64,000 bases of DNA from Isoetes taiwanensis (taxonomy: Eukaryota; Streptophyta; Lycopodiopsida; Isoetales; Isoetaceae): contig JAJEKV010000017.1 in the NCBI GenBank assembly GCA_021234155.1, forward strand, positions 6,328,992 through 6,392,991. Reading direction: 5' to 3'. Shown here in pieces: positions 1 through 64,000 of the stretch. The translations under genes and the position numbers were made by a program. How positions within the stretch are numbered: the first letter of the stretch is position 1; each line of letters opens with the position of its first letter. The notes beneath the pieces were generated by a model, which was not told the origin of the DNA, did not search any database, and was given only the letters and a program-made list of their open reading frames with translations.

Positions 1-1225
1 CATGAACTAAACTTCAGCAGATTCGTAGCCCAACTATCCTAAAATTAAAGTTTCCCTCTACTTTCACATTCGCACAGCATAAACTTCATAATACTTAAGT
101 AGTATACTTCCATTTTCAATATTTAGATACTCGTTGAACACCTAAGAAGCTTCTCTACAATACCGATTTAGGGTCACCTTTTTCAAATACCCAAGGACTG
201 AATTTACTTATAGATGCCTGCCCACGTTTTAAAGTGTAATTTCACAAGGATATCACCATTGCTTATGTTTGATTACTCATCAAAAAGCTGAAAAGATGCA
301 CTACAACCACTATTAGAGACCATTTTTTCCAATTAGCAATTTAACAAGTCCAGAAATAAAGTAAAAAGTCTGCTGTCACACTTACAACAGAAAATTCAAA
401 GAGCCATATATTCTAAACCATGCATCCAAATTATATTCTAAACCATGCATCCAAATTGAACGAATAGACACTCATTGGAAAGCTGAACATATTCCCTACA
501 ACTTCTATTAGATCCACGTTTACCAGATTCGTAGCCTAAGTACCCTAAATCTAAGGTTTCCCTCTGCTTTCACAATGACATAGCAGAAACTTCGAAGTGT
601 TGTAACCTAAACTGTATATCTCCATCTTCGACGCCTAGATATTCATTGAGCACCTAAAAACATGTTCTAGAATACTTATTAGACTCAACTTTTGTAAAAA
701 CAAAGCCTAAGTAACTTAAAAATATGCTTGAAATCTGTGTAAGACATGCTTTACTTGCAGCACTACCCACTAAAAGTTAAAGATGTCAGCCCTACATTTT
801 AGAAGGAAGGAAGGAAGGAAGTTTATTTTAACGTCCACGGAGGCCGGAGGCCTATGAGACGGCACAGAACAGGCAAAAAAGCACCATTCCTTATGTTTAG
901 ATATTCATCAAAAAGGTCATAAGATGCCCCACAACTCCAACTACAGGCCATTATTTCAAATTAGCCACTTAACTAGTCTAAAAATAAAGTAAAAGGTTTG
1001 TTGTTCACACTTTTACAGCAGAAAATTCAGAGAGTCATAACTTCTGAACCATGCATCCAAATTGGATGATTAGACACACATTGGAAAGATGAACATATTC
1101 TCTACAACTGTTATTAGAGCAAACTTTAGCAAATTTGCACTTTAGATACTCTAAAATTAATGCTAAACACTGCTTTCGCCATTTCGTAGCAGAAGACTTT
1201 AGCTTGGAAACTTCACATGGACGCT
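1..1225. repeat. Diverged ~600-bp tandem duplication (two copies plus a partial third)
   Basis: Blocks recur in the same order: an 'agattcgtag' block near 15 and 527 with a weaker match near 1130; a 'tcatcaaaaag' block near 278 and 907; an 'accatgcatccaaatt' block near 418 and 1048. The period is about 520-620 bp and copies differ at many positions, so the duplication is old. Copy 2 carries an extra insert at about 802-880 that begins with a (GGAA)n run. No coding potential is convincing in any frame. Confidence 0.7.
803..821. repeat. (GGAA)n microsatellite
   Basis: Four to five GGAA units, followed by GC-rich sequence (to about 880) that is absent from the other copy of the surrounding duplication. 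It marks a small insertion. Confidence 0.8.
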
Positions 1226-2901
1226 TATCCTTTTCCCTGCAATAAGTATTCCAATCTAGTTTGTATTCCAATTCCACGGACGCTTATCCCCTATCTAGCA
1301 TAACTCATGGAACTTCTCAGCTTTCAAAGCTACACAACCAATGCTGCAACATGTAATATTTTATTCTAACTACGATGCATTATATAAACTTGCAATATTG
1401 AAGTTTTACATTAAAAAGACTTAAAAGAACATGAATGGCGTCCTCTTGATTCATGATTTAGTCATGCGTTTCTGGGACAAAGATTAGATCAGGATCTGGT
1501 TCACTTTCTTTGTTCTTATCTCCATACAGGTCTACTTCAATTCTATGCACAAACACCGAGAAAATATGCAGGACCCTTGGAAACAAAGCTAAAATGATTG
1601 AGCAAATGAGTAGCTTGAGAAAAGGAAGATTGGATTTTTGCAGTCTTCAAAGGCAATAATGGATGCAAAGACAAAGCCAGTGGATGTTTTTGTTTAAAGA
1701 AGTGCATCCTGCCCATCTTTACCTATCTCTGCACAAATAAAAGCATCGAGTAAATTTGAGATATTCGTCAATAAAACACACCATTACATGCAGTTCTGCT
1801 TGAAAATTTTCACATAATCCTTCCTACAAAGTTTCAAGTCGTTGCCAAATTCGAACCCATTTTGCGAACTGCTTCCAATTTAGCTACAGAAACATCAAAA
1901 GCTCAACTATTCAGGCACATAACAACCCATTTAAAAATACGCATCAAACCCATTTCCTCAATTTTAGATACACGAAGATTTAGAACTCAAAAGTTGAAGC
2001 CAAATGGTTTTGTCGATAGAGTTACCTGGCTTGTTTCTTCATGCCCCTGCACCCCAGTTGTAGAAGCTGCAAGTCATCCTTCGCATAGCATCAAGGTCCG
2101 GCGATACAAACAGATGGGCGGGCCAGAAATACCTAGCATTAACCTGTGCTGAAGAGATTCGGCGGCCTCAATAGAATCAACTAGCTAGTTGCTATGGAAA
2201 ACGAGTTTGTGAAGAATATCCATGGCTGGAGGCAGAGGCATCCCGAGCCCAGGTTGCGACCAGGCAGCCAGTTCGTCACGGCGCCATGCCTATATCCGAT
2301 GCTCTGCGATGCATCTTATCCGTCCGGTATGCCACGTCGGCATAAACCGATGGCCAAAATGGGGGTTTTATTGAATCTCAACCGTTGAATTTTATTAAAT
2401 GACTATGACTCAACGGCCACGATCTTAAAATAGAAGATTGAGTACTGATGATGTTGAGGTGAATTCTTAAAAGTTGTGCATCCATCTTGCAGTCTATGGA
2501 ATCATGTCTTTGATCTTTTCTATGAATACATTTATTTAACTACATGTAGCTACAATGTCTTCCTAAATCTTTATTTATGCAGCTTGTACTGTTCAACGTC
2601 TTCCCTATAATTGAGTGATTGCTTAAAGGGTGTGTTATATTACGTAAAGATGTAGTCTTCTTCATTTTGAAATAGATAGAGGTGATATAAAGAAAATAGC
2701 AATTCTCCTAAGCAACTTAAAAGGCTGCCACATTATTGATGGGAATACCATTATTGATGGGAATAGAGAGTTGGTTGCATTGTCTAGCAATGCGAAGCGC
2801 CCAGAGGTCCAGTTCGAAAAAGGAATCCTTTCATTTGAGAGGAGGGTATATCATACACCATTCAAGCTTCGCACAATTTTCAAAACTATAAGTGTGCCGG
2901 T
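1226..2901. other. Gene-poor AT-rich stretch
   Basis: Short ORFs only. One stretch on the minus strand (about 1458-1656) could be a last exon; see the separate entry. Otherwise I see no gene, RNA or mobile-element structure. Confidence 0.4.
1458..1656 (-). CDS. Possible terminal exon, unrecognised product
   Basis: An open minus-strand stretch of about 65 codons ends at a TAA (1458-1460). It has a hydrophobic segment (LLICSIILALFPRVL) followed by a charged tail ending VPETHD. A possible acceptor AG lies at the upstream end. The length is not far from chance expectation and no partner exon or family is evident, so this is only a candidate. Confidence 0.18.
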
Positions 2902-2949
2902 AAGAGAAATGTTCGCGACGGCGTTGGCCGCCGTGATAAATTTCTTGTA
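2902..2949 (+). repeat. Dispersed 48-bp imperfect palindrome, copy 1
   Basis: It starts AAGAGAAATGTT, has a GC-rich centre around TTGGCCGCC and ends ATAAATTTCTTGTA. The two halves are imperfect inverted complements (GAAAT against ATTTC, GCGGC against GCCGC). The same unit, in the same orientation, occurs at 28591-28639 and 63809-63856, with different flanks. Confidence 0.75.
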
Positions 2950-3575
2950 TCTTAACATATATAAACCTCAAGGGGAAGATTCTTTTTCCGGAAGGAAAAA
3001 ATAGGGAGAGAAAAAAAGGCCAGAGAAAATAGAAGTGAAAGGAAAAAATGTTAGACGTGTCGAAGATTTGAAATGCTGTGTCTGATTTTAGGAGACAGAA
3101 AAGAATCGGTGATTTCCGCGCGGATTCGATCTGGACGGAACAGTGTGGACTGGATTTGATTGTTGTGCAGCTGGATGAAGACAGTTTGCTAATGAAAAGG
3201 TGTCGTTTTTGTGTTTTTTTTTTCCAGTTTTGTTATTGTATTATAGGTGTAGTAAACACGTGGCTATGGCGGCCGCAGGGGCAGCTGCGGACGCCTATCG
3301 GAGGACCTTTAGCCTCCACCCTTCTTTGCTTCGAAGCCGCTCCTAATTTCCCCATGTTTTGTCCCTTTTCTTGCTTTTAGGGTTTTTCTTTTAGCGTCGG
3401 CTCCCTTTATTTAGGGTTCAATTGGAATTTTGTATGATTCGCTTTTTGGCTGTGCATCTTGGTAAGAATCTGTAGTCAAGATTGCATCATGGTTTTTGGC
3501 ACAATGGTTCATATTGATGATTTTTTTTCTTTGCATGGCAGGCATAATTTGACCCAGTACTGGGTTGTATCCTTA
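2950..3575. other. Spacer before the satellite array
   Basis: Mixed-composition sequence with short ORFs only. The array begins abruptly at about 3576, where unrelated sequence becomes the recurring 'gtcgaatcgcc' block. Confidence 0.4.
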
Positions 3576-4709
3576 AGAGTCGAATCGCCATTTCGAAGCC
3601 TCCGCAATGCCCGAACGACAAAAAACTTTGGTTTCTACATCGCCGCCGGGGGGCGCTTCAAGAGTTGGATATGTTCTCGGGGCCGGATGTTGGAGTTTTT
3701 GGGCGTTCTCGAACCAGGTTCCTTGAACAAAGGATTCAACGGTCGGATACGAGGCAGAGATCGGGAGTGTGGTCTTTAGCGTCGCCCCGGCGCTTATTAC
3801 CCGAGAAAAGGCTGCCTCGGGGAAGCTTTTGGGGCTCGCCTCCCGGGGGTTTGGACTCTCCCCTCTAATGAGGAGGCCTTGCAAGGTCCTGGCCTTGTTT
3901 GACTTGGGCAAGTGTGCGGCTCGGCTGCCCAACAACAGTTTTGCCCGGACCGTTCTAATGCAAACTATTTGATCTAAACCTTATCCAAAATTTTTGAAAG
4001 TTGGCTTGTATGTTGGCGATGACTTGGGAAGCTAGCGACGAAAAAATCAGAATTTAAGTCCGTATTATGCATTAATTACGAATTTCTGAATGTCTTGCTA
4101 ACGCAAAAGTGGGCCTTGACTTCTAAGCGCCACAGCGGGAGGAGTACAGGTCCAAACTTCATTCCGTCGGTTCCCCTTGCTTCAGCGTTCTCAAGCGCAT
4201 GTGATCGGCCACGCCCCAAGTATAAAAGACCAAAACTTCGGCTGCCCAAAGCGCAAACCACGCTAGAACACGGCAACTCATAGGGTTTACGTTTGGAGGG
4301 CTCTATCCTTGTCGTTGACTAGGACCTTGCCGATGTCTTGGCGTAGGGGGGTGTTGACGCCTTGAGAACGGACCCTAAAAACCACCGAAGCTGCTTGCCC
4401 CAAAAGTCCTCTCCCGAAGGCCACGGTGGACGGACGGGCAACTTTCCCTCTCCGGAAGCGTGATGCGTCTCTCGCCAATGGACTCGTAAGCGTCGACATT
4501 GCTCTAGGGACTAAGTTTTGTGGCGAAGCCCACCCCTTCTCGAAGAAGCGCCAAACTATCTCATGTGCAACACATTCAGTAGTCAATTGGCCTAGGAGGT
4601 GGTCTTTGAATCTTTGCAATGTAGGGCGTAAGTGTTTCTTTCTTTTGCAAAGCTGACCATGTAACTTGGTCCCTAGGGTAATTTTGGCATTAGGGGACGA
4701 TGTGGCGAA

Positions 4710-5827
4710 GTCGAATCGCCATTTCGAACATCCGCTAATGTCGAACGACAAAACACTTTGGTTTCTACATTGTCGCCGCGGGGGCGCCAGCGGTTTGATA
4801 TGTTCTCCGGGGCCGGATGTTGGATTTTTTGGACCTTCGGACAGGTTCCTTGAACAAAGGATTCAACGGTCGGATCACGGGAACAGAGATCGGGAGTGTG
4901 GTCTTTAGCGTCGCCCCGGTGGGGCTGCCGAGAAAAGCTGCCTCGGGGAAGCTTTTGGGGCTCGCCTCACGGGGTTGGACTCTCCCCCCTCTAATGAGGA
5001 GGCCTTGCAAGGTCGGCCTTGTTTGACTTGGGCAAGTGTGCTAGCTTCGGCTGCCCAACAACAAGTTTGCCGGACCGTTCTAATGCAAACTATTTGATCT
5101 AAACCTTATCCAAAAATTTTGGAAGTTGGCACGTATGTTGGCGATGACTTAGGAAACTAGGTGACAAAAATCAGAATTTAAGTCCGTACTATGCATTAAT
5201 TACGAATTTCTGAATGTCTTGCTTCTTCGCAAAAGTGGGCCTTGACTTCTAAGCGCCACAACGGGAGGAGTACAGGTCCAAACTCCATTCCGTCAGTTCC
5301 CCTTGCTTGGCGTTCTCAAGCGCATGTGATCGGCCACGTCCCAAGTGTAAAAGACCAAAACTTCGGCAGCCAAAAGCGCAAACCCCGCTAGAACACGGCA
5401 ACTCATAGGGTTTACGTTTGAGGCTCTATCCTTATCGATTTGACTAGGACCTGGCGGGTGTCTTGGCGTAGAGTGGGGGTGTTGATGCGAGCCACAGACC
5501 CTAAAACCACCCGAAGCGGCGTGCCCAAAAGTCCCTCTCGAAGGCCCCGGGCGACGGACGGGCAACTTCCCCTCTTGGGCAAAGTGGATGCGTCTCGCCA
5601 ATGGACTCGAGCGTCGAGATTGCCCTAGGGACCAAGTTTTGTGGCGGAAGCCCACCTCTTCTCAAGCGCCAAAGTATCTCATGTGCAACACACTTTCGTA
5701 GTCAATTGGCCTAGGAGGTGGTCACGAATCTTTGCAATGTAGAGGCGTAAGTGTTTCTTTCTTTGCAAAACCCGGCCGGTGTAACTTGGTCCCTAGGGTA
5801 ATTTTGGCATTCGGACGATGTGGCGAA
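4710..5827. repeat. Satellite monomer of subtype B (first)
   Basis: Recognised by 'aaaaattttggaag' and 'gaaactag' where most monomers read 'aaaatttttgaaag' and 'gaagctag'. The next monomer is the subtype carrying 'gtggggcttgattt'. The same B-then-C order recurs at 11349 and 16988, which marks a higher-order structure. Confidence 0.75.
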
Positions 5828-8800
5828 GTCGAATCGCCATTTCGAACCTCATAATGCCCCAACGACAAAACACTTTGGTTTTCTAAGCGCATGGCGGCAG
5901 CTTCGGTTTGATATGTTCTCGGGGCCGGATGTTGGATTTTTTCGACCTTTCGGACCGGGTTCCTTGAACAAAGGATTCAGCGGTGGGATACGGAACCGAG
6001 ATCCCGGGAGTGTGGTCTTTAGCGTCGCCCCGGCGGGCGCTGCCAGAAAGGGCTGCCTCGGGAAGCTTTTTGGGGCTCGGGCCTCACGGGGTTCGGACTC
6101 TCCACTCTAATGAGGGAGGCCTTGCAAGGTCCCGGCCTTGTTTGACTTGGGCAAGTGTGCGGCTTCGGCTGCCCAACAACGGCTGCCGGGACCGTTCTAA
6201 TGCAAACTATTTGATCTAAACCTTATCCAAAATTTTTGAAAGTTGGCCTGTATGTTGGCAATGACTTAGGAAGCTAGCTGACACAAAATCAGAATTTAAG
6301 TCCGTACTATGCATTAATTACGAATTCTGAATGTCTTGCTACTACAAAAAGTGGGGCTTGATTTCTAAGCGCCACAGCGGGAGAGTCTGAGGTCCAAACT
6401 CCATTCCGTCAGTTCCCCTTGCTTGGCGTTCTCAATCGCATGTGATCGGCCACGCCCCAAGTGCAAAAGACCAAAACTTCGGCACCAAAGCGCCAAACCC
6501 CGCTGGGAACACGGCAACTCATAGGGTTTACGTTTGGGGGCTCTATCCTTGTCAGATTTGACTAGGACCTGGCCGTGTCTTGGCGTAGGGGGTGTTGGCC
6601 TTGAGCACGGACCCTAAAACCACAGGAAGCGGCTTGCCCCAAAAGTCCTCTCCGAAGGCCCTGGCGGGGGCGGGCCTTCCCTCTCCGGGCAGTGATGTCT
6701 GCGCCAATGGACTCGAGGCGTCGACATTGCCCTAGGGACCAAGTTTTGTGGCGAAGCCCACCCCTTCTCGAAGAAGCGCCAAACAATCTCATGTGCAACA
6801 CACTCGTAGTCAATTGGCCTAGGAGGTGGGCTGAATCTTTTGCAATGTAGAGGCGTAAGTGTTTCTTTCTTTTGCAAACCCCGACCATGTAACTTGGTTC
6901 CTAGGATAATTTTGGCATTAGGACGATGTGGCGGTAAGTCGAATCGCCATTTGAACCTCTCAATGTCCGAACGACAAAACACTTTGGTTTCTACTTTATT
7001 AAGCGTGAGCGGCTTATTTGTTTGATATGTTCTCGGGACGGATGTTGGATTTTTGGACCTTCTCGGACCGGGTTCCTTGAACAAAGGATTCAACGGTCCG
7101 ATCACGGGGAACCGAGATCAGGGAGTGTGGTCTTTAGCGTCGCCCGTGAGGCGCTGGCGGGAAAAGGTTGCCTCGGGGAAGCTTTTGGGGCTCGCCTCAC
7201 GGGGTTGGGACTCTCCCCTCTATTGAGGAGGCCTTGCAAGGTCCCGGCCTTGTTTGACTTGGGCAAGTGTGCGGCTCAACCCCAACAACAGTAATGCGGG
7301 ACCTATTTGATCTAAACCTTATCCAAAATTTTTGAAAGTTGGCTGTATGTTGGCGATGACTTAGGAAGCTAGTGACAAAAATCAGAATTTAAGTCCGTAC
7401 TATGCATTAATTACGAATTTCTGAATGTCTTGCTCTTTGCAAAAAGTGGGCCTTGACTTCTAAGCGCCACAACGGGAGGAGTATTGGTCCAAACTTCATT
7501 CCGTCAGTTCCCCTTGCCCGGGCGTTCTCAAGCGCATGTGATCGGCCACGTCCCAAGTGTAAAAGACCAAAACTTCGGCTGACCAAAGCAAAACCTGCTA
7601 CAAAACCCTCATAGGGTTTACGTTTGAGGCTCTATCCTTGTCGGTTGACTAGGACCAGATGTCTTGGCGTAGAGGGGGTGTTGGCCTTGAGGAGAATGGA
7701 CCCTAAAACCACCCGAGGCGGCTTGCCCCAAAAGTCCTCTCCGAAGGCCGGTGACGGACGGGCAACTTCCCCTCTCCGGGAGCAGTGATCTGTCTCTGCC
7801 AATGGACTCCGAGCGTCGAGATTGCCCTAGGGACCAAGTTTTGTGGCGAAGCCCACCCCTTCTCGAAGAAGCGCCAAAGTATCTCATGTGCAACACACTC
7901 GTAGTCAATTGGCCTAGGAGGTGGGCTGGCGAATCTTGCAATGTAGGCGTAAGTGTTTCTTTCTTTTTGCAAAGCGGCCAGGTGTAACTTGGTCCCTAGG
8001 GTAATTTTGGCATTCGGGCGATGTGGCAAAGTCGAATCGCCATTTGAACCTCGCAATGTCCGAACGACAAAACACTTTGGTTTCTACATCGTCGCCCGCG
8101 ATGACGCGGCAGCGGTTTGATATGTTCTCGGGGACGGATGTTGGATTTTTGGACCTTCTCGGACCCAGGTTCCTTGAACAAAGGATTCAACGGCCGGATC
8201 ACGGAACCGAGATCCGAGTGTGGTCTTTAGCGTCGCCCCGTGAGCTTTTGCCAGAAAAGGCTGCCTCGGGAAGCTTTTTGGGGCTCGTCTCACGGGTTGG
8301 ACTCTCCACTCTAATGAGGAGGCCTTGCAAGGTCTGGCATTGTTTGACTTGGGCAAGTGTGCCCATTTCATTGCCCAACAACGGTTTGCGGACCGTTCTA
8401 ACGCAAACTATTTGATTTAAACCTTATCCAAAATTTTTGAAAGTTGGCACGTATGTTGGCAATGACTTAGGAAGCTAGCTGACACAAAATCAGAATTTAA
8501 GTCCGTACTATGCATTAATTACGAATTTCTTTAATGTCTTGCTCTTTGCAAAAGTGGGCCTTGACTTTCTAACCGCCACAACGGAGGTCTGAGGTCCAAA
8601 CTCCATTCCGTCGGTTCCCCTTGCTTGGCGTTCTCAAGCGCATGTGATCGCCCACGTCCCAAGTGCAAAAGACCAAAACTTCGGCACCCAAAACGCAAAC
8701 CCCCGCTAGAACACGGCAACTCATAGGGTTTACGTTTGATTGGCTCTATCCTTGTCGATTTGACTAGGACCTTCGCGTAGTGTCTTGGCGTAGAGGGGGT

Positions 8801-11348
8801 GTTGACGCCGAACACCGGACCCTAAAACCACCCGGGCGGCTTGCCCCAAAAGTCCTCTCGAAGGCCTGGCGAGGGGCCGCAACTTCCCCTCTCACGGGCA
8901 GTGATCCATCTCGCCAATGGACTCGGAAGCGTCGACATTGCCCTAGGGACCAAGTTTTGTGGCGAAGCCCCACCCCTTCTCGAAGAAGCCAAACAATCTC
9001 ATGTGCAACACACTCGTAGTCAATTGGCCTAGGAGGTGGGGCTTTGAATCTTGCAATGTAGAGGCGTAAGTGTTTCTTTCTTTTGCAAAACCTGACCATG
9101 TAACTTGGTCCCTAGGATAATTTTGGCATTAGGACGATGTAAGCGAAGTCGAATCGCCATTTGAACCTCCACAATGTCGAACGACAAAACACTTTGGTTT
9201 CTAATCGCCGCCTTGAAGCGCAGCGGTTTGATATGTTCTCGGGACGGATGTTGGATTTTTGGACCTTCTGGGGACCAGGTTCCTTGAACAAAGGATTCAA
9301 CGGTCCGATCACGGGAACCGAGATCGGGGAGTGTGGTCTTTAGCGTCGCCCCGTGGTATTTGGCTGGCGGAAAAGGTTGCCTCGGGGAAGCTTTTGGGGC
9401 TCGCCTCACGGGGTTGGACTCTCCCTCTATTGAGGAGGCCTTGCAAGGTCCTGGCCTTGTTTGACTTGGGCAAGTGTGCCGGCTTCGGCTGCCCAACAAC
9501 AAAGTTGCCGGGCCTATTTGATCTAAACCTTATCCAAATTTTTTGAAAGTTGGCCTGTATGTTGGCGATGACTTAGGAAGCTAGCCGACAAAAAATCAGA
9601 ATTTAAGTCCGTACTATGCATTAATTACTTAATTCTGAATGTCTTGCTCTTTGCAAAAAGTGGGCCTTGACTTCTAACCGCCACAACGGGAGGAGTACAG
9701 GTCCAAACTTCATTCCGTCGGTTCCCCTTGCTTCGCGTTCTCAACTGCATGTGATCGCCACGCCCCAAGTGTAAAAAGACCAAAACTTCGGCAGCCCAAA
9801 GCGCAAACCACGCTAGAACCCTCATAGGGTTTACGTTTGAGGCTCTATCCTTGTCGATTTGACTAGGACCTTCTTGGCCGTGTCTTGGCGTAGAGGGGGG
9901 TGTTGGCCTTGAGAGAATGGACCCTAAAACCACACGAAGCGGCTTGCCCCAAAAGTCCTCTCCCGAAGGCCACGGTGACGGACGGGCAACTTCCCCTCCG
10001 AAGCAGTGATCCGTCTCGCCAATGGACTCGAACGTCGAGATTGCCCTAGGGACCAAGTTTTGTGGCCGAAGCCCACCCCTTCTCGAAGAAGCGCCAAAGT
10101 ATCTCATGTGCAACACACTCGTAGTCAATTGGCCTAGGAGGTGGCTGGCTGAAATCTTTGCAATGTAGGGCGTAAGTGTTTCTTTCTTTTGCAAAGACCG
10201 CGTGTAACTTGTTCCCTAGGGTAATTTTGGCATTCGGACGATGTGGCAAAGTCGAATCGCCATTTCGAGCCTCCGCAATGTCCGACGACAAAACACTTTG
10301 GTTTCTACTTCGCCGCCGCGCATGACGCCAGCGGTTTGATATGTTCTCCGGACGGATGTTGGATTTTTGGACCTTCTCGGACCGGGTTCCTTGAACAAAG
10401 GATTCAGCGGCCGGATACGGAACCAAGATCCGGGAGTGTGGTCTTTAGCGTCGCCCCGTGGGCCGCCAGAAAAGGCTGCCTCGGGAAGCTTTTGGGGCTC
10501 GCCTCCGGGGTTCGGACTCTCCACTCTAATGAGGAGGCCTTGCAAGGTCGGCATTGTTTGACTTGGGCAAGTGTGCCTCATTTTGCCCAACAATTTTGCC
10601 GGACCGTTCTAACTTAAACTATTTGATCTAAACCTTATCCAAAATTTTTGAAAGTTGGCCTCGTATGTTGGCAATGACTTAGGAAGCTAGTGACACAAAA
10701 TCAGAATTTAAGTCCAGGTACTATGCATTAATTACGAATTTTCTTAATGTCTTGCTACCGCAAAAGTGGGCCTTGACTTCTAACCGCCACAGCGGGAGGA
10801 GTACTGGTCCAAACTCCATTCCGTCGGTTCCCCTTGCTTCAGCGTTCTCAATGCATGTGATCGGCCACGTCCCAAGTGCAAAAGACCAAAACTTCGGCAC
10901 CCAAAACGCAAACCCTCGCTAGAACACGGCAACTCATAGGGTTTACGTTTTGAGGCTCTATCCTTGTCGATTTGACTAGGACCTTGCGCCGTGTCTTGGC
11001 GTAGGGGGGTGTTGACGCCGAGAGCACGGACCCTAAAACCACCCGAAGCAGCTTGCCCCAAAAGTCCTCTCTCCGAAGGCCCCGCAGCGGACGAGCAACT
11101 TTCCCTCTCCGGGCAGCGTGATCCTGTCTCACGCCAATGGACTGAACTTCGACATTGCCCTAGGGACCAAGTTTTGTGGCGAAGCCCACCCTTCTCGAAG
11201 AAGCGCCAAACTATCTCATGTGCAACACACTCGTAGTCAATTGGCCTTGAATCTTTGCAATGTAGGGCGTAAGTGTTTCTTTCTTTTGCAAAACCGACCT
11301 TGTAACTTGGTCCCTAGGGTAATTTTGGCATTCGGACGATATAGCGAA

Positions 11349-12481
11349 GTCGAAAACGCCATTTCGAGAACCTCCGCTAATGTCCAGAACGACAAAACAC
11401 TTTGGTTTCTACACCGCCGCCCCGCGGGATGCTTCGCGGTTTGATATGTTCTCGGGGACGGATGTTGGATTTTTTGGACCTTCTCGGACCGGGTTCCTTG
11501 AACAAAGGATTCAACGGTCGGATCACGGAACCAAGATCCGGGAGTGTGGTCTTTAGCGTCGCCCCCGTGAGGCTGCCAGAAAAGGCTGCCTCGGGAAGCT
11601 TTTTGGGGCTCGCCCGGGGTTGGACTCTCCCCTCTAATGAGGAGGCCTTGCAAGGTCCCTGGCCTTGTTTGACTTGGGCAAGTGTGCTATTTCGGCTGCC
11701 CAACAGCAGGCTGCCCGGGACCGTTCTAATGCAAACTATTTGATCTAAACCTTATCCAAAAATTTTGGAAGTTGGCTCTGTATGTTGGCGATGACTTAGG
11801 AAACTAGTGACAAAAATCAGAATTTAAGTCCGTACTATGCATTAATTATTTAATTTACTTAATGTCTTGCTACTCCAAAAGTGGGCCTTGACTTCTAACT
11901 GCCACAACGGGAGGAGTACAGGTCCAAACTCCATTCCGTCAGTTCCCCTTGCTTCGCGTTCTCAACTGCATGTGATCGGCCACGTCCCAAGTGTAAAAGA
12001 CCAAAACTTCGGCAGCCAAAGCGCAAACCCCGCTAGAACACGGCAACTCATAGGGTTTACGTTTGAGGCTCTATCCTTATCGATTTGACTAGGACCTTCT
12101 TGGCCGTGTCTTGGCGTAGAGTGGGGGTGTTGATGCGAGAGCACGGACCCTAAAAACCACCCGAAGCGGCGTGCCCCAAAAGTCCTCTCAGAAGGCCCCG
12201 GCGGACGGACGGGCAACTTCCCTCTTGGGCCGTGATCATCTCTGCCAATGGACTCGAGCGTCGAGATTGCCCTAGGGACCAAGTTTTGTGGCGAAGCCCA
12301 CCTCTTCTCGAAGAAGCGCCAAAGTATCTCATGTGCAACACACTTTCGTAGTCAATTGGCCTAGGAGGTGGGCTTGCTTTGAATCCGCAATGTAGGGCGT
12401 AAGTGTTTCTTTCTTTTGCAAAAGCGGCCAGGTGTAACTTGGTCCCTAGGGTAATTTTGGCATTCCGGACGATGTGGTTAA
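11349..12481. repeat. Satellite monomer of subtype B (second)
   Basis: Carries both B markers and is followed by a 'gtggggcttgattt' monomer, as at 4710 and 16988. It lies six monomers after the first B. Confidence 0.75.
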
Positions 12482-15400
12482 GTCGAATCGCCATTAGAGA
12501 CCTCCGCAATGCCCGAACGACAAAACACTTTGGTTTCTACATCGCCCCGCATGACGCTTGGCGGTTTGATATGTTCTCGGGGACGGATGTTGGATTTTTG
12601 GACCTTCTCGGACAGGTTCCTTGAACAAAGGATTCAACGGTGGGATCACGGGAACCGAGATCGGGGAGTGTGGTCTTTAGCGTCACGCCCCGTGGGGAGC
12701 GCCGCCGGAAAGGCTGCCTCGGGAAGCTTTTTGGGGCTCGCCTCGGGTTCGGACTCTCCACTCTAATGAGGAGGCCTTGCAAGGTCCTGGCCTTGTTTGA
12801 CTTGGGCAAGTGTGCGGCTCGCCTGCCCAACAACAGTGCCGGACCGTTCTAATGCAAACTATTTGATCTAAACCTTATCCAAAATTTTTGAAAGTTGGCT
12901 GTATGTTGGCAATGACTTAGGAAGCTAGTGACACAAAATCAGAATTTAAGTCCGTACTATGCATTAATTACTTAATTTACTTAATGTCTTGCTACTACAA
13001 AAGTGGGGCTTGATTTCTAAGCGCCACAACGGGAGGAGTACAGGTCCAAACTCCATTCCGTCCATTTCCCCTTGCTTAGCGTTCTCAAGCGCATGTGATC
13101 GGCCACGCCCCAAGTGCAAAAGACCAAAACTTCGGCACCCAAAACGCCAAACCCCGCTAGAACACGGCAACTCATAGGGTTTACGTTTGATGGCTCTATC
13201 CTTGTCGATTTGACTAGGACCTTTTGGCGATGTCTTGGCGTAGAGGGGGTGTTGGACGCCAGCAGCACGGACCCTAAAAACCACCCGGGCGGCTTGCCCC
13301 AAAAGTCCTCTCGAAGGCCCCGGGCGAGGGGCGGGCAACTTCCCCTCTCGGAACCGTGATCTGTCTCGCGCCAATGGACTCGGAAGCGTCGACATTGCCC
13401 TAGGGACCAAGTTTTGTGGCGAAGCCCACCCCTTCTCGAAGAAGCGCCAAACAATCTCATGTGCAACACACTCGTAGTCAATTGGCCTAGGAGGTGGTGT
13501 TTGAATCTTTGCAATGTAGGGCGTAAGTGTTTCTTTCTTTTGCAAAACTGACCATGTAACTTGGTCCCTAGGATAATTTTGGCATTAGGGACGATCCTGG
13601 CGAAGTCGAATCGCCATTTCGAACCTCCGCAATGTCCGAACGACAAAACACTTTGGTTTCTACACCGTCGCCGCAGGGGGGCCAGCGGTTTGATATGTTC
13701 TCCGGGACGGATGTTGGATTTTTGGACCTTCTCGGACCAGGTTCCTTGAACAAAGGATTCAACGGTCGGATACGGGAACCGAGATCCGGGAGTGTGGTCT
13801 TTAGCGTACGCCCCCCCGGCGGAGCGCTGGCAGGAAAGGTTGCCTCGGGAAGCTTTTTGGGGCTCGCCTCCGGGGTTCGGACTCTCCCTCTATTGAGGAG
13901 GCCTTGCAAGGTCTGGCCTTGTTTGACTTGGGCAAGTGTGCACCGGCTCGGCTGCCCAACAACAGCTGCCGGACCGTTCTAATGCAAACTATTTGATCTA
14001 AACCTTATCCAAAATTTTTGAAAGTTGGCAGTATGTTGGCGATGACTTAGGAAGCTAGTGACAAAAATCAGAATTTAAGTCCGTACTATGCATTAATTAC
14101 TTAATTTACTTAATGTCTTGCTATGCTGCAAAGTGGGCCTTGACTTCTAACCGCCACAACGGAGGAGTACTGAGGTCCAAACTTCATTCCGTCGGTTCCC
14201 CTTGCAGCGTTCTCAATCGCATGTGATCGGCCCGCCCCAAGTGTAAAACACCAAAACTTCGGCAGCCAAAACGCAAACCCCTTTAGAACACGGCAACTCA
14301 TAGGGTTTACGTTTGGGAGGCTCTATCCTTGTCGATTTGACTAGGACCTTGGCGCCGTCTTGCGTAGAGGGGGTGTTGGCGCCGGAGAACGGACCCTAAA
14401 ACCACCCGGGAAGCAGCTTGCCCCAAAAGTCCTCTCCCGAAGGCCTCGATGCTGACGGGCAACTTCCCTCTCCGGGCAGTGATCCATCTCGCCAATGGAC
14501 TCAGAACGTCGACATTGCCCTAGGGACCAAGTTTTGTGGCCAGAAGCCCACCCCTTCTCGAAGAAGCGCCAAACTATCTCATGTGCAACACACTCGTAGT
14601 CAATTGGCCTAGGAGGTGGCTGCTGAATACTGCAATGTAGGGCGTAAGTGTTTCTTTCTTTTGCAAAACCCCGTGTAACTTGGTCCCTAGGGTAATTTTG
14701 GCATTCCGGACGATGTGGCGAAGTCGAATCGCCATTTCGGAGCCTCCGCAATGTCCGAACGACAAAACACTTTGGTTTCTACACTGTCGCCCGCAGGACG
14801 CTTCGCGGTTTGATATGTTCTCCCGGACGGATGTTGGATTTTTTTGGACCTTCTCGGACCAGGTTCCTTGAACAAAGGATTCAACGGTCGGATACGGGAA
14901 CCGAGATCCGGGAGTGTGGTCTTTAGCGTACGCCCCCCCGGCGGAGCGCTGCCAGGAAAGGCTGCCTCGGGAAGCTTTTTGGGGCTCGCCTCCTGGGGTT
15001 CGGACTCTCCACTCTAATGAGGAGGCCTTGCAAGGTCCTGGCATTGTTTGACTTGGGCAAGTGTGTCATTTCGGGCTGCCCAACAACAGCTGCCCGGACC
15101 GTTCTAACGCTAAACTATTTGATCTAAACCTTATCCAAAATTTTTGAAAGTTGGCTTTGTATGTTGGCAATGACTTAGGAAGCTAGGTGACAAAAATCAG
15201 AATTTAAGTCCGTACTATGCATTAATTACGAATTTCTGAATGTCTTGCTCTTTGCAAAAGTGGGCCTTGACTTCTAAGCGCCAACGGGAGGAGTGCAGGT
15301 CCAAACTCCATTCCGTCGAGTTCCCCTTGCTTCAGCGTTCTCAAGCGCATGTGATCGGCCACGCCCCAAGTGTAAAAGACCAAAACTTCGCAGCCAAAAG

Positions 15401-16987
15401 CGCAAAACCCCGCTAGAAACACGGCAACTCATAGGGTTTACGTTTGAGGCTCTATCCTTATCGATTTGACTAGGACCTTGCAGCCGGGTGTCTTGGCGTA
15501 GAGTGGGGGTGTTGATGCGAAGCACGGACCCTAAAACCACCCGAAGCGGCGTGCCCCAAAAGTCCTCTCCCGAAGGCCCCGGCGGACGGGCAACTTCCCC
15601 CTCTTCGGGAAGTGATCCGCTCTCGCCAATGGACTCTTAACGTCGAGATTGCCCTAGGGACCAAGTTTTGTGGCAGAAGCCCACCTCTTCTCGAAGAAGC
15701 CAAAGTATCTCATGTGCAACACACTCGTAGTCAATTGGCCTAGGAGGTGGTCACTGAATCTTTTGCAATGTAGGGCGTAAGTGTTTCTTTCTTTTGCAAA
15801 ACTGACCGTGTAACTTGGTCCCTAGGGTAATTTTGGCATTCCGTGACGATGTGGTTAAGTCAATCGCCATTTCGAACCTCCGCAATGCCCGAACGACAAA
15901 ACACTTTGGTTTCTACACGCCGCCGCATGATGACGCTTGGCGGTTTGATATGTTCTCCAGGACGGATGTTGGATTTTTGGACCTTCTCGGACCAGGTTCC
16001 TTGAACAAAGGATTCAACGGCCGGATACGGAACCGAGATCCGGAGTGTGGTCTTTAGCGCACGCCCCGCCCCGAGCATTTTGCCGAGAAAGGCTGCCTCG
16101 TGAAGCTTTTGGGGCTCGCCTCACGGGGTTAGGACTCTCCACTCTAATGAGGAGGCCTTGCAAGGTCCTGGCCTTGTTTGACTTGGGCAAGTGTGCCAGC
16201 TCTGGGTGCCCAACAACAAAGCTGCCCGGACCGTTCTAATGCAAACTATTTGATCTAAACCTTATCCAAAATTTTTGAAAGTTGGCTCGTATGTTGGCAA
16301 TGACTTAAGAAGCTAGCTGACACAAAATCAGAATTTAAGTCCGTACTATGCATTAATTACGAATTTCATTTAATGTCTTTGCTACCGCAAAACGGGCCTT
16401 GACTTCTAACCGCCACAACGGAGGAGGCTGGTCCAAACTCCATTCCGTCGGTTCCCCTTGCTTCGCGTTCTCAAACCGCATGTGATCGGCCACGCCCCAA
16501 GTGCAAAAAGACAAACTTCGGCACCCAAAAACGCAAACCCCCGCTGGGAACACGGCAACTCATAGGGTTTACGTTTGAGGCTCTATCCTTGTCGATTTGA
16601 CTAGGACCTTCGCCGCGTCTTGGCGTAGAGGGGGTGTTGACCTTGAGCACGGACCCTAAAAACCACCCGGAAGCGGCTTGCCCCAAAAGTCCTCTCCGGA
16701 AGGCCCTAGCGGCGGACGAGCAACTTTCCCTCCGAACCGCGTGATGCCTCTCTCGCCAATGGACTTAACTTCGACATTGCCCTAGGGACCAAGTTTTGTG
16801 GCCGAAGCCCACCCCTTCTCGGAAGCGCCAAACTATCTCATGTGCAACACACTTTCGTAGTCAATTGGCCTAGGAGGTGGGCTGGCTGAATCCGCAATGT
16901 AGGGCGTAAGTGTTTCTTTCTTTTGCAAAACTGACCTTGTAACTTGGTCCCTAGGGTAATTTTGGCATTCGGGACGATATGGCTTAA

Positions 16988-18127
16988 GTCGAAACGCCAT
17001 TTCGGAGACCTCCCGCAATGTCCGAACGACAAAACACTTTGGTTTCTACAATCGCCGCCTGCGGGATGCTTCGGTTTGATATGTTCTCCCCGGGGACGGA
17101 TGTTGGATTTTTGGACCTTCTCGGACCAGGTTCCTTGAACAAAGGATTCAACGGCCGGATCACGGGAACCAAGATCCGGAGTGTGGTCTTTAGCGCGCCC
17201 CGGTGAGCTGCCGCGAGAAAGGCTGCCTCGGGGAAGCTTTTGGGGCTCGCCTCCCGGGGTTCGGACTCTCCCCTCTAATGAGGAGGCCTTGCAAGGTCCT
17301 GGCCTTGTTTGACTTGGGCAAGTGTGCTAGTTTCGCCGCCCAACAACAGCTGCCCGGACCGTTCTAATGCAAACTATTTGATCTAAACCTTATCCAAAAA
17401 TTTTGGAAGTTGGCTGTATATGTTGGCGATGACTTAGGAAACTAGTGACAAAAATCAGAATTTAAGTCCGTACTATGCATTAATTACGAATTTCTGAATG
17501 TCTTGCTACCGCAAAAGTGGGCCTTGACTTCTAAGCGCCACAACGGAGAGGAGTACAGGTCCAAACTCCATTCCGCGGGTTCCCTTTGCTTCATAAGCGT
17601 TCTCAATCGCATGTGATCGGCCACGCCCCAAGTGTAAAAGACCAAACTTCGGCAGCCAAAACGCCAAACCCCCGCTAGAACCCTCACAACTCATAGGGTT
17701 TACGTTTGAGGCTCTATCCTTATCAGATTTGACTAGGACCTTGCGCCGTGTCTTGGCGTAGAGTGGGGTGTGTTGATGCCGAGCCACGGACCCTAAAACC
17801 ACCCGAAGCGGCAGGTGCCCCAAAAGTCCTCTCTCGAAGGCCCCGCGACCGGATTGGGCAACTTCCCTCTTCGAACTGCGGGATGCCTCTCTCGCCAATG
17901 GACTCGGAACGTCGAGATTGCCCTAGGGACCAAGTTTTGTGGTAGAAGCCCACCTCTTTCTCAAGAAGCCAAAGTATCTCATGTGCAACACACACTCGTA
18001 GTCAATTGGCCTAGGAGGTGGTTTGTTGAATACCGCAATGTAGGGCGTAAGTGTTTCTTTCTTTTGCAAAACCGACCGCGGTAACTTGGTCCCTAGGTTA
18101 ATTTTGGCATTCGGACGATGTGGCGAA
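16988..18127. repeat. Satellite monomer of subtype B (third)
   Basis: Carries both B markers and is followed by a 'gtggggcttgattt' monomer. It lies five monomers after the second B, so the higher-order period is 5-6 monomers and is irregular. Confidence 0.75.
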
Positions 18128-21100
18128 GTCGAATCGCCATTTGAACCTCCGCAATGCCCGAACGACAAAACACTTTGGTTTCTAACGTCGCCCCGCATGA
18201 CGCTTAGCGGTTTGATATGTTCTCCGGACGGATGTTGGATTTTTGGACCTTCTCGGACCAGGTTCCTTGAACAAAGGATTCAACGGCCGGATACGGAACC
18301 GAGATCGGGAGTGTGGTCTTTAGCGTCGCATTTCCGGGCGAGCCGCGAGAAAGGCGCCTCGGGGAAGCTTTTGGGGCTCGCCTCCTGGGGTTCGGACTCT
18401 CCACTCTAATGAGGAGGCCTTGCAAGGTCTTGGCCTTGTTTGACTTGGGCAAGTGTGCGGCTTCGGTACTGCCCAACAACAGCTGCCGGACCGTTCTAAT
18501 GCAAACTATTTGATCTAAACCTTATCCAAAATTTTTGAAAGTTGGCCTGTATGTTGGCAATGACTTAGGAAGCTAGCTGACACAAAATCAGAATTTAAGT
18601 CCGTACTATGCATTAATTACGAATTTACGAATGTCTTGCTACTACAAAAGTGGGGCTTGATTTCTAACTGCCACAACGGGAGGAGTACAGGTCCAAACTC
18701 CATTCCGTCGGGTTCCCCTTGCTTCGCGTTCTCTCAATCGCATGTGATCGGCCACGTCCCAAGTGCAAAAGACCAAAACTTCGGCACCCAAAAAACGCAA
18801 ACCCCGCTAGAACACGGCAACTCATAGGGTTTACGTTTGATGGGCTCTATCCTTGTCGATTTGACTAGGACCTTTGCTCGCCGTCTTGACGTGAGGGGGT
18901 GTTGACGCCGAGCACGGACCCTAAAACCACCCTAAGCAGCTTGCCCCAAAAGTCCTCTCCTCAAGGCCTCGGCGAGGGGGTGCAACTTCCCTCTCCCGGA
19001 ATCGGGTGATCTGTCTCGCCAATGGACTCGAACGCCGACATTGCCCTAGGGACCAAGTTTTGTGGCGAGGAAGCCCACCCCTTCTCGAAGAAGCCAAACA
19101 ATCTCATGTGCAACACACTCGTAGTCAATTGGCCTAGGAGGTGGTCAGCTTTGAATCGCAATGTAGGGCGTAAGTGTTTCTTTCTTTTGCAAAACCGACC
19201 ATGTAACTTGGTCCCTAGAATAATTTTGGCATTTAGGATGATGTATAAGTCGAATCGCCATTTCGAGCCTCGCAATGTCCGAACGACAAAACACTTTGGT
19301 TTCTAATCGTCGCCGCTAGACGCCTTGGGTTTGATATGTTCTCGGGACGGATGTTGGATTTTTGGACCTTCTCGGACCAGGTTCCTTGAACAAAGGATTC
19401 AACGGGCCGGATCACGGGAACCGAGATCCGGGAGTGTGGTCTTTAGCGTCACGCCCGGTGAGCGCTGGCGGAAAGGTTGCCTCGGGGAAGCTTTTTGGGG
19501 CTCGCCTCTGGGGTTGGACTCTCCCCTCTATTGAGGAGGCCTTGCAAGGTCCCTGGCCTTGTTTGACTTGGGCAAGTGTGCGGCTTTCGGCTGCCCAACA
19601 ACAGCTGCCCGGACCGTTCTAATGCAAACTATTTGATCTAAACCTTATCCAATTTTTTTTGAAAGTTGGCCTGTATGTTGGCGATGACTTAGGAAGCTAG
19701 TGACAAAAAATCAGAATTTAAGTCCGTTACTATGCATTAATTACGAATTTACGAATGTCTTGCTACCGCAAAAGTGGGCCTTGACTTCTAACCGCCACAA
19801 CGGAGGAGTACAGGTCCAAACTTCATTCCGTCGGTTCCCCCTTGCTTCGTTCTCAACTGCATGTGATCGGCCACGCCCCAAGTGTAAAACACCAAAACTT
19901 CTAGAGCCAAAACGCAAACCCCGCTAGAACTGGCAACTCATAGGGTTTACGCGTTTGAGGCTCTATCCTTGTCGATTTGACTAGGACCTTGCGCCGTGGT
20001 CTTGACGTAGAGGGGGTGTTGACGCCAGAGAACGGACCCTAAAACCACCAGGAAGCGGCTTGCCCCAAAAGTCCTCTCCAGAAGGCCTCCCGATGACGGA
20101 CGGGCAACTTCCCCTCTCCGGGCCGTGATCCGTCTCTCGCCAATGGACTGAGAACGTCGAGATTGCCCTAGGGACCAAGTTTTGTGGCGAAGCCCACCCC
20201 TTCTCGAAGAAGCGCCAAAGTATCTCATGTGCAACACACTCGTAGTCAATTGGCCTAGGAGGTGGTGGCTGAATCTTGCGCAATGTAGGGCGTAAGTGTT
20301 TTCTTTCTTTTGCAAACCGGCCGTGTAACTTGTTCCCTAGGGTAATTTTGGCATTCCGCACGATATGTGGCTTAAGTCAATCGCCATTTCGAACCTCCTA
20401 TAATGTCCGAACGACAAAACACTTTGGTTTCTACAGCATGCCGCCTCGCATGGCGGCAGCGGTTTGATATGTTCTCCGGGACGGATGTTGGATTTTTTGG
20501 ACCTTCCGGACCAGGTTCCTTGAACAAAGGATTCAGCGGGCCGGATACGGAACCGAGATCCGGAGTGTGGTCTTTAGCGTGACGCCCGGCGAGCGCCGGA
20601 AAAAGGCTGCCTCGGGAAGCTTTTGGGGGCTCGCCTCCGGGGTTCGGACTCTCCACTCTAATGAGGAGGCCTTGCAAGGTCCCGGCATTGTTTGACTTAG
20701 GCAAGTGTGCCATTTCGGCCGCCCAACAACAAAGCTGCCGGGACCGTTCTAACGCAAACTATTTGATCTAAACCTTATCCAAAATTTTTGAAAGTTGGCC
20801 TGTATGTTGGCAATGACTTAGGAAGCTAGCCGACAAAAATCAGAATTTAAGTCCGTACTATGCATTAATTACGAATTTACGAATGTCTTGCTCTTTGCAA
20901 AAGTGGGCCTTGACTTCTAACCGCCACAACGGAGGAGTATGTGTCCAAACTCCATTCCGTCGGTTCCTTGCTTCGTTCTCAATCGCATGTGATCGGCCAC
21001 GCCCCAAGTGCAAAAGACCAAAACTTAAGCACCCAAAACGCAAACCCCGCTAGAACACGGCAACTCATAGGGTTTACGTTTGGAGGCTCTATCCTTGTCG

Positions 21101-22626
21101 ATTTGACTAGGAGGACCTTGCCGCGGTCTTGACATAGAGGGGGTGTTGACGCCTTGAGCACGGACCCTAAAACCACCCCGGAAGCAGCTTGCCCCTAAAA
21201 GTCCTCTCCCGAAGGCCCGGGCGACGGACGAGCAACTTTCCTCTGGGGAACCGTGATCCGCTCGCCAATGGACTCGAACTTCGACATTGCCCTAGGGACC
21301 AAGTTTTGTGGCCGAAGCCCACCCCTTCTCGAAGAAGCCAAACTATCTCATGTGCAACACACTCGTAGTCAATTGGCCTAGGAGGTGGGCTGGCGAATCA
21401 ACCGCAATGTAGGGCGAAGTGTTTCTTTCTTTTGCAAAACTGACCGCGGTAACTTGGTCCCTAGGGTAATTTTGGCATTAGGACGATATGGCTAAGTCGA
21501 AAACGCCATTTCGAGCCTCTCGCGAATGTCCGAACGACAAAAACACTTTGGTTTCTACTTAATCGCCGCCCGCAGGATGCTTCAGCGGTTTGATATGTTC
21601 TCCGGGCCGGATGTTGGATTTTTGGACCTTCTCGGACCAGGTTCCTTGAACAAAGGATTAAACGGCCGGATACGGGGAACCGAGATCGGGAGTGTGGTCT
21701 TTAGCGTCACGCCCCGTGCGGGCTATTTGCGCCAGAAAGTCGTCTCGAGAAGCTTTTGGGGCTCACCTCCGGGGTTCGAGACTCTCCCCTCTAATGAGGA
21801 GGCCTTGCAAGGTCCTGGCCTTGTTTGACTTGGGCAAGTGTGCCGACGGCCCAACAACAGCTGCCTGCACCGTTCTAATGCAAACTATTTGATCTAAACC
21901 TTATCCAAAATTTTTGAAAGTTGGCCTGTATGTTGGCGATGACTTAGGAAGCTAGCTGACAAAAATCAGAATTTAAGTCCCGTACTATGCATTAATTACG
22001 AATTTATTTAATGTCTTGCTCTTTGCAAAAGTGGGCCTTGACTTCTAAGCGGCAACGGGAGGAGTACAGGTCCAAACTCCATTCTCGCCGGTTCCCCTTG
22101 CTTGGCGTTCTCAACTACATGTGATCGGCCACGTCCCAAGTGCAAAAGACCAAAACTCGGCACCCAAAATGCAAACCCTGCTAGAACCTGGCAACTCATA
22201 GAGTTTACGTTTCGGAGGCTCTATCCTTGTCAGATTTGACTAGGACCTTGCGCCTTGTCTTGACGTAGAGGGGGGGTGTTGACGCCAGAGCACGGACCCT
22301 AAAAACCACCCGGAAGCAGCTTGCCCCAAAAGTCCTCTCCCGAAGGCCCTGGCGACGGACGGGCAACTTCCCCTCTCCGGGCAGTGATTCGGCTCGCCAA
22401 TGGACTCGGAGAACGTCGACATTGCCCTAGGGACCAAGTTTTAGGCCGTAAGGCCACCCCTTCTCGAAGAAGCGCCAAACTATCTCATGTCCAACACACT
22501 CTCGTAGTCAATTGGCCTAGGAGGTGGGCTGGCGAATCTTGCAATGTAGGGTGTAAGTGTGTCGTTGTTTTGCAAAACTGACCGTGTAACTTGGTCCCTA
22601 GGGTAATTTTGGCATTCAAAACGATA

Positions 22627-22682
22627 AGCTGGCTGTCGGTCTTAATTTTTTTTTCGCACCTTTAAAAAAAAAAAAAAAAAGA
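22627..22682. other. T-run / A-run junction beside the array
   Basis: The last monomer breaks off just after 'ggcattc'. A T-rich and then an A-rich run (about 22648-22680) separate it from the CACTA end. Confidence 0.6.
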
Positions 22683-23207
22683 GTGACGCCGTTGAACGAC
22701 GTTGCTTACGTGGCGGCTCTGGCGACAATAGCATGGCATGGGACGATCCCGCCACACGGGCAAAAACCGCCGCCACGCCGGATATTATAAGCGTCGTTTA
22801 ACGGCGTCATCGTCGACGTGGGGACACTTTGGCGTGCCCGACTGGCATGTCGCCAAGCCACGGTGGACCGGGTCACGTCGATTTTTAGTCGCCGTTCAAC
22901 GACGTCATGTCGACGTGGCAGAACACAGTGGCGTGCCAGCATGGCATGTCAGCAAGCCACGCAGCCGGATGTGCCACGCCAGATCCACGAGACGATGTTA
23001 AACGACGTTTTGTGCACGTGGCACGACACGCACGCTTGCCAGCGTGGCGCTAGCACCATGCCACGCAGGCATGGTGGACACGTCAGCTCTGTGTGGCGTC
23101 GTTGAACGACGTCACCGTCGTCAAACGACGTTGTCGTCGTTCCTCGACGATTTGACGTCGTTCAATGACCTCTAGACGTCGTTGAAGGTCGACTATCCCT
23201 TGTAGTG
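22683..23207 (-). mobile_element. CACTA (En/Spm-type) transposon end with ~103-bp subterminal repeats
   Basis: Read on the minus strand the segment begins CACTACAAGGGATAG at 23207, the typical CACTA terminus. Inside lie five palindromic boxes of the type GTCGTTNAACGACGT at about 22688, 22791, 22891, 22994 and 23097, spaced 100-103 bp, each followed by CACGTGG/GCCACG-rich sequence. CACTA families carry repeated subterminal motifs bound by their TNPA-like protein. The base triplet outside the end is TTT, a candidate 3-bp target duplication. I found no matching opposite end, so the element is either truncated or extends into or beyond the satellite. Confidence 0.75.
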
Positions 23208-23398
23208 TTTCCAGTCCATATTATTAAGAACCAACTTAAATATCTTTGATCATAACCTGCAAGCGTGAACATGACAAGAAGAAATGAGTCATAATAATAA
23301 ATAAGAAGACTAGCTGTCCTATAGAATACATGGATACCCTTAAGACCACATATTGTGTGATAACTAATTCCAATGGGCCTAAGCAAAAGCTCTCATAG

Positions 23399-24184
23399 TT
23401 GATTGTTCATTATAACTACGTTATTTTGGATGACCCTAACACATGTCTAGCCACTAATTTCCCTAAGTTAGCCAAGCAATGGACTAACAGTGGAATAATC
23501 TATATAAGGGATATTATTGATGATTTTGTCTACCAAGATTCCAATCTAGCAGGTTTAGGGGATGACTCCAGGCAGCTTTTCAATAGTATCTCTCAGAGAT
23601 TGGCATTTGGAGAATGGCATGATACTAATGTATTTTGGCATATTAATGGATTTTGTGGTTATAGAGTGAACCTGGCCTACATGTATCTTAACAGGAACCA
23701 AGAAATATCCATTCACATGAAATGGAATATTGATCCTGACAGAGTATTCAGGAACTTGACCTTTATGTGGAAAAGTCCAATTCATCCAAAAATCAAGGCT
23801 TTCATGTGGCAGCTTTGGCATAAAGCCCTTGCTACCAACAGGAAGAGACGGAGGCTCAACATGTCTAATTCTGACATTTGTGTTAGGTGTTTGCAGGATC
23901 GGGAAGATGAAGCACATCTATTTAAAAATTGCCTATGGGCAGAATGGACTCTAGAGTTAGCAGAAACTGAGCTGAATATTCCTGGCTTGTCCAATATGCA
24001 AACTATAGAACTCTTCTTCCCTGATAACCCAGTCAAATGGAGGAGGTATATTCTCCCATGGAGAATGTGGAAAGGAAGAAATACCTTGATTTTCAAGGAG
24101 GAAGTCATTTGGCCCAATGCCATTATTAAGCAGGCCCAATATGATATAAATTGGGTTTTGGAAGTGTACGGGAATCAGAATTAA
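23399..24184 (+). pseudogene. LINE (non-LTR retrotransposon) C-terminal fragment with zf-RVT domain
   Basis: An open reading of about 260 codons resembles the end of plant LINE ORF2. The clearest part is the reverse-transcriptase zinc-binding region (about residues 120-185): a 'MWKSPIHPKIKAFMW' helix, then CVRC, then a HLFKNC zinc-binding end. A 'MWKGRNTLIF' segment follows, as is usual before the RNase H part. The reverse-transcriptase and endonuclease domains are missing, so this is a 5'-truncated relic. It begins about 190 bp beyond the CACTA end. Whether 24.2-24.65 kb is the decayed RNase H tail is unclear. Confidence 0.75.
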
Positions 24185-25560
24185 AGCTCAATTCTTTTCT
24201 TTAATGCTGGTTTTCTTTCTGTTTGCAGGTAATACTCTGATTATGTTTAAAAGGCTAAGGTGGAAAAGGATGAATCTCCATGCGAATGCATTATGGCTCA
24301 CACAGTTTGGAGTTGAAGTTCCTAACGAGCACGAGGAAGAGTGTCAATGCAATTGTGCCTGCACCTCCTATTTTGATGAGAAAAGATACATCCTATGCAC
24401 TGCAAAAGACAAGAAGGACAGATTCAATCCAGGAAAGGCTCATCTGTGCAGATGCCCTTATTGCCTATTCATTGTGGCTAATAAGGGAATGGGAAGGAAG
24501 GACCATTCTAAGAGGGAGCCTAAGAAAAGAAGATTTTCGGGTGAACACTGATCACCTGGCTAATCCTAAAACCAGCTGTTATGTCTTTTTGAAACTGCCA
24601 AAAACTTTTATGCTCTATTTTTGAATTTGGATAGTTCGGTTTTATCAGGTCACTAACCTACCCTTTCCTAGTTATTTTCTAAAAAAGCTTTTAATAGCTC
24701 CCTATGTACTTTTATCATACGGATTTAATATATACTTCAGCCTTCAATTAAAAAATAAACTAAGTTGGCTGGCATTCAGAATGCAAACATAACTTTTATC
24801 TTCCTGCATGCAGTTCTACACATTTAGTGAGTGACCACCCTTTCCAGGAAAATGCACATAATGGATCCCTTGTACGCTTCTCAGAATCTCGAACCAATCA
24901 AAGTCCCAAAATTAATTGCAACTCGTCGATGGTATATAGGGCAGCATTGCACCACTGAAAACACTAATGACGTAATCAAAACTCTTGTATCTAGCTCTTC
25001 CTTCCATGCTTCAAGAAGAATGTCTGTCTTTGTCTTATCTTGATCTTTTAAGGCCAAATCCGTGAGACTGAGTAGCATGACGTATATGTTCGTTGTTCCC
25101 ATCAATTTGCGTCTAACTTTGACATATCATCAAAAGAATGTTTTTCAACCACTTCATGTACTAGTGGTGTTTTCTGTTGTGTAGAACTGACAAGAACTTT
25201 GCCAAGTCTCTTTTTTGATGGGCTTGATGACTGCATGGGTCATGTAGTTTCAGTTATTGCTGCGTCTGCATCGGGGAAACACATTTACTAGTTATAATGT
25301 TAGAAAAACAAATCATTCTAATAAAATAAATTACAACAAACATTTTAAATATAAAGAGGCAAAGTATATGCTTACAAACTCCTAATTCATAGCTCACTGT
25401 TATATGCCTTTACAAATATTCTCAAAGAACAGTTCCCACTGAATTCTACAAAAGAATACTTCTTCATCTATACATATATAATCTATTATATCGATAGGGA
25501 CGCCCACGTGGCAGCAAATTGTACATTGTAACATTAACGCATGTTTTTCCCAGATTTTTT
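24185..25560. other. AT-rich stretch without a recognisable gene
   Basis: 24204-24624 has overlapping ORFs of up to 115 codons that may be the frame-broken remainder of the LINE, but no RNase H motif is clear. The rest shows nothing I can assign. Confidence 0.35.
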
Positions 25561-25562
25561 CA

Positions 25563-25794
25563 GTGAGAGAGAAAAATGGAAAAATAGCTGTGCATCATCT
25601 TGCATCTCCGGCCATCTATCACAAGTTTGTGGCAGATCTAAATGGCGGCGAACACCTGTGTGGACTATGTGGTTGTATCGATTGCTTCCAAGACAAGAAA
25701 AGAAATCAAAATATGCAGGCAGTGCGGAGTCGGGTATCTATTACTAAATTGTGACGGATGTGAATTTGTAGACAGGTGTGAGGATCCCAGATAG
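25563..25794 (+). pseudogene. Small cysteine-rich ORF with one frame break
   Basis: One frame reads a pattern HLCGLCGCIDC (about 25645-25690). After an A-rich tract the neighbouring frame continues with ICRQCG, LNCDGCEF and DRCED before a TAG at 25792. Joined by a single base shift this gives about eight cysteines in C-x2-C spacing, as in small zinc-binding domains. I do not recognise the family. It may be a relic exon or chance. Confidence 0.28.
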
Positions 25795-26860
25795 CCAGAA
25801 CATGGTTGAATGAGCTGTATGTCGTTTATTTCTTCAGATAAATATGAAGAGCTGTTATTCGTTATTTGTCATCTGCTTCAGAGGTATGTTTGAGCGCCTT
25901 TATACTGCAATCTATTCATGGCAGCTGAAACCTATTCTAAAGTATATCTCTATATTTAGGTTTCATTTGATTAAATAGGTTATCTATTCGATGCAAAAAT
26001 ATATTATCTGTTCTTTGATCTATTCATGACAGCTGAGACCTATCTAAAATAGATGTGTATATCTCTATATTTAGGTTTCATTTGATTAGATATGTTATCT
26101 ATTCGATGCAAAAATATATTATCTGTTCTGCATAGATTGCATATTCTTATTATTATTCACATTCTGAGTATGTATTGAAATTGAAGCTAGACCTCCAACT
26201 GCGCAGGAGCAGAGCAAACTGGCTCAGTCAAGAGGCTTTGCTAGAATTTGCAGATTCGACCAGAAAATTTTAAGCCCGACTAGCATTTTGGATTGCCTTG
26301 CCTTGATCACTCTAAAAATGGTGTAGTAACTTTCAATGCTTATTCCCAATTGTGAGGTCAATCGCTATGCTCTAATTTGCAGGTCAATATCTGATATAAA
26401 TGCTAGTTTCAGATGCTGCAATTTGCTTTTAAATGTTCGTCCAAATGGTCGCACAACAGTGTGATATGCCATTTAGTCCTGCTTTTTGGCGTTCTAAATA
26501 TTACAGTTTACTTGAACTCTTTGTCAAGTATGAAATCCTATATTTATATCTCTTCCAAGTCCACATCAAACTCAGCGTGCATTGTCAAATTCTGCTTGCA
26601 ATTTTGACTATACCAAGCCCAAATTACTCATAGGCACATTATGCAGTTCTAATCAATATTTTTATTAGATTCTTCCTATTGTCGTTCTTCTACCGGACTG
26701 CCACGGGAATTGCTCTAACATTTTATCTTTTGAGAGCTTCTTCATGGGTGAGTACTTGCGAGAAAATTCACCATGTTAAGTAACTGGAAAAAAAGTTGTT
26801 GTTTTATGTCCGGCCAAGGACAGAGTCAGAGATAATAGCCACGCCAATGTGAACAGGGTA
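25795..26860. other. AT-rich stretch with a local tandem duplication
   Basis: No gene is visible apart from the duplicated block listed separately. Confidence 0.4.
25911..26135. repeat. Tandem duplication, two copies of ~110 bp
   Basis: The block running from 'atctattcatg' through 'tatttaggtttcatttg' to 'aatatattatctgttct' occurs twice in succession with few differences. No coding content. Confidence 0.8.
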
Positions 26861-26992
26861 AAGGGTCAATTTGGTGGGTTTATGAATCTGTCAAATCTAG
26901 GAAGCTTGGATCTTTATAACAACTGGCTTACTGCCGATATCTCCAATAGCATAAGTAATTTATCTTCAATCTCTATACGTTGAGCATTACTT
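26861..26992 (+). pseudogene. Leucine-rich-repeat fragment of a receptor-like kinase
   Basis: Reads KGQFGGFMNLSNLGSLDLYN followed by NWLTADISNSISNLSS, then a stop. The spacing NLxxLxxLDLxxNxL...IxxxIxNL is the plant extracellular LRR consensus, about one and a half repeats. No kinase, signal peptide or further repeats are nearby, so it is an isolated exon-size relic. Confidence 0.6.
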
Positions 26993-28590
26993 TCATTTTA
27001 TCTCGTGCTCATATTTCTGCTCTATTTTGCCACAGAAGCATGTGGATTAATAAAAGATCACCCGTTGGATACATGCAGTTACCCATTGGATGCATGCACT
27101 TTGTGAGGTAAGTATTGACACTGTGGAGCTTATTTCTTTGTATCAACACAGATTGCTAGACCATTAACTTCTGCAGCAACATCAATAAATGGTTTTTCTC
27201 TGGTGGATGAGGCAAATGCAATTAATTCTCCCTTTCTTATATTATTGGCGTAAATGAGTCCAAATAGAGCAAAAGTCTATTATAGATGGCCCTGCATTGT
27301 AAATATCTTTCATCGCACTAAGATGTGTTGCAGATTTTCTATAAGCCTCAATTATAGATGGTCTTGCATTGCAACTTTTCCTTCCTAAAAATGTTCTGAT
27401 CTTCCTTTTTGAGTAGCTTAATCAATGGCAAACTTAATTCATGCCTAGGTTGATGTATGAATTGGAAGCATTGATCAAATGGCTTATCAGCACGGATATT
27501 CTTAAAATATTTAAGGGCTTTCTGTTTAAATGCTTCTCATATGTACTGTATACCAGTGGTTACTAATAGTAAGGCTCTAACGAAGGCTCTAATGCTTAGT
27601 ACGGCTCTAACGAAGGCTCTAATGCTTATGTTCATGTAGCAATTGGATGGGTTGCTTATGGGGTCAAGGCCTACTTCAATACCATCTTCTTGCATATAAT
27701 TGGGGTTTTTATTTCATTCAAACCAAGATATTGCTTGCCTAAGTTATGAATGTGAATGTATCGTATACACATTCAATTTTGTTCTGGAGGTCATTTTGAA
27801 AACAATTTGACAACTCGAATCAAATAGGAAATCAAGTTATTTTCTCCATTCCAGAATCTCGTGTTCTTTTTTAGACAACTTGATAGCTAAGGGAACTTAT
27901 TAAACATGTTGCCATTATTTATCCAAGGGGAACAACACACACTGTTATTTTATAATGTTAGTACAATTTTTTGTTGAACTTGGGTATCACATTGCCTGCG
28001 ATCAAGAGAGTTGTGATCAAGAGAGTTGTGTAGTTAGAATATAGACACTTTTCTGTCAGGATTTAAATCTTGATATTATGCTTATACACCTCAAGAGAAT
28101 GCCTCCATGCATTGACAAATGTATATGCACAATTGAGGTATGTTGCAAGGTTAATTTAGAGCCACATTCAAGCTTAGACTATTTCTGATAATTTGGTTTG
28201 TGGTGATTGTGTGGCCTGTTTATTTGGGCTATTTGTGCCATGTGTCAATCTTTGGGGCGCCAAGTCCTTAACACAAGTCAAGCTCTAACCACAAGCCCTT
28301 ACTACAAGTAAGGGCCTCCTCCTTTAATAACATTAATTCAAATGAATAGTTCCTTTTGTTTCGCCTGTGTCCAATTCATACATGGTGGTTCATTTTTGGA
28401 TGTGGTTATCCAAAATTTCCTATATCATATATTTTTCTCTACAACAATGGTCTATGAAAATGAGCCACAAACTCAAGATCCCAGGGCAACAAGGATTCTC
28501 CAACTTAGACACATTTAGTTCAATTTTGCAAGCCCATAACTTAGATCCTTTTTTACTTGATACAAAGATCTACTTTGTCACGAGTTGGGC
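26993..28590. other. AT-rich stretch without a gene
   Basis: Contains small tandem duplications at about 27571-27628 and 28004-28033, and nothing else I can assign. Confidence 0.4.
27571..27628. repeat. 29-bp tandem duplication
   Basis: The unit 'ggctctaacgaaggctctaa' plus 'tgctta...' is present twice; each unit itself holds two copies of 'aggctctaa'. Confidence 0.75.
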
Positions 28591-28639
28591 AAGAGAAATG
28601 TTTGTTGCGGCCTTGGCCGCCGCGATAAATTTCTTGTAT
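28591..28639 (+). repeat. Dispersed 48-bp imperfect palindrome, copy 2
   Basis: Same unit and orientation as at 2902 and 63809: AAGAGAAATGTTTG, GC-rich centre CCTTGGCCGCCGCG, then ATAAATTTCTTGTA. Flanks differ from the other copies. Confidence 0.75.
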
Positions 28640-29575
28640 AGTAATTTTTATCACCTTGGACCCACTCAAGATATCGCTGGATCTTATTAAAATTCAAGTT
28701 TCAACCAAGTTTTAGACCTACTATCCTTGTTCTTGTTTTGAGACGAAATTTCCATGAGCCACGCGACATCCTTTTTTGGAACTTTAAAACTCATACGTGT
28801 CGTTGCCAACCACTTGCTGCATCAAAGCAAATATGAAGGATTTTTAAGCCCCGTAGCATAGAGTTTATAGACCTAGTGTCTACCATGCTCTTCATTTACT
28901 AGATCATTGCATAAAAGATAAGGAAAAAAATTGCACAAGCTGAAAAGAAAATGGAGAGAGGAATCCTAAAGGACCTGTATTGCTTGGTTTTGATGGGTCG
29001 AATACTGATGCTGCAATAAGCATGCTTGAAGGCATGGATATGACACTTGGATTGTATCAATTGCATATGAGACAGGCCCAGGATCGGGCAAGGACAAGTG
29101 CCAATTTGCAACTTATGAAGCTTTGGATAATACCGAGGATAACCGATAAGCCTTAAGATTTTGAGAATTGGGTTACCATGGTAGATTACGTCTTCTGGGA
29201 AGGAGACGTAAACAAGAATTACCTCATAGTTAATTAAGCTTCGCCTAGAGAGCATCTTTGGATTGCGCAAAGGAATTCTCTTAAATAACACTCTGTACCA
29301 CCTCTGTGGCTGCCTCTGTAGAAACCAGTCTTGTAAGAGAAGTTTGTAGGTGTTGTATGGAGGTACGGTTTGAACGGCGATGGATTTCGATGTTGCATAG
29401 TAGGTTCAATATGGTTTTTGTGATTAACAAATAAGCTGGCAAATCCAATATGGTTAAACCTCGTGCTTCTTGGTGTGTTCTCGGAAGAGAACATAATGGC
29501 AAGCGAATGCTTGCCTTAAGAACTTCAATATATGAGATAAGTATATGATCTTGGTATGGGACAAGGTCATATATT
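28640..29575. other. Left flank of the large TIR element
   Basis: A minus-strand reading of 130 codons (28899-29291) exists but matches nothing I know. I see no splice or domain evidence for a gene. Confidence 0.35.
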
Positions 29576-29607
29576 CATTAGGGCGGATTTGGGGTCTCAA
29601 AATGGCC
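29576..29607 (+). repeat. Left terminal inverted repeat of the large element
   Basis: 32 bp, complementary to 43213-43244 except at one position (C against G in the middle). Part of the motif is repeated internally at about 31590 and 31635. Confidence 0.85.
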
Positions 29608-30165
29608 TCCTATCAGCCATTCCACGTCATATTTCCGCTCTTTTTTTCCCATGCCACCTAGGATACCAAACTCTCATAATTACAGATTTGCTTGGAATAT
29701 TCTTAGGAATAAGGGGGATTGCACATTCATGGCCATATGTATTTAATTACGTTGGTTGTCGACGGATCGATGCAACACGTGGCGCTTCTAAAATGCCACT
29801 TGCATTATAGCATACCAGGCAACTCATGGCCCGGTGTCTCTTGGGTTGTCGATACCAAGCGTGCGGCCACCGCCTTCTACATTTCAAAATTTGAATGTGT
29901 AGGTTGAAGCTTTGTATCGGATCGGACTTTCATTTTATTTGCAGCTAGCTTTAACCGATCTTCACTTCATCCCTATCTGGGCTTCCGCCCCCTACAATTG
30001 AAATTTGAATTTGCTTAATGTATAAAAGCATGGATTGTAGGAGAATGGACTTTTCGATTTCCATATACACGCGTTGCAAATTTCAAAAACGAAGTTAAAT
30101 GCGGACGTCGGCTCACACGAAGCCGAATTGTGTTGGGGCATAAAAATACCACACCTTCATTTCGG
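29585..30165 (+). repeat. Subterminal direct repeat, copy 1
   Basis: About 580 bp starting at 'ggatttggggtct' recurs at 31635-32245 in the same orientation, sharing blocks such as 'catttcaaaatttgaatgtg' and 'ggagaatggacttttcga'. Copy 2 lacks the outermost 'cattaggg'. The 5' end of the element therefore carries a duplicated or nested terminus. Confidence 0.8.
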
Positions 30166-30386
30166 CGCCGTCGATCTACAGATATGGAAGTTGCTTGTTG
30201 TCAAATTAAACTTAAACACAAGTGAGGGTGCGGCACTTACGTGGTTTTCTCGAGGAGGGTTTGGAGTGTTTTTTTTTTAAATCCCAATTATCGACATAGT
30301 GTGACGTAGCATCTTGGTATTAAATAGTATGTTAAATTCGAATTATATGGGTGTTCATTTTCGGGTTAAACTCAAATCATATAGGT

Positions 30387-30494
30387 TTAGGAATAAGGTT
30401 AAAAAAGGAAGATATTGGATATTTAGGAATAAGGTTAAAAAAGGAAGATATTGGATATTTAGGAATAAGGTTAAAAAGGAAGATATTGGATATG
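30387..30494 (+). repeat. Three tandem copies of a 36-bp unit
   Basis: Unit starts 'ttaggaataaggtt' and ends 'gatattggatat', beginning at 30387, 30423 and 30459. Copy 3 is one base shorter in the A-run. Confidence 0.9.
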
Positions 30495-30679
30495 GCTCAA
30501 ATTTTGAGATATGCACATAATGGCATGTCTTGATGGTTGATAGGATTTGGAATCTGAATCATTCCTACGAATTTCACATCTAATCCAGCCTATATCTATT
30601 CCAGCCTAGATTGGCCCATTCTCCCCAATCTCGCCCAATCTTGGCTAGATCCTCCACCCAATTTCTCTAGTCCATCGCC

Positions 30680-31018
30680 ATGAAGAGATCAGCTCACGGA
30701 AGAAGGGAGGTGTCCTCCAAGAGGCCTATTACGGCTGGAAGAGGTGTTCCCTCCACAGTTCCCTCCGCGCCCACGGTTCTTGCTCTGAATGCCTCGATTC
30801 TCGATTCCTCGATTCCTTTGACGAGGAATCGGAGAATGAGGAATCAGAGGAAATTTCGGGAGCGAGGAGTTCATCACGAGTGTTCTTGAAATTTGGATAG
30901 GAGATTCTTGAGAGAATGAGTGGTCTACGAAGGAGAAGAAGTCGAAGATGATGAAGAAGATGAAGAAGTTGAAGACGAATCCGGTGACTTCGAGGAGCTC
31001 ATGGCGTTAGTTCATGGT
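30680..31018 (+). pseudogene. Basic-then-acidic small protein of the large element, frame-broken
   Basis: It starts MKRSAHGRREVSSKRP (30680). A one-base shift later gives DEESENEESEEISGARSSS and a further acidic run EGEEVEDDEEDEEVEDES near 30930-30990, ending at a possible splice donor (gtacatgc) near 31017. The basic head and strongly acidic tail suggest a nuclear, possibly histone- or nucleic-acid-interacting protein, but I recognise no family. At least two frame changes and a stop interrupt it. Confidence 0.35.
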
Positions 31019-31413
31019 ACATGCATGTTTTCTTTCTTTTCTTAAGCATTCAACTAGCGGTTATTTCTTATTTTTTTTTTTTGCGGATGGTGAAGCGGAT
31101 GAATGAAATTTGTTAGGGCAGAGAGCACCTCTTATTTTTTTTCCTTGTTCTTAGCCTCGGCTTGCCTCCGACTTCTTACCATATATTTGCAAGCCTCAGG
31201 GTTTTTGTTGTGAATAGTTGAAGCCTCAGGGCATTTAAATTTACAAAATGATGTTCGATGTAAAGCCATACGACCATAAAAATTTTGAATGTAAAAGTTT
31301 TTGTTTCTAATTCTATTTGAATACCTAACTTGTTTTTTTCTTGTACATGTGTTACCACTCTTAAGTACATAAGTCATTATCCCTTTTCAAAGAGCATATT
31401 ATTTTTCAAGAAG

Positions 31414-31478
31414 GATCACACCAAGCGAATAGTACATATGCAACAAAATGGAACACACTAAATTAGCATCGTGTGATC
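31414..31478. repeat. Element palindrome P1
   Basis: GATCACACCAAGCGAA pairs with GCATCGTGTGATC over a ~36-nt loop. The loop ('atgcaacaaaa...acac') resembles that of P10 at 40320. Confidence 0.75.
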
Positions 31479-31634
31479 CACTTTCTTAATTGTTGTCAAA
31501 TTAAAATTAAACACAAGTCCCTCATCAATAGTCTCCCATTTGCATATAAAATATCTATCATTCCAAGTTATATTTTGTTTTATGAACTAAAATGGCCTCC
31601 TATCAGCCATTCCACGTCATATTTCCGCTCCTTG

Positions 31635-32245
31635 GGATTTGGGGTCTCAAAATGGCCTCCTATCCGCCATTCCCGTCATATTTCCGCTCTTTTTCCCGTC
31701 GAGATTTGCTTGGAATATTCTCCGGGAATAAGGGGATCGCACATTTATGGGCCATATGTATTTAATTACGTTGGTTGTCGGACAGATTGGCGCAACACGT
31801 GGCGCTTCTAAAAAGCCACTTGCATTATAGCATACCGGCAACTCATGACGGTGTCTCTTGGTTTGTCAGATACCAAGCATGCGCATCACCGATTCTTGTC
31901 TTGCCCTATTTTCATTTAGAGTCCATGGCCATACAAGCTTCCCGCCTTCTACATTTCAAAATTTGAATGTGTAGGTTGAAGCTTTGTATCGAACTTTTCG
32001 TTTATTTGCGATTGCGCCTTAAAAGTTCATAATCGGGATCTTTACTTCATCCCAATGGGCTTCCGCCCCCTACAATTCGAATTTTGAATTTGCTTTTGTA
32101 TAAAAGCATGGATTGTAGGAGAATGGACTTTTCGATTTCCATATGCATGTTGCAAATTTCAAAAACGAGGTTAATACGGACGTTCGCTCAAACGGGCGAA
32201 TTGTCTTTGGGGCATACAAATTGTACACCTTCATTTAGCCGTGCG
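31635..32245 (+). repeat. Subterminal direct repeat, copy 2
   Basis: Second copy of 29585-30165, about 600 bp, with substitutions and small indels, immediately upstream of the main plus-strand gene. It may hold its promoter, since 'tataaaagcatggattg' occurs in both copies (about 32098 here). Confidence 0.8.
32096..32103 (+). promoter_or_regulatory. Candidate TATA box of the plus-strand element gene
   Basis: 'tgtataaaagc' lies about 165 bp before the first plausible ATG (32264) and is preserved in the upstream duplicate near 30020. This is positional inference only. Confidence 0.25.
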
Positions 32246-32263
32246 ATCCCACGCGGTATGGAA

Positions 32264-34761
32264 GCTCCAAATGATGTGTGGATAAGGATCCAACTGACTC
32301 ACGAATATACTCCGGTCTTCAATCGCAAAAAAGGAGGTCTAAAAAATAAGAACTTAGACCTCGACATGTTGCGTCTTTGCGAGGATCAAAAAGTGTCGAC
32401 ATCCGGGCGGATGGCGGTTTATATCCATTGGATCCGTTGAGTGGCAAAAAACCGTCATTCGGGGCGTTTCAAGTTTAGTCCCGATTTTGTGGTGGCGGTA
32501 ACTCTGGCCTCTTGGGATATTGTGAGAGATTGAGAGAGGATGAAGACATTCGAATCGAATCTGAGTTCCTTGAGATGAGCTGCTTCCGATTGTCACAAGA
32601 GAATTATAACTTAAACCAGCAGACTCTTTTTTCTCTCACTTCATTACTCCTTCGTGATGAAGGAAAGGAATGACGGCTTGGGGAGGGAAACTTCTTTGAG
32701 ATCTGAAGTGGACAAGTCCAAATTGGTGATAGGGCAGCTGCAAGAAAAAGATCCAAGAGCTCGAAAAGAGCAAACTTTGGGCTTCAATGTAGGTTAAAGA
32801 ATTTGAAGAAAACACCCCTTGGCTGCGAGAAAGGAAGAAGCACTATCGGTAGATAGAGGCTGAAGTTTGGATCAGGTGCATTCAGACGCGAGGTCCCGCG
32901 GCCACAAGGTCCGTTTACAACACTAGCAAAGGCCAATTAAGATCCGGGGAAACCGGAAGCAATCTTGGTTACGTAGTGAAGAACCTAGCGACAAACAGGG
33001 AGATAGTGGACATGATTTGTCACCCTACAACTCTTCTCTCAAGAAGATGGTATTGGAAATGGTACTAGGAGAGATCTACAAGAAGTTAGAAGCGGCGGAT
33101 GTCTGGATTTGTTTGTGATGATGTAGGCATCGGTGGGCTTGGTTACCGTTCTCTATTCAAGCCATTCCACGAAGCGTTGAAAAGAATGGGCACAAAAAAG
33201 TATTAAGCTCCCGTCCACAAATTGTCGAGAATACAAGGGTTACTTTCGGACAAAGATGGTGTATGCCATATTAGGAGAGATGCACCACGTTGAATGTCTT
33301 TGGTCACGCCATAGCCATAAAAGATAAGAATGGCAAGGATTGTTGTGATATAGTTGGAATGAATGAAGCGCAATAATCTTTGGGTTGACACGGTTACTCT
33401 CTTACAATTCCTTGTCAAATATTATGACTTAACATTTGCGAGAAACTAATGGTGAGATTGAAGTTTGCATAAAATTGGATGAAATGGAACGACCAAGTTT
33501 GAGAAGTATGAGAGGGTATCCGTTGTCATCATGAATAGAGCAATTGAGAATGCAATTGCACATGCTAAATCAAAGAGCAACAAGAATAATAAAAAGATGA
33601 TGTAGAGGTGGCCGAGGAGGAGAAGAAGCGTCTTAGAAAAATGGTTCTCATGTCAATCAAGATGACACACGGTGGTTAGGTCTCTTTAAAGTTGAGAAAA
33701 GAAACCCACGAGGTATTATTGAAATGGGTGTTCAATCAAACCGACATCCCGAGTCTAATATCTAGATTCGAGGGAGGAAAAATTACAAGTAGATCACTAT
33801 GGATCTTACAAAGTAATTTTTCACTTGGCGTCTGATTTAAAAGCGAGAAAGCAATGTACAACATAAGTGGAGAAGGACAAGGAACATGCAAAAGTTATGC
33901 ATCTTTGCAATCATGCAAAGGAAGTCAAGTAATCTTGGGGAAGACTGTTTCAACCTTGTCCCTTAACCAAGCAAATGCTCCTAATAGAGGGAGAAGAAGA
34001 TCCCAAGTTCCATGGCATTTTCCCCATACCATTAGAGAGGGTTCATATCGCACTTTGCACGCGGCTTTGTGAGAATCATCGACAAGATGATATTTTTGAG
34101 CTGCAGATTCGTGTGGAACATTTCAGACAAGAAGAGAAGAGAGGAAGGAATTCGTAGAGTTGAACATGTTCTATCGAGCGAGGTTTGCATGGTGGCAATG
34201 TAAGATTAGAGCTTCGATGAGAAGCGGGCGGGGGAAGAACAAGTGTGCCTCGTAAAGGTGTCAATTGGAGGGGTGAAAGCTCGACGCTTCATAAAGAATC
34301 ATAGAGAGGCTCTGAACGGAAACCAGATGGGAGAAAAGGTCTATGAATTTGGAAAATTGCTGGTTGATGCGGAGCAGGACCGCACAGATGGCGTTCGTTC
34401 GGCATTGAGGAAAAAAAAAGCATGGGATGCATTGTCTGAATTGTTCCCATACATTCAGAGAATGGACCTCACAAGAGAAGATGCAGAAATGTTCGTGCAA
34501 GCGAATAACAAATTTATTAAAGCTTTCATAGACGCATGGGGAGAGAGTGAAGTCACGCACTACTTGCACATCTTTTGGGCTCATGCACCTTGGTTTTTTA
34601 GGAAGTATGGAAGCCTAGCAGTGTGGAGTGCACAAGGCATGGAGAAGTCGCATAAACAAGCTAAAATAGCCTTTCATCGTAACACTCAAAGAGGGGGTGG
34701 AAATGTGGGAACCAACCCTCTAAGACAAAATGTGAGTGGTTTTATAGAAGGCGATGGCTAA
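32264..34761 (+). pseudogene. Main plus-strand protein of the large element, degenerate
   Basis: The coding trace begins MEAPNDVWIRIQLTHEYTPV (32264) and continues in broken frames to a stop at 34759. Readable parts include a coiled-coil segment (about 32530-32770), 'EIEVCIKLDE' (about 33450), 'FHGIFPIPLERVHIALCTRL' (about 34010) and the best-kept part, 34243-34761. That last part (172 codons) has HYLHIFWAHAPWFFRKYGSL followed by QGMEKSHKQAK. The pattern 'H-I-x-x-A-H-x-P...GSL...QGxEKxHK' resembles C-terminal parts of large uncharacterised transposon proteins of other eukaryotes. I infer an element-encoded mobility or replication protein, without a named family. Many stops and frameshifts make it non-functional as written. 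Confidence 0.5.
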
Positions 34762-34938
34762 ATCACGACAAGAAGGTCGCTTTAAGGAGCAACCCACAAG
34801 TCGTAAACACCATTGGCATAATCTTTCAAGAGAAGCGGAAAGTTGCTTGGCAAAATTCTAGGGCCCCACTAGCATCGCAGCAGTGGAGATCTAAGAGACA
34901 AAGAATCGGTAAAAGTATACTTGTAATGTGTAGCATGT

Positions 34939-35004
34939 TCACCTGACGGCCTTGAAGTACTTGCCTCCAACCTTGTTTACTGGCTGTAGCCGGCGTCGTG
35001 TGAT
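34939..35004. repeat. Element palindrome P2
   Basis: 'tcacctgacggcc' pairs imperfectly with 'ggcgtcgtgtga'. It lies between the plus-strand gene and P3. Confidence 0.6.
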
Positions 35005-35014
35005 CTTATTTGTA

Positions 35015-35076
35015 TCATACGGCGCGAACAGTGGAGTTCGCTATTGCTTGCATTTATGTGGCTTCGCGTCGTGTGA
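35015..35076. repeat. Element palindrome P3
   Basis: TCATACGGCGCGAA pairs with TTCGCGTCGTGTGA, 12 of 14 positions, over a ~34-nt loop. It lies about 80 bp downstream of the stop of minus-strand gene A. Confidence 0.8.
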
Positions 35077-35158
35077 AGCTTTACAAGATAATAATAAAAA
35101 AGGTTACTTTTGATTAAAGTTGTGAAAGATGTTACATTGAAAAACAAAATACAGCGAC

Positions 35159-35635
35159 TCATTGTTGCTCGGTCGCGAGCTCTTCTTCATTATCTTCATC
35201 ATCATCATCAGCTCCGTCCTCGTCTTCGTCTTCATCTCTTCTCCTCAAGCGAGCAATCACCCTATCCAAACGTTCCTCCAATCTGTCCACCATCTCTTTG
35301 TACATGTCCCGCTCCTGTCCCAATAGCACAACATGTTCTTACGCACTTTGAATTAGCAACCTCGTTTGTCGTCATAACCACCTCGGTCGCGGTTGTTGGG
35401 GCATGTCATCTGTCGACCTTCTATTCAACCGCTGATTTCCTCTCTCTCACGGCTCTGAAGCATGAGAAGGTTGAATTCATTCTCTTCTTCTTTTTTGCTG
35501 AATTGTAGCGGGCGTTTTCCTTTAGAAGATCATCTTGCTCCTTCAACCTCTTCATTAGAACACCCAACACTATGTCGAAGGGAGTTCTATCCTCTTGCGT
35601 TTTCCCTTATCGGCGGTTGAGGATGTGGAGGCCAT
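35159..35635 (-). pseudogene. Element cargo gene A: coiled-coil protein with acidic tail
   Basis: It starts at ATG 35633-35635 with MASTSSTADKGKRKR. A one-base shift leads to TPFDIVLGVLMKRLKEQDDL, and the end reads RDMYKEMVDRLEERLDRVIA then an aspartate/glutamate-rich tail finishing EELATEQQ at stop 35159-35161. Heptad-like L/M/V spacing predicts a coiled coil. It is related to genes B, C and D (same MAS-Ser start, same '(M/V)MKR(F/L)KE' core). Two or more frame changes interrupt it. Function unknown. Confidence 0.5.
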
Positions 35636-35869
35636 AGATGACAAATGGGAGGGGCGTTAAGATTATAGAAGTGAGGAGCAAAGACTCTAACCGGCGGAAG
35701 AAGCACAATGCAAGGACCTCAATTTATACATATTAGCGCTTGAACATATTAAACACGATTGGATTTACTGGCCGCATACGCGTGTCGGCCGGATTCAATG
35801 GGTTGTCGCTAGAGCACATTAATGGTCTTGTCATTTGGAACACATTAATAACTATTCTAACTACATTGT

Positions 35870-35932
35870 ATCACACCACGCTGAAATCGCACACGAGCAT
35901 TAAAACCCTATGAAGGGTTTTCGCCGTGTGAT
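35870..35932. repeat. Element palindrome P4
   Basis: ATCACACCACGCTGAA pairs with TTTTCGCCGTGTGAT. A second, inner hairpin ('aaaaccct...agggtttt') lies in the loop. Located between genes A and B. Confidence 0.8.
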
Positions 35933-36076
35933 CTGTCTTGTCATTCTCTCTACCACGGATATTGAAAATAAAAATAGGAAGCGTAATATTCGCACATTTG
36001 TCAAAAACTTTTCCCATTGAGAAATAAAATAATTACAAACATTAAAAAAGCGGGCCCTCTAGGAGGAGCCCGATGC

Positions 36077-36490
36077 CTATGATCGACGGGCAAGCTCTTC
36101 CCGGAGGCGGTGATAATTTTTTCTGCTCCTCCAACATCATTGTTCGCCCGCAACCACGTTCTCATATTTAGCAACCTTATCTTCCCGCTCATCGAGTTGA
36201 GCTCGGGCAGCCTCTCCGCCGATTGCGGCCCTAAGCCTCTCTTGGAGGCTATATCTAAATGGCCCAGCGCAATTAGCGGTCTAAGGCAGCCCGTGATTGT
36301 CGGCGCACTAAAATCACCTCCCTATAGAAGGCTGACCTTGTCCTCTGCAACCAACTTGGCGGCGTCTTCATCATTCTTTTTCTTTTTAGAAGGCGGATCC
36401 GTTCTCTCGCTTCACCACGAATGTTCTTAATTTCCTTGACCGGAACTTGAGACAAGATCTCGCGGGGATGGAGGCGGAGCTGGAGGCCAT
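36077..36490 (-). pseudogene. Element cargo gene B: charged, helix-rich protein
   Basis: It starts at ATG 36488-36490 with MASSSASIPARS. Shifted frames give KKKKNDEDAAKLVAEDK and LDEREDKVAKYENVVAGEQ, and a stop follows ELARRS at 36077-36079. The protein is rich in K, E and A with probable coiled-coil spacing. Its start resembles A and C, but the MKR-KE core is less clear, so membership of the family is tentative. Confidence 0.4.
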
Positions 36491-36955
36491 TGAAAGTGAT
36501 GGGAGAACAGGAGAGATGGCTGAGGGCGGATGTGGTAGAACAGGAGATGGCGGATAGGAGAAGACAAAGGCCTCCGACGTTTTATATAGAAAGTAGAGAT
36601 ACGTTGGAATCTACGGTTATGAGTCTGGAAATAAAGTTGTGTAATAATCCTACGAGGCGAAATTATAGCATGCAATTAGGCAGCGGTAGCCTATGTTCGC
36701 ATCATGGGATTCGTCATATCCTAGCCGTACTGTATGCAGGCCGTACAAAAGACAGTGTTATTGTGGCAGCGCATGCCACGTCCTTGGCATGACGTCATCC
36801 ACATGCCACGTATGTGAATAGGCGTTGTCATCCAAATGCAAATTAGCATTTACACGCAAGTTATCACATAATCTAGCTAGATATTTGTGTTACATATACT
36901 TTTCCATTAATAAATTAGGAATTTATACATACAACGAGGGTATGCGTTGTGGAGA

Positions 36956-37020
36956 TCATACGACGCGAAATCCATTGATTGCTACGTAATTGCAAGCATG
37001 GCATTTGGCGTCGGTAATGA
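36956..37020. repeat. Element palindrome P5
   Basis: TCATACGACGCGAA against TTGGCGTCGGTAATGA. The loop ('ccattgattgctac...ttgcaagca') is shared with P7, as expected from duplication together with gene C/D. Confidence 0.75.
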
Positions 37021-37089
37021 TTTTTAATAAAACAAAACAAGAGAACGGATAGAAGCAAGAAGCGAGCAAACTTTTCTTTGAAACAAAAA

Positions 37090-37465
37090 AAATATATATA
37101 CAATGGCTAGGGATCTTCATGATCACAGATTTGGCCGTAAAAGCTGCGTTCTCATCCTCATGGCTTCGAAGCTTCTTCTCCATATCTTCTAGCGCTGCGA
37201 AATATTGTGTCGCGATTAAAACGCCGCCGACCCTACGGCTATTGGCCTCTCGGTACCTGGTTAATGTTGCCGCTTGAGCTCAAGGTCTCGCTCATCGCTG
37301 ACCCCCTCGTGAATTCTAACTTGTCCCCGCCTCCATCTTTCGGCGGCGAGGCAATTTGTTTTCGTCGTGAACCTCCTTGAATCTCTTCATCACCACAGCA
37401 AAGGGTGATGTCGCGGCGACTCTGAAGGCGCGGTAAACGCTCTTGGAGGAGGATGAAGATGCCAT
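37090..37465 (-). pseudogene. Element cargo gene C: coiled-coil protein, paralogue of D
   Basis: It starts at ATG 37463-37465 with MASSSSSKSVYRAFRVA and continues SPFAVVMKRFKEVHDENKL before a frame change. Later trace reads like D, with a cognate of D's ALEDMEKKL helix near 37185. The region 36900-37480 aligns along its length with 37750-38400, so C and D arose by tandem duplication of gene plus 3' palindrome. Function unknown. Confidence 0.5.
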
Positions 37466-37591
37466 CGGAGGAGAAGGTGGAAGGCGGAAGGCGGAGAAGA
37501 TGAGCGGGAAGGCGGGGCGGAAGAGGATCGGAGGTCGAAGGCAAGATAGAAGGTCTTCTATTTATAACGGGGATTTTCGTAGTAGCTTGAG

Positions 37592-37657
37592 TCACACGCG
37601 GCCGAAGGATGCCGTGGGTCGGGGAAAATGGACCAAGTTACTTCTCGCGTCGTGTGA
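37592..37657. repeat. Element palindrome P6
   Basis: TCACACGCGGCCGAA pairs with TTCTCGCGTCGTGTGA. It lies upstream of gene C and downstream of P7/gene D. Confidence 0.8.
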
Positions 37658-37819
37658 GGAAAAGGACCGTTACTTCTTCTAACGCGTCTTTTCTTCGAGA
37701 AAGCTCGTGTGATAATTTTTATTGATAATTTCGGTGATACAATCTATACATAAGTAATTTTCTTGATACATAACTAAAGATAGAACTTCTCATTGAAGCA
37801 AAATAGAGCGGCATGGAGA

Positions 37820-37884
37820 TCACCACGCCTTGAAATCCATTGATTGCTACCTAATTGCAAGCAAGGCATTTCGGCGTCGTGTGA
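37820..37884. repeat. Element palindrome P7
   Basis: TCACCACGCCTTGAAAT pairs with ATTTCGGCGTCGTGTGA. Loop shared with P5. It lies 3' of minus-strand gene D. Confidence 0.85.
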
Positions 37885-37989
37885 TATTTTAATAAAAGCA
37901 GAACATACATTGGAACAAGAGGATAGATAGAAGCAAAAATAGAAAAACTTTTCTTTGAAGCAAAAAATAGATAGATACAACGGCTAGGG

Positions 37990-38395
37990 ATCTTCATGAT
38001 CCTCTAGCTGATTTTCATGTCTGCGGTGCCCGTAAAAGGTGGCGTTCTCATCCTCCCGCATTTCGGAGCTTCTTCTCCATATCTTCTAAGGCCTGCGAAA
38101 TCATGTGGCGGTTTCAAGCGCCCGCCCCCTGCGGCTCGTAAGCCTCTTGGTACATGGCGAATGTTTCCCGCGAGCTCAACATCTGCGCTCGTCGCGGCTG
38201 GCGCTCCCTCATGAAGGCTAATCACATCGGCCGCCTCATTGTTCGGCGGCGCAGGCGGTTGTTTTCATCATGGATCTCCTTGAATCTCTTCATCACCCCT
38301 TTGCAAGGGGTGATGTCCACTGGCGGCTTTCATTTGCTGCGGAGTGCTATCTTGGCGTGGTAAACTTGCTAGAGGAAGATGATGATGCCCGCCGG
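37990..38395 (-). pseudogene. Element cargo gene D: coiled-coil protein, paralogue of C
   Basis: The start region reads ASSSSSSKFTTPR but the ATG seen in C is replaced, so the start is lost as written. It continues VMKRFKEIHDENNRLRRR, then MLSSRETFAMYQEAYEPQ and ISQALEDMEKKLRNAGG, with frame changes between. Residue spacing in KRFKEIHDENNRL and ALEDMEKKL suggests coiled coils. Same family as A and C. Confidence 0.5.
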
Positions 38396-38497
38396 GCGAG
38401 AAGGTGGAAGGCGGAAGCCGGAAGTAGAAGATGAGCGTAAGGCGGAAGGCGCGTCGGGAGGTCGGCGTGGACATCGGTCTTCTATTTATAACATGAG

Positions 38498-38527
38498 TCA
38501 CCACGAGTTGCTTTCGGCGTCGTGTGA
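38498..38527. repeat. Element palindrome P8 (short form)
   Basis: TCACCACGAG and TTTCGGCGTCGTGTGA with almost no loop; apparently a loop-deleted member. It lies just upstream of gene D. Confidence 0.65.
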
Positions 38528-38582
38528 GGAATAAATAAATTAATTGTTTTTTTCAATAATATTTCATTTCTTGAGATAAATA

Positions 38583-38643
38583 TCACACCACGCGAAAACC
38601 TAGATATATGAGAAAAAGCGGTGATGTATTTGGCGTGATGTGA
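38583..38643. repeat. Element palindrome P9
   Basis: TCACACCACGCGAAAA against TTTGGCGTGATGTGA. It lies between gene D and the next minus-strand gene, about 100 bp beyond that gene's stop. Confidence 0.75.
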
Positions 38644-38743
38644 ATAAATACAAATAAAATAATTTTTATTAGGAATTTGGAAGGACAATCGTACATAAAT
38701 AATTTTACCGATACAAGTTGGAAAACATATAACTTCCAATTTC

Positions 38744-40162
38744 TCAAGCTTCGTCGTCAATTTCATGCTCTTTCAATCCCTCACAAGACCGATCCAACAA
38801 GGCAATGACTTCCATGTTATCGACCCGACTTCCAACCTTGGGTGAGTCAAAGCCCGGCTGACTAAAAAATTTAACATATTGCTTTCGCCCGTAGACCCGG
38901 CTTGGTCGTCAAAATATTGTAGCACAACATCCCCCCGAATTGCTATCACCCTTTCAGTGTTTGATGCCAATTGGGAATGGTTCCCGAACATGCATAATGC
39001 ACGGATGTAATAGACAAACTCTGCACCTTTTGGACTGAAAGTTCTGCTGAAGACGATTATCTCCCCATTAACGAATCTTGAGATATATCGTAACAATGTA
39101 GAGTCCTTCAATCTTTCCTGTCCCCCGCGTGCATGTCGGCAAGAAAAATCATCTACTTCCCACAAATAAGAACCCTCAAGCTTATCTTCTTCACATTTAT
39201 CCTCATCTGAGGCTTATCTTGTGATTGGTGAAAGGGCACGCCAAACACGTAGATCCCTGTTGGCGACTTTGCACGGAGACATTTGGAATTCTTCTTCCGT
39301 TGGTAGATTAAGCCTCATCTTGAGCAAATCGAGACTCCAGCCTCTCATAGGCTTCTTTTAAGCTTTATAGCATTGCGGTATAATTAGACACTTCAAACAT
39401 CTCTTTGTCCAAATCCTCTTCAAAATCTAGGCCTAAGTTTACCCATTCGGCCAAGGTACTGATAAGCTCGTCTTCCCTAGCACACATTCGTAACAAAGAC
39501 GGGTTCCTCAGTATATCACTTAGCAATAGGTATTCTTTGCCTTCCACTAAAATTGGCGTTATGTCAGACAACTTCTTTTCATCCTCATCCCCATCCTCAT
39601 CACCTTGAATCATCTCCCTCCTCCGGGTTCACCCAAGGCCGGTCGTCGAAGCTAAAACTCCTACATTCTTGCTCTTCTTCTTGTAGATCTATCTCCATTT
39701 CTCGTCATAGTCGGCATCATCACACATAACTGACCCCCTTGGCTTAAAGATTTCATTGTTTCCGGTGTATCTTCGGTTTGGCCCGGCGAGAATGCAATAA
39801 CTAGCAAATGCAAGCGGCAAAGAGAAATAAGATACCTTCTTAAGCACAAGGACGCAGCCGGGGAGGAGCCCGCTATGCGGCATTCTTGAAAAACATCTTC
39901 CCTGTTTGCAAATGGGAAGCCGCCTCCTCTAGAGCTGGTTTTGGAATCCACGAGCCGGGGACATCGCAAAGGGCGTCTTGGCCCGAGACCAAGCGGTCGG
40001 GGTGAAAGCTAAGGCAACCTCGCGATAGCATCCAAGCTCATTCTTGTTTGCCATGATGTCCAACTCCTTGCAATAGAACGGATAAATCGCGATCGGCGCT
40101 TAACTTCCCTCGTTGTCATGAGGGGGATGCATACCATTCGGGAACTTCACATAACAATCCAT
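38744..40162 (-). pseudogene. Element cargo gene E: large unrecognised protein, frame-broken
   Basis: One coding trace of about 470 residues runs from ATG 40160-40162 (MDCYVKFPNGMHPPHDNEG) to stop 38744-38746 (LKEHEIDDEA). Long open pieces are 39365-39613 (acidic start, then PILVEGKEYLLLSDILRNPS and DELISTLAEWVNLGLDFEED) and 38773-39165 (ISRFVNGEIIVFSRTFSPKG, FVYYIRALCMFGNHSQLA). Pieces are linked by apparent one-base shifts. Both helical and beta-rich stretches occur. I do not recognise a domain. Confidence 0.45.
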
Positions 40163-40290
40163 GGCGAAGCAAACAGCGAAAACAAGAAGATGTTTAGGAA
40201 GCGGTAAAGTATCTGTCACTTTTGAACTCAAGTAGCCGTTGTCGATTATGAAAGGGGACCAGACCGTTGTGGGGAGATTTGTCCGTACAT

Positions 40291-40317
40291 TTTAGGGTTA
40301 GGGTTAGGGTTAGGGTT
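40291..40317 (+). repeat. Short interstitial telomere-like tract
   Basis: TTTAGGG then three further TTAGGG-phase units ('tagggttagggttaggg'). It abuts palindrome P10. Most land plants use TTTAGGG, so six-base phasing is notable, but the tract is short. Confidence 0.7.
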
Positions 40318-40319
40318 GG

Positions 40320-40386
40320 ATCACACGCGGCGAAGACTACTATGTGCAACAAAAAAGCACAATGCTTGCTTGCTGCGTGGTGTGAT
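40320..40386. repeat. Element palindrome P10
   Basis: ATCACACGCGGCGAAG pairs with CTGCGTGGTGTGAT. Its loop resembles that of P1 at 31414 although the two lie 9 kb apart. It sits about 120 bp beyond the stop of the histone-like gene. Confidence 0.85.
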
Positions 40387-40506
40387 CCTCAATATAACAT
40401 TAAAAAAAAATACAAAGTGCGGCGCTAAAGAAATGGACTAAGAGATTAAGCTTATAAAGCCATTACATTAAGAAATATTATACATATGAAAAAACACAAA
40501 GGCACT

Positions 40507-41369
40507 TCACGGCCTTTTTTTAAAGGGGTCTTTCTTCTTGTTGTATTCAGCCATAAAATTTTGACCATAGTTCGGGGGATCCCTTATCGTAAGGCGAGAC
40601 GCATGTCCTTGGCATGACAGCCATCACCCACCCGCTTGGCATGTATTGCTGCAAGCTGCGAGTCCTCGAAACAGACCGACACCAACCGCTTCGAAGCCAT
40701 TTGAAGAGCATTTAAGGCGGTTGCTTGAACTCGTGGCGGTATGATGTATCGCACCACACTCTTGAGAATCTCTCTCACGAGCGGCAAATGGGAGACGCGG
40801 AATGACCATCTCGGTGCTCTTCGATACTTCTTAATCTCGCATGGCTTTTAATGCCAGGGCTTCGTCTTCCGGCTTCCTCGGCCACTACCCTCACCCACCC
40901 CAAATTTGGAGCCTGTTGCTCGGCCGACTCTTAGGCCGCCTCCTCCCCGACATTTGCGGTTGTTCCTCGGCCGACTCTTCGGCCGATCTCCTCCCATTCC
41001 GGGTCGCCTTCCCCTTTCGGGGCGTTGGGCCTCCTCCTTTGATTTGAAGGTCCTGGCACCTCCACGGGAGGGGAGAGGAGAGGAAGAGCAAGAAAGAGGC
41101 GGCTGCCCAATAATTAATCCGGCGTCATATTCTACGCCCCGGTCTCTCACATTTTCATCCTCGTCTCCGAACCGAGTGCACCTCCCTACTTACTCCGAGT
41201 TGCTTCTCCCCCCCGTCATGCGGATTTATTTTTAGGGTCTTCACGTTAGGCATGGTCGGAGGAGGAGAATCTCTATCGAGAGACTTGAGTCGGATGAAGA
41301 AGGCGGACTAATGTAATCACCTGGTCTTACACCACGGATGGATCCTTGCGGTTGCTTAGTTCTTGCCAT
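40507..41369 (-). pseudogene. Divergent histone H3-like gene carried by the large element
   Basis: The ATG at 41367-41369 opens MARTKQPQGSIRGVRPGDY: its first six residues equal canonical H3. About 170 codons of R/K/G/S/P-rich trace follow. The H3 fold then reads EIKKYRR, STEMVIPRLPF (alpha-N; canonical REIRKYQKSTELLIRKLPF), LVREI, RVQATALNALQMASKRLVSV (alpha-2), CFEDSQLAAIHAKRV (canonical LFEDTNLCAIHAKRV) and AKDMRLAL (canonical PKDIQLARR). An extra C-terminal tail RDPPNYGQNF...DPFKKRP ends at stop 40507-40509. K4 is kept; the ARKS motifs around K9 and K27 are not visible. H3 pairs with H4 in nucleosomes. At least three one-base frame changes (two flanking the alpha-N, one after MRLAL) interrupt the sequence as given. 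Canonical H3 is about 136 residues, so this is roughly double. The fold assignment is firm; activity is not. Confidence 0.85.
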
Positions 41370-41529
41370 GGCTTCTCGAGGATGGCGCTTTATACTCTTA
41401 ACACTGACAAAAATAGACAACTGGCAAAAGAGATAAATAGTAAAAAGCGAAGTTAAAGTAAAAGATGATGGTAACGTTTTAAATAATTTATGCGGAACCC
41501 TAAAAAAATATCGGACAAAATACGGAACC

Positions 41530-42240
41530 CTAAAAAACATCAGGACAAAACACAAATAAAAAACCGAGATTCAAAGCGCTAGGCGATAGACAATTTCTTG
41601 TTGATGTGAACTCACTAAACTTTACATTTCCCTCTTGCCCGTAACCAACCCTAATGCCATCAATAAAATAATGGAAGTCGTCGCCAATCTCCTCTGTCTC
41701 CATTAGCACTCTTAGCTCGATAATGGCCATTCGCTTTCCATGGTGGTCACGTATAAATGACTTCCTCCCCTCTCCATACTCGAATATCCACCGACGGGAG
41801 TGTGCATTTATGGTCCTCAAACGGCTCCCAAAAAGTTGTGCAGACCTCTCTTTTTCTGTTTCCTTCGTTCTAGTTGACAATTAACGATAAATATTGTTTT
41901 GGAAGAAAGTATCGAACTTAAAGGAGGACTTAACTCACGCGGACCTCTGTTAGTTGACCGGATGATTTCGTGGAATCGAACATCCAGTCGGAACCAAAAA
42001 TAAGCCATCCACAAAATCGGCAGGGGGAGAAAGCACGTATATGTCTTGAGACTTTTGAACTTCTGCGCCATCTGGAATATGTTAGCAAATACCTCAAAGC
42101 GGTGTGAAGATTTTGAAACTCATCCTCACGCCTCGGTTTTCGGACATTCCCGCTTGCACCTCGTCGACCATGCATTTCTTCATTGCAATTACATTGTTCT
42201 CATTAGTCCGTGGCTTACAAAGTTCACTTAAAGGGGCAAT
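41530..42240 (-). pseudogene. Element cargo gene F: unrecognised protein
   Basis: The trace runs from about 42240 (NENNVIAMKKCMVDEVQAGM, SENRGVRMSFKIFTPL) through a shifted frame (ANIFQMAQKFKSLKTY) to an open 116-codon stretch at 41530-41880 that reads RWIFEYGEGRKSFIRDHHGK, RMAIIELRVLMETEE and GDDFHYFIDGIRVGYG. The last part looks like a beta-rich domain. No family recognised. It is upstream of and co-oriented with the H3-like gene. Confidence 0.4.
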
Positions 42241-42488
42241 TCAATAGGCCTCAAGCTCGGTTTCGACCTTTACGTTATAATCATGTCGGTAAAACCGGAT
42301 GCCTATACCCCGAGGTCACGGCATCCATACCTTGGAAAAGGACAATTCCGATGTCTATGTGATACACCGACAAGTACACTACTAATACTTTCGGTAGGAA
42401 TGACATCCACGACGTCGATAAACATAAACCCGCACAATAAATTTGTTTGTAAACACGTGTCAACGAAAAGAAATGAAAAGATAAGGAG

Positions 42489-42555
42489 ATCACACGATTT
42501 TGAAACTATCTCACGCCAGTTAAGTAGGCGGCGGCTAAGCTTCGCGTCGTGTGAT
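42489..42555. repeat. Element palindrome P11
   Basis: ATCACACGATTTTGAA against GCTTCGCGTCGTGTGAT, between genes F and G. Confidence 0.8.
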
Positions 42556-43091
42556 CAATTAAGGTGGTTACCATTTTGCGGGCAATTTTGGGAAGCCGTT
42601 TTTTGGTGGAGATTAGCTCTTTGACCATATCGGAAGGGGTATATGCATGTCGTATTGTTATACTTTCCACTTTTCCTACCGCTAGAATTCAACTTGAACT
42701 CTTTTATCCTACCTATCCAATGTGTCCAAGACGTCGATTGCCTTTGTCGCTTAACTCTATGCTCGCCCCTCGTTGATGGCGGCATACTCACCCACGAACC
42801 TATTGAGACAAAACCTCCCACTTCTTGACCTTGGGAGTTACGTAAATGGGGCAAGAACACAAAAATTACAGGAGACATGGATTGCGGATGAGGAGTGAAG
42901 GCGGAGAGGATGCACGAGAGCGCCATAGTGATAGTACGAAGTTTGGCGTAAAATTTGACAAAGGGAGTTGGTGGTGGCGAGCGGTGGCGGTCAAAGTCAC
43001 CATTATTTTGGGCGGCGGCGACTCCCGAAAAATACGGGCCATTAAAATGGTTGCAATAAAAGCGCAGGCATCCCCTATGAAAATACGCCAT
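42555..43091 (-). CDS. Element cargo gene G: unrecognised ORF
   Basis: A 178-codon open frame close to the right end of the element. A more internal Met gives MALSCILSAFTPHPQSMSPV. The latter half is basic (GEHRVKRQRQSTSWTHW, RIKEFKLNSSGRKSGKYN). No domain recognised. The frame may be fortuitous, since its 5' part overlaps sequence next to the terminal repeat. Confidence 0.3.
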   Translation of the reverse strand: MAYFHRGCLRFYCNHFNGPYFSGVAAAQNNGDFDRHRSPPPTPFVKFYAKLRTITMALSCILSAFTPHPQSMSPVIFVFLPHLRNSQGQEVGGFVSIGSWVSMPPSTRGEHRVKRQRQSTSWTHWIGRIKEFKLNSSGRKSGKYNNTTCIYPFRYGQRANLHQKTASQNCPQNGNHLN

Positions 43092-43212
43092 GTGGATGCC
43101 AAGTAAGCCTGCTCATCCTTCTACCTGCCAAGTAATACTGACTTTCGTAAAAAAGGCGCAAACCTGATTGGTCCTGGCGAATCTGACGTGGAAATCTTTA
43201 ACCCAAGATAAG

Positions 43213-43244
43213 GGCCATTTTCAGACCCCAAATCCGCCCTAATG
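43213..43244 (-). repeat. Right terminal inverted repeat of the large element
   Basis: Reverse complement of 29576-29607 with one mismatch, ending ...AATCCGCCCTAATG. The outside sequence is tgtcacaagcc. Confidence 0.85.
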
Positions 43245-43572
43245 TGTCACAAGCCATGGGTACTTGGAAGTTCTATGGAGCCTTCTCCAATGGTTAAATA
43301 TCTTTGTGATACTATGATAAGTACAATGTGTACTTACTCAAGGGAGTTTATGCGGGCATATCATTAGACGAGTGTAGCTTATCTAGATAGGGGCTAGATG
43401 TGCTGGTGAGGTGAAATTTGTTGCTGGTATGGGACGTTGGCGGATGTAACCAATAGTCTGGCAGCTTAGGTTCTTATGTTGCTTGTAGCTTCTCCCTTAC
43501 ACTGGATCCACCGGCGCAGGGGTTCTAGACGAAGTACTGTCTAGATATAGTGGGGTGCATATGTGTGGCAGA

Positions 43573-43881
43573 TGTTATGATATGTGTGGAAGATTCCATA
43601 TGTGTGTTCTTGCAGTCAATCAGGCATTGCTTTATAGGCATAGTCTATCATGTTACTAACACGCGGAGTTATGTGCAAGCTATGTGACAGCTGGCAAAGC
43701 CATGTGCAAGTTGTTTGACAGCTGGCAAAGCTACATGTTGTGTATAGTTATCTAGTAGATGTGTTGTTGTTATCTTGTTATTTGTATACGTGGCTTTCAT
43801 GTATATAGCCTCGTAAGAGGCAGTGCTTGTTTTGTGTACTTTGATAGTTTATGTGGATATGAATCGATTTTGCTTCGTAAC
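43573..43881 (+). mobile_element. Candidate solo LTR
   Basis: Begins TGTTATGATATG and ends CGTAACA (TGTTA/TAACA inverted ends). It contains a doubled 'gacagctggcaaagc' box like a U3 enhancer and 'tgtatatagcctc' like a TATA box. No 5-bp target duplication is visible, so the limits are uncertain. Confidence 0.35.
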
Positions 43882-43995
43882 AACCAGTATGCACTTGATA
43901 TACTATATTTACTAGTCATAGATAATTAAGTTGGTCAGGTGTAAGATCTCCATTCTAATTTTAATGCCAAAGACATCAAATTGGTATCGGCATCA

Positions 43996-44045
43996 TAGGC
44001 TCGCCAAAAAAAGCACATTATAGGCTTGCCAAAAAAAGCACATTA
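43996..44045. repeat. Two tandem copies of a 26-bp unit
   Basis: 'taggctcgccaaaaaaagca' and 'taggcttgccaaaaaaagca', each followed by 'catta'. Confidence 0.85.
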
Positions 44046-44463
44046 ATGATTACGGACTAACAATGCAAGTGAAAAGTCTAACTTCAAAATCCTTGACCGT
44101 CTAGTTCTAAAACTGCCTTAAAAATATATAATCCATGCAATTTCCAACCCTGGATAGATATAGATATGATTATAATCATTTTGTGATATTTCCAAAGCCA
44201 CATCTTCATGAAGACTTATATATTTTCAACTCTAGTAAATGTAAATTATCTTCATAGCCATAACAGCAGCATGCAGATTAGCTCTAAAACAGTACCATTT
44301 CATGCGAGCATTGATCAAGGAATATTTATAAAATATATATATACACATATTCCCTATGTTAAATCTTTCTAGTACGATCCAACTCTTGTATGTACAAATA
44401 TAAGGATGATAGCATACCAGAATACCCAATTCCAAGTTCTGGAAAAAAATTGCAAATAGCCAT

Positions 44464-47400
44464 TTACCACCTCATGGAGACTGTTTGACGTCCTTTAGGT
44501 GTATACCTTGATCGATGTGCAAATCCCCAAAGCTGAGCAGCCATATCACTTAGCATTGCTTTTTTTTAGTTATAACAAAGTAGGGTTACTAGACACTTAC
44601 CTCGACATTTTTAACAATAAACTCTTCCTGATGAGCTAAGCAACTATTGCCGAACGTGTTGCATGCACCACTGCTTCCACTCAACCTGGGGAAGAATGCA
44701 ATAAATAAGCAATGTTAATGCTAAAAGGAACAAAATTTGCATCATGTTCTAAATAACCATATTACTAACTCGATACATTTCAAAATGCTATATTTTTGCT
44801 TGTGGTTTGATTCACCGACTTGCAAAAACTTACCAGCCTCTTGACATATGAACAAGTTTTTCCTTAACAGCCTAACTCAGATATGTGCAGCATGCTGTCA
44901 TCTCATTGTAAAGTACATTGGTAAAGTACATTTAGTATCGTTACTTTACTTTGCAGTATGGTTTCTACGATATTGCTTTGTTGGAAACATAAATCTCTCT
45001 ACTAAGGCAATTTGGGTTCTCTTGTTTCAGGACCTTTTATTCTTCAAGCAGAAACCCTATCTTCTTGATAACTTCTTGTTAGTCAATATCTTCTGATTTT
45101 CTTCCATATTTATAAAAACTACAAGAAGCCTTCAGCTTTTCTGTCAGCCTTTCAACATGTTACAAAAGGTAAGCAGGAAATAGCCTACACGTTATCAAGT
45201 TCTCTGCCAGGTAGATCTTTATTAACAATGTGTACTTCAAGATATTCTTTTGGGGCAAACATGTTAGAACATAAGCCAAAGACATTTATTCTATGAAATA
45301 TGAGGCAGGTTTTATTGTCTCCTTGTGAGGCTATATTCCTACCAGAACCCATTAAATTTGAGGACCAGAATATGTATTCTACCTTCATCAAACGACCCAG
45401 AGAAGAGATCTGAACAGAGATATCCTCTAGAGTGACAGATGAATATCACTTCTCGTTAGTGATTATAAGAGCCACAAGTGGAGTCTTCTTTCCACCCCTT
45501 GAGCAATTAATCTCAAACTCTAGAGGCATCTTCATAAAACTGTCTAGAAGAGTAAAAATGGGAGCAAAGGGAAAACATAAGTGGATTGTTCAAAGATAAG
45601 GCACGGCAAATTTCACTTAATACAATCTTTTTTTTTCTTCCCTTCCTGTATCACGGAATTTGTGTCCTTTGCTACAGGACACAAATTATATATAGTTGTT
45701 AAATGAAGTAATTTCTCCATCTTCCAAAAGGTAAGAAGGAAACAGTCTCTGGCGGAGGTATGTCGACAAAACGGCATGTCTGTCCCAGCTTGTCTTGAAC
45801 GTTTCGGGAAGGCCAGGTTTGAACAAAAAGGTGCCCCTAATGCTTAATGCTTTCAAAATAAAGCATCGATATTCTGCATCTTACCTCCTTCCCATGGACA
45901 CAGTTGGTTTCTTTTCAAAATTTCCAACCCCATATAAGCAGTTTAGACGGGAACATTTTTTCTGCGGCTGGTTTTGATCCAGACACTTGCAGAACAAGAC
46001 TGTTAAATTCATGTTTCCCATTTATACAGGAATCCGCACAACTGCATTAGTCGGACACACACACAGTGTGGCCCCAACTGTGTGAAAAGTTACCTAATTT
46101 GAACAATGCATGGAAACAAAATGGTGCTCCATGAAATCGTGAGCTGATTGTTCCTCATAATATGATCAAAAATCGATATAAAGTTTTACTTTTTGAAAAT
46201 GAAATAAGACACACAAACACTCACAAATCGCTTTCAAGGTATAAAGCAAAGTGTCCACCACCTCCAATTGCCAAAGCATCATTGGTGCAGAGAAAAAAAT
46301 AGTGATTCAAGCCTGTAAAGTAATTCCAAAACCTATTAAAAAAAGGTAGTAATACGCCTATAGTCAAATGTTTGCTAGGTGCATACCAGTTGAGCGGAAA
46401 AGTTCAGGTTTTCCAGAAACATCTGTATAAACAAATGTCTGGCTTGATCCCTGCCATGAAAAGATTCTCAACTGCTTCAGACGACTGTCATGTTTGTGGA
46501 AGTAAAAATGTATTTACCTGGTACTTCCTTTTCGAAGAAGGCTTCAAGGGAGCTGTCAATAATGCCCCAAATATTGCACCGTCTGCATCCCCAGTTACCT
46601 AAAGAAGGATATGTTAAGAATTTAATGCATATAAAAAATATTGAAGCTGACACATAGCCCAGGACGATTTGTTTCATCTTTCCAGTGACCCTTCTATCAA
46701 CCACATGGCATGTCATGCACCAGAAAAATGGAAAACTATGTGGCCAGACAATGTTGTGTGATCCGGGGGGGCAGATAAAGAAAATATTGTACAAATTTAA
46801 GTATGTATATGCTGAATGGATACCTTACCAGTAAAAAAGGTTCAGACAATGTGGCACTTTTCCTGTACAGTGTCAATAATGATATGCCATCCTTCAGCGT
46901 GCTGCAATCAAATACAGGCATAGGTAATCTGCAAATGCACATGAATAAATACCAGAAGACACAATTGAAAGTGCACCTGTACAGTAGCACCCACTGGCAG
47001 CCTTGAACAAGAGTCGGAAGAGATGGATAGATAAAATCTCGCAAGCCTTCTGTGAGAAGAATAGACTCCTCCGTCATTGACGGAAGCTTTAGCCTTGGAG
47101 AGGACTGAGCATTGTTCGGTGCATTTACATTAATGTCTAATTGAGGTTTTCTCACTCCATTACCCACTCTGGTTCTTTTAGCATCCAATGCATCTTCTGG
47201 AAGCTTCGAGTAACAATCAGAAGGATTCTCATGTGAATTCTCAGGAATACAATCTGGGCTGTCGGCACAAGGCACTCCTTTGTCTGGATGGCGGAGAAAT
47301 GAATAAAGGAAGGCTGTCAATGATGATGTATCAGGCCCTTGAAACTCTTCATTGGAGTCCACATTTGAGACTGTCCTTTTATGTCTCCTTTCATTTTCTT

Positions 47401-48305
47401 CAAGCAAGTTGCAAGATGCCTGATCAAAACCATACATTAGTTTCTCCACATCTTTCCTAACTCCTATCTTATTGCAGTCCAGATTTATACACACTCAAAG
47501 GCAAAGATCAGAAAAAAGTGTAATAAAAACTGACACCATCATGTAAAAGTCCTAGAAGTTGGTTGATCATTACAATCCAATCCAATTATTTCCTAGCAAT
47601 CATGGCAATCATGTGTTTTAAATGCCTAACCTTCAAACTTCATTGTCTTGTCAATTCAGCCTCTATTTGATGCGATTGACAGATACAATAAGTGAAGCTC
47701 AAAAATCACATCATTCAGTAATCGTGATTAACAACCATATCGGAACCAACAACTGTCCATGTTTGCATCTAATCTCTTACTGATTTTGTATTAGTCCTAA
47801 AAACCATACATTCACTTGAAATTGTATAAGGTTTCATTTCCGTCATTGCATCCTCCACTTGGAAAATCCATCGTCAACAATGAAGGAGAAGTTAATCTGC
47901 ATTAGCTCATGCATGATCAGAAGCCAGAACATAATATGTCCTGTTCAAACCTGCATTCTTACATTTTCTATGTCTGTAATTTGTGTATCGGATATCACAA
48001 TGTAAGATCATTCCAAGATTGACCATTGACTGTGGGAAATTAATGCGAGCGGGTCATTTTACTTATGGCTATAGAAACTGAGAAGATTGCATTCGACGCG
48101 AATTATCCTCCACCGTTGGTATAGACGACATTAACAATTTTAACTAGGTGCATTCCCTCCGAATAAGAAAGGTACATGGTTACCTACATACCTCTTCAGA
48201 AGAAGATCTTTTGGATCGAGGCGACCCAAAAGACCTGAGAAGTGGCTCCGAAGCATCGGATAGCAAGCGCCCAACTTTCCTGCCCAGTGATCCGCCCCAT
48301 CCCAT
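44464..48305 (-). CDS. TLDc-domain protein, 8 exons, about 338 residues
   Basis: Exons (minus strand): 48305-48192, 47419-46977, 46901-46829, 46598-46518, 46450-46387, 46312-46225, 44685-44601, 44532-44464. All junctions are GT/AG and all phases fit without a stop. The start reads MGWGGSLGRKVGRLL. Exon 2 has GPDTSSLTAFLYSF, as in the plant TLDc nuclear/nucleolar proteins. The TLDc domain (about residue 150 to the end) contains LPTLVQGCQWVLLYSTLKDG, GDADGAIFGALLTAPLKP, SSKRKYQGSSQTFV, DALAIGGGGHFALYL, and ends NVELWGFAHRSRYTPKG...SMRW. TLDc proteins (OXR1, NCOA7 group) are linked to oxidative-stress protection and V-ATPase regulation; the plant role is poorly defined. The gene looks intact. 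A further 5' exon is possible: 48397 onward has a donor and stays in frame with 'DAISWTIRIMGWG', so the true start may lie upstream. Confidence 0.88.
44686..46224 (-). other. Large intron of the TLDc gene
   Basis: About 1.5 kb between exons 6 and 7. Donor gtgagtg at 46224, acceptor ccccag at 44686. It contains short ORFs only and no recognisable element. Confidence 0.75.
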
Positions 48306-49546
48306 TATTCTTATCGTCCAGGATATGGCATCCTGTCCAAAACCCATCTACCGTAACTTGCCAAATAGAACAGGCAAAGAATGAGAGATTCATTACCTCA
48401 AATCCTTTAACATCTGAGCTGCTTCCGGCAATTGGAGCTCCTCAGGCCCAGAGGAAAGGGACCGGAAGGAAAGGGAATGCTTAGCATATGGTCGACCCGG
48501 ATGATCCCACACGATCCTGCAACCATATCAGCCCTCCACTACTGCGTTGCCCTTTTTTACCATTAAAACAAGGAAACCAGATGGAATGGAAGTAATGTGT
48601 ACTTTTTGTATTTGCTAAAATTGTTGCATGTCCTTTAGTTTCTTATTTGAGAAAGTATTTGTTTGAATGGTTATGGCACCCACGTTGGGTTTTCTAATCC
48701 TAGGCAGTAATGGGATTGCTTTGATTTTTCGTATGAGGTCCTTCCTATATAAAAATCAATCCAATTCCAAAACAATGGTAATCAAAGAAAGAAGTTGAAC
48801 AAGAAATTACATAGATACAGACATTGTCAAAGGGTAAGATATTGATCAGCTGATGACTTAAATCCTCAAAGAGTCGGGCTATTTAGGTCAAGATGTTCTA
48901 ATTGTTCTTTTTAGTCGCCCGTAGGGGCTAATCATCATATACGTGCTAGGGGTTGAATATTCTAGAAATATCCTGTTGTTGGCCAACATTTTATCGTTTG
49001 GGTGGAATAGACTAAGTAACATTTACATGCAGTTATTTAATTGGTCAAGATGCAAGCAATTCGGCTTCTACTATTTTTAACTCTGATATGACAGTTCCTA
49101 TACTCACCTTTTTATTTTCATTTATTCTCTGACATGCCCTATTTTTGCAGATAGGAAACAGGCAATCTACTTCGCCTCTTTATTGTTGCTTACTATCCAA
49201 AAAATGAGGGATTCTTAATCCAAATGGTTAGAAAGTAGAAAGAGTAGCATGAATTGGCATGCACATGGATGTGTATATCTAAAACAATTTGTCAACTTGG
49301 ATATCAGACCATGGAACCTACATGATCGTTGTCAATACTTCCTTGGTTATCTTGCTGTCAGTGATAAATTCTAATGAGGAACACGTTTCTGTCTATGAAA
49401 TAGAGACTGGATCAGTGCTTACCTAACATCATGTACTTCATGTTGCATCTAGAAAGTGATTATTTACTGCATATTATAGTGCCTAAATTTGCAAACAACT
49501 AAGTTGCATAAGAAATCCACAAAGATTAGTATCTATTATTTAATAT
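48306..49546. other. Upstream region of the TLDc gene and spacer
   Basis: 48397-48480 may be an extra 5' exon of the TLDc gene. Beyond that I see no gene. Confidence 0.4.
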
Positions 49547-50790
49547 TTAGGGAATATGTCTAGCACTACAGTCATGGTGATTTTCTCTTACGGTCCAGAA
49601 ATAAATAAATATACGGTTGCCATCGCATATCATTCTGATGCTCTGCGAACCTATACAATCCATTGTATAAATTCGAAAAATCCCCTTCTCAATAATTATT
49701 AGCACTAGGAAAGGCCCTTTGTCTAACCCGAACCACTTGCGATGGCCAAGTGATCGGTCGGAGGACATGGGGATGTCATTGGCCCATATCTCTTCTCGGA
49801 CATCCTATATCACAGAAGAGTACATACATGTTAACGCACACCAATAACACATGTAAGAAGTATGCCACTTAGAAGAGTGACTCATTCATCATCATCGGAA
49901 CATAACCATAGGTAATGCATAATGCTCGAAAACAAGGGTTTCTACCCCGGACTCAGATTCAAGCTCCAATAACAACAGATAGAACCATGACAATGGCGTT
50001 GGCAGCCATAGAATATTGGCTAGGGTAGTCCACTCCATCTGCCCCTCCTATGCATAGTTTACAAATGGGGTAGAACATGCAGAGCACTGATTGTAGCCTT
50101 CCGAAGTCGTGATTTTAAGGATTCATCCTGTAGAGACCAGTCCAAGTTGCATCTCCCTGGTCCGCTGAGGCAGGAACAAATAAGTCTCATCCAAGAGCAT
50201 AGTGGAATTGTGGGCGAGCTAGAAGACCAAGATCACCCATCCTTACCCGATTTAAGCTCCCAGATTCACTGAATTAGGGATTGCCCTATCTAGAAAGGGG
50301 TAAGACTCATACAAGGCCCACACGCAGTGACAGATTATAAGCCCAACTCATTATAAGGACTCTAGTAGTCACGCATCCATCCATAACTTCATAACTGGGA
50401 ATTAGCATGAGATTTTATCATCCCTCTAATCATCCAACGACCAGTTTCTAGCTAAGAAATCAATCTATCTAGCTTTCATACAAGTTTCATGGTCTCAGTT
50501 TGTGTCCACCTCTCTAGTATTCAAGAGTTGCTCCTCCTTTCCACAAACTTCCTAGATCAATTTGGGAAAGATTGGGGTAGTCTGCCCTAAGGGGTAATAC
50601 CCCAGATAGCAGTCTTTCCCTTGCTCAATCGAGTTTGGCCAAGTGTCATCCTCTTGCAATTAGTGATTTAGCTAACATAACTAACTTCCCTTTGTTAAAT
50701 ATCAACATGAATAATAGTATATAGCTATTAATTATTCATGGTGATATATCATGTATTTGTACGAGTCACATATAAAGTAATGAAACGTCA
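49547..50790 (-). mobile_element. Candidate 3' LTR region of a Ty3/gypsy chromovirus
   Basis: Read on the minus strand, the purine tract CCAAAAGGGGAAGAAGG (50806-50790) is followed at once by TGACGTTTCATTAC, the usual order polypurine tract then LTR start. The integrase/chromodomain trace lies on the proper side (51.1-52.5 kb). The far end is not defined; 49547 (TGTCTAGC) is a guess. Confidence 0.45.
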
Positions 50791-50806
50791 CCTTCTTCCC
50801 CTTTTG
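50791..50806 (-). other. Polypurine tract of the chromovirus
   Basis: A 16-base purine run on the minus strand directly before the TG of the presumed LTR. Confidence 0.5.
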
Positions 50807-51109
50807 GATAACATTAAGTTATAGGACAATTCTGATCTTGCGTAAAGTTATAATAAACAATGTATTAAGGAATAGATAATGTAATTCATTATTAGATAAA
50901 ATTAATAACATTGATCAAACATGACCAATTGTTTTTTTATTGAAGTCATTCACGCAAGAGATATGAAATTTATAACAATTTCAAACATAATATGACCACA
51001 CTTGTCCTCAATAGATCACATATGATTCTGCAGGAAAAAGCCATCAGGTTACTGACCTGCAAATGAAAAGTGATTCCTATATATCATGCCTCTGATTGAC
51101 TATTCGCCT

Positions 51110-52480
51110 CAAAGTAAAGAATGGCTTTACTCCTATAATGTCCATAGATGAATGCGTACAATCATGCCTATATGTCCCTTTTTTAGCACGCCCACTATAA
51201 CCAGCCCCTTATGATCCATGTCGGATCTACCACTCCCAAAAAGACCGCGCTCACCTTCGAAGTTGAGGCTGATCATATCATTGATGGCGCGTCCTTGGTA
51301 TTGCTCCATAAAATTTGGGTATGTCCTTACCAAGATCCATTTTAAGAACCCAAGTTGCATCCTCCAGTGTCAGATGCTTCTACTTAACCAAATATTGCAA
51401 TATTTGAGTTTTCCTTGTTTGTCTAGCCCAGGGGATTCGTACTTCGATGGAGATGAAATACTCGAGAGACAAGATCTTGATTGAGAAACACCTTATAACT
51501 TTAGATGTCCATGAAGATTGGGTTTATAGGATCGTGTACCTATCCTTTCAACAAGCTGAAAGGGTCCCACCCACCTAGAAGCTAACTCCTTACAATTTCC
51601 AATATTAAGCTTTGCTTGCTTGACTTTGATCTTCAACCAAACAAATTCTCCAACCTTCAATTTTAGAGGTTTGATGTTTGTCTGCTAGCCTCTTCTGCTT
51701 GCTTCTTGTTGCCATTAAGTATTCATGCACTTCCTCAACCAGAGCTTGCATGTCTGCTAACAATTGTTGAGATACCTCAACCCTTGAAACTGGCTTATGC
51801 CATATATCTGGAATGAGACATGGTAACTGTAATTGATCATGAAGGGAGACATTCTAGAAGACTCCCGCTTTGTGTTATTATAGGCAAACTCTACAAATGT
51901 GTATAATTCATTCATTTGGATTGTTTGTTCCGGACATAATTCCTTAGCATGTCCTCAATTTTAGAAGCTGGTGCGTTATGTTTGGTCCTCTCTCCATGGA
52001 TGATACATTGTGGTATATAGTTTCGAACAAGTATGTCCAAAATGTAAACTTGGAGTCTCTATCTGATACCATACTGCTTGGCATACCATGATATCAAAAG
52101 ATCTTTTCTGTGAAAAGATATACGGTTTTCAATGTTGTATTAATGGTCCGACAAGGCAAAACATGTGCCATTTTAAATAGCTTGTCAATCACTTCCATTA
52201 AGGCATCATGTCCTCGCAAAGTTGTAGGAAGTCCATGGTAATGACCTCCCATTTAGCATTTGGAACATCCAAAATTTATAGCAATCTTGGAATGCGTAGC
52301 TGGTAGGCCTTGGTTTCCTGACAAAGCTGACACTTCTTAATATAAGTTGCAATGTATTTCTTCATTCCTGACCAGAAGTAACTGGTTCCTATCTTAATAT
52401 AAGTCTTCATAAAACTGGCATATCCTGTTATTGGACAATTATGTATCATGGAGGATGAATTTGTACATCTGATGATTTTG
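51110..52480 (-). pseudogene. Ty3/gypsy chromovirus pol 3' part: integrase and chromodomain, decayed
   Basis: Minus-strand trace in order: integrase H2C2-type region NYFWSGMKKYIATYIKKCQL then CQETK (about 52390-52310), core start DVPNAKWEVITMDFL (about 52260), RVEVSQQLLADMQALVEEVH and SKQKRLADKHQ (about 51780-51690), a GWRICLVEDQSQASKA stretch corresponding to 'GDxVWLK', and a chromodomain-like LQYLVK*KHLTLEDATW (about 51400-51350). Many stops and frame changes. Reverse transcriptase, protease and gag are absent. Chromoviruses are named for this C-terminal chromodomain, which guides integration to heterochromatin. Confidence 0.7.
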
Positions 52481-52806
52481 TAACACCTAATTTATTCTTA
52501 TAATGCAGAAGATTACGTTCTTGTAATGCTTAAAGGTTTCTTGTTTAGTATATGTTCTGATTTTTTTAATAAGCTATGCCACACCTCCCGAAACTCATGA
52601 TCATGGGAAATAATTTGCTCAATTGTTTTACCAAATTTATTGGTGAGGGTTGAAATGGCATTACAATGAGTTATGGTGACCAAATGGATGTTGAAAATAT
52701 GTCGCAAAATAACAGGGGGTTCCAGGGGGATTTGATATCGATGTAAAAATAAGAATTCCTGAAACCATAGACCATATATCGCTAAAAAAATTTAATAAGT
52801 TGTTAT
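52481..52806. other. Short spacer, possibly more chromovirus relic
   Basis: AT-rich. Minus-strand short ORFs have no clear RT motif. Confidence 0.3.
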
Positions 52807-53637
52807 AAAAAAAAAAAAAAAAAAAAAAAAAACATAGATTCAAGATAAAAAATAATCACATTAGCTCACTAGGTATATTTGTTAAAGTAGTCTTATTAGG
52901 ATATTGAGTTATTTTAGTAGAGTTTCGAGCCCCTGTATTTCATATTCTAAAATCTTAGGCAAAGCCGTATAGGGGTTGATATTCCCTCAAAACCCTAGGC
53001 GAAATCGCATTTCATATTTCAAAATCATAGGCGCCTCCAATCATAACTGACTATAAGCGAAACGAGAGGTGCCCACTGGCCCCAACATACAATCTGGGTC
53101 GTAGAATCGACGAATCTGACGACTATAGTAGTCCAAGGTGCACCTCAGTTAGAATATGTACCACATGATGCTTTCCTGGGTTGTATACAAAAAGTCATAT
53201 TTTTTTAGGGTCTCACCACTGGAAGTAACTCCTGGTCATGCGTAGGATAATGCCATTATGCATCATTCATTCTTGGAATCATAAGCTATGATCCTTCCCC
53301 TCTTGCATCAAAACACCACTTCTTGATTGATCAAATCGACAACCAAAGACACACACAAGACATCCTGCATAAATGGCCACCATGGGCACTCCCCTATTAA
53401 TTCCCAAAATCTAGTACAAAATTGCAATAAATCTAGTGGAAACTTCCTCAAATATAGCAAACTAAAGTCCCGCATGCCTTCTGGCCTTGTTGGGCTCACA
53501 AATTGGTCCTATATGGCAACTCAAATGTCCCTCATGCCTACCGGCCTTTTTGGGCTCACATGTCAACCATACGCTACATGCTCACATGATCTTAAAAATA
53601 GTTCTCTGCCCCCTCCAAAGTAGTTTATCTCCAAAAA
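52807..53637. repeat. 830-bp direct repeat headed by A26, copy 1
   Basis: Starts with a run of 26 A, then 'catagattcaag', and ends 'gtttatctccaaaaa'. Copy 2 (56127-56956) has the same ends and the same A-run length and differs at only a few dozen positions at most. Flanks differ at both sides. The 98-codon plus-strand ORF in each copy (53327, 56646) is shared by descent and shows no domain. Confidence 0.9.
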
Positions 53638-54776
53638 GACTCAAGTTTGTGAAACATGGAATGTATCAGGCCGAGTGGCATGGTATTAAGCCAAGTAGCA
53701 AGGGGCATCTTAGGCCTTAAAATCTTTACAAGATTTCTTGCAAGAAAATGCTTATGCCACAATGGACTGACAAAATCCTGTAAATATTCAACAGTCATGA
53801 GTAGTGCTCCTTTAAGAAAAATCAGTATAGAGATTGAATGCGTGATCAAAAGGACTTTAGACTAAAGGACACAAGCAACTCCAGTTAAACCAGAGAATTG
53901 AAGTGTCTAAAAAAAACCCGGCCTAACCTAGTATCCTAGGTCAGCATCAGCTTCAGTCAATCCATCCACTGTCTTATCAATCCAAAAATTTGAACGCATT
54001 CAAACTTGGTACTTATGTTCCTTTAGTCTGTTATCCATTATAAAATCTGAGACAAGAGTATCTTAGTAACCATGTAAACTTAGTCATTAATACTCCTTAA
54101 TGTCCCCACTCTAGTTATACATTGTTGAACAGAGTCCATGAAGACATGATTATAGCGAAGATGCTAATACTTGTGCCACACAGACTGTAGCAGCATTATA
54201 TTGACATTGAGAATTCAAGATAATATTATTTCTATATGATTCAATCACTATTATCGTTTGCCCAAGGCCCATAGTTATTTAATAACTACTATGAGACGAA
54301 CTCAGAAATAAACACTGATTTTAGTATCAACTCAATTGACACAGTATTTTCATGCTCTAATGAGCATGTTCATTTTTCAAAAAGCGGTGTAATATAAAAG
54401 GGAAAAGCAGGAATCAAATCTGCCATTAACTCTGAGTAGCAATTAAAAAGTAGCAGCACATTAATCTGAATAGTAACAACATGACAGTTTGTTTCAGAAA
54501 TAAAATCAAGTCATATATTAATGAGTTTTTCTCAAGCAGACCTGTCATTTACATGTATTTATGAAAATAAAGACTTCAAGCACATGAAGATTGCCTTCAC
54601 TTTATTTTGCAGTAAATAAGATTGTAACATAATTTTCTATTTACAATCAATCCTTTGAACGTGTTCAACATGAAGTCACCAACTAGAAGATAATAGGCAG
54701 TTACAACCTGTTTTGTCTTTGACAACTTGAACGCCAGAACGCCTTGCATAGCTGGCCAGATATTTGCGTCATGTGA
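53638..54776. other. AT-rich spacer between the two repeats
   Basis: No gene is visible before the small three-exon candidate. Confidence 0.4.
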
Positions 54777-55157
54777 TCATAGCAGCACAACGTTATTAGC
54801 TGATGTTATTTCTTCTAACTCCACCTCCAGATCACTCCTAGCTTTAACACGAACAGGAACAAAGAAATCACAAGGGCAGGAGAGGTTCGGTACCTGCAGC
54901 CAAACAACATGACATTAGCAATAATCTTGGTAATGCATGAAGGGCCAAAAGGTACAATGAAGCCTCTCGGTTTATCACCGTTCAGCCATTGTGACCCTTT
55001 GCCCTGCATGTTCAAAACAGGGGTGTTCATAGAGGGGTGCATTTCTAGAAAAATAAAAAGAGACGTATATATTCTTGAGCCTTATTAGGCACAGATATTA
55101 ATTGTGAGAAATCCATGTAAATTCTACCTGTAGTCCATGCAAATAAACTGGAGCCAT
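54777..55157 (-). CDS. Possible small three-exon gene, 66 residues, unrecognised
   Basis: Exons 55157-55128 (MAPVYLHGLQ), 55003-54894 (GKGSQWLNGDKPRGFIVPFG, PSCITKIIANVMLFGC) and 54837-54777 (RSDLEVELEEITSANNVVLL, stop) join in phase with GT/AG at every junction. The second intron is only 56 bp, short for a plant. The composition looks coding, but I cannot name a family. It may be the 3' end of a longer gene or a relic. Confidence 0.35.
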
Positions 55158-56126
55158 TCTTTCACATTGTAAAGCAGGGGATTAAGTAAACTTTACCATC
55201 GAAATACCTGAACCACTGAAATACCTTATTGTTGTCTTGATCATAGTGATACTCATGATCATGTTGTCTTTCAGGAGTGGAAAGCTCAGCAGCTGCCTCA
55301 ATTTAATTCGAACAGCAAATGTAAGTGTTCTATGCCAATTTCTTGTTGCCCATGCATTTTGCCATAGTAATAGAGATATGGTTATGCCTCTACTCTGCTA
55401 GTTCAGAGTTGGTCATGCAAAACATAAACTTAGCTTGCAAGCACTTTTCAACTAGAGCTACTTCGTCTGAGCAGGAACTGAAGCGTTTCATCTGAATCCA
55501 TCCAATGCCGTTTTTTTATTGAGAACCCTAAATTAGAAACGAAACCCTAATCAAGGATGGAAGATTCGTGGCTGCATCCTTGCATGCTTAAGCAGATATC
55601 CTCTGGGCTGGAAAATCCAAATCATGAAGAAAAGAAAGTGGTACAATTATTGCGGATATGGAGGAATATGGCATGGGCCGCCTAAACATGGAGATCGCAG
55701 ATATAGCTTTGCCTCACGCAAGCAATGGGCAAAAAAATCCGTCAAGTGGATCCCGAATGACCGCAGAAGTGATTCGTGTGGATAAACCCTAAAAGCACTT
55801 TTCACTTGGAGGAAATGATGCAAAATGTCATTTTCAATTATAATAAGGTTTCTGACACCATTTTTTATCACGATTTTGGGTCAAAGATCAAATCACTTGG
55901 GCCAAGTTCAAATGTATCTTTAGCTTGCAAGCATATAGGATAAGGAATGAGATGGCATAAATTCTACATTAGGATATGCCGAGCAGATAAAATTGACCAT
56001 GGGGTGTACCGAGTAGACAAATCAGAATAACTTTCATAGTCCAAGTTCACTCTCGTCTGGTCAATGTTTATGTTCGTGCAGTACCAAATAACAAGTGTGT
56101 ATCTGGGTAATATAATGTTCATGATT
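55158..56126. other. Spacer with a small plus-strand ORF
   Basis: Contains 'aaaccctaa' motifs common in plant 5' leaders (55525-55552) just before the ORF at 55557. Nothing else assigned. Confidence 0.4.
55557..55682 (+). CDS. Possible short ORF or first exon
   Basis: 41 codons: MEDSWLHPCMLKQISSGLEN and NPNHEEKKVVQLLRIWRNM, then a stop. The residue mix looks coding and a leader-like sequence precedes it. No continuation exon or family was found. Confidence 0.22.
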
Positions 56127-56956
56127 AAAAAAAAAAAAAAAAAAAAAAAAAACATAGATTCAAGATAAAAAATAATCACATTAGCTCACTAGGTATATTT
56201 GTTAAAGTAGTCTTATTAGGATATTGAGTTATTTTAGTAGAGTTTCGAGCCCCTGTATTTCATATTCTAAAATCTTAGGCAAAGCCGTATAGGGGTTGAT
56301 ATTCCCTCAAAACCCTAGGCGAAATCGCATTTCATATTTCAAAATCATAGGCGCCTCCAATCATAACTGACTATAAGCGAAACGAGAGGTGCCCACTGGC
56401 CCCAACATACAATCTGGGTCGTAGAATCGACGAATCCGACGACTATAGTAGTCCAAGGTGCACCTCAGTTAGAATATGTACCACATGATGCTTTCCTGAG
56501 TTGTATACAAAAAGTCATATTCCTTGAGGCTCTCACCACTACAAGTAACTCCTGGTCATGCATAGGATAATGTCATTATGCTCATTCATTCTTAGAATCA
56601 TAAGCTATGATCCTTCCCCTCCTGCATCAAAACACCACTTCTTGATTGATCAAATCGACAACCAAAGACACACACAAGACATCCTGCATGAATGGCCACC
56701 ATGGGCACTCCCCTATTAATTCCCAAAATGTAGTACAAAATTGCAATAAATCTAGTGGAAACTTCCTCAAATATGGCAAACTAAAGTCCCGCATGCCTTC
56801 TGGCCTTGTTGGGCTCACAAATTGGTCCTATATAGCAACTCAAATATCCCTCATGCCTACCGGCCTTTTTGGGCTCACATGTCAATCATACGCTACATGC
56901 TCACATGATCTTAAAAATAGTTCTCTGCCCCCTCCAAAGTAGTTTATCTCCAAAAA
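56127..56956. repeat. 830-bp direct repeat headed by A26, copy 2
   Basis: Same ends and A26 as copy 1 at 52807, offset 3320 bp. A few substitutions and one-base indels distinguish them. Right flank 'taggattaatcag' differs from copy 1 ('gactcaag'). Confidence 0.9.
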
Positions 56957-58480
56957 TAGGATTAATCAGCCTTTACAATTACCTGCAATACAACAAAATT
57001 ACCATCTTCCACTAGCAGAGGGCCATATCTAGGCATGAGGCCCACCACTAGCACGAGGGTCATCTCAAGGCACAAGAGCCTACTACTGGTATGTGGGCCT
57101 ACCATTGGCACAAGGTCCATAATAATAATGAATTAAGGGCTAATAATATTCCATACTTAGACATATACGTGGACTAGTATTAGAAAGGGGAGAGGACAAG
57201 ATGAAGACATGGAAAGCGGGCTATGTAATTGCTATCGGGAAGATTCGATTGACTAATCTATGAAGGTTCTGCATCATCGGGCAAAAAATAGAGAAAAAAA
57301 AAAATAGAAATAACTAGCAGAATTACAGGGTTGAGGTGAAGGTTAGGGTTTGGTTGATGACTACAAAAACCAACTCTACTTATATATAGAATCTCAATTT
57401 TGAACCGATGTGGCACTGTACCATCGCCTGAATGATGAGGTGGACTTTTGCATGGCTTATGGCCTAGAACAACTTTTGCCACAAGTACCATATATGCTTG
57501 CCAAAACTTTGACCTAAACTTGCCAAGACTTTGACCTATGCTTGCCAAGATTTTGGTGCAAGCTTGTTTATGTGTTCAAAAAATGCGATGAAATTTCCAT
57601 CCCATGTTGCGAATATAAGTTTAGTCAATTATTATCATAGACAAAGCTTTCAATTTCTAACGATTATATAATATGTTGATATAGTGTTTTAGATGAACAT
57701 GGTCAGTTATAATTTGTTCTCTATGGGGCCAAGAAATCTTCCACAGGGGTTTCTTCTTTGTGGTTTATTCCTCAATGAATTAGGATGCCTGATCAATTGC
57801 TAGGAAAACGAGCTATGATTCCTATTCTAAACTAGGACACCGAGTACATGAGATCATTTCTGAAGGAAATCCAAGGAGCTCTTCCACTATGCTGGACAGA
57901 ATAGTCTGTCTACATATAACATTGACAAACGTGTCAAAAGCAGGACTGTTTACCCATGCATGTGCACCGGACTTTAAGAACAGTTAGGAATTTGAAGGTA
58001 TTTAAGATGTCTTTTTGTCAAAGCAAAAGAACAGAATCATAAATGGTAAAACAACTTTTACGGCAACCATGTATGCATCTGCTTTATATCTTTTAGCTTC
58101 CTGCTGATCAGATTTGGTACATGGATTCTTTAGCCTAGGATGACCAAGCAACTTATTGAATAAAAAAGTAAGAGAATAATCATGTCTAGTTAGAACAGTC
58201 TGTGTATTTTGGAAAAAGAAATGACAGAACTGTGAAAATTGTTTGGAGCATTTTCGTGAGAGCTTCACATAACATTTTGAGAAAACAAAGGTCACAAAAT
58301 GTTGCTCTAATTGAAAAATGTTTGAATCATTTTCATATGAGAGTAAATGGGCATGATTTGCATAGGCCTTTTTCTGTATAGCCATTTGTTGCACACATGA
58401 CCTCTTATGCCTACATATATTTGTCTGAATTAATGACAAACATAATTTAACAAAATAAGGTGAAGACAAGTGAAGATTGC
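56957..58480. other. AT-rich spacer, 3' side of the transporter
   Basis: Contains a small tandem repeat (57496-57560). A minus-strand reading at 58002-58616 overlaps the transporter 3' end and looks like its untranslated region rather than a gene. Confidence 0.4.
57496..57560. repeat. Three imperfect tandem copies of a ~23-bp unit
   Basis: 'cttgccaagactttgaccta' and close variants, three times in succession. Confidence 0.75.
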
Positions 58481-60050
58481 TCAATGTTGTTTGGTGGCAA
58501 AGCTTCTGTAAAATGTGAGGGTTCTCACAGACAACACCACGGCAGACAGAGTTCCAAACATGCAAGCTGCCATGAGGATGTTGTAAGTAGTGTAGTAATA
58601 AATCAGTCCATGACATACAATACTCTTCTGGCGCCGCGCTTCCTTATCATATAGAACTCCAGCTACTGCCACATATAACACATAATTCCCCACTGCCCTT
58701 GTCACCTGAACAAAGTTCTCCAAAGTCCCATAATTTTCCAGCCCAAATGACTCAGCAATAATAGTCCATACCATTGCCCATTGGCCTCCTATGAAAGTTC
58801 CCACTAAGATGGAACTTATGAACAGTGCGCCCTTAACATTCAACGCAATCAAAGCATTCCCTAGTGCTGAAATTCCCACTACTCCTGCTAAAAAAAATGG
58901 CCTTGGAACTCCATGCTTCTTTAGGGCGATCTCTGAAAGCATTCCACATGCTATGCCTCCCATGAAATCCCACACATTTAGCAATGCCACAAATGCATTC
59001 ACCTGCTTCTGTGAGTAATCCAAAGAAACACCTAACTGCCCCAAGTTGTTCACTGTTGTGGTTGCCGCGCTAACTGCACATCCTGTGATCACAAGAATCA
59101 GCCACATATCTAGGCTAAGTGTTGCTTGCCATACTGTAAAATTATCTCCATACGTTGGCCAATGCGGTTTAATTTCTGCCAGATTCAGATCAGATCTAGC
59201 AGAAATAAAATCTGGCTGCGTCTTAAGAAGACACTGCGAAAGAGATGGCTCGATGTTGCCAGGCCTTTCGACATACAACACCAATAGAAATGGCATAAGA
59301 AACAGCAGCACCATGAACATGGCAGAGATCCATTGAACTGTTCTTAAAGCGGGGCGGATCGTTTCCTGTAGCACTGTTCCCCCAAGAAGGTAAATTGCTA
59401 GGATCAAGCCCATTGCTAGAAACAAGTATGAGCTTCTTGTCACATTATGTTGAACCCTAATCTTGGTTTTTTTAATTGAAAATGCAGAGAGAAAGTTCAC
59501 CACACAGGGTGTCAAGGCTAGCAACAAAACAAAAGAGCTAATATCATACTTGGCAAAGAAGGCTTGGAAGATTAGAGTAAAAATGGTTGCACTAAGACCC
59601 TGTGCACTATCCAAGAGACTAAGCACCACAATTTGATTATCAGGAAGGTTGAAGGCAGGGGTGACTAAAACAGATGTAGTTGTCAAGGTTCCAGATGAAC
59701 CTGCAATGCACATGTATATACACATTGCAAGCACACTTGGGCGATCAATCCGGTGAGTCATAGACAACCATACCATCATATATCCAAAGAGATTTGCACA
59801 AGATCTCACCAGGAGTCCAAGCCATGCTCCCCCAAGTGTGTACAAAATCCCTGATATGATCCCTGCTATGCCTCCTACTTCTTTAAAGAAACTGATTATG
59901 TTGAGAGCCTCTTGGTCATACTCTAGGGCAAGCTTGAGTTTTTTGAAAGTAGAGTCCAAAGGTGGCTATTCCTCAAGAGGCTGCCATAGCTCAAAAGCTT
60001 GCTGCCACTACCATCCATGGACTCAGAAGATAAACCATTTCTCTTTCCCA
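58481..60050 (-). pseudogene. Nodulin-like / NFD4-type major-facilitator transporter, 5' end broken
   Basis: An uninterrupted frame of about 490 codons (59959-58481) carries the nodulin-like domain and MFS half: EALNIISFFKEVGGIAGIIS, GYMMVWLSMTHR, CIYMCIAGSSGTLTTTSVLV, PDNQIVVLSLLDSAQGLSAT, then after a long loop QVNAFVALLNVWDFMGGIAC and FIGGQWAMVWTIIAESFGL. About 12 membrane spans are expected. The family includes Arabidopsis NFD4 and putative organic-solute transporters. Upstream, 60050-59960 still encodes the first span (PWMVVAASF*AMAAS*GIAT then FGLY), but with TGA at two positions and a one-base shift before STFKKLKLALEYDQ. The open frame has no ATG at its start and is preceded by TAG. 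Likely a recent pseudogene unless the 5' sequence is wrong or an alternative first exon is used. Confidence 0.78.
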
Positions 60051-61384
60051 AATGCTTCTAAGGTCTCAAAATGATTCTGGCAAAATGTTACTTAGCTCAA
60101 GGCTTGCTCACTGTTGGGAAAATGATTCTAAGTTAAGCTCTGAAAATGGCTCATCCAACAAAAGCATCGTGGTCTATAAAAATTCTTATTATCTGCAAAA
60201 ATAAAATCAATTGCCCAAGTGCAAAAAACAACCTGAAAGATTGGATTGGATTTATACCTGCAAAGGAAGACCTAGGCAGAAAACCTGATGATGAAGAACG
60301 GAACCAGAAAGCAATAAGCATTCCCTAACATCTAGAATAATTTCATTGATGCTAATTGTGAGGTTTTTTGTTCCTTTGAGAAATTTTTCTCTTTATTTCC
60401 TTCCAGAGTTCGATATCCCCTTACTTCCTTAGTAGCATCACTAGGCTAGCTCTTTTTCGCAGCCATTTAAGAAATGATTTTCAGGTCTCAAGAACCGTCA
60501 GGCTGAGCTTCATACAACATAAGTACCTCTACTCAATACTCCATCCCCTGTTCAAGACGACCAGCAGCCCTTTGGCCATGAATGACATCCGGTTTAAAAA
60601 ACCGAAACCAGGCCTGAAGGAGCTCCCAGTCAAGCTCCAACATACTCCATAAACATGGTATCCATAGGTTTTCTATTTTTCCTAGCCGTGGATTCATAAA
60701 TTAAAAAAAAATCGAACGGTTGAGATGAAATTAAACTGACGTGGCATGACACGTGGCATAGCTAAATTGCAGCAAAGTGTGCACCTCGGGTTAGGCAACC
60801 CTGCTAAAAATTGCACAGATGCCGCTTCCTCTGCCTGAGTGCCGCCGTCTTCTCCCTTCTTCTAGTTTTGCGGCCTCCTTTCATTATGTGGCGACGGGTG
60901 TTAGCCATAGCTACAGCCAATCTTCAATTCGAGCGCCAGGCATGCCTCCTGCATCTTTGTTTGTTGTGTAGCCTAGCCTTTTTATTCTCTGTTTTAAGGT
61001 TGAGGATTTAAATACATGCAAGTTCTTGCTTCGTTGAAGTGGGTTTACAAATATCAGAACCGTTCCTGTAAGTTGCATGCTTCACTGAAACCCTGCTTGA
61101 TACTTTATCTTTCTCCATATTCATGCGTGCTCTCGATTATAGCTTTTGAAAGAGCTCTGTTCATCTCATAGACACCTGCAACAGTGCAAAAATAGCTTGG
61201 CATCTTTTATCTTACTCCTTGCTACATTCTGTTGCATCTTATGGCCGGTGACTACTATTTAGATTATTTGTATTTGTTCCTCCTATTCGTCTTTTGCTTG
61301 CGTAATCGTTGTTGTTGTAAAAATTTGACGCATTGCCCTATTATAGCATGGTGAAGAAATACAAGTTGAAGGCTTGAGCTTGGA
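60051..61384. other. Spacer between transporter and receptor-kinase relic
   Basis: 60811-61011 holds a hydrophobic ORF that could be a signal-peptide relic of the following pseudogene, but this is not supported. Nothing else assigned. Confidence 0.35.
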
Positions 61385-62980
61385 GGGGCATTATACATGC
61401 TATTTTCTTTAATTTCGGAACTGGCAGAAGAGCTTGCTGCAGGGACATACCTTTCTCAGAGCCAAGTCCATATAGTGGGAGCAAATGTCATTAGTGATGA
61501 CCTTGATAAGACAGTTGTAAAATCGGATTTGGTTCCCCTTTGCCAGTCATTTGACAATACAACAGCAGTAATAATTCCTCAGAGATTTTGGGACCATCAG
61601 GTCGCAATAAATTAGACACTTTTTTGGTAACTACTCAGTGTTGTATGTATGTTGAATATTCAAGTAAATTGATTTTATTTTAGTTCCAGTGTTGGTAATT
61701 GAAGTTTCTGTCATTATGTATGAAATTGGCCTTTGTCTGTTTCAGGTCTGCCTCCCTCTCTCCCATCTCGAGGTTCATGTGGGAGCATTTCTGGACAACC
61801 AGTTGGAAGTGTTGCGAGCTGTACAACAGAACTCTTTGGGGTGGTGATTCATAAAAGGAGGTTAAATATAGCTCTTATTGCCTTATTATGTGCTATTGGA
61901 GTTGTCGTAGGCCTTGGATTTGTTTGGTTGATTGTGATCAAATGCAATCGGCAGAAGAAACCTATTGTTGCTGCATATCCTACTAGTGCTTCCTCGAGGA
62001 CAAAAAGAATCTGGTATGGATTTCAAAGAAAAGTGCTTTTCTACTCTCCTAGCTTACAAGATGTCTTGTGGTTGACTCAGGTGGACCATCTGTCTTATCC
62101 AGCAGTGTACCAAGTTCAACTTCTTTATCTTTTGGCTCAAGTTTTGCAACTTCTACAGGTTCTGCGAAAACGTTTTCCCTTGCGGAACTGGAGAAGGCCA
62201 CTGATAAGTTCAAACCTCAGAATGTTATTGGAGAAGGAGGATTTGGATGAGGGAACTATACATGAGTCTTAAAACTAATTGCTGAACCTTTGTCATTTTA
62301 GTTATAAGATCAGTTGTGTAATTCGTCGTGGTGGTTCGGTATGAAAGAAGATAAAATAACCTGGCCAAAATACACAATCATGAAGCAGACCATCAAAACA
62401 TGCTCATTCTGTTTGGTATACATTAAAATATTCAAAGTGTGTTAAAACGTTTTTGTTGATATATTGACATATTTATTTGCTAACGTCCTTTTTCATATCA
62501 TTCTTTTTTGATAGGTATGTTGCTCCTGAGTATGTTATGACCGGCCATCTTCTTATGAAAGGTGATGTCTACAGTTATGGTGTCATCTTACTTGAGCTTT
62601 TATCTGGAAGAAAACCAGTTGATATGTCACAGCCGCCTGAACAGGAAAATTTGCTGACATGGGCAAGACCATTGCTGACAAGCAATGAAGGCTTCGAAAG
62701 CTTGGTCGACCCTGCTCTTGAAAACAGGTTTCCTTTCGACAACTTGGCAAGAGTAGCTGCAATTGGTTCCATGTGTGTGCAACCAGAAGCTCATAGGCCT
62801 TTTATAGGTGAGGTGGTGCAAGTACTGAAGGTGGTCTATAATGGTTCAGATGCAAGTGATGGAATCATGTCTGGAAATGCCAGCATGGCAGGAGAGTCAC
62901 CTGCCGACTGTAATGAGAATGTTAGCAAACATGGGATAAGGGTCAAAATTAGGGGGTTCCTCCCTAGAATATCCGATTAA
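61385..62980 (+). pseudogene. ALE2-like receptor-like kinase, kinase core deleted
   Basis: Ectodomain exon: LISELAEELAAGTYLSQSQV, HIVGANVISDDLDKTVVKSD, FDNTTAVII, RFWDHQVAIN. It is broken by TAG at 61613-61615 and then by an extra T in 61620-61625, beyond which GNYSVLYV continues. Next exon: GLPPSLPSRGS, then a membrane span (LNIALIALLCAIGVVVGLGF). A frame change precedes the juxtamembrane part KTFSLAELEKATDKF and IGEGGFG, where it stops at 62248. The kinase resumes only at 62515 with YVAPEYVMTGHLLMKGDVYS, YGVILLELLSGRKPVDMSQP and QENLLTWARPLLTS, ending at 62978. The VAIK lysine, HRD loop and DFG motif are absent. ALE2 kinases act in epidermal and cuticle signalling in Arabidopsis. This copy cannot be an active kinase. 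Confidence 0.85.
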
Positions 62981-63189
62981 AGTTGGAAATATCTGATTTG
63001 CTAAAGTAGATGCGGGCAAATATCCGGTCGAAATTTCATGAAAATAGTGTTAAATTTGGCAAGTTAGAGGTATTTTTCTAAAAAATCTAGTAAGCATAAA
63101 TAAAAGGCGGCATTTTTGCTGGTTAGTGCAAAATCTAAATTCGAGGCCTTAGTAGGTCCAGATTCACACCAGATAGATCAGGGTCTTTT

Positions 63190-63375
63190 TTGCTATCATT
63201 AAGAAGCAACAAATAGGGGAAGCAACAAATAGGGTTTTTTTTAGGCAGAATGCCACTTCACATAAGCAAACATTTCTTTTTTCGCTATCATTAAGAAGCA
63301 GCAAATAGGGGAAGCAGCAAATAGGGTTTTTTTTAGGCAGAATGCCTCTTCACATAAGTAAACATTTCTTTATAT
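63190..63375. repeat. Two tandem copies of a ~94-bp unit
   Basis: 'gctatcattaagaagca' through 'aggcagaatgcc' to 'aaacatttctt' occurs twice. Each copy also contains an internal doublet 'gcaacaaatagggg' / 'gcaacaaataggg'. Confidence 0.85.
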
Positions 63376-63808
63376 TTAAGGCAATTAAAAGTGTCAAAAG
63401 GATTAATCACATGGGTAAAAAAATATGCAGGATTCCCCTCAATTGACAACATTGGTGAACGACACAATTAGGCTGGCTACATGAAATGCTACCACTTTCA
63501 TTTCAATATCCACTTCCATTTCAATGTCGACACCTACATTTAATATAAAATTGGGTGTGTATATGCATTTGTCCTTCCAGAATGACACCAACAAAGCACC
63601 TTTGAGCAATGCAGTTTGAATATTCTTTACTATCGCATACATTGTAGTGCAAATAATGTTGTTTTTTTATTAATCTTTGTTTTTGAAGCCATGGGACAAA
63701 AATTCAGATTGTTCAATCACATCTTTTGCAATTACAGTTTGAATTAAATAATTTCATCTTGAAATATGCTCCATAATACTTAGGTACAGAACTGGCACCA
63801 AGTCAGTA

Positions 63809-63856
63809 AAGAGAAATGTTTGCGGCGACCTTGGCCGCCGCGATAAATTTCTTGTA
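63809..63856 (+). repeat. Dispersed 48-bp imperfect palindrome, copy 3
   Basis: AAGAGAAATGTTTGCGG, centre CCTTGGCCGCCGCG, then ATAAATTTCTTGTA. Same orientation as copies at 2902 and 28591, unrelated flanks. Confidence 0.75.
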
Positions 63857-64000
63857 AAAGTAAAGGAGCCAAAGGAAGGATAAATATCGTCAAAAGGAAA
63901 CATGATGTTCTAGATGAGCGTTGTCATCAACCAATAGGTAAGAGGAAAAGGTTGTGACAAAAAGGTAAGATGAAAAGAAAAGTGAACAAGAGAAGGATAA

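Follow-up and report, generated by a model that had tools for sequence, protein, structure and literature searches.

The window analyzed here is a stretch of 64,000 nucleotides from a contig of Isoetes taiwanensis (JAJEKV010000017.1), and its central feature is a DNA transposon that carries a divergent histone H3 gene. The initial annotation had described a 13.7-kb element bounded by terminal inverted repeats (TIRs), which the comparison of copies bore out: the element is 13,669 bp long, and its TIRs are identical at 31 of 32 bases. The annotated parts are:

29576..43244, no strand assigned: the TIR element, 13,669 bp, delimited by its TIRs and by copy comparisons
29576..29607, plus strand: left TIR, tip CATTAGGGCGGATTTGGGGT, placed by copy starts and tip identity
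34210..34761, plus strand: C-terminal piece of a probable DDE transposase, with a weak RAG1 likeness below the Pfam cut-off
38740..40170 (approximate, from the alignment with L041), minus strand: relic of a partner gene, ORF2, homologous to ORF2 of an LTR retrotransposon
40292..40317, plus strand: telomere-like (TTAGGG)4 tract between the H3 gene and ORF2, conserved in L041
40507..41369, minus strand: H3-like gene, frameshifted in the window copy; its open form of 291 aa lies at L039:109-981, minus strand
40587..40857, minus strand: the segment of the H3-like gene that encodes the histone fold, spread over more than one reading frame in the window copy
43213..43244, minus strand: right TIR, its boundary lying at query positions 149-161 in 34 of 39 other copies

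Elsewhere in the window, units of about 1.1 kb are repeated in tandem over positions ~3500-22500, where at least 17 matches of one related unit from C985:18.271 Mb were found among the matches listed. A zf-RVT relic of a LINE-like reverse transcriptase gene lies at 23399-24184.

Copies of the element were sought in the Isoetes taiwanensis genome (1,658,258,908 bases in 1110 contigs); the published assembly, for which Nanopore reads were processed with miniasm, racon and pilon, is described as 1658.30 Mb in 204 scaffolds and 909 unscaffolded contigs (PMC8566536). The left end, chosen regardless of H3 (query 29450-30350), was used to score the best 40 of 1893 candidates. All 39 other copies start within 29561-29577; the start falls within 29574-29577 in 32 copies and at 29576 itself in 19. 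The first 20 bases of the tip are identical in six other copies. The 26-base TIR core has three matches in the window at up to three mismatches, against 0.00 expected. No target-site duplication was seen in any of seven copies, and the flanks of true pairs matched no better than those of mismatched pairs. A second TIR-like end at 31632-31657, about 2.05 kb inside the left end, is accompanied by duplicated subterminal DNA at 32080-32241 and may be the left end of another element form.

The initial annotation had placed the H3 gene between shared palindromes, and this stands in part. A 10-mer, CGTCGTGTGA, occurs six times in the window (34994-42545) against 0.09 expected, every time inside the element, and inverted pairs are clear in L041, where some of its nine occurrences are paired about 40-45 bp apart. 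The 10-mer may serve as a binding site for the transposase or form hairpins at gene ends.

The superfamily was approached through the probable transposase piece at 34210-34761. Its match to the Pfam RAG1 profile reaches 14.8 bits against a cut-off of 25 and aligns about 40 residues of the C-terminal piece only, a segment that presumably carries a catalytic glutamate in RAG1. RAG1/Transib transposons generate a 5-bp target-site duplication, and none of that length was present in the seven copies; the 8-bp duplication of hAT elements was likewise absent from all seven. No hAT transposase domain was matched in the element ORFs scanned, which cover part of the element. The piece may also resemble a KDZ/Zisupton transposase; the profile scan of the window ORFs returned no match to the KDZ family.

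The H3-like gene itself proved to be located exactly to the base, with its ATG at 41369 and its stop at 40507 on the minus strand, and both the MARTKQ start and FEDSQLAAIHAKRV, as initially annotated, are present in the window copy. The proposed Pfam check was decisive in a sister copy, L039, where the gene is a single 291-aa ORF running from MARTKQTAR to KKKDPPEKRP: the whole H3 fold matches the Histone profile at E 5.2e-31 (107.9 bits, cut-off 26.4) and solved H3 chains at E 7.5e-31, so that chance resemblance to H3 is excluded. The L039 protein begins with MARTKQTARIHPGGV, followed by a linker of about 150 residues and the H3 fold, beyond which the C-terminus is extended by about 20 residues. 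A further copy, L040, has a frame break near codon 13 and is open thereafter. Relative to host H3, 59 of 91 fold residues are kept, and the transposon H3 branch is very long in the tree. Four extra residues are found near loop 1 in L039 and L040 and are absent from the retrotransposon H3 described below; a lengthened loop 1 is a feature of centromeric H3 (CENH3). A single pair, with dN 0.011 and dS 0.016, was too little to gauge selection on the transposon gene.

To establish whether the gene travels with the element, the right end together with H3 (query 40500-43400) was compared with the best 40 of 1684 candidates; since this query includes H3, copies without the gene are under-represented. 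In 34 of the 39 other scored copies, the sequence runs from the TIR tip straight into H3, and those in C1035, C1045 and C1055 do so in two pieces. The remaining five comprise a copy whose match begins 33 bases inward of the tip, a copy with H3 but no matched tip, and three copies that have the tip and end before H3. For one of these three, C907:39056746, the H3-gene search does list an H3 match, at a distance of about 2.7 kb from the tip. Beyond the tip, no other copy matches for more than 9 bases. The H3 gene alone (query 40500-41420, best 40 of 535 candidates) is matched over all 921 bases in 36 of the 39 others, at 85-90% identity among the copies; two matches stop short, at 890-894, and another is split in two.

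The left-end search gave a complementary picture. Seven of its 39 other copies have H3 at 10-15 kb among the matches listed, and five of these also have the right tip. Those in C1107, C920, C930, C1035 and C1045 measure 13.4-14.1 kb with both tips and the H3 stretch, and in C1033 and C1055 the left end and the H3 match are 10.8 and 14.3 kb apart. In C952 this distance is 25 kb, and the 10.4-kb copy in C919 has both tips and no H3 match among the matches listed. The other 30 left ends have no partner among the matches listed, which cover the best-scoring copies only. With the long query 28000-47000 (best 6 of 4603 candidates), H3 was matched only in C1056, whose segment 40670-42040 is inverted; matches in the other five end at 35.2-37.6 kb. 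Two of these six copies start at 29574-29576, and three (C1049, C1094 and C907) start at ~31635, at the inner TIR-like end, so shorter forms of the element exist.

The initial annotation had suggested that the H3 gene is cargo of the element and had asked whether it always lies inside the TIRs. The tip-to-H3 copies identify it as element cargo, although some copies lack it; it lies inside the element in most copies scored with the H3-containing query, whereas "always" is too strong, given the five of six copies without matched H3 for query 28000-47000. A host pseudogene merely surrounded by the element was rejected, as the scored copies start at the element ends and most run from the tip into H3. 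The window H3 was also considered as part of an LTR retrotransposon and rejected, as the DNA of the two does not match around H3 and the element ends differ.

The frameshifts of the window copy were examined against L039. CAG/CTG sites make up 11.4% of L039 bases in the H3 gene, yet they account for 33 of the 100 substitutions and 12 of the 33 deleted bases, about three times the expected rate; with the roles reversed, such sites make up 3.3% of window bases and account for 2 of 100 substitutions and 0 of 15 deleted bases. A similar asymmetry extends over 40410-38519 (33 of 83 substitutions against 7.5% expected; reversed, 5 of 83 against 3.3%). Over 38464-33717 the excess has no direction, because the two comparisons are alike (45 of 281 against 4.6%; reversed, 37 of 281 against 4.0%). 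The commonest changes affect the middle base, which is deleted (C-G) or replaced (CCG or CGG), and deamination is therefore a poor fit, since it would give TAG/TTG or CAA/CTA. Early Nanopore base calling misreads methylated CHG sites, and the CAG/CTG changes fit such misreads better. The H3 gene may thus be less decayed than it looks, some of the damage stemming from the assembly, and CHG methylation of the window copy is probable. Reading frames of methylated repeats in this assembly need careful reading, as CAG/CTG differences are concentrated in the compared copies.

The histone tail was analyzed in 19 copies, i.e., the window copy and the 18 best-scoring others of the H3-gene search (L039, L040 and L054-L069). 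Codons 7-11 read GCAAGGATCCATCC in all 19 at the nucleotide level, with ATC as the lysine-9 codon, and the frame is kept to this codon in 17; the first 21 codons are in frame in seven, giving MARTKQTARIHPGGVRPGDYI in full. In an ungapped alignment by eye with host H3, K4 is kept, K9 is replaced by I and K14 by V. The canonical tail ARTKQTARKS is accordingly not found in the transposon, which keeps ARTKQTAR and continues with I-H-P. Lysine-to-methionine or lysine-to-isoleucine "oncohistone" tails can trap methyltransferases.

When the genome was searched with the Histone profile, 8705 candidates emerged, the best 150 of which were scored. The best 15 look like canonical H3, and the eight that were read are all 136-aa H3. 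Among the other 135 loci ten were read, and all ten share one kind of H3 fold; in nine it terminates an ORF of 411-459 residues (start codons chosen by us), L018 continuing past the fold, and L015 is truncated. The L014 product matches the Histone profile at 148.8 bits (cut-off 26.4). Five loci, E1-E5, were read over 40 kb each. E1, E3, E4 and E5 are each bounded by direct LTRs about 1.6 kb long that share 89.6-95.4% of their bases, and E2 has a single LTR within the stretch read. The LTR starts with TGTGAC in E1, E3 and E5 and is followed in E3, E4 and E5 by the primer site TGGTATCAGAGC, presumably of the methionine-tRNA type; E1 has a perfect 5-bp target duplication, judged by eye. Pfam domains comprise capsid, protease and partial integrase in E3, reverse transcriptase (RT) and RNase H in E4, and integrase and a chromodomain in E5 (E 3.4e-8, 33.7 bits, cut-off 25.1). 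With the domains of E3, E4 and E5 pooled, the H3-carrying LTR family is a chromovirus-type Ty3/gypsy family. Its genes follow the order 5' LTR, H3 ORF, ORF2 and gag-pol, and E1 and E3 have an additional ORF3 of 149-165 residues ahead of gag, to which an ORF in L014/E2 is related. In the window, an old relic of an LTR retrotransposon of this type (pol, chromodomain region and LTR) lies on the minus strand at 49636-52504, and its longer matches to the H3-carrying family are ~65-68% identical.

In the four copies compared, 80-83 of the 93 residues of the retrotransposon H3 fold are those of host H3. Together with the chromodomain, this favors a role in targeting, in which H3 variants within nucleosomes would mark element chromatin and, with the chromodomain, steer integration or recruit element proteins instead of counteracting silencing. 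The DNA transposon fits such a role poorly, since its H3 fold is far more divergent, at 59 of 91 residues, and no chromodomain was matched in the pieces scanned, which cover part of the element. Overall, we consider targeting rather unlikely.

Selection was assessed over 36 pairs of nine retrotransposon ORFs, with L015 left out and L018 cut after the fold. dN/dS is 0.00-0.16 in the H3 fold (dS being finite in 16 of 36 pairs) and 0.10-0.23 in the N-terminal part (14 of 36 pairs, several with dS above 1); as the nine ORFs come from the top of the Histone-profile ranking, the values for the fold are biased downwards, and those for the N-terminal part are less affected. These low values, which extend beyond the histone fold, disfavor passive gene capture for the retrotransposon, that is, an H3 picked up by chance and amplified without use. 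Such capture has a precedent in fungal hAT elements (PMC6710886), and many copies in Isoetes are broken and some lack H3. Against it, the fold and the MARTKQTAR start of the transposon gene persist at great divergence, and H3 plus ORF2 is common to two element classes. We regard passive capture as very improbable.

An AlphaFold model of the N-terminal part of the retrotransposon H3 ORF consists of a folded domain followed by a long helix, and a search with the modeled domain found no confident match. This architecture and the position of the H3 and ORF2 genes ahead of gag would suit a nucleocapsid-like function, in which the element's own particle uses the H3 domain and ORF2 to pack its DNA or cDNA or to shield it. 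A gag with a capsid domain is already present, however, and a full H3 fold would exceed what DNA packaging needs, so that we judge this function improbable.

In both element classes, ORF2 follows H3 on the same strand. The homology of the ORF2 relic was detected by tblastn at E 2.8e-6 in the window and 2.8e-9 in L041, each against one small subject, and between the families by BLASTP (E 1e-8) and hhalign (E 1.1e-6, probability 91%). The alignment scores 41.2 bits, whereas none of 500 shuffles exceeds 23.9 and the reversed sequence reaches 16.5, and its identity of about 25% indicates an old link. As for the H3 genes, the tree is compatible both with a single origin of the two lineages and with separate ones. 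The shared order and homology suggest that H3 plus ORF2 is a module common to the DNA transposon and the LTR element. If real, it would be an unusual case of two linked genes exchanged by different classes of mobile DNA.

Together, these results make us nearly certain of the anatomy: a DNA transposon carrying a divergent H3 and ORF2 as a standard gene set of its longer copies, with an LTR counterpart. To the best explanation as a whole, which joins this anatomy to an anti-silencing role, we assign a probability of about 0.5. Judging from the sequences, we tentatively propose, at less than even odds, that element H3 proteins reduce the H3K9 methylation and linked CHG methylation that silence the element. 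They would become part of host chromatin or imitate it, and the reduction would come about either through nucleosomes that lack a markable K9 or through a K9 methyltransferase being tied up. A chromatin protein that helps the element against silencing is the most economical reading; the loss of K9 while the first eight tail residues are kept favors it, and the signs of CHG methylation on the window copy are partly in its favor. More doubtful is the specific proposal that the I9 transposon H3 is a natural dominant inhibitor of H3K9 methyltransferases and that H3 plus ORF2 is a counter-silencing module passed between DNA transposon and LTR retrotransposon.

Several observations count against this explanation. 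The probable CHG methylation of the window copy would mean that it is silenced despite its H3 gene, which speaks against the mechanism. The window copy and many others are frameshifted; C919 and five of the six copies for query 28000-47000 are without matched H3; and in the retrotransposon H3 the tail is internal and the position of lysine 9 is ambiguous to align. If element H3 genes do act in chromatin, some transposons would fight silencing with their own histone. An arms race over H3K9 methylation, if true, would be testable with a single peptide or protein.

The H3K9 pathway is a known target of counter-silencing. The geminivirus protein TrAP is reported to inhibit the K9 methyltransferase SUVH4/KYP (PMC4606454) and so offers a mobile or viral factor that acts against H3K9me2 silencing in plants; the comparison would be a functional one only, since TrAP is not a histone. 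In fungi, DNA transposons encoding TET/JBP dioxygenases are described (PMC12730594), which resemble the Isoetes element in that a transposon encodes a protein of chromatin or DNA methylation; theirs is a DNA-demethylation enzyme, and that of Isoetes a histone. Plant chromoviruses, as characterized in PMC3605345, have the same LTRs, gag, protease, RT, RNase H, integrase and chromodomain as the Isoetes family. The latter differs in adding ORFs between the 5' LTR and gag (three in E1-E3), the first of which ends in a full H3 fold.

In the open-licence PMC literature, outside of which most subscription papers and preprints fall, we found no plant element or LTR retrotransposon with a histone among the entries listed. 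The word "histone" is absent from the main text of the I. taiwanensis genome paper (PMC8566536), and "histone" and "chromovirus" from that of the I. sinensis genome paper. The closest parallel comes from fungi, in which capture of H3 by transposons has been described (PMC3538342). In Dothideomycete fungi, hAT transposons with 20-bp TIRs and 8-bp target-site duplications captured histone H3, and the copies in P. fijiensis are reported as inactivated by RIP (PMC6710886). The likeness to Isoetes lies in a multicopy TIR DNA transposon with an H3-derived gene. By contrast, the Isoetes element has no hAT domain in the ORFs scanned and no target-site duplication in seven copies, and its H3 has a long linker, a replaced lysine 9, a partner gene and a counterpart in a second element class. 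What is new relative to fungal capture is thus the selection, the partner gene and the occurrence in two element classes.
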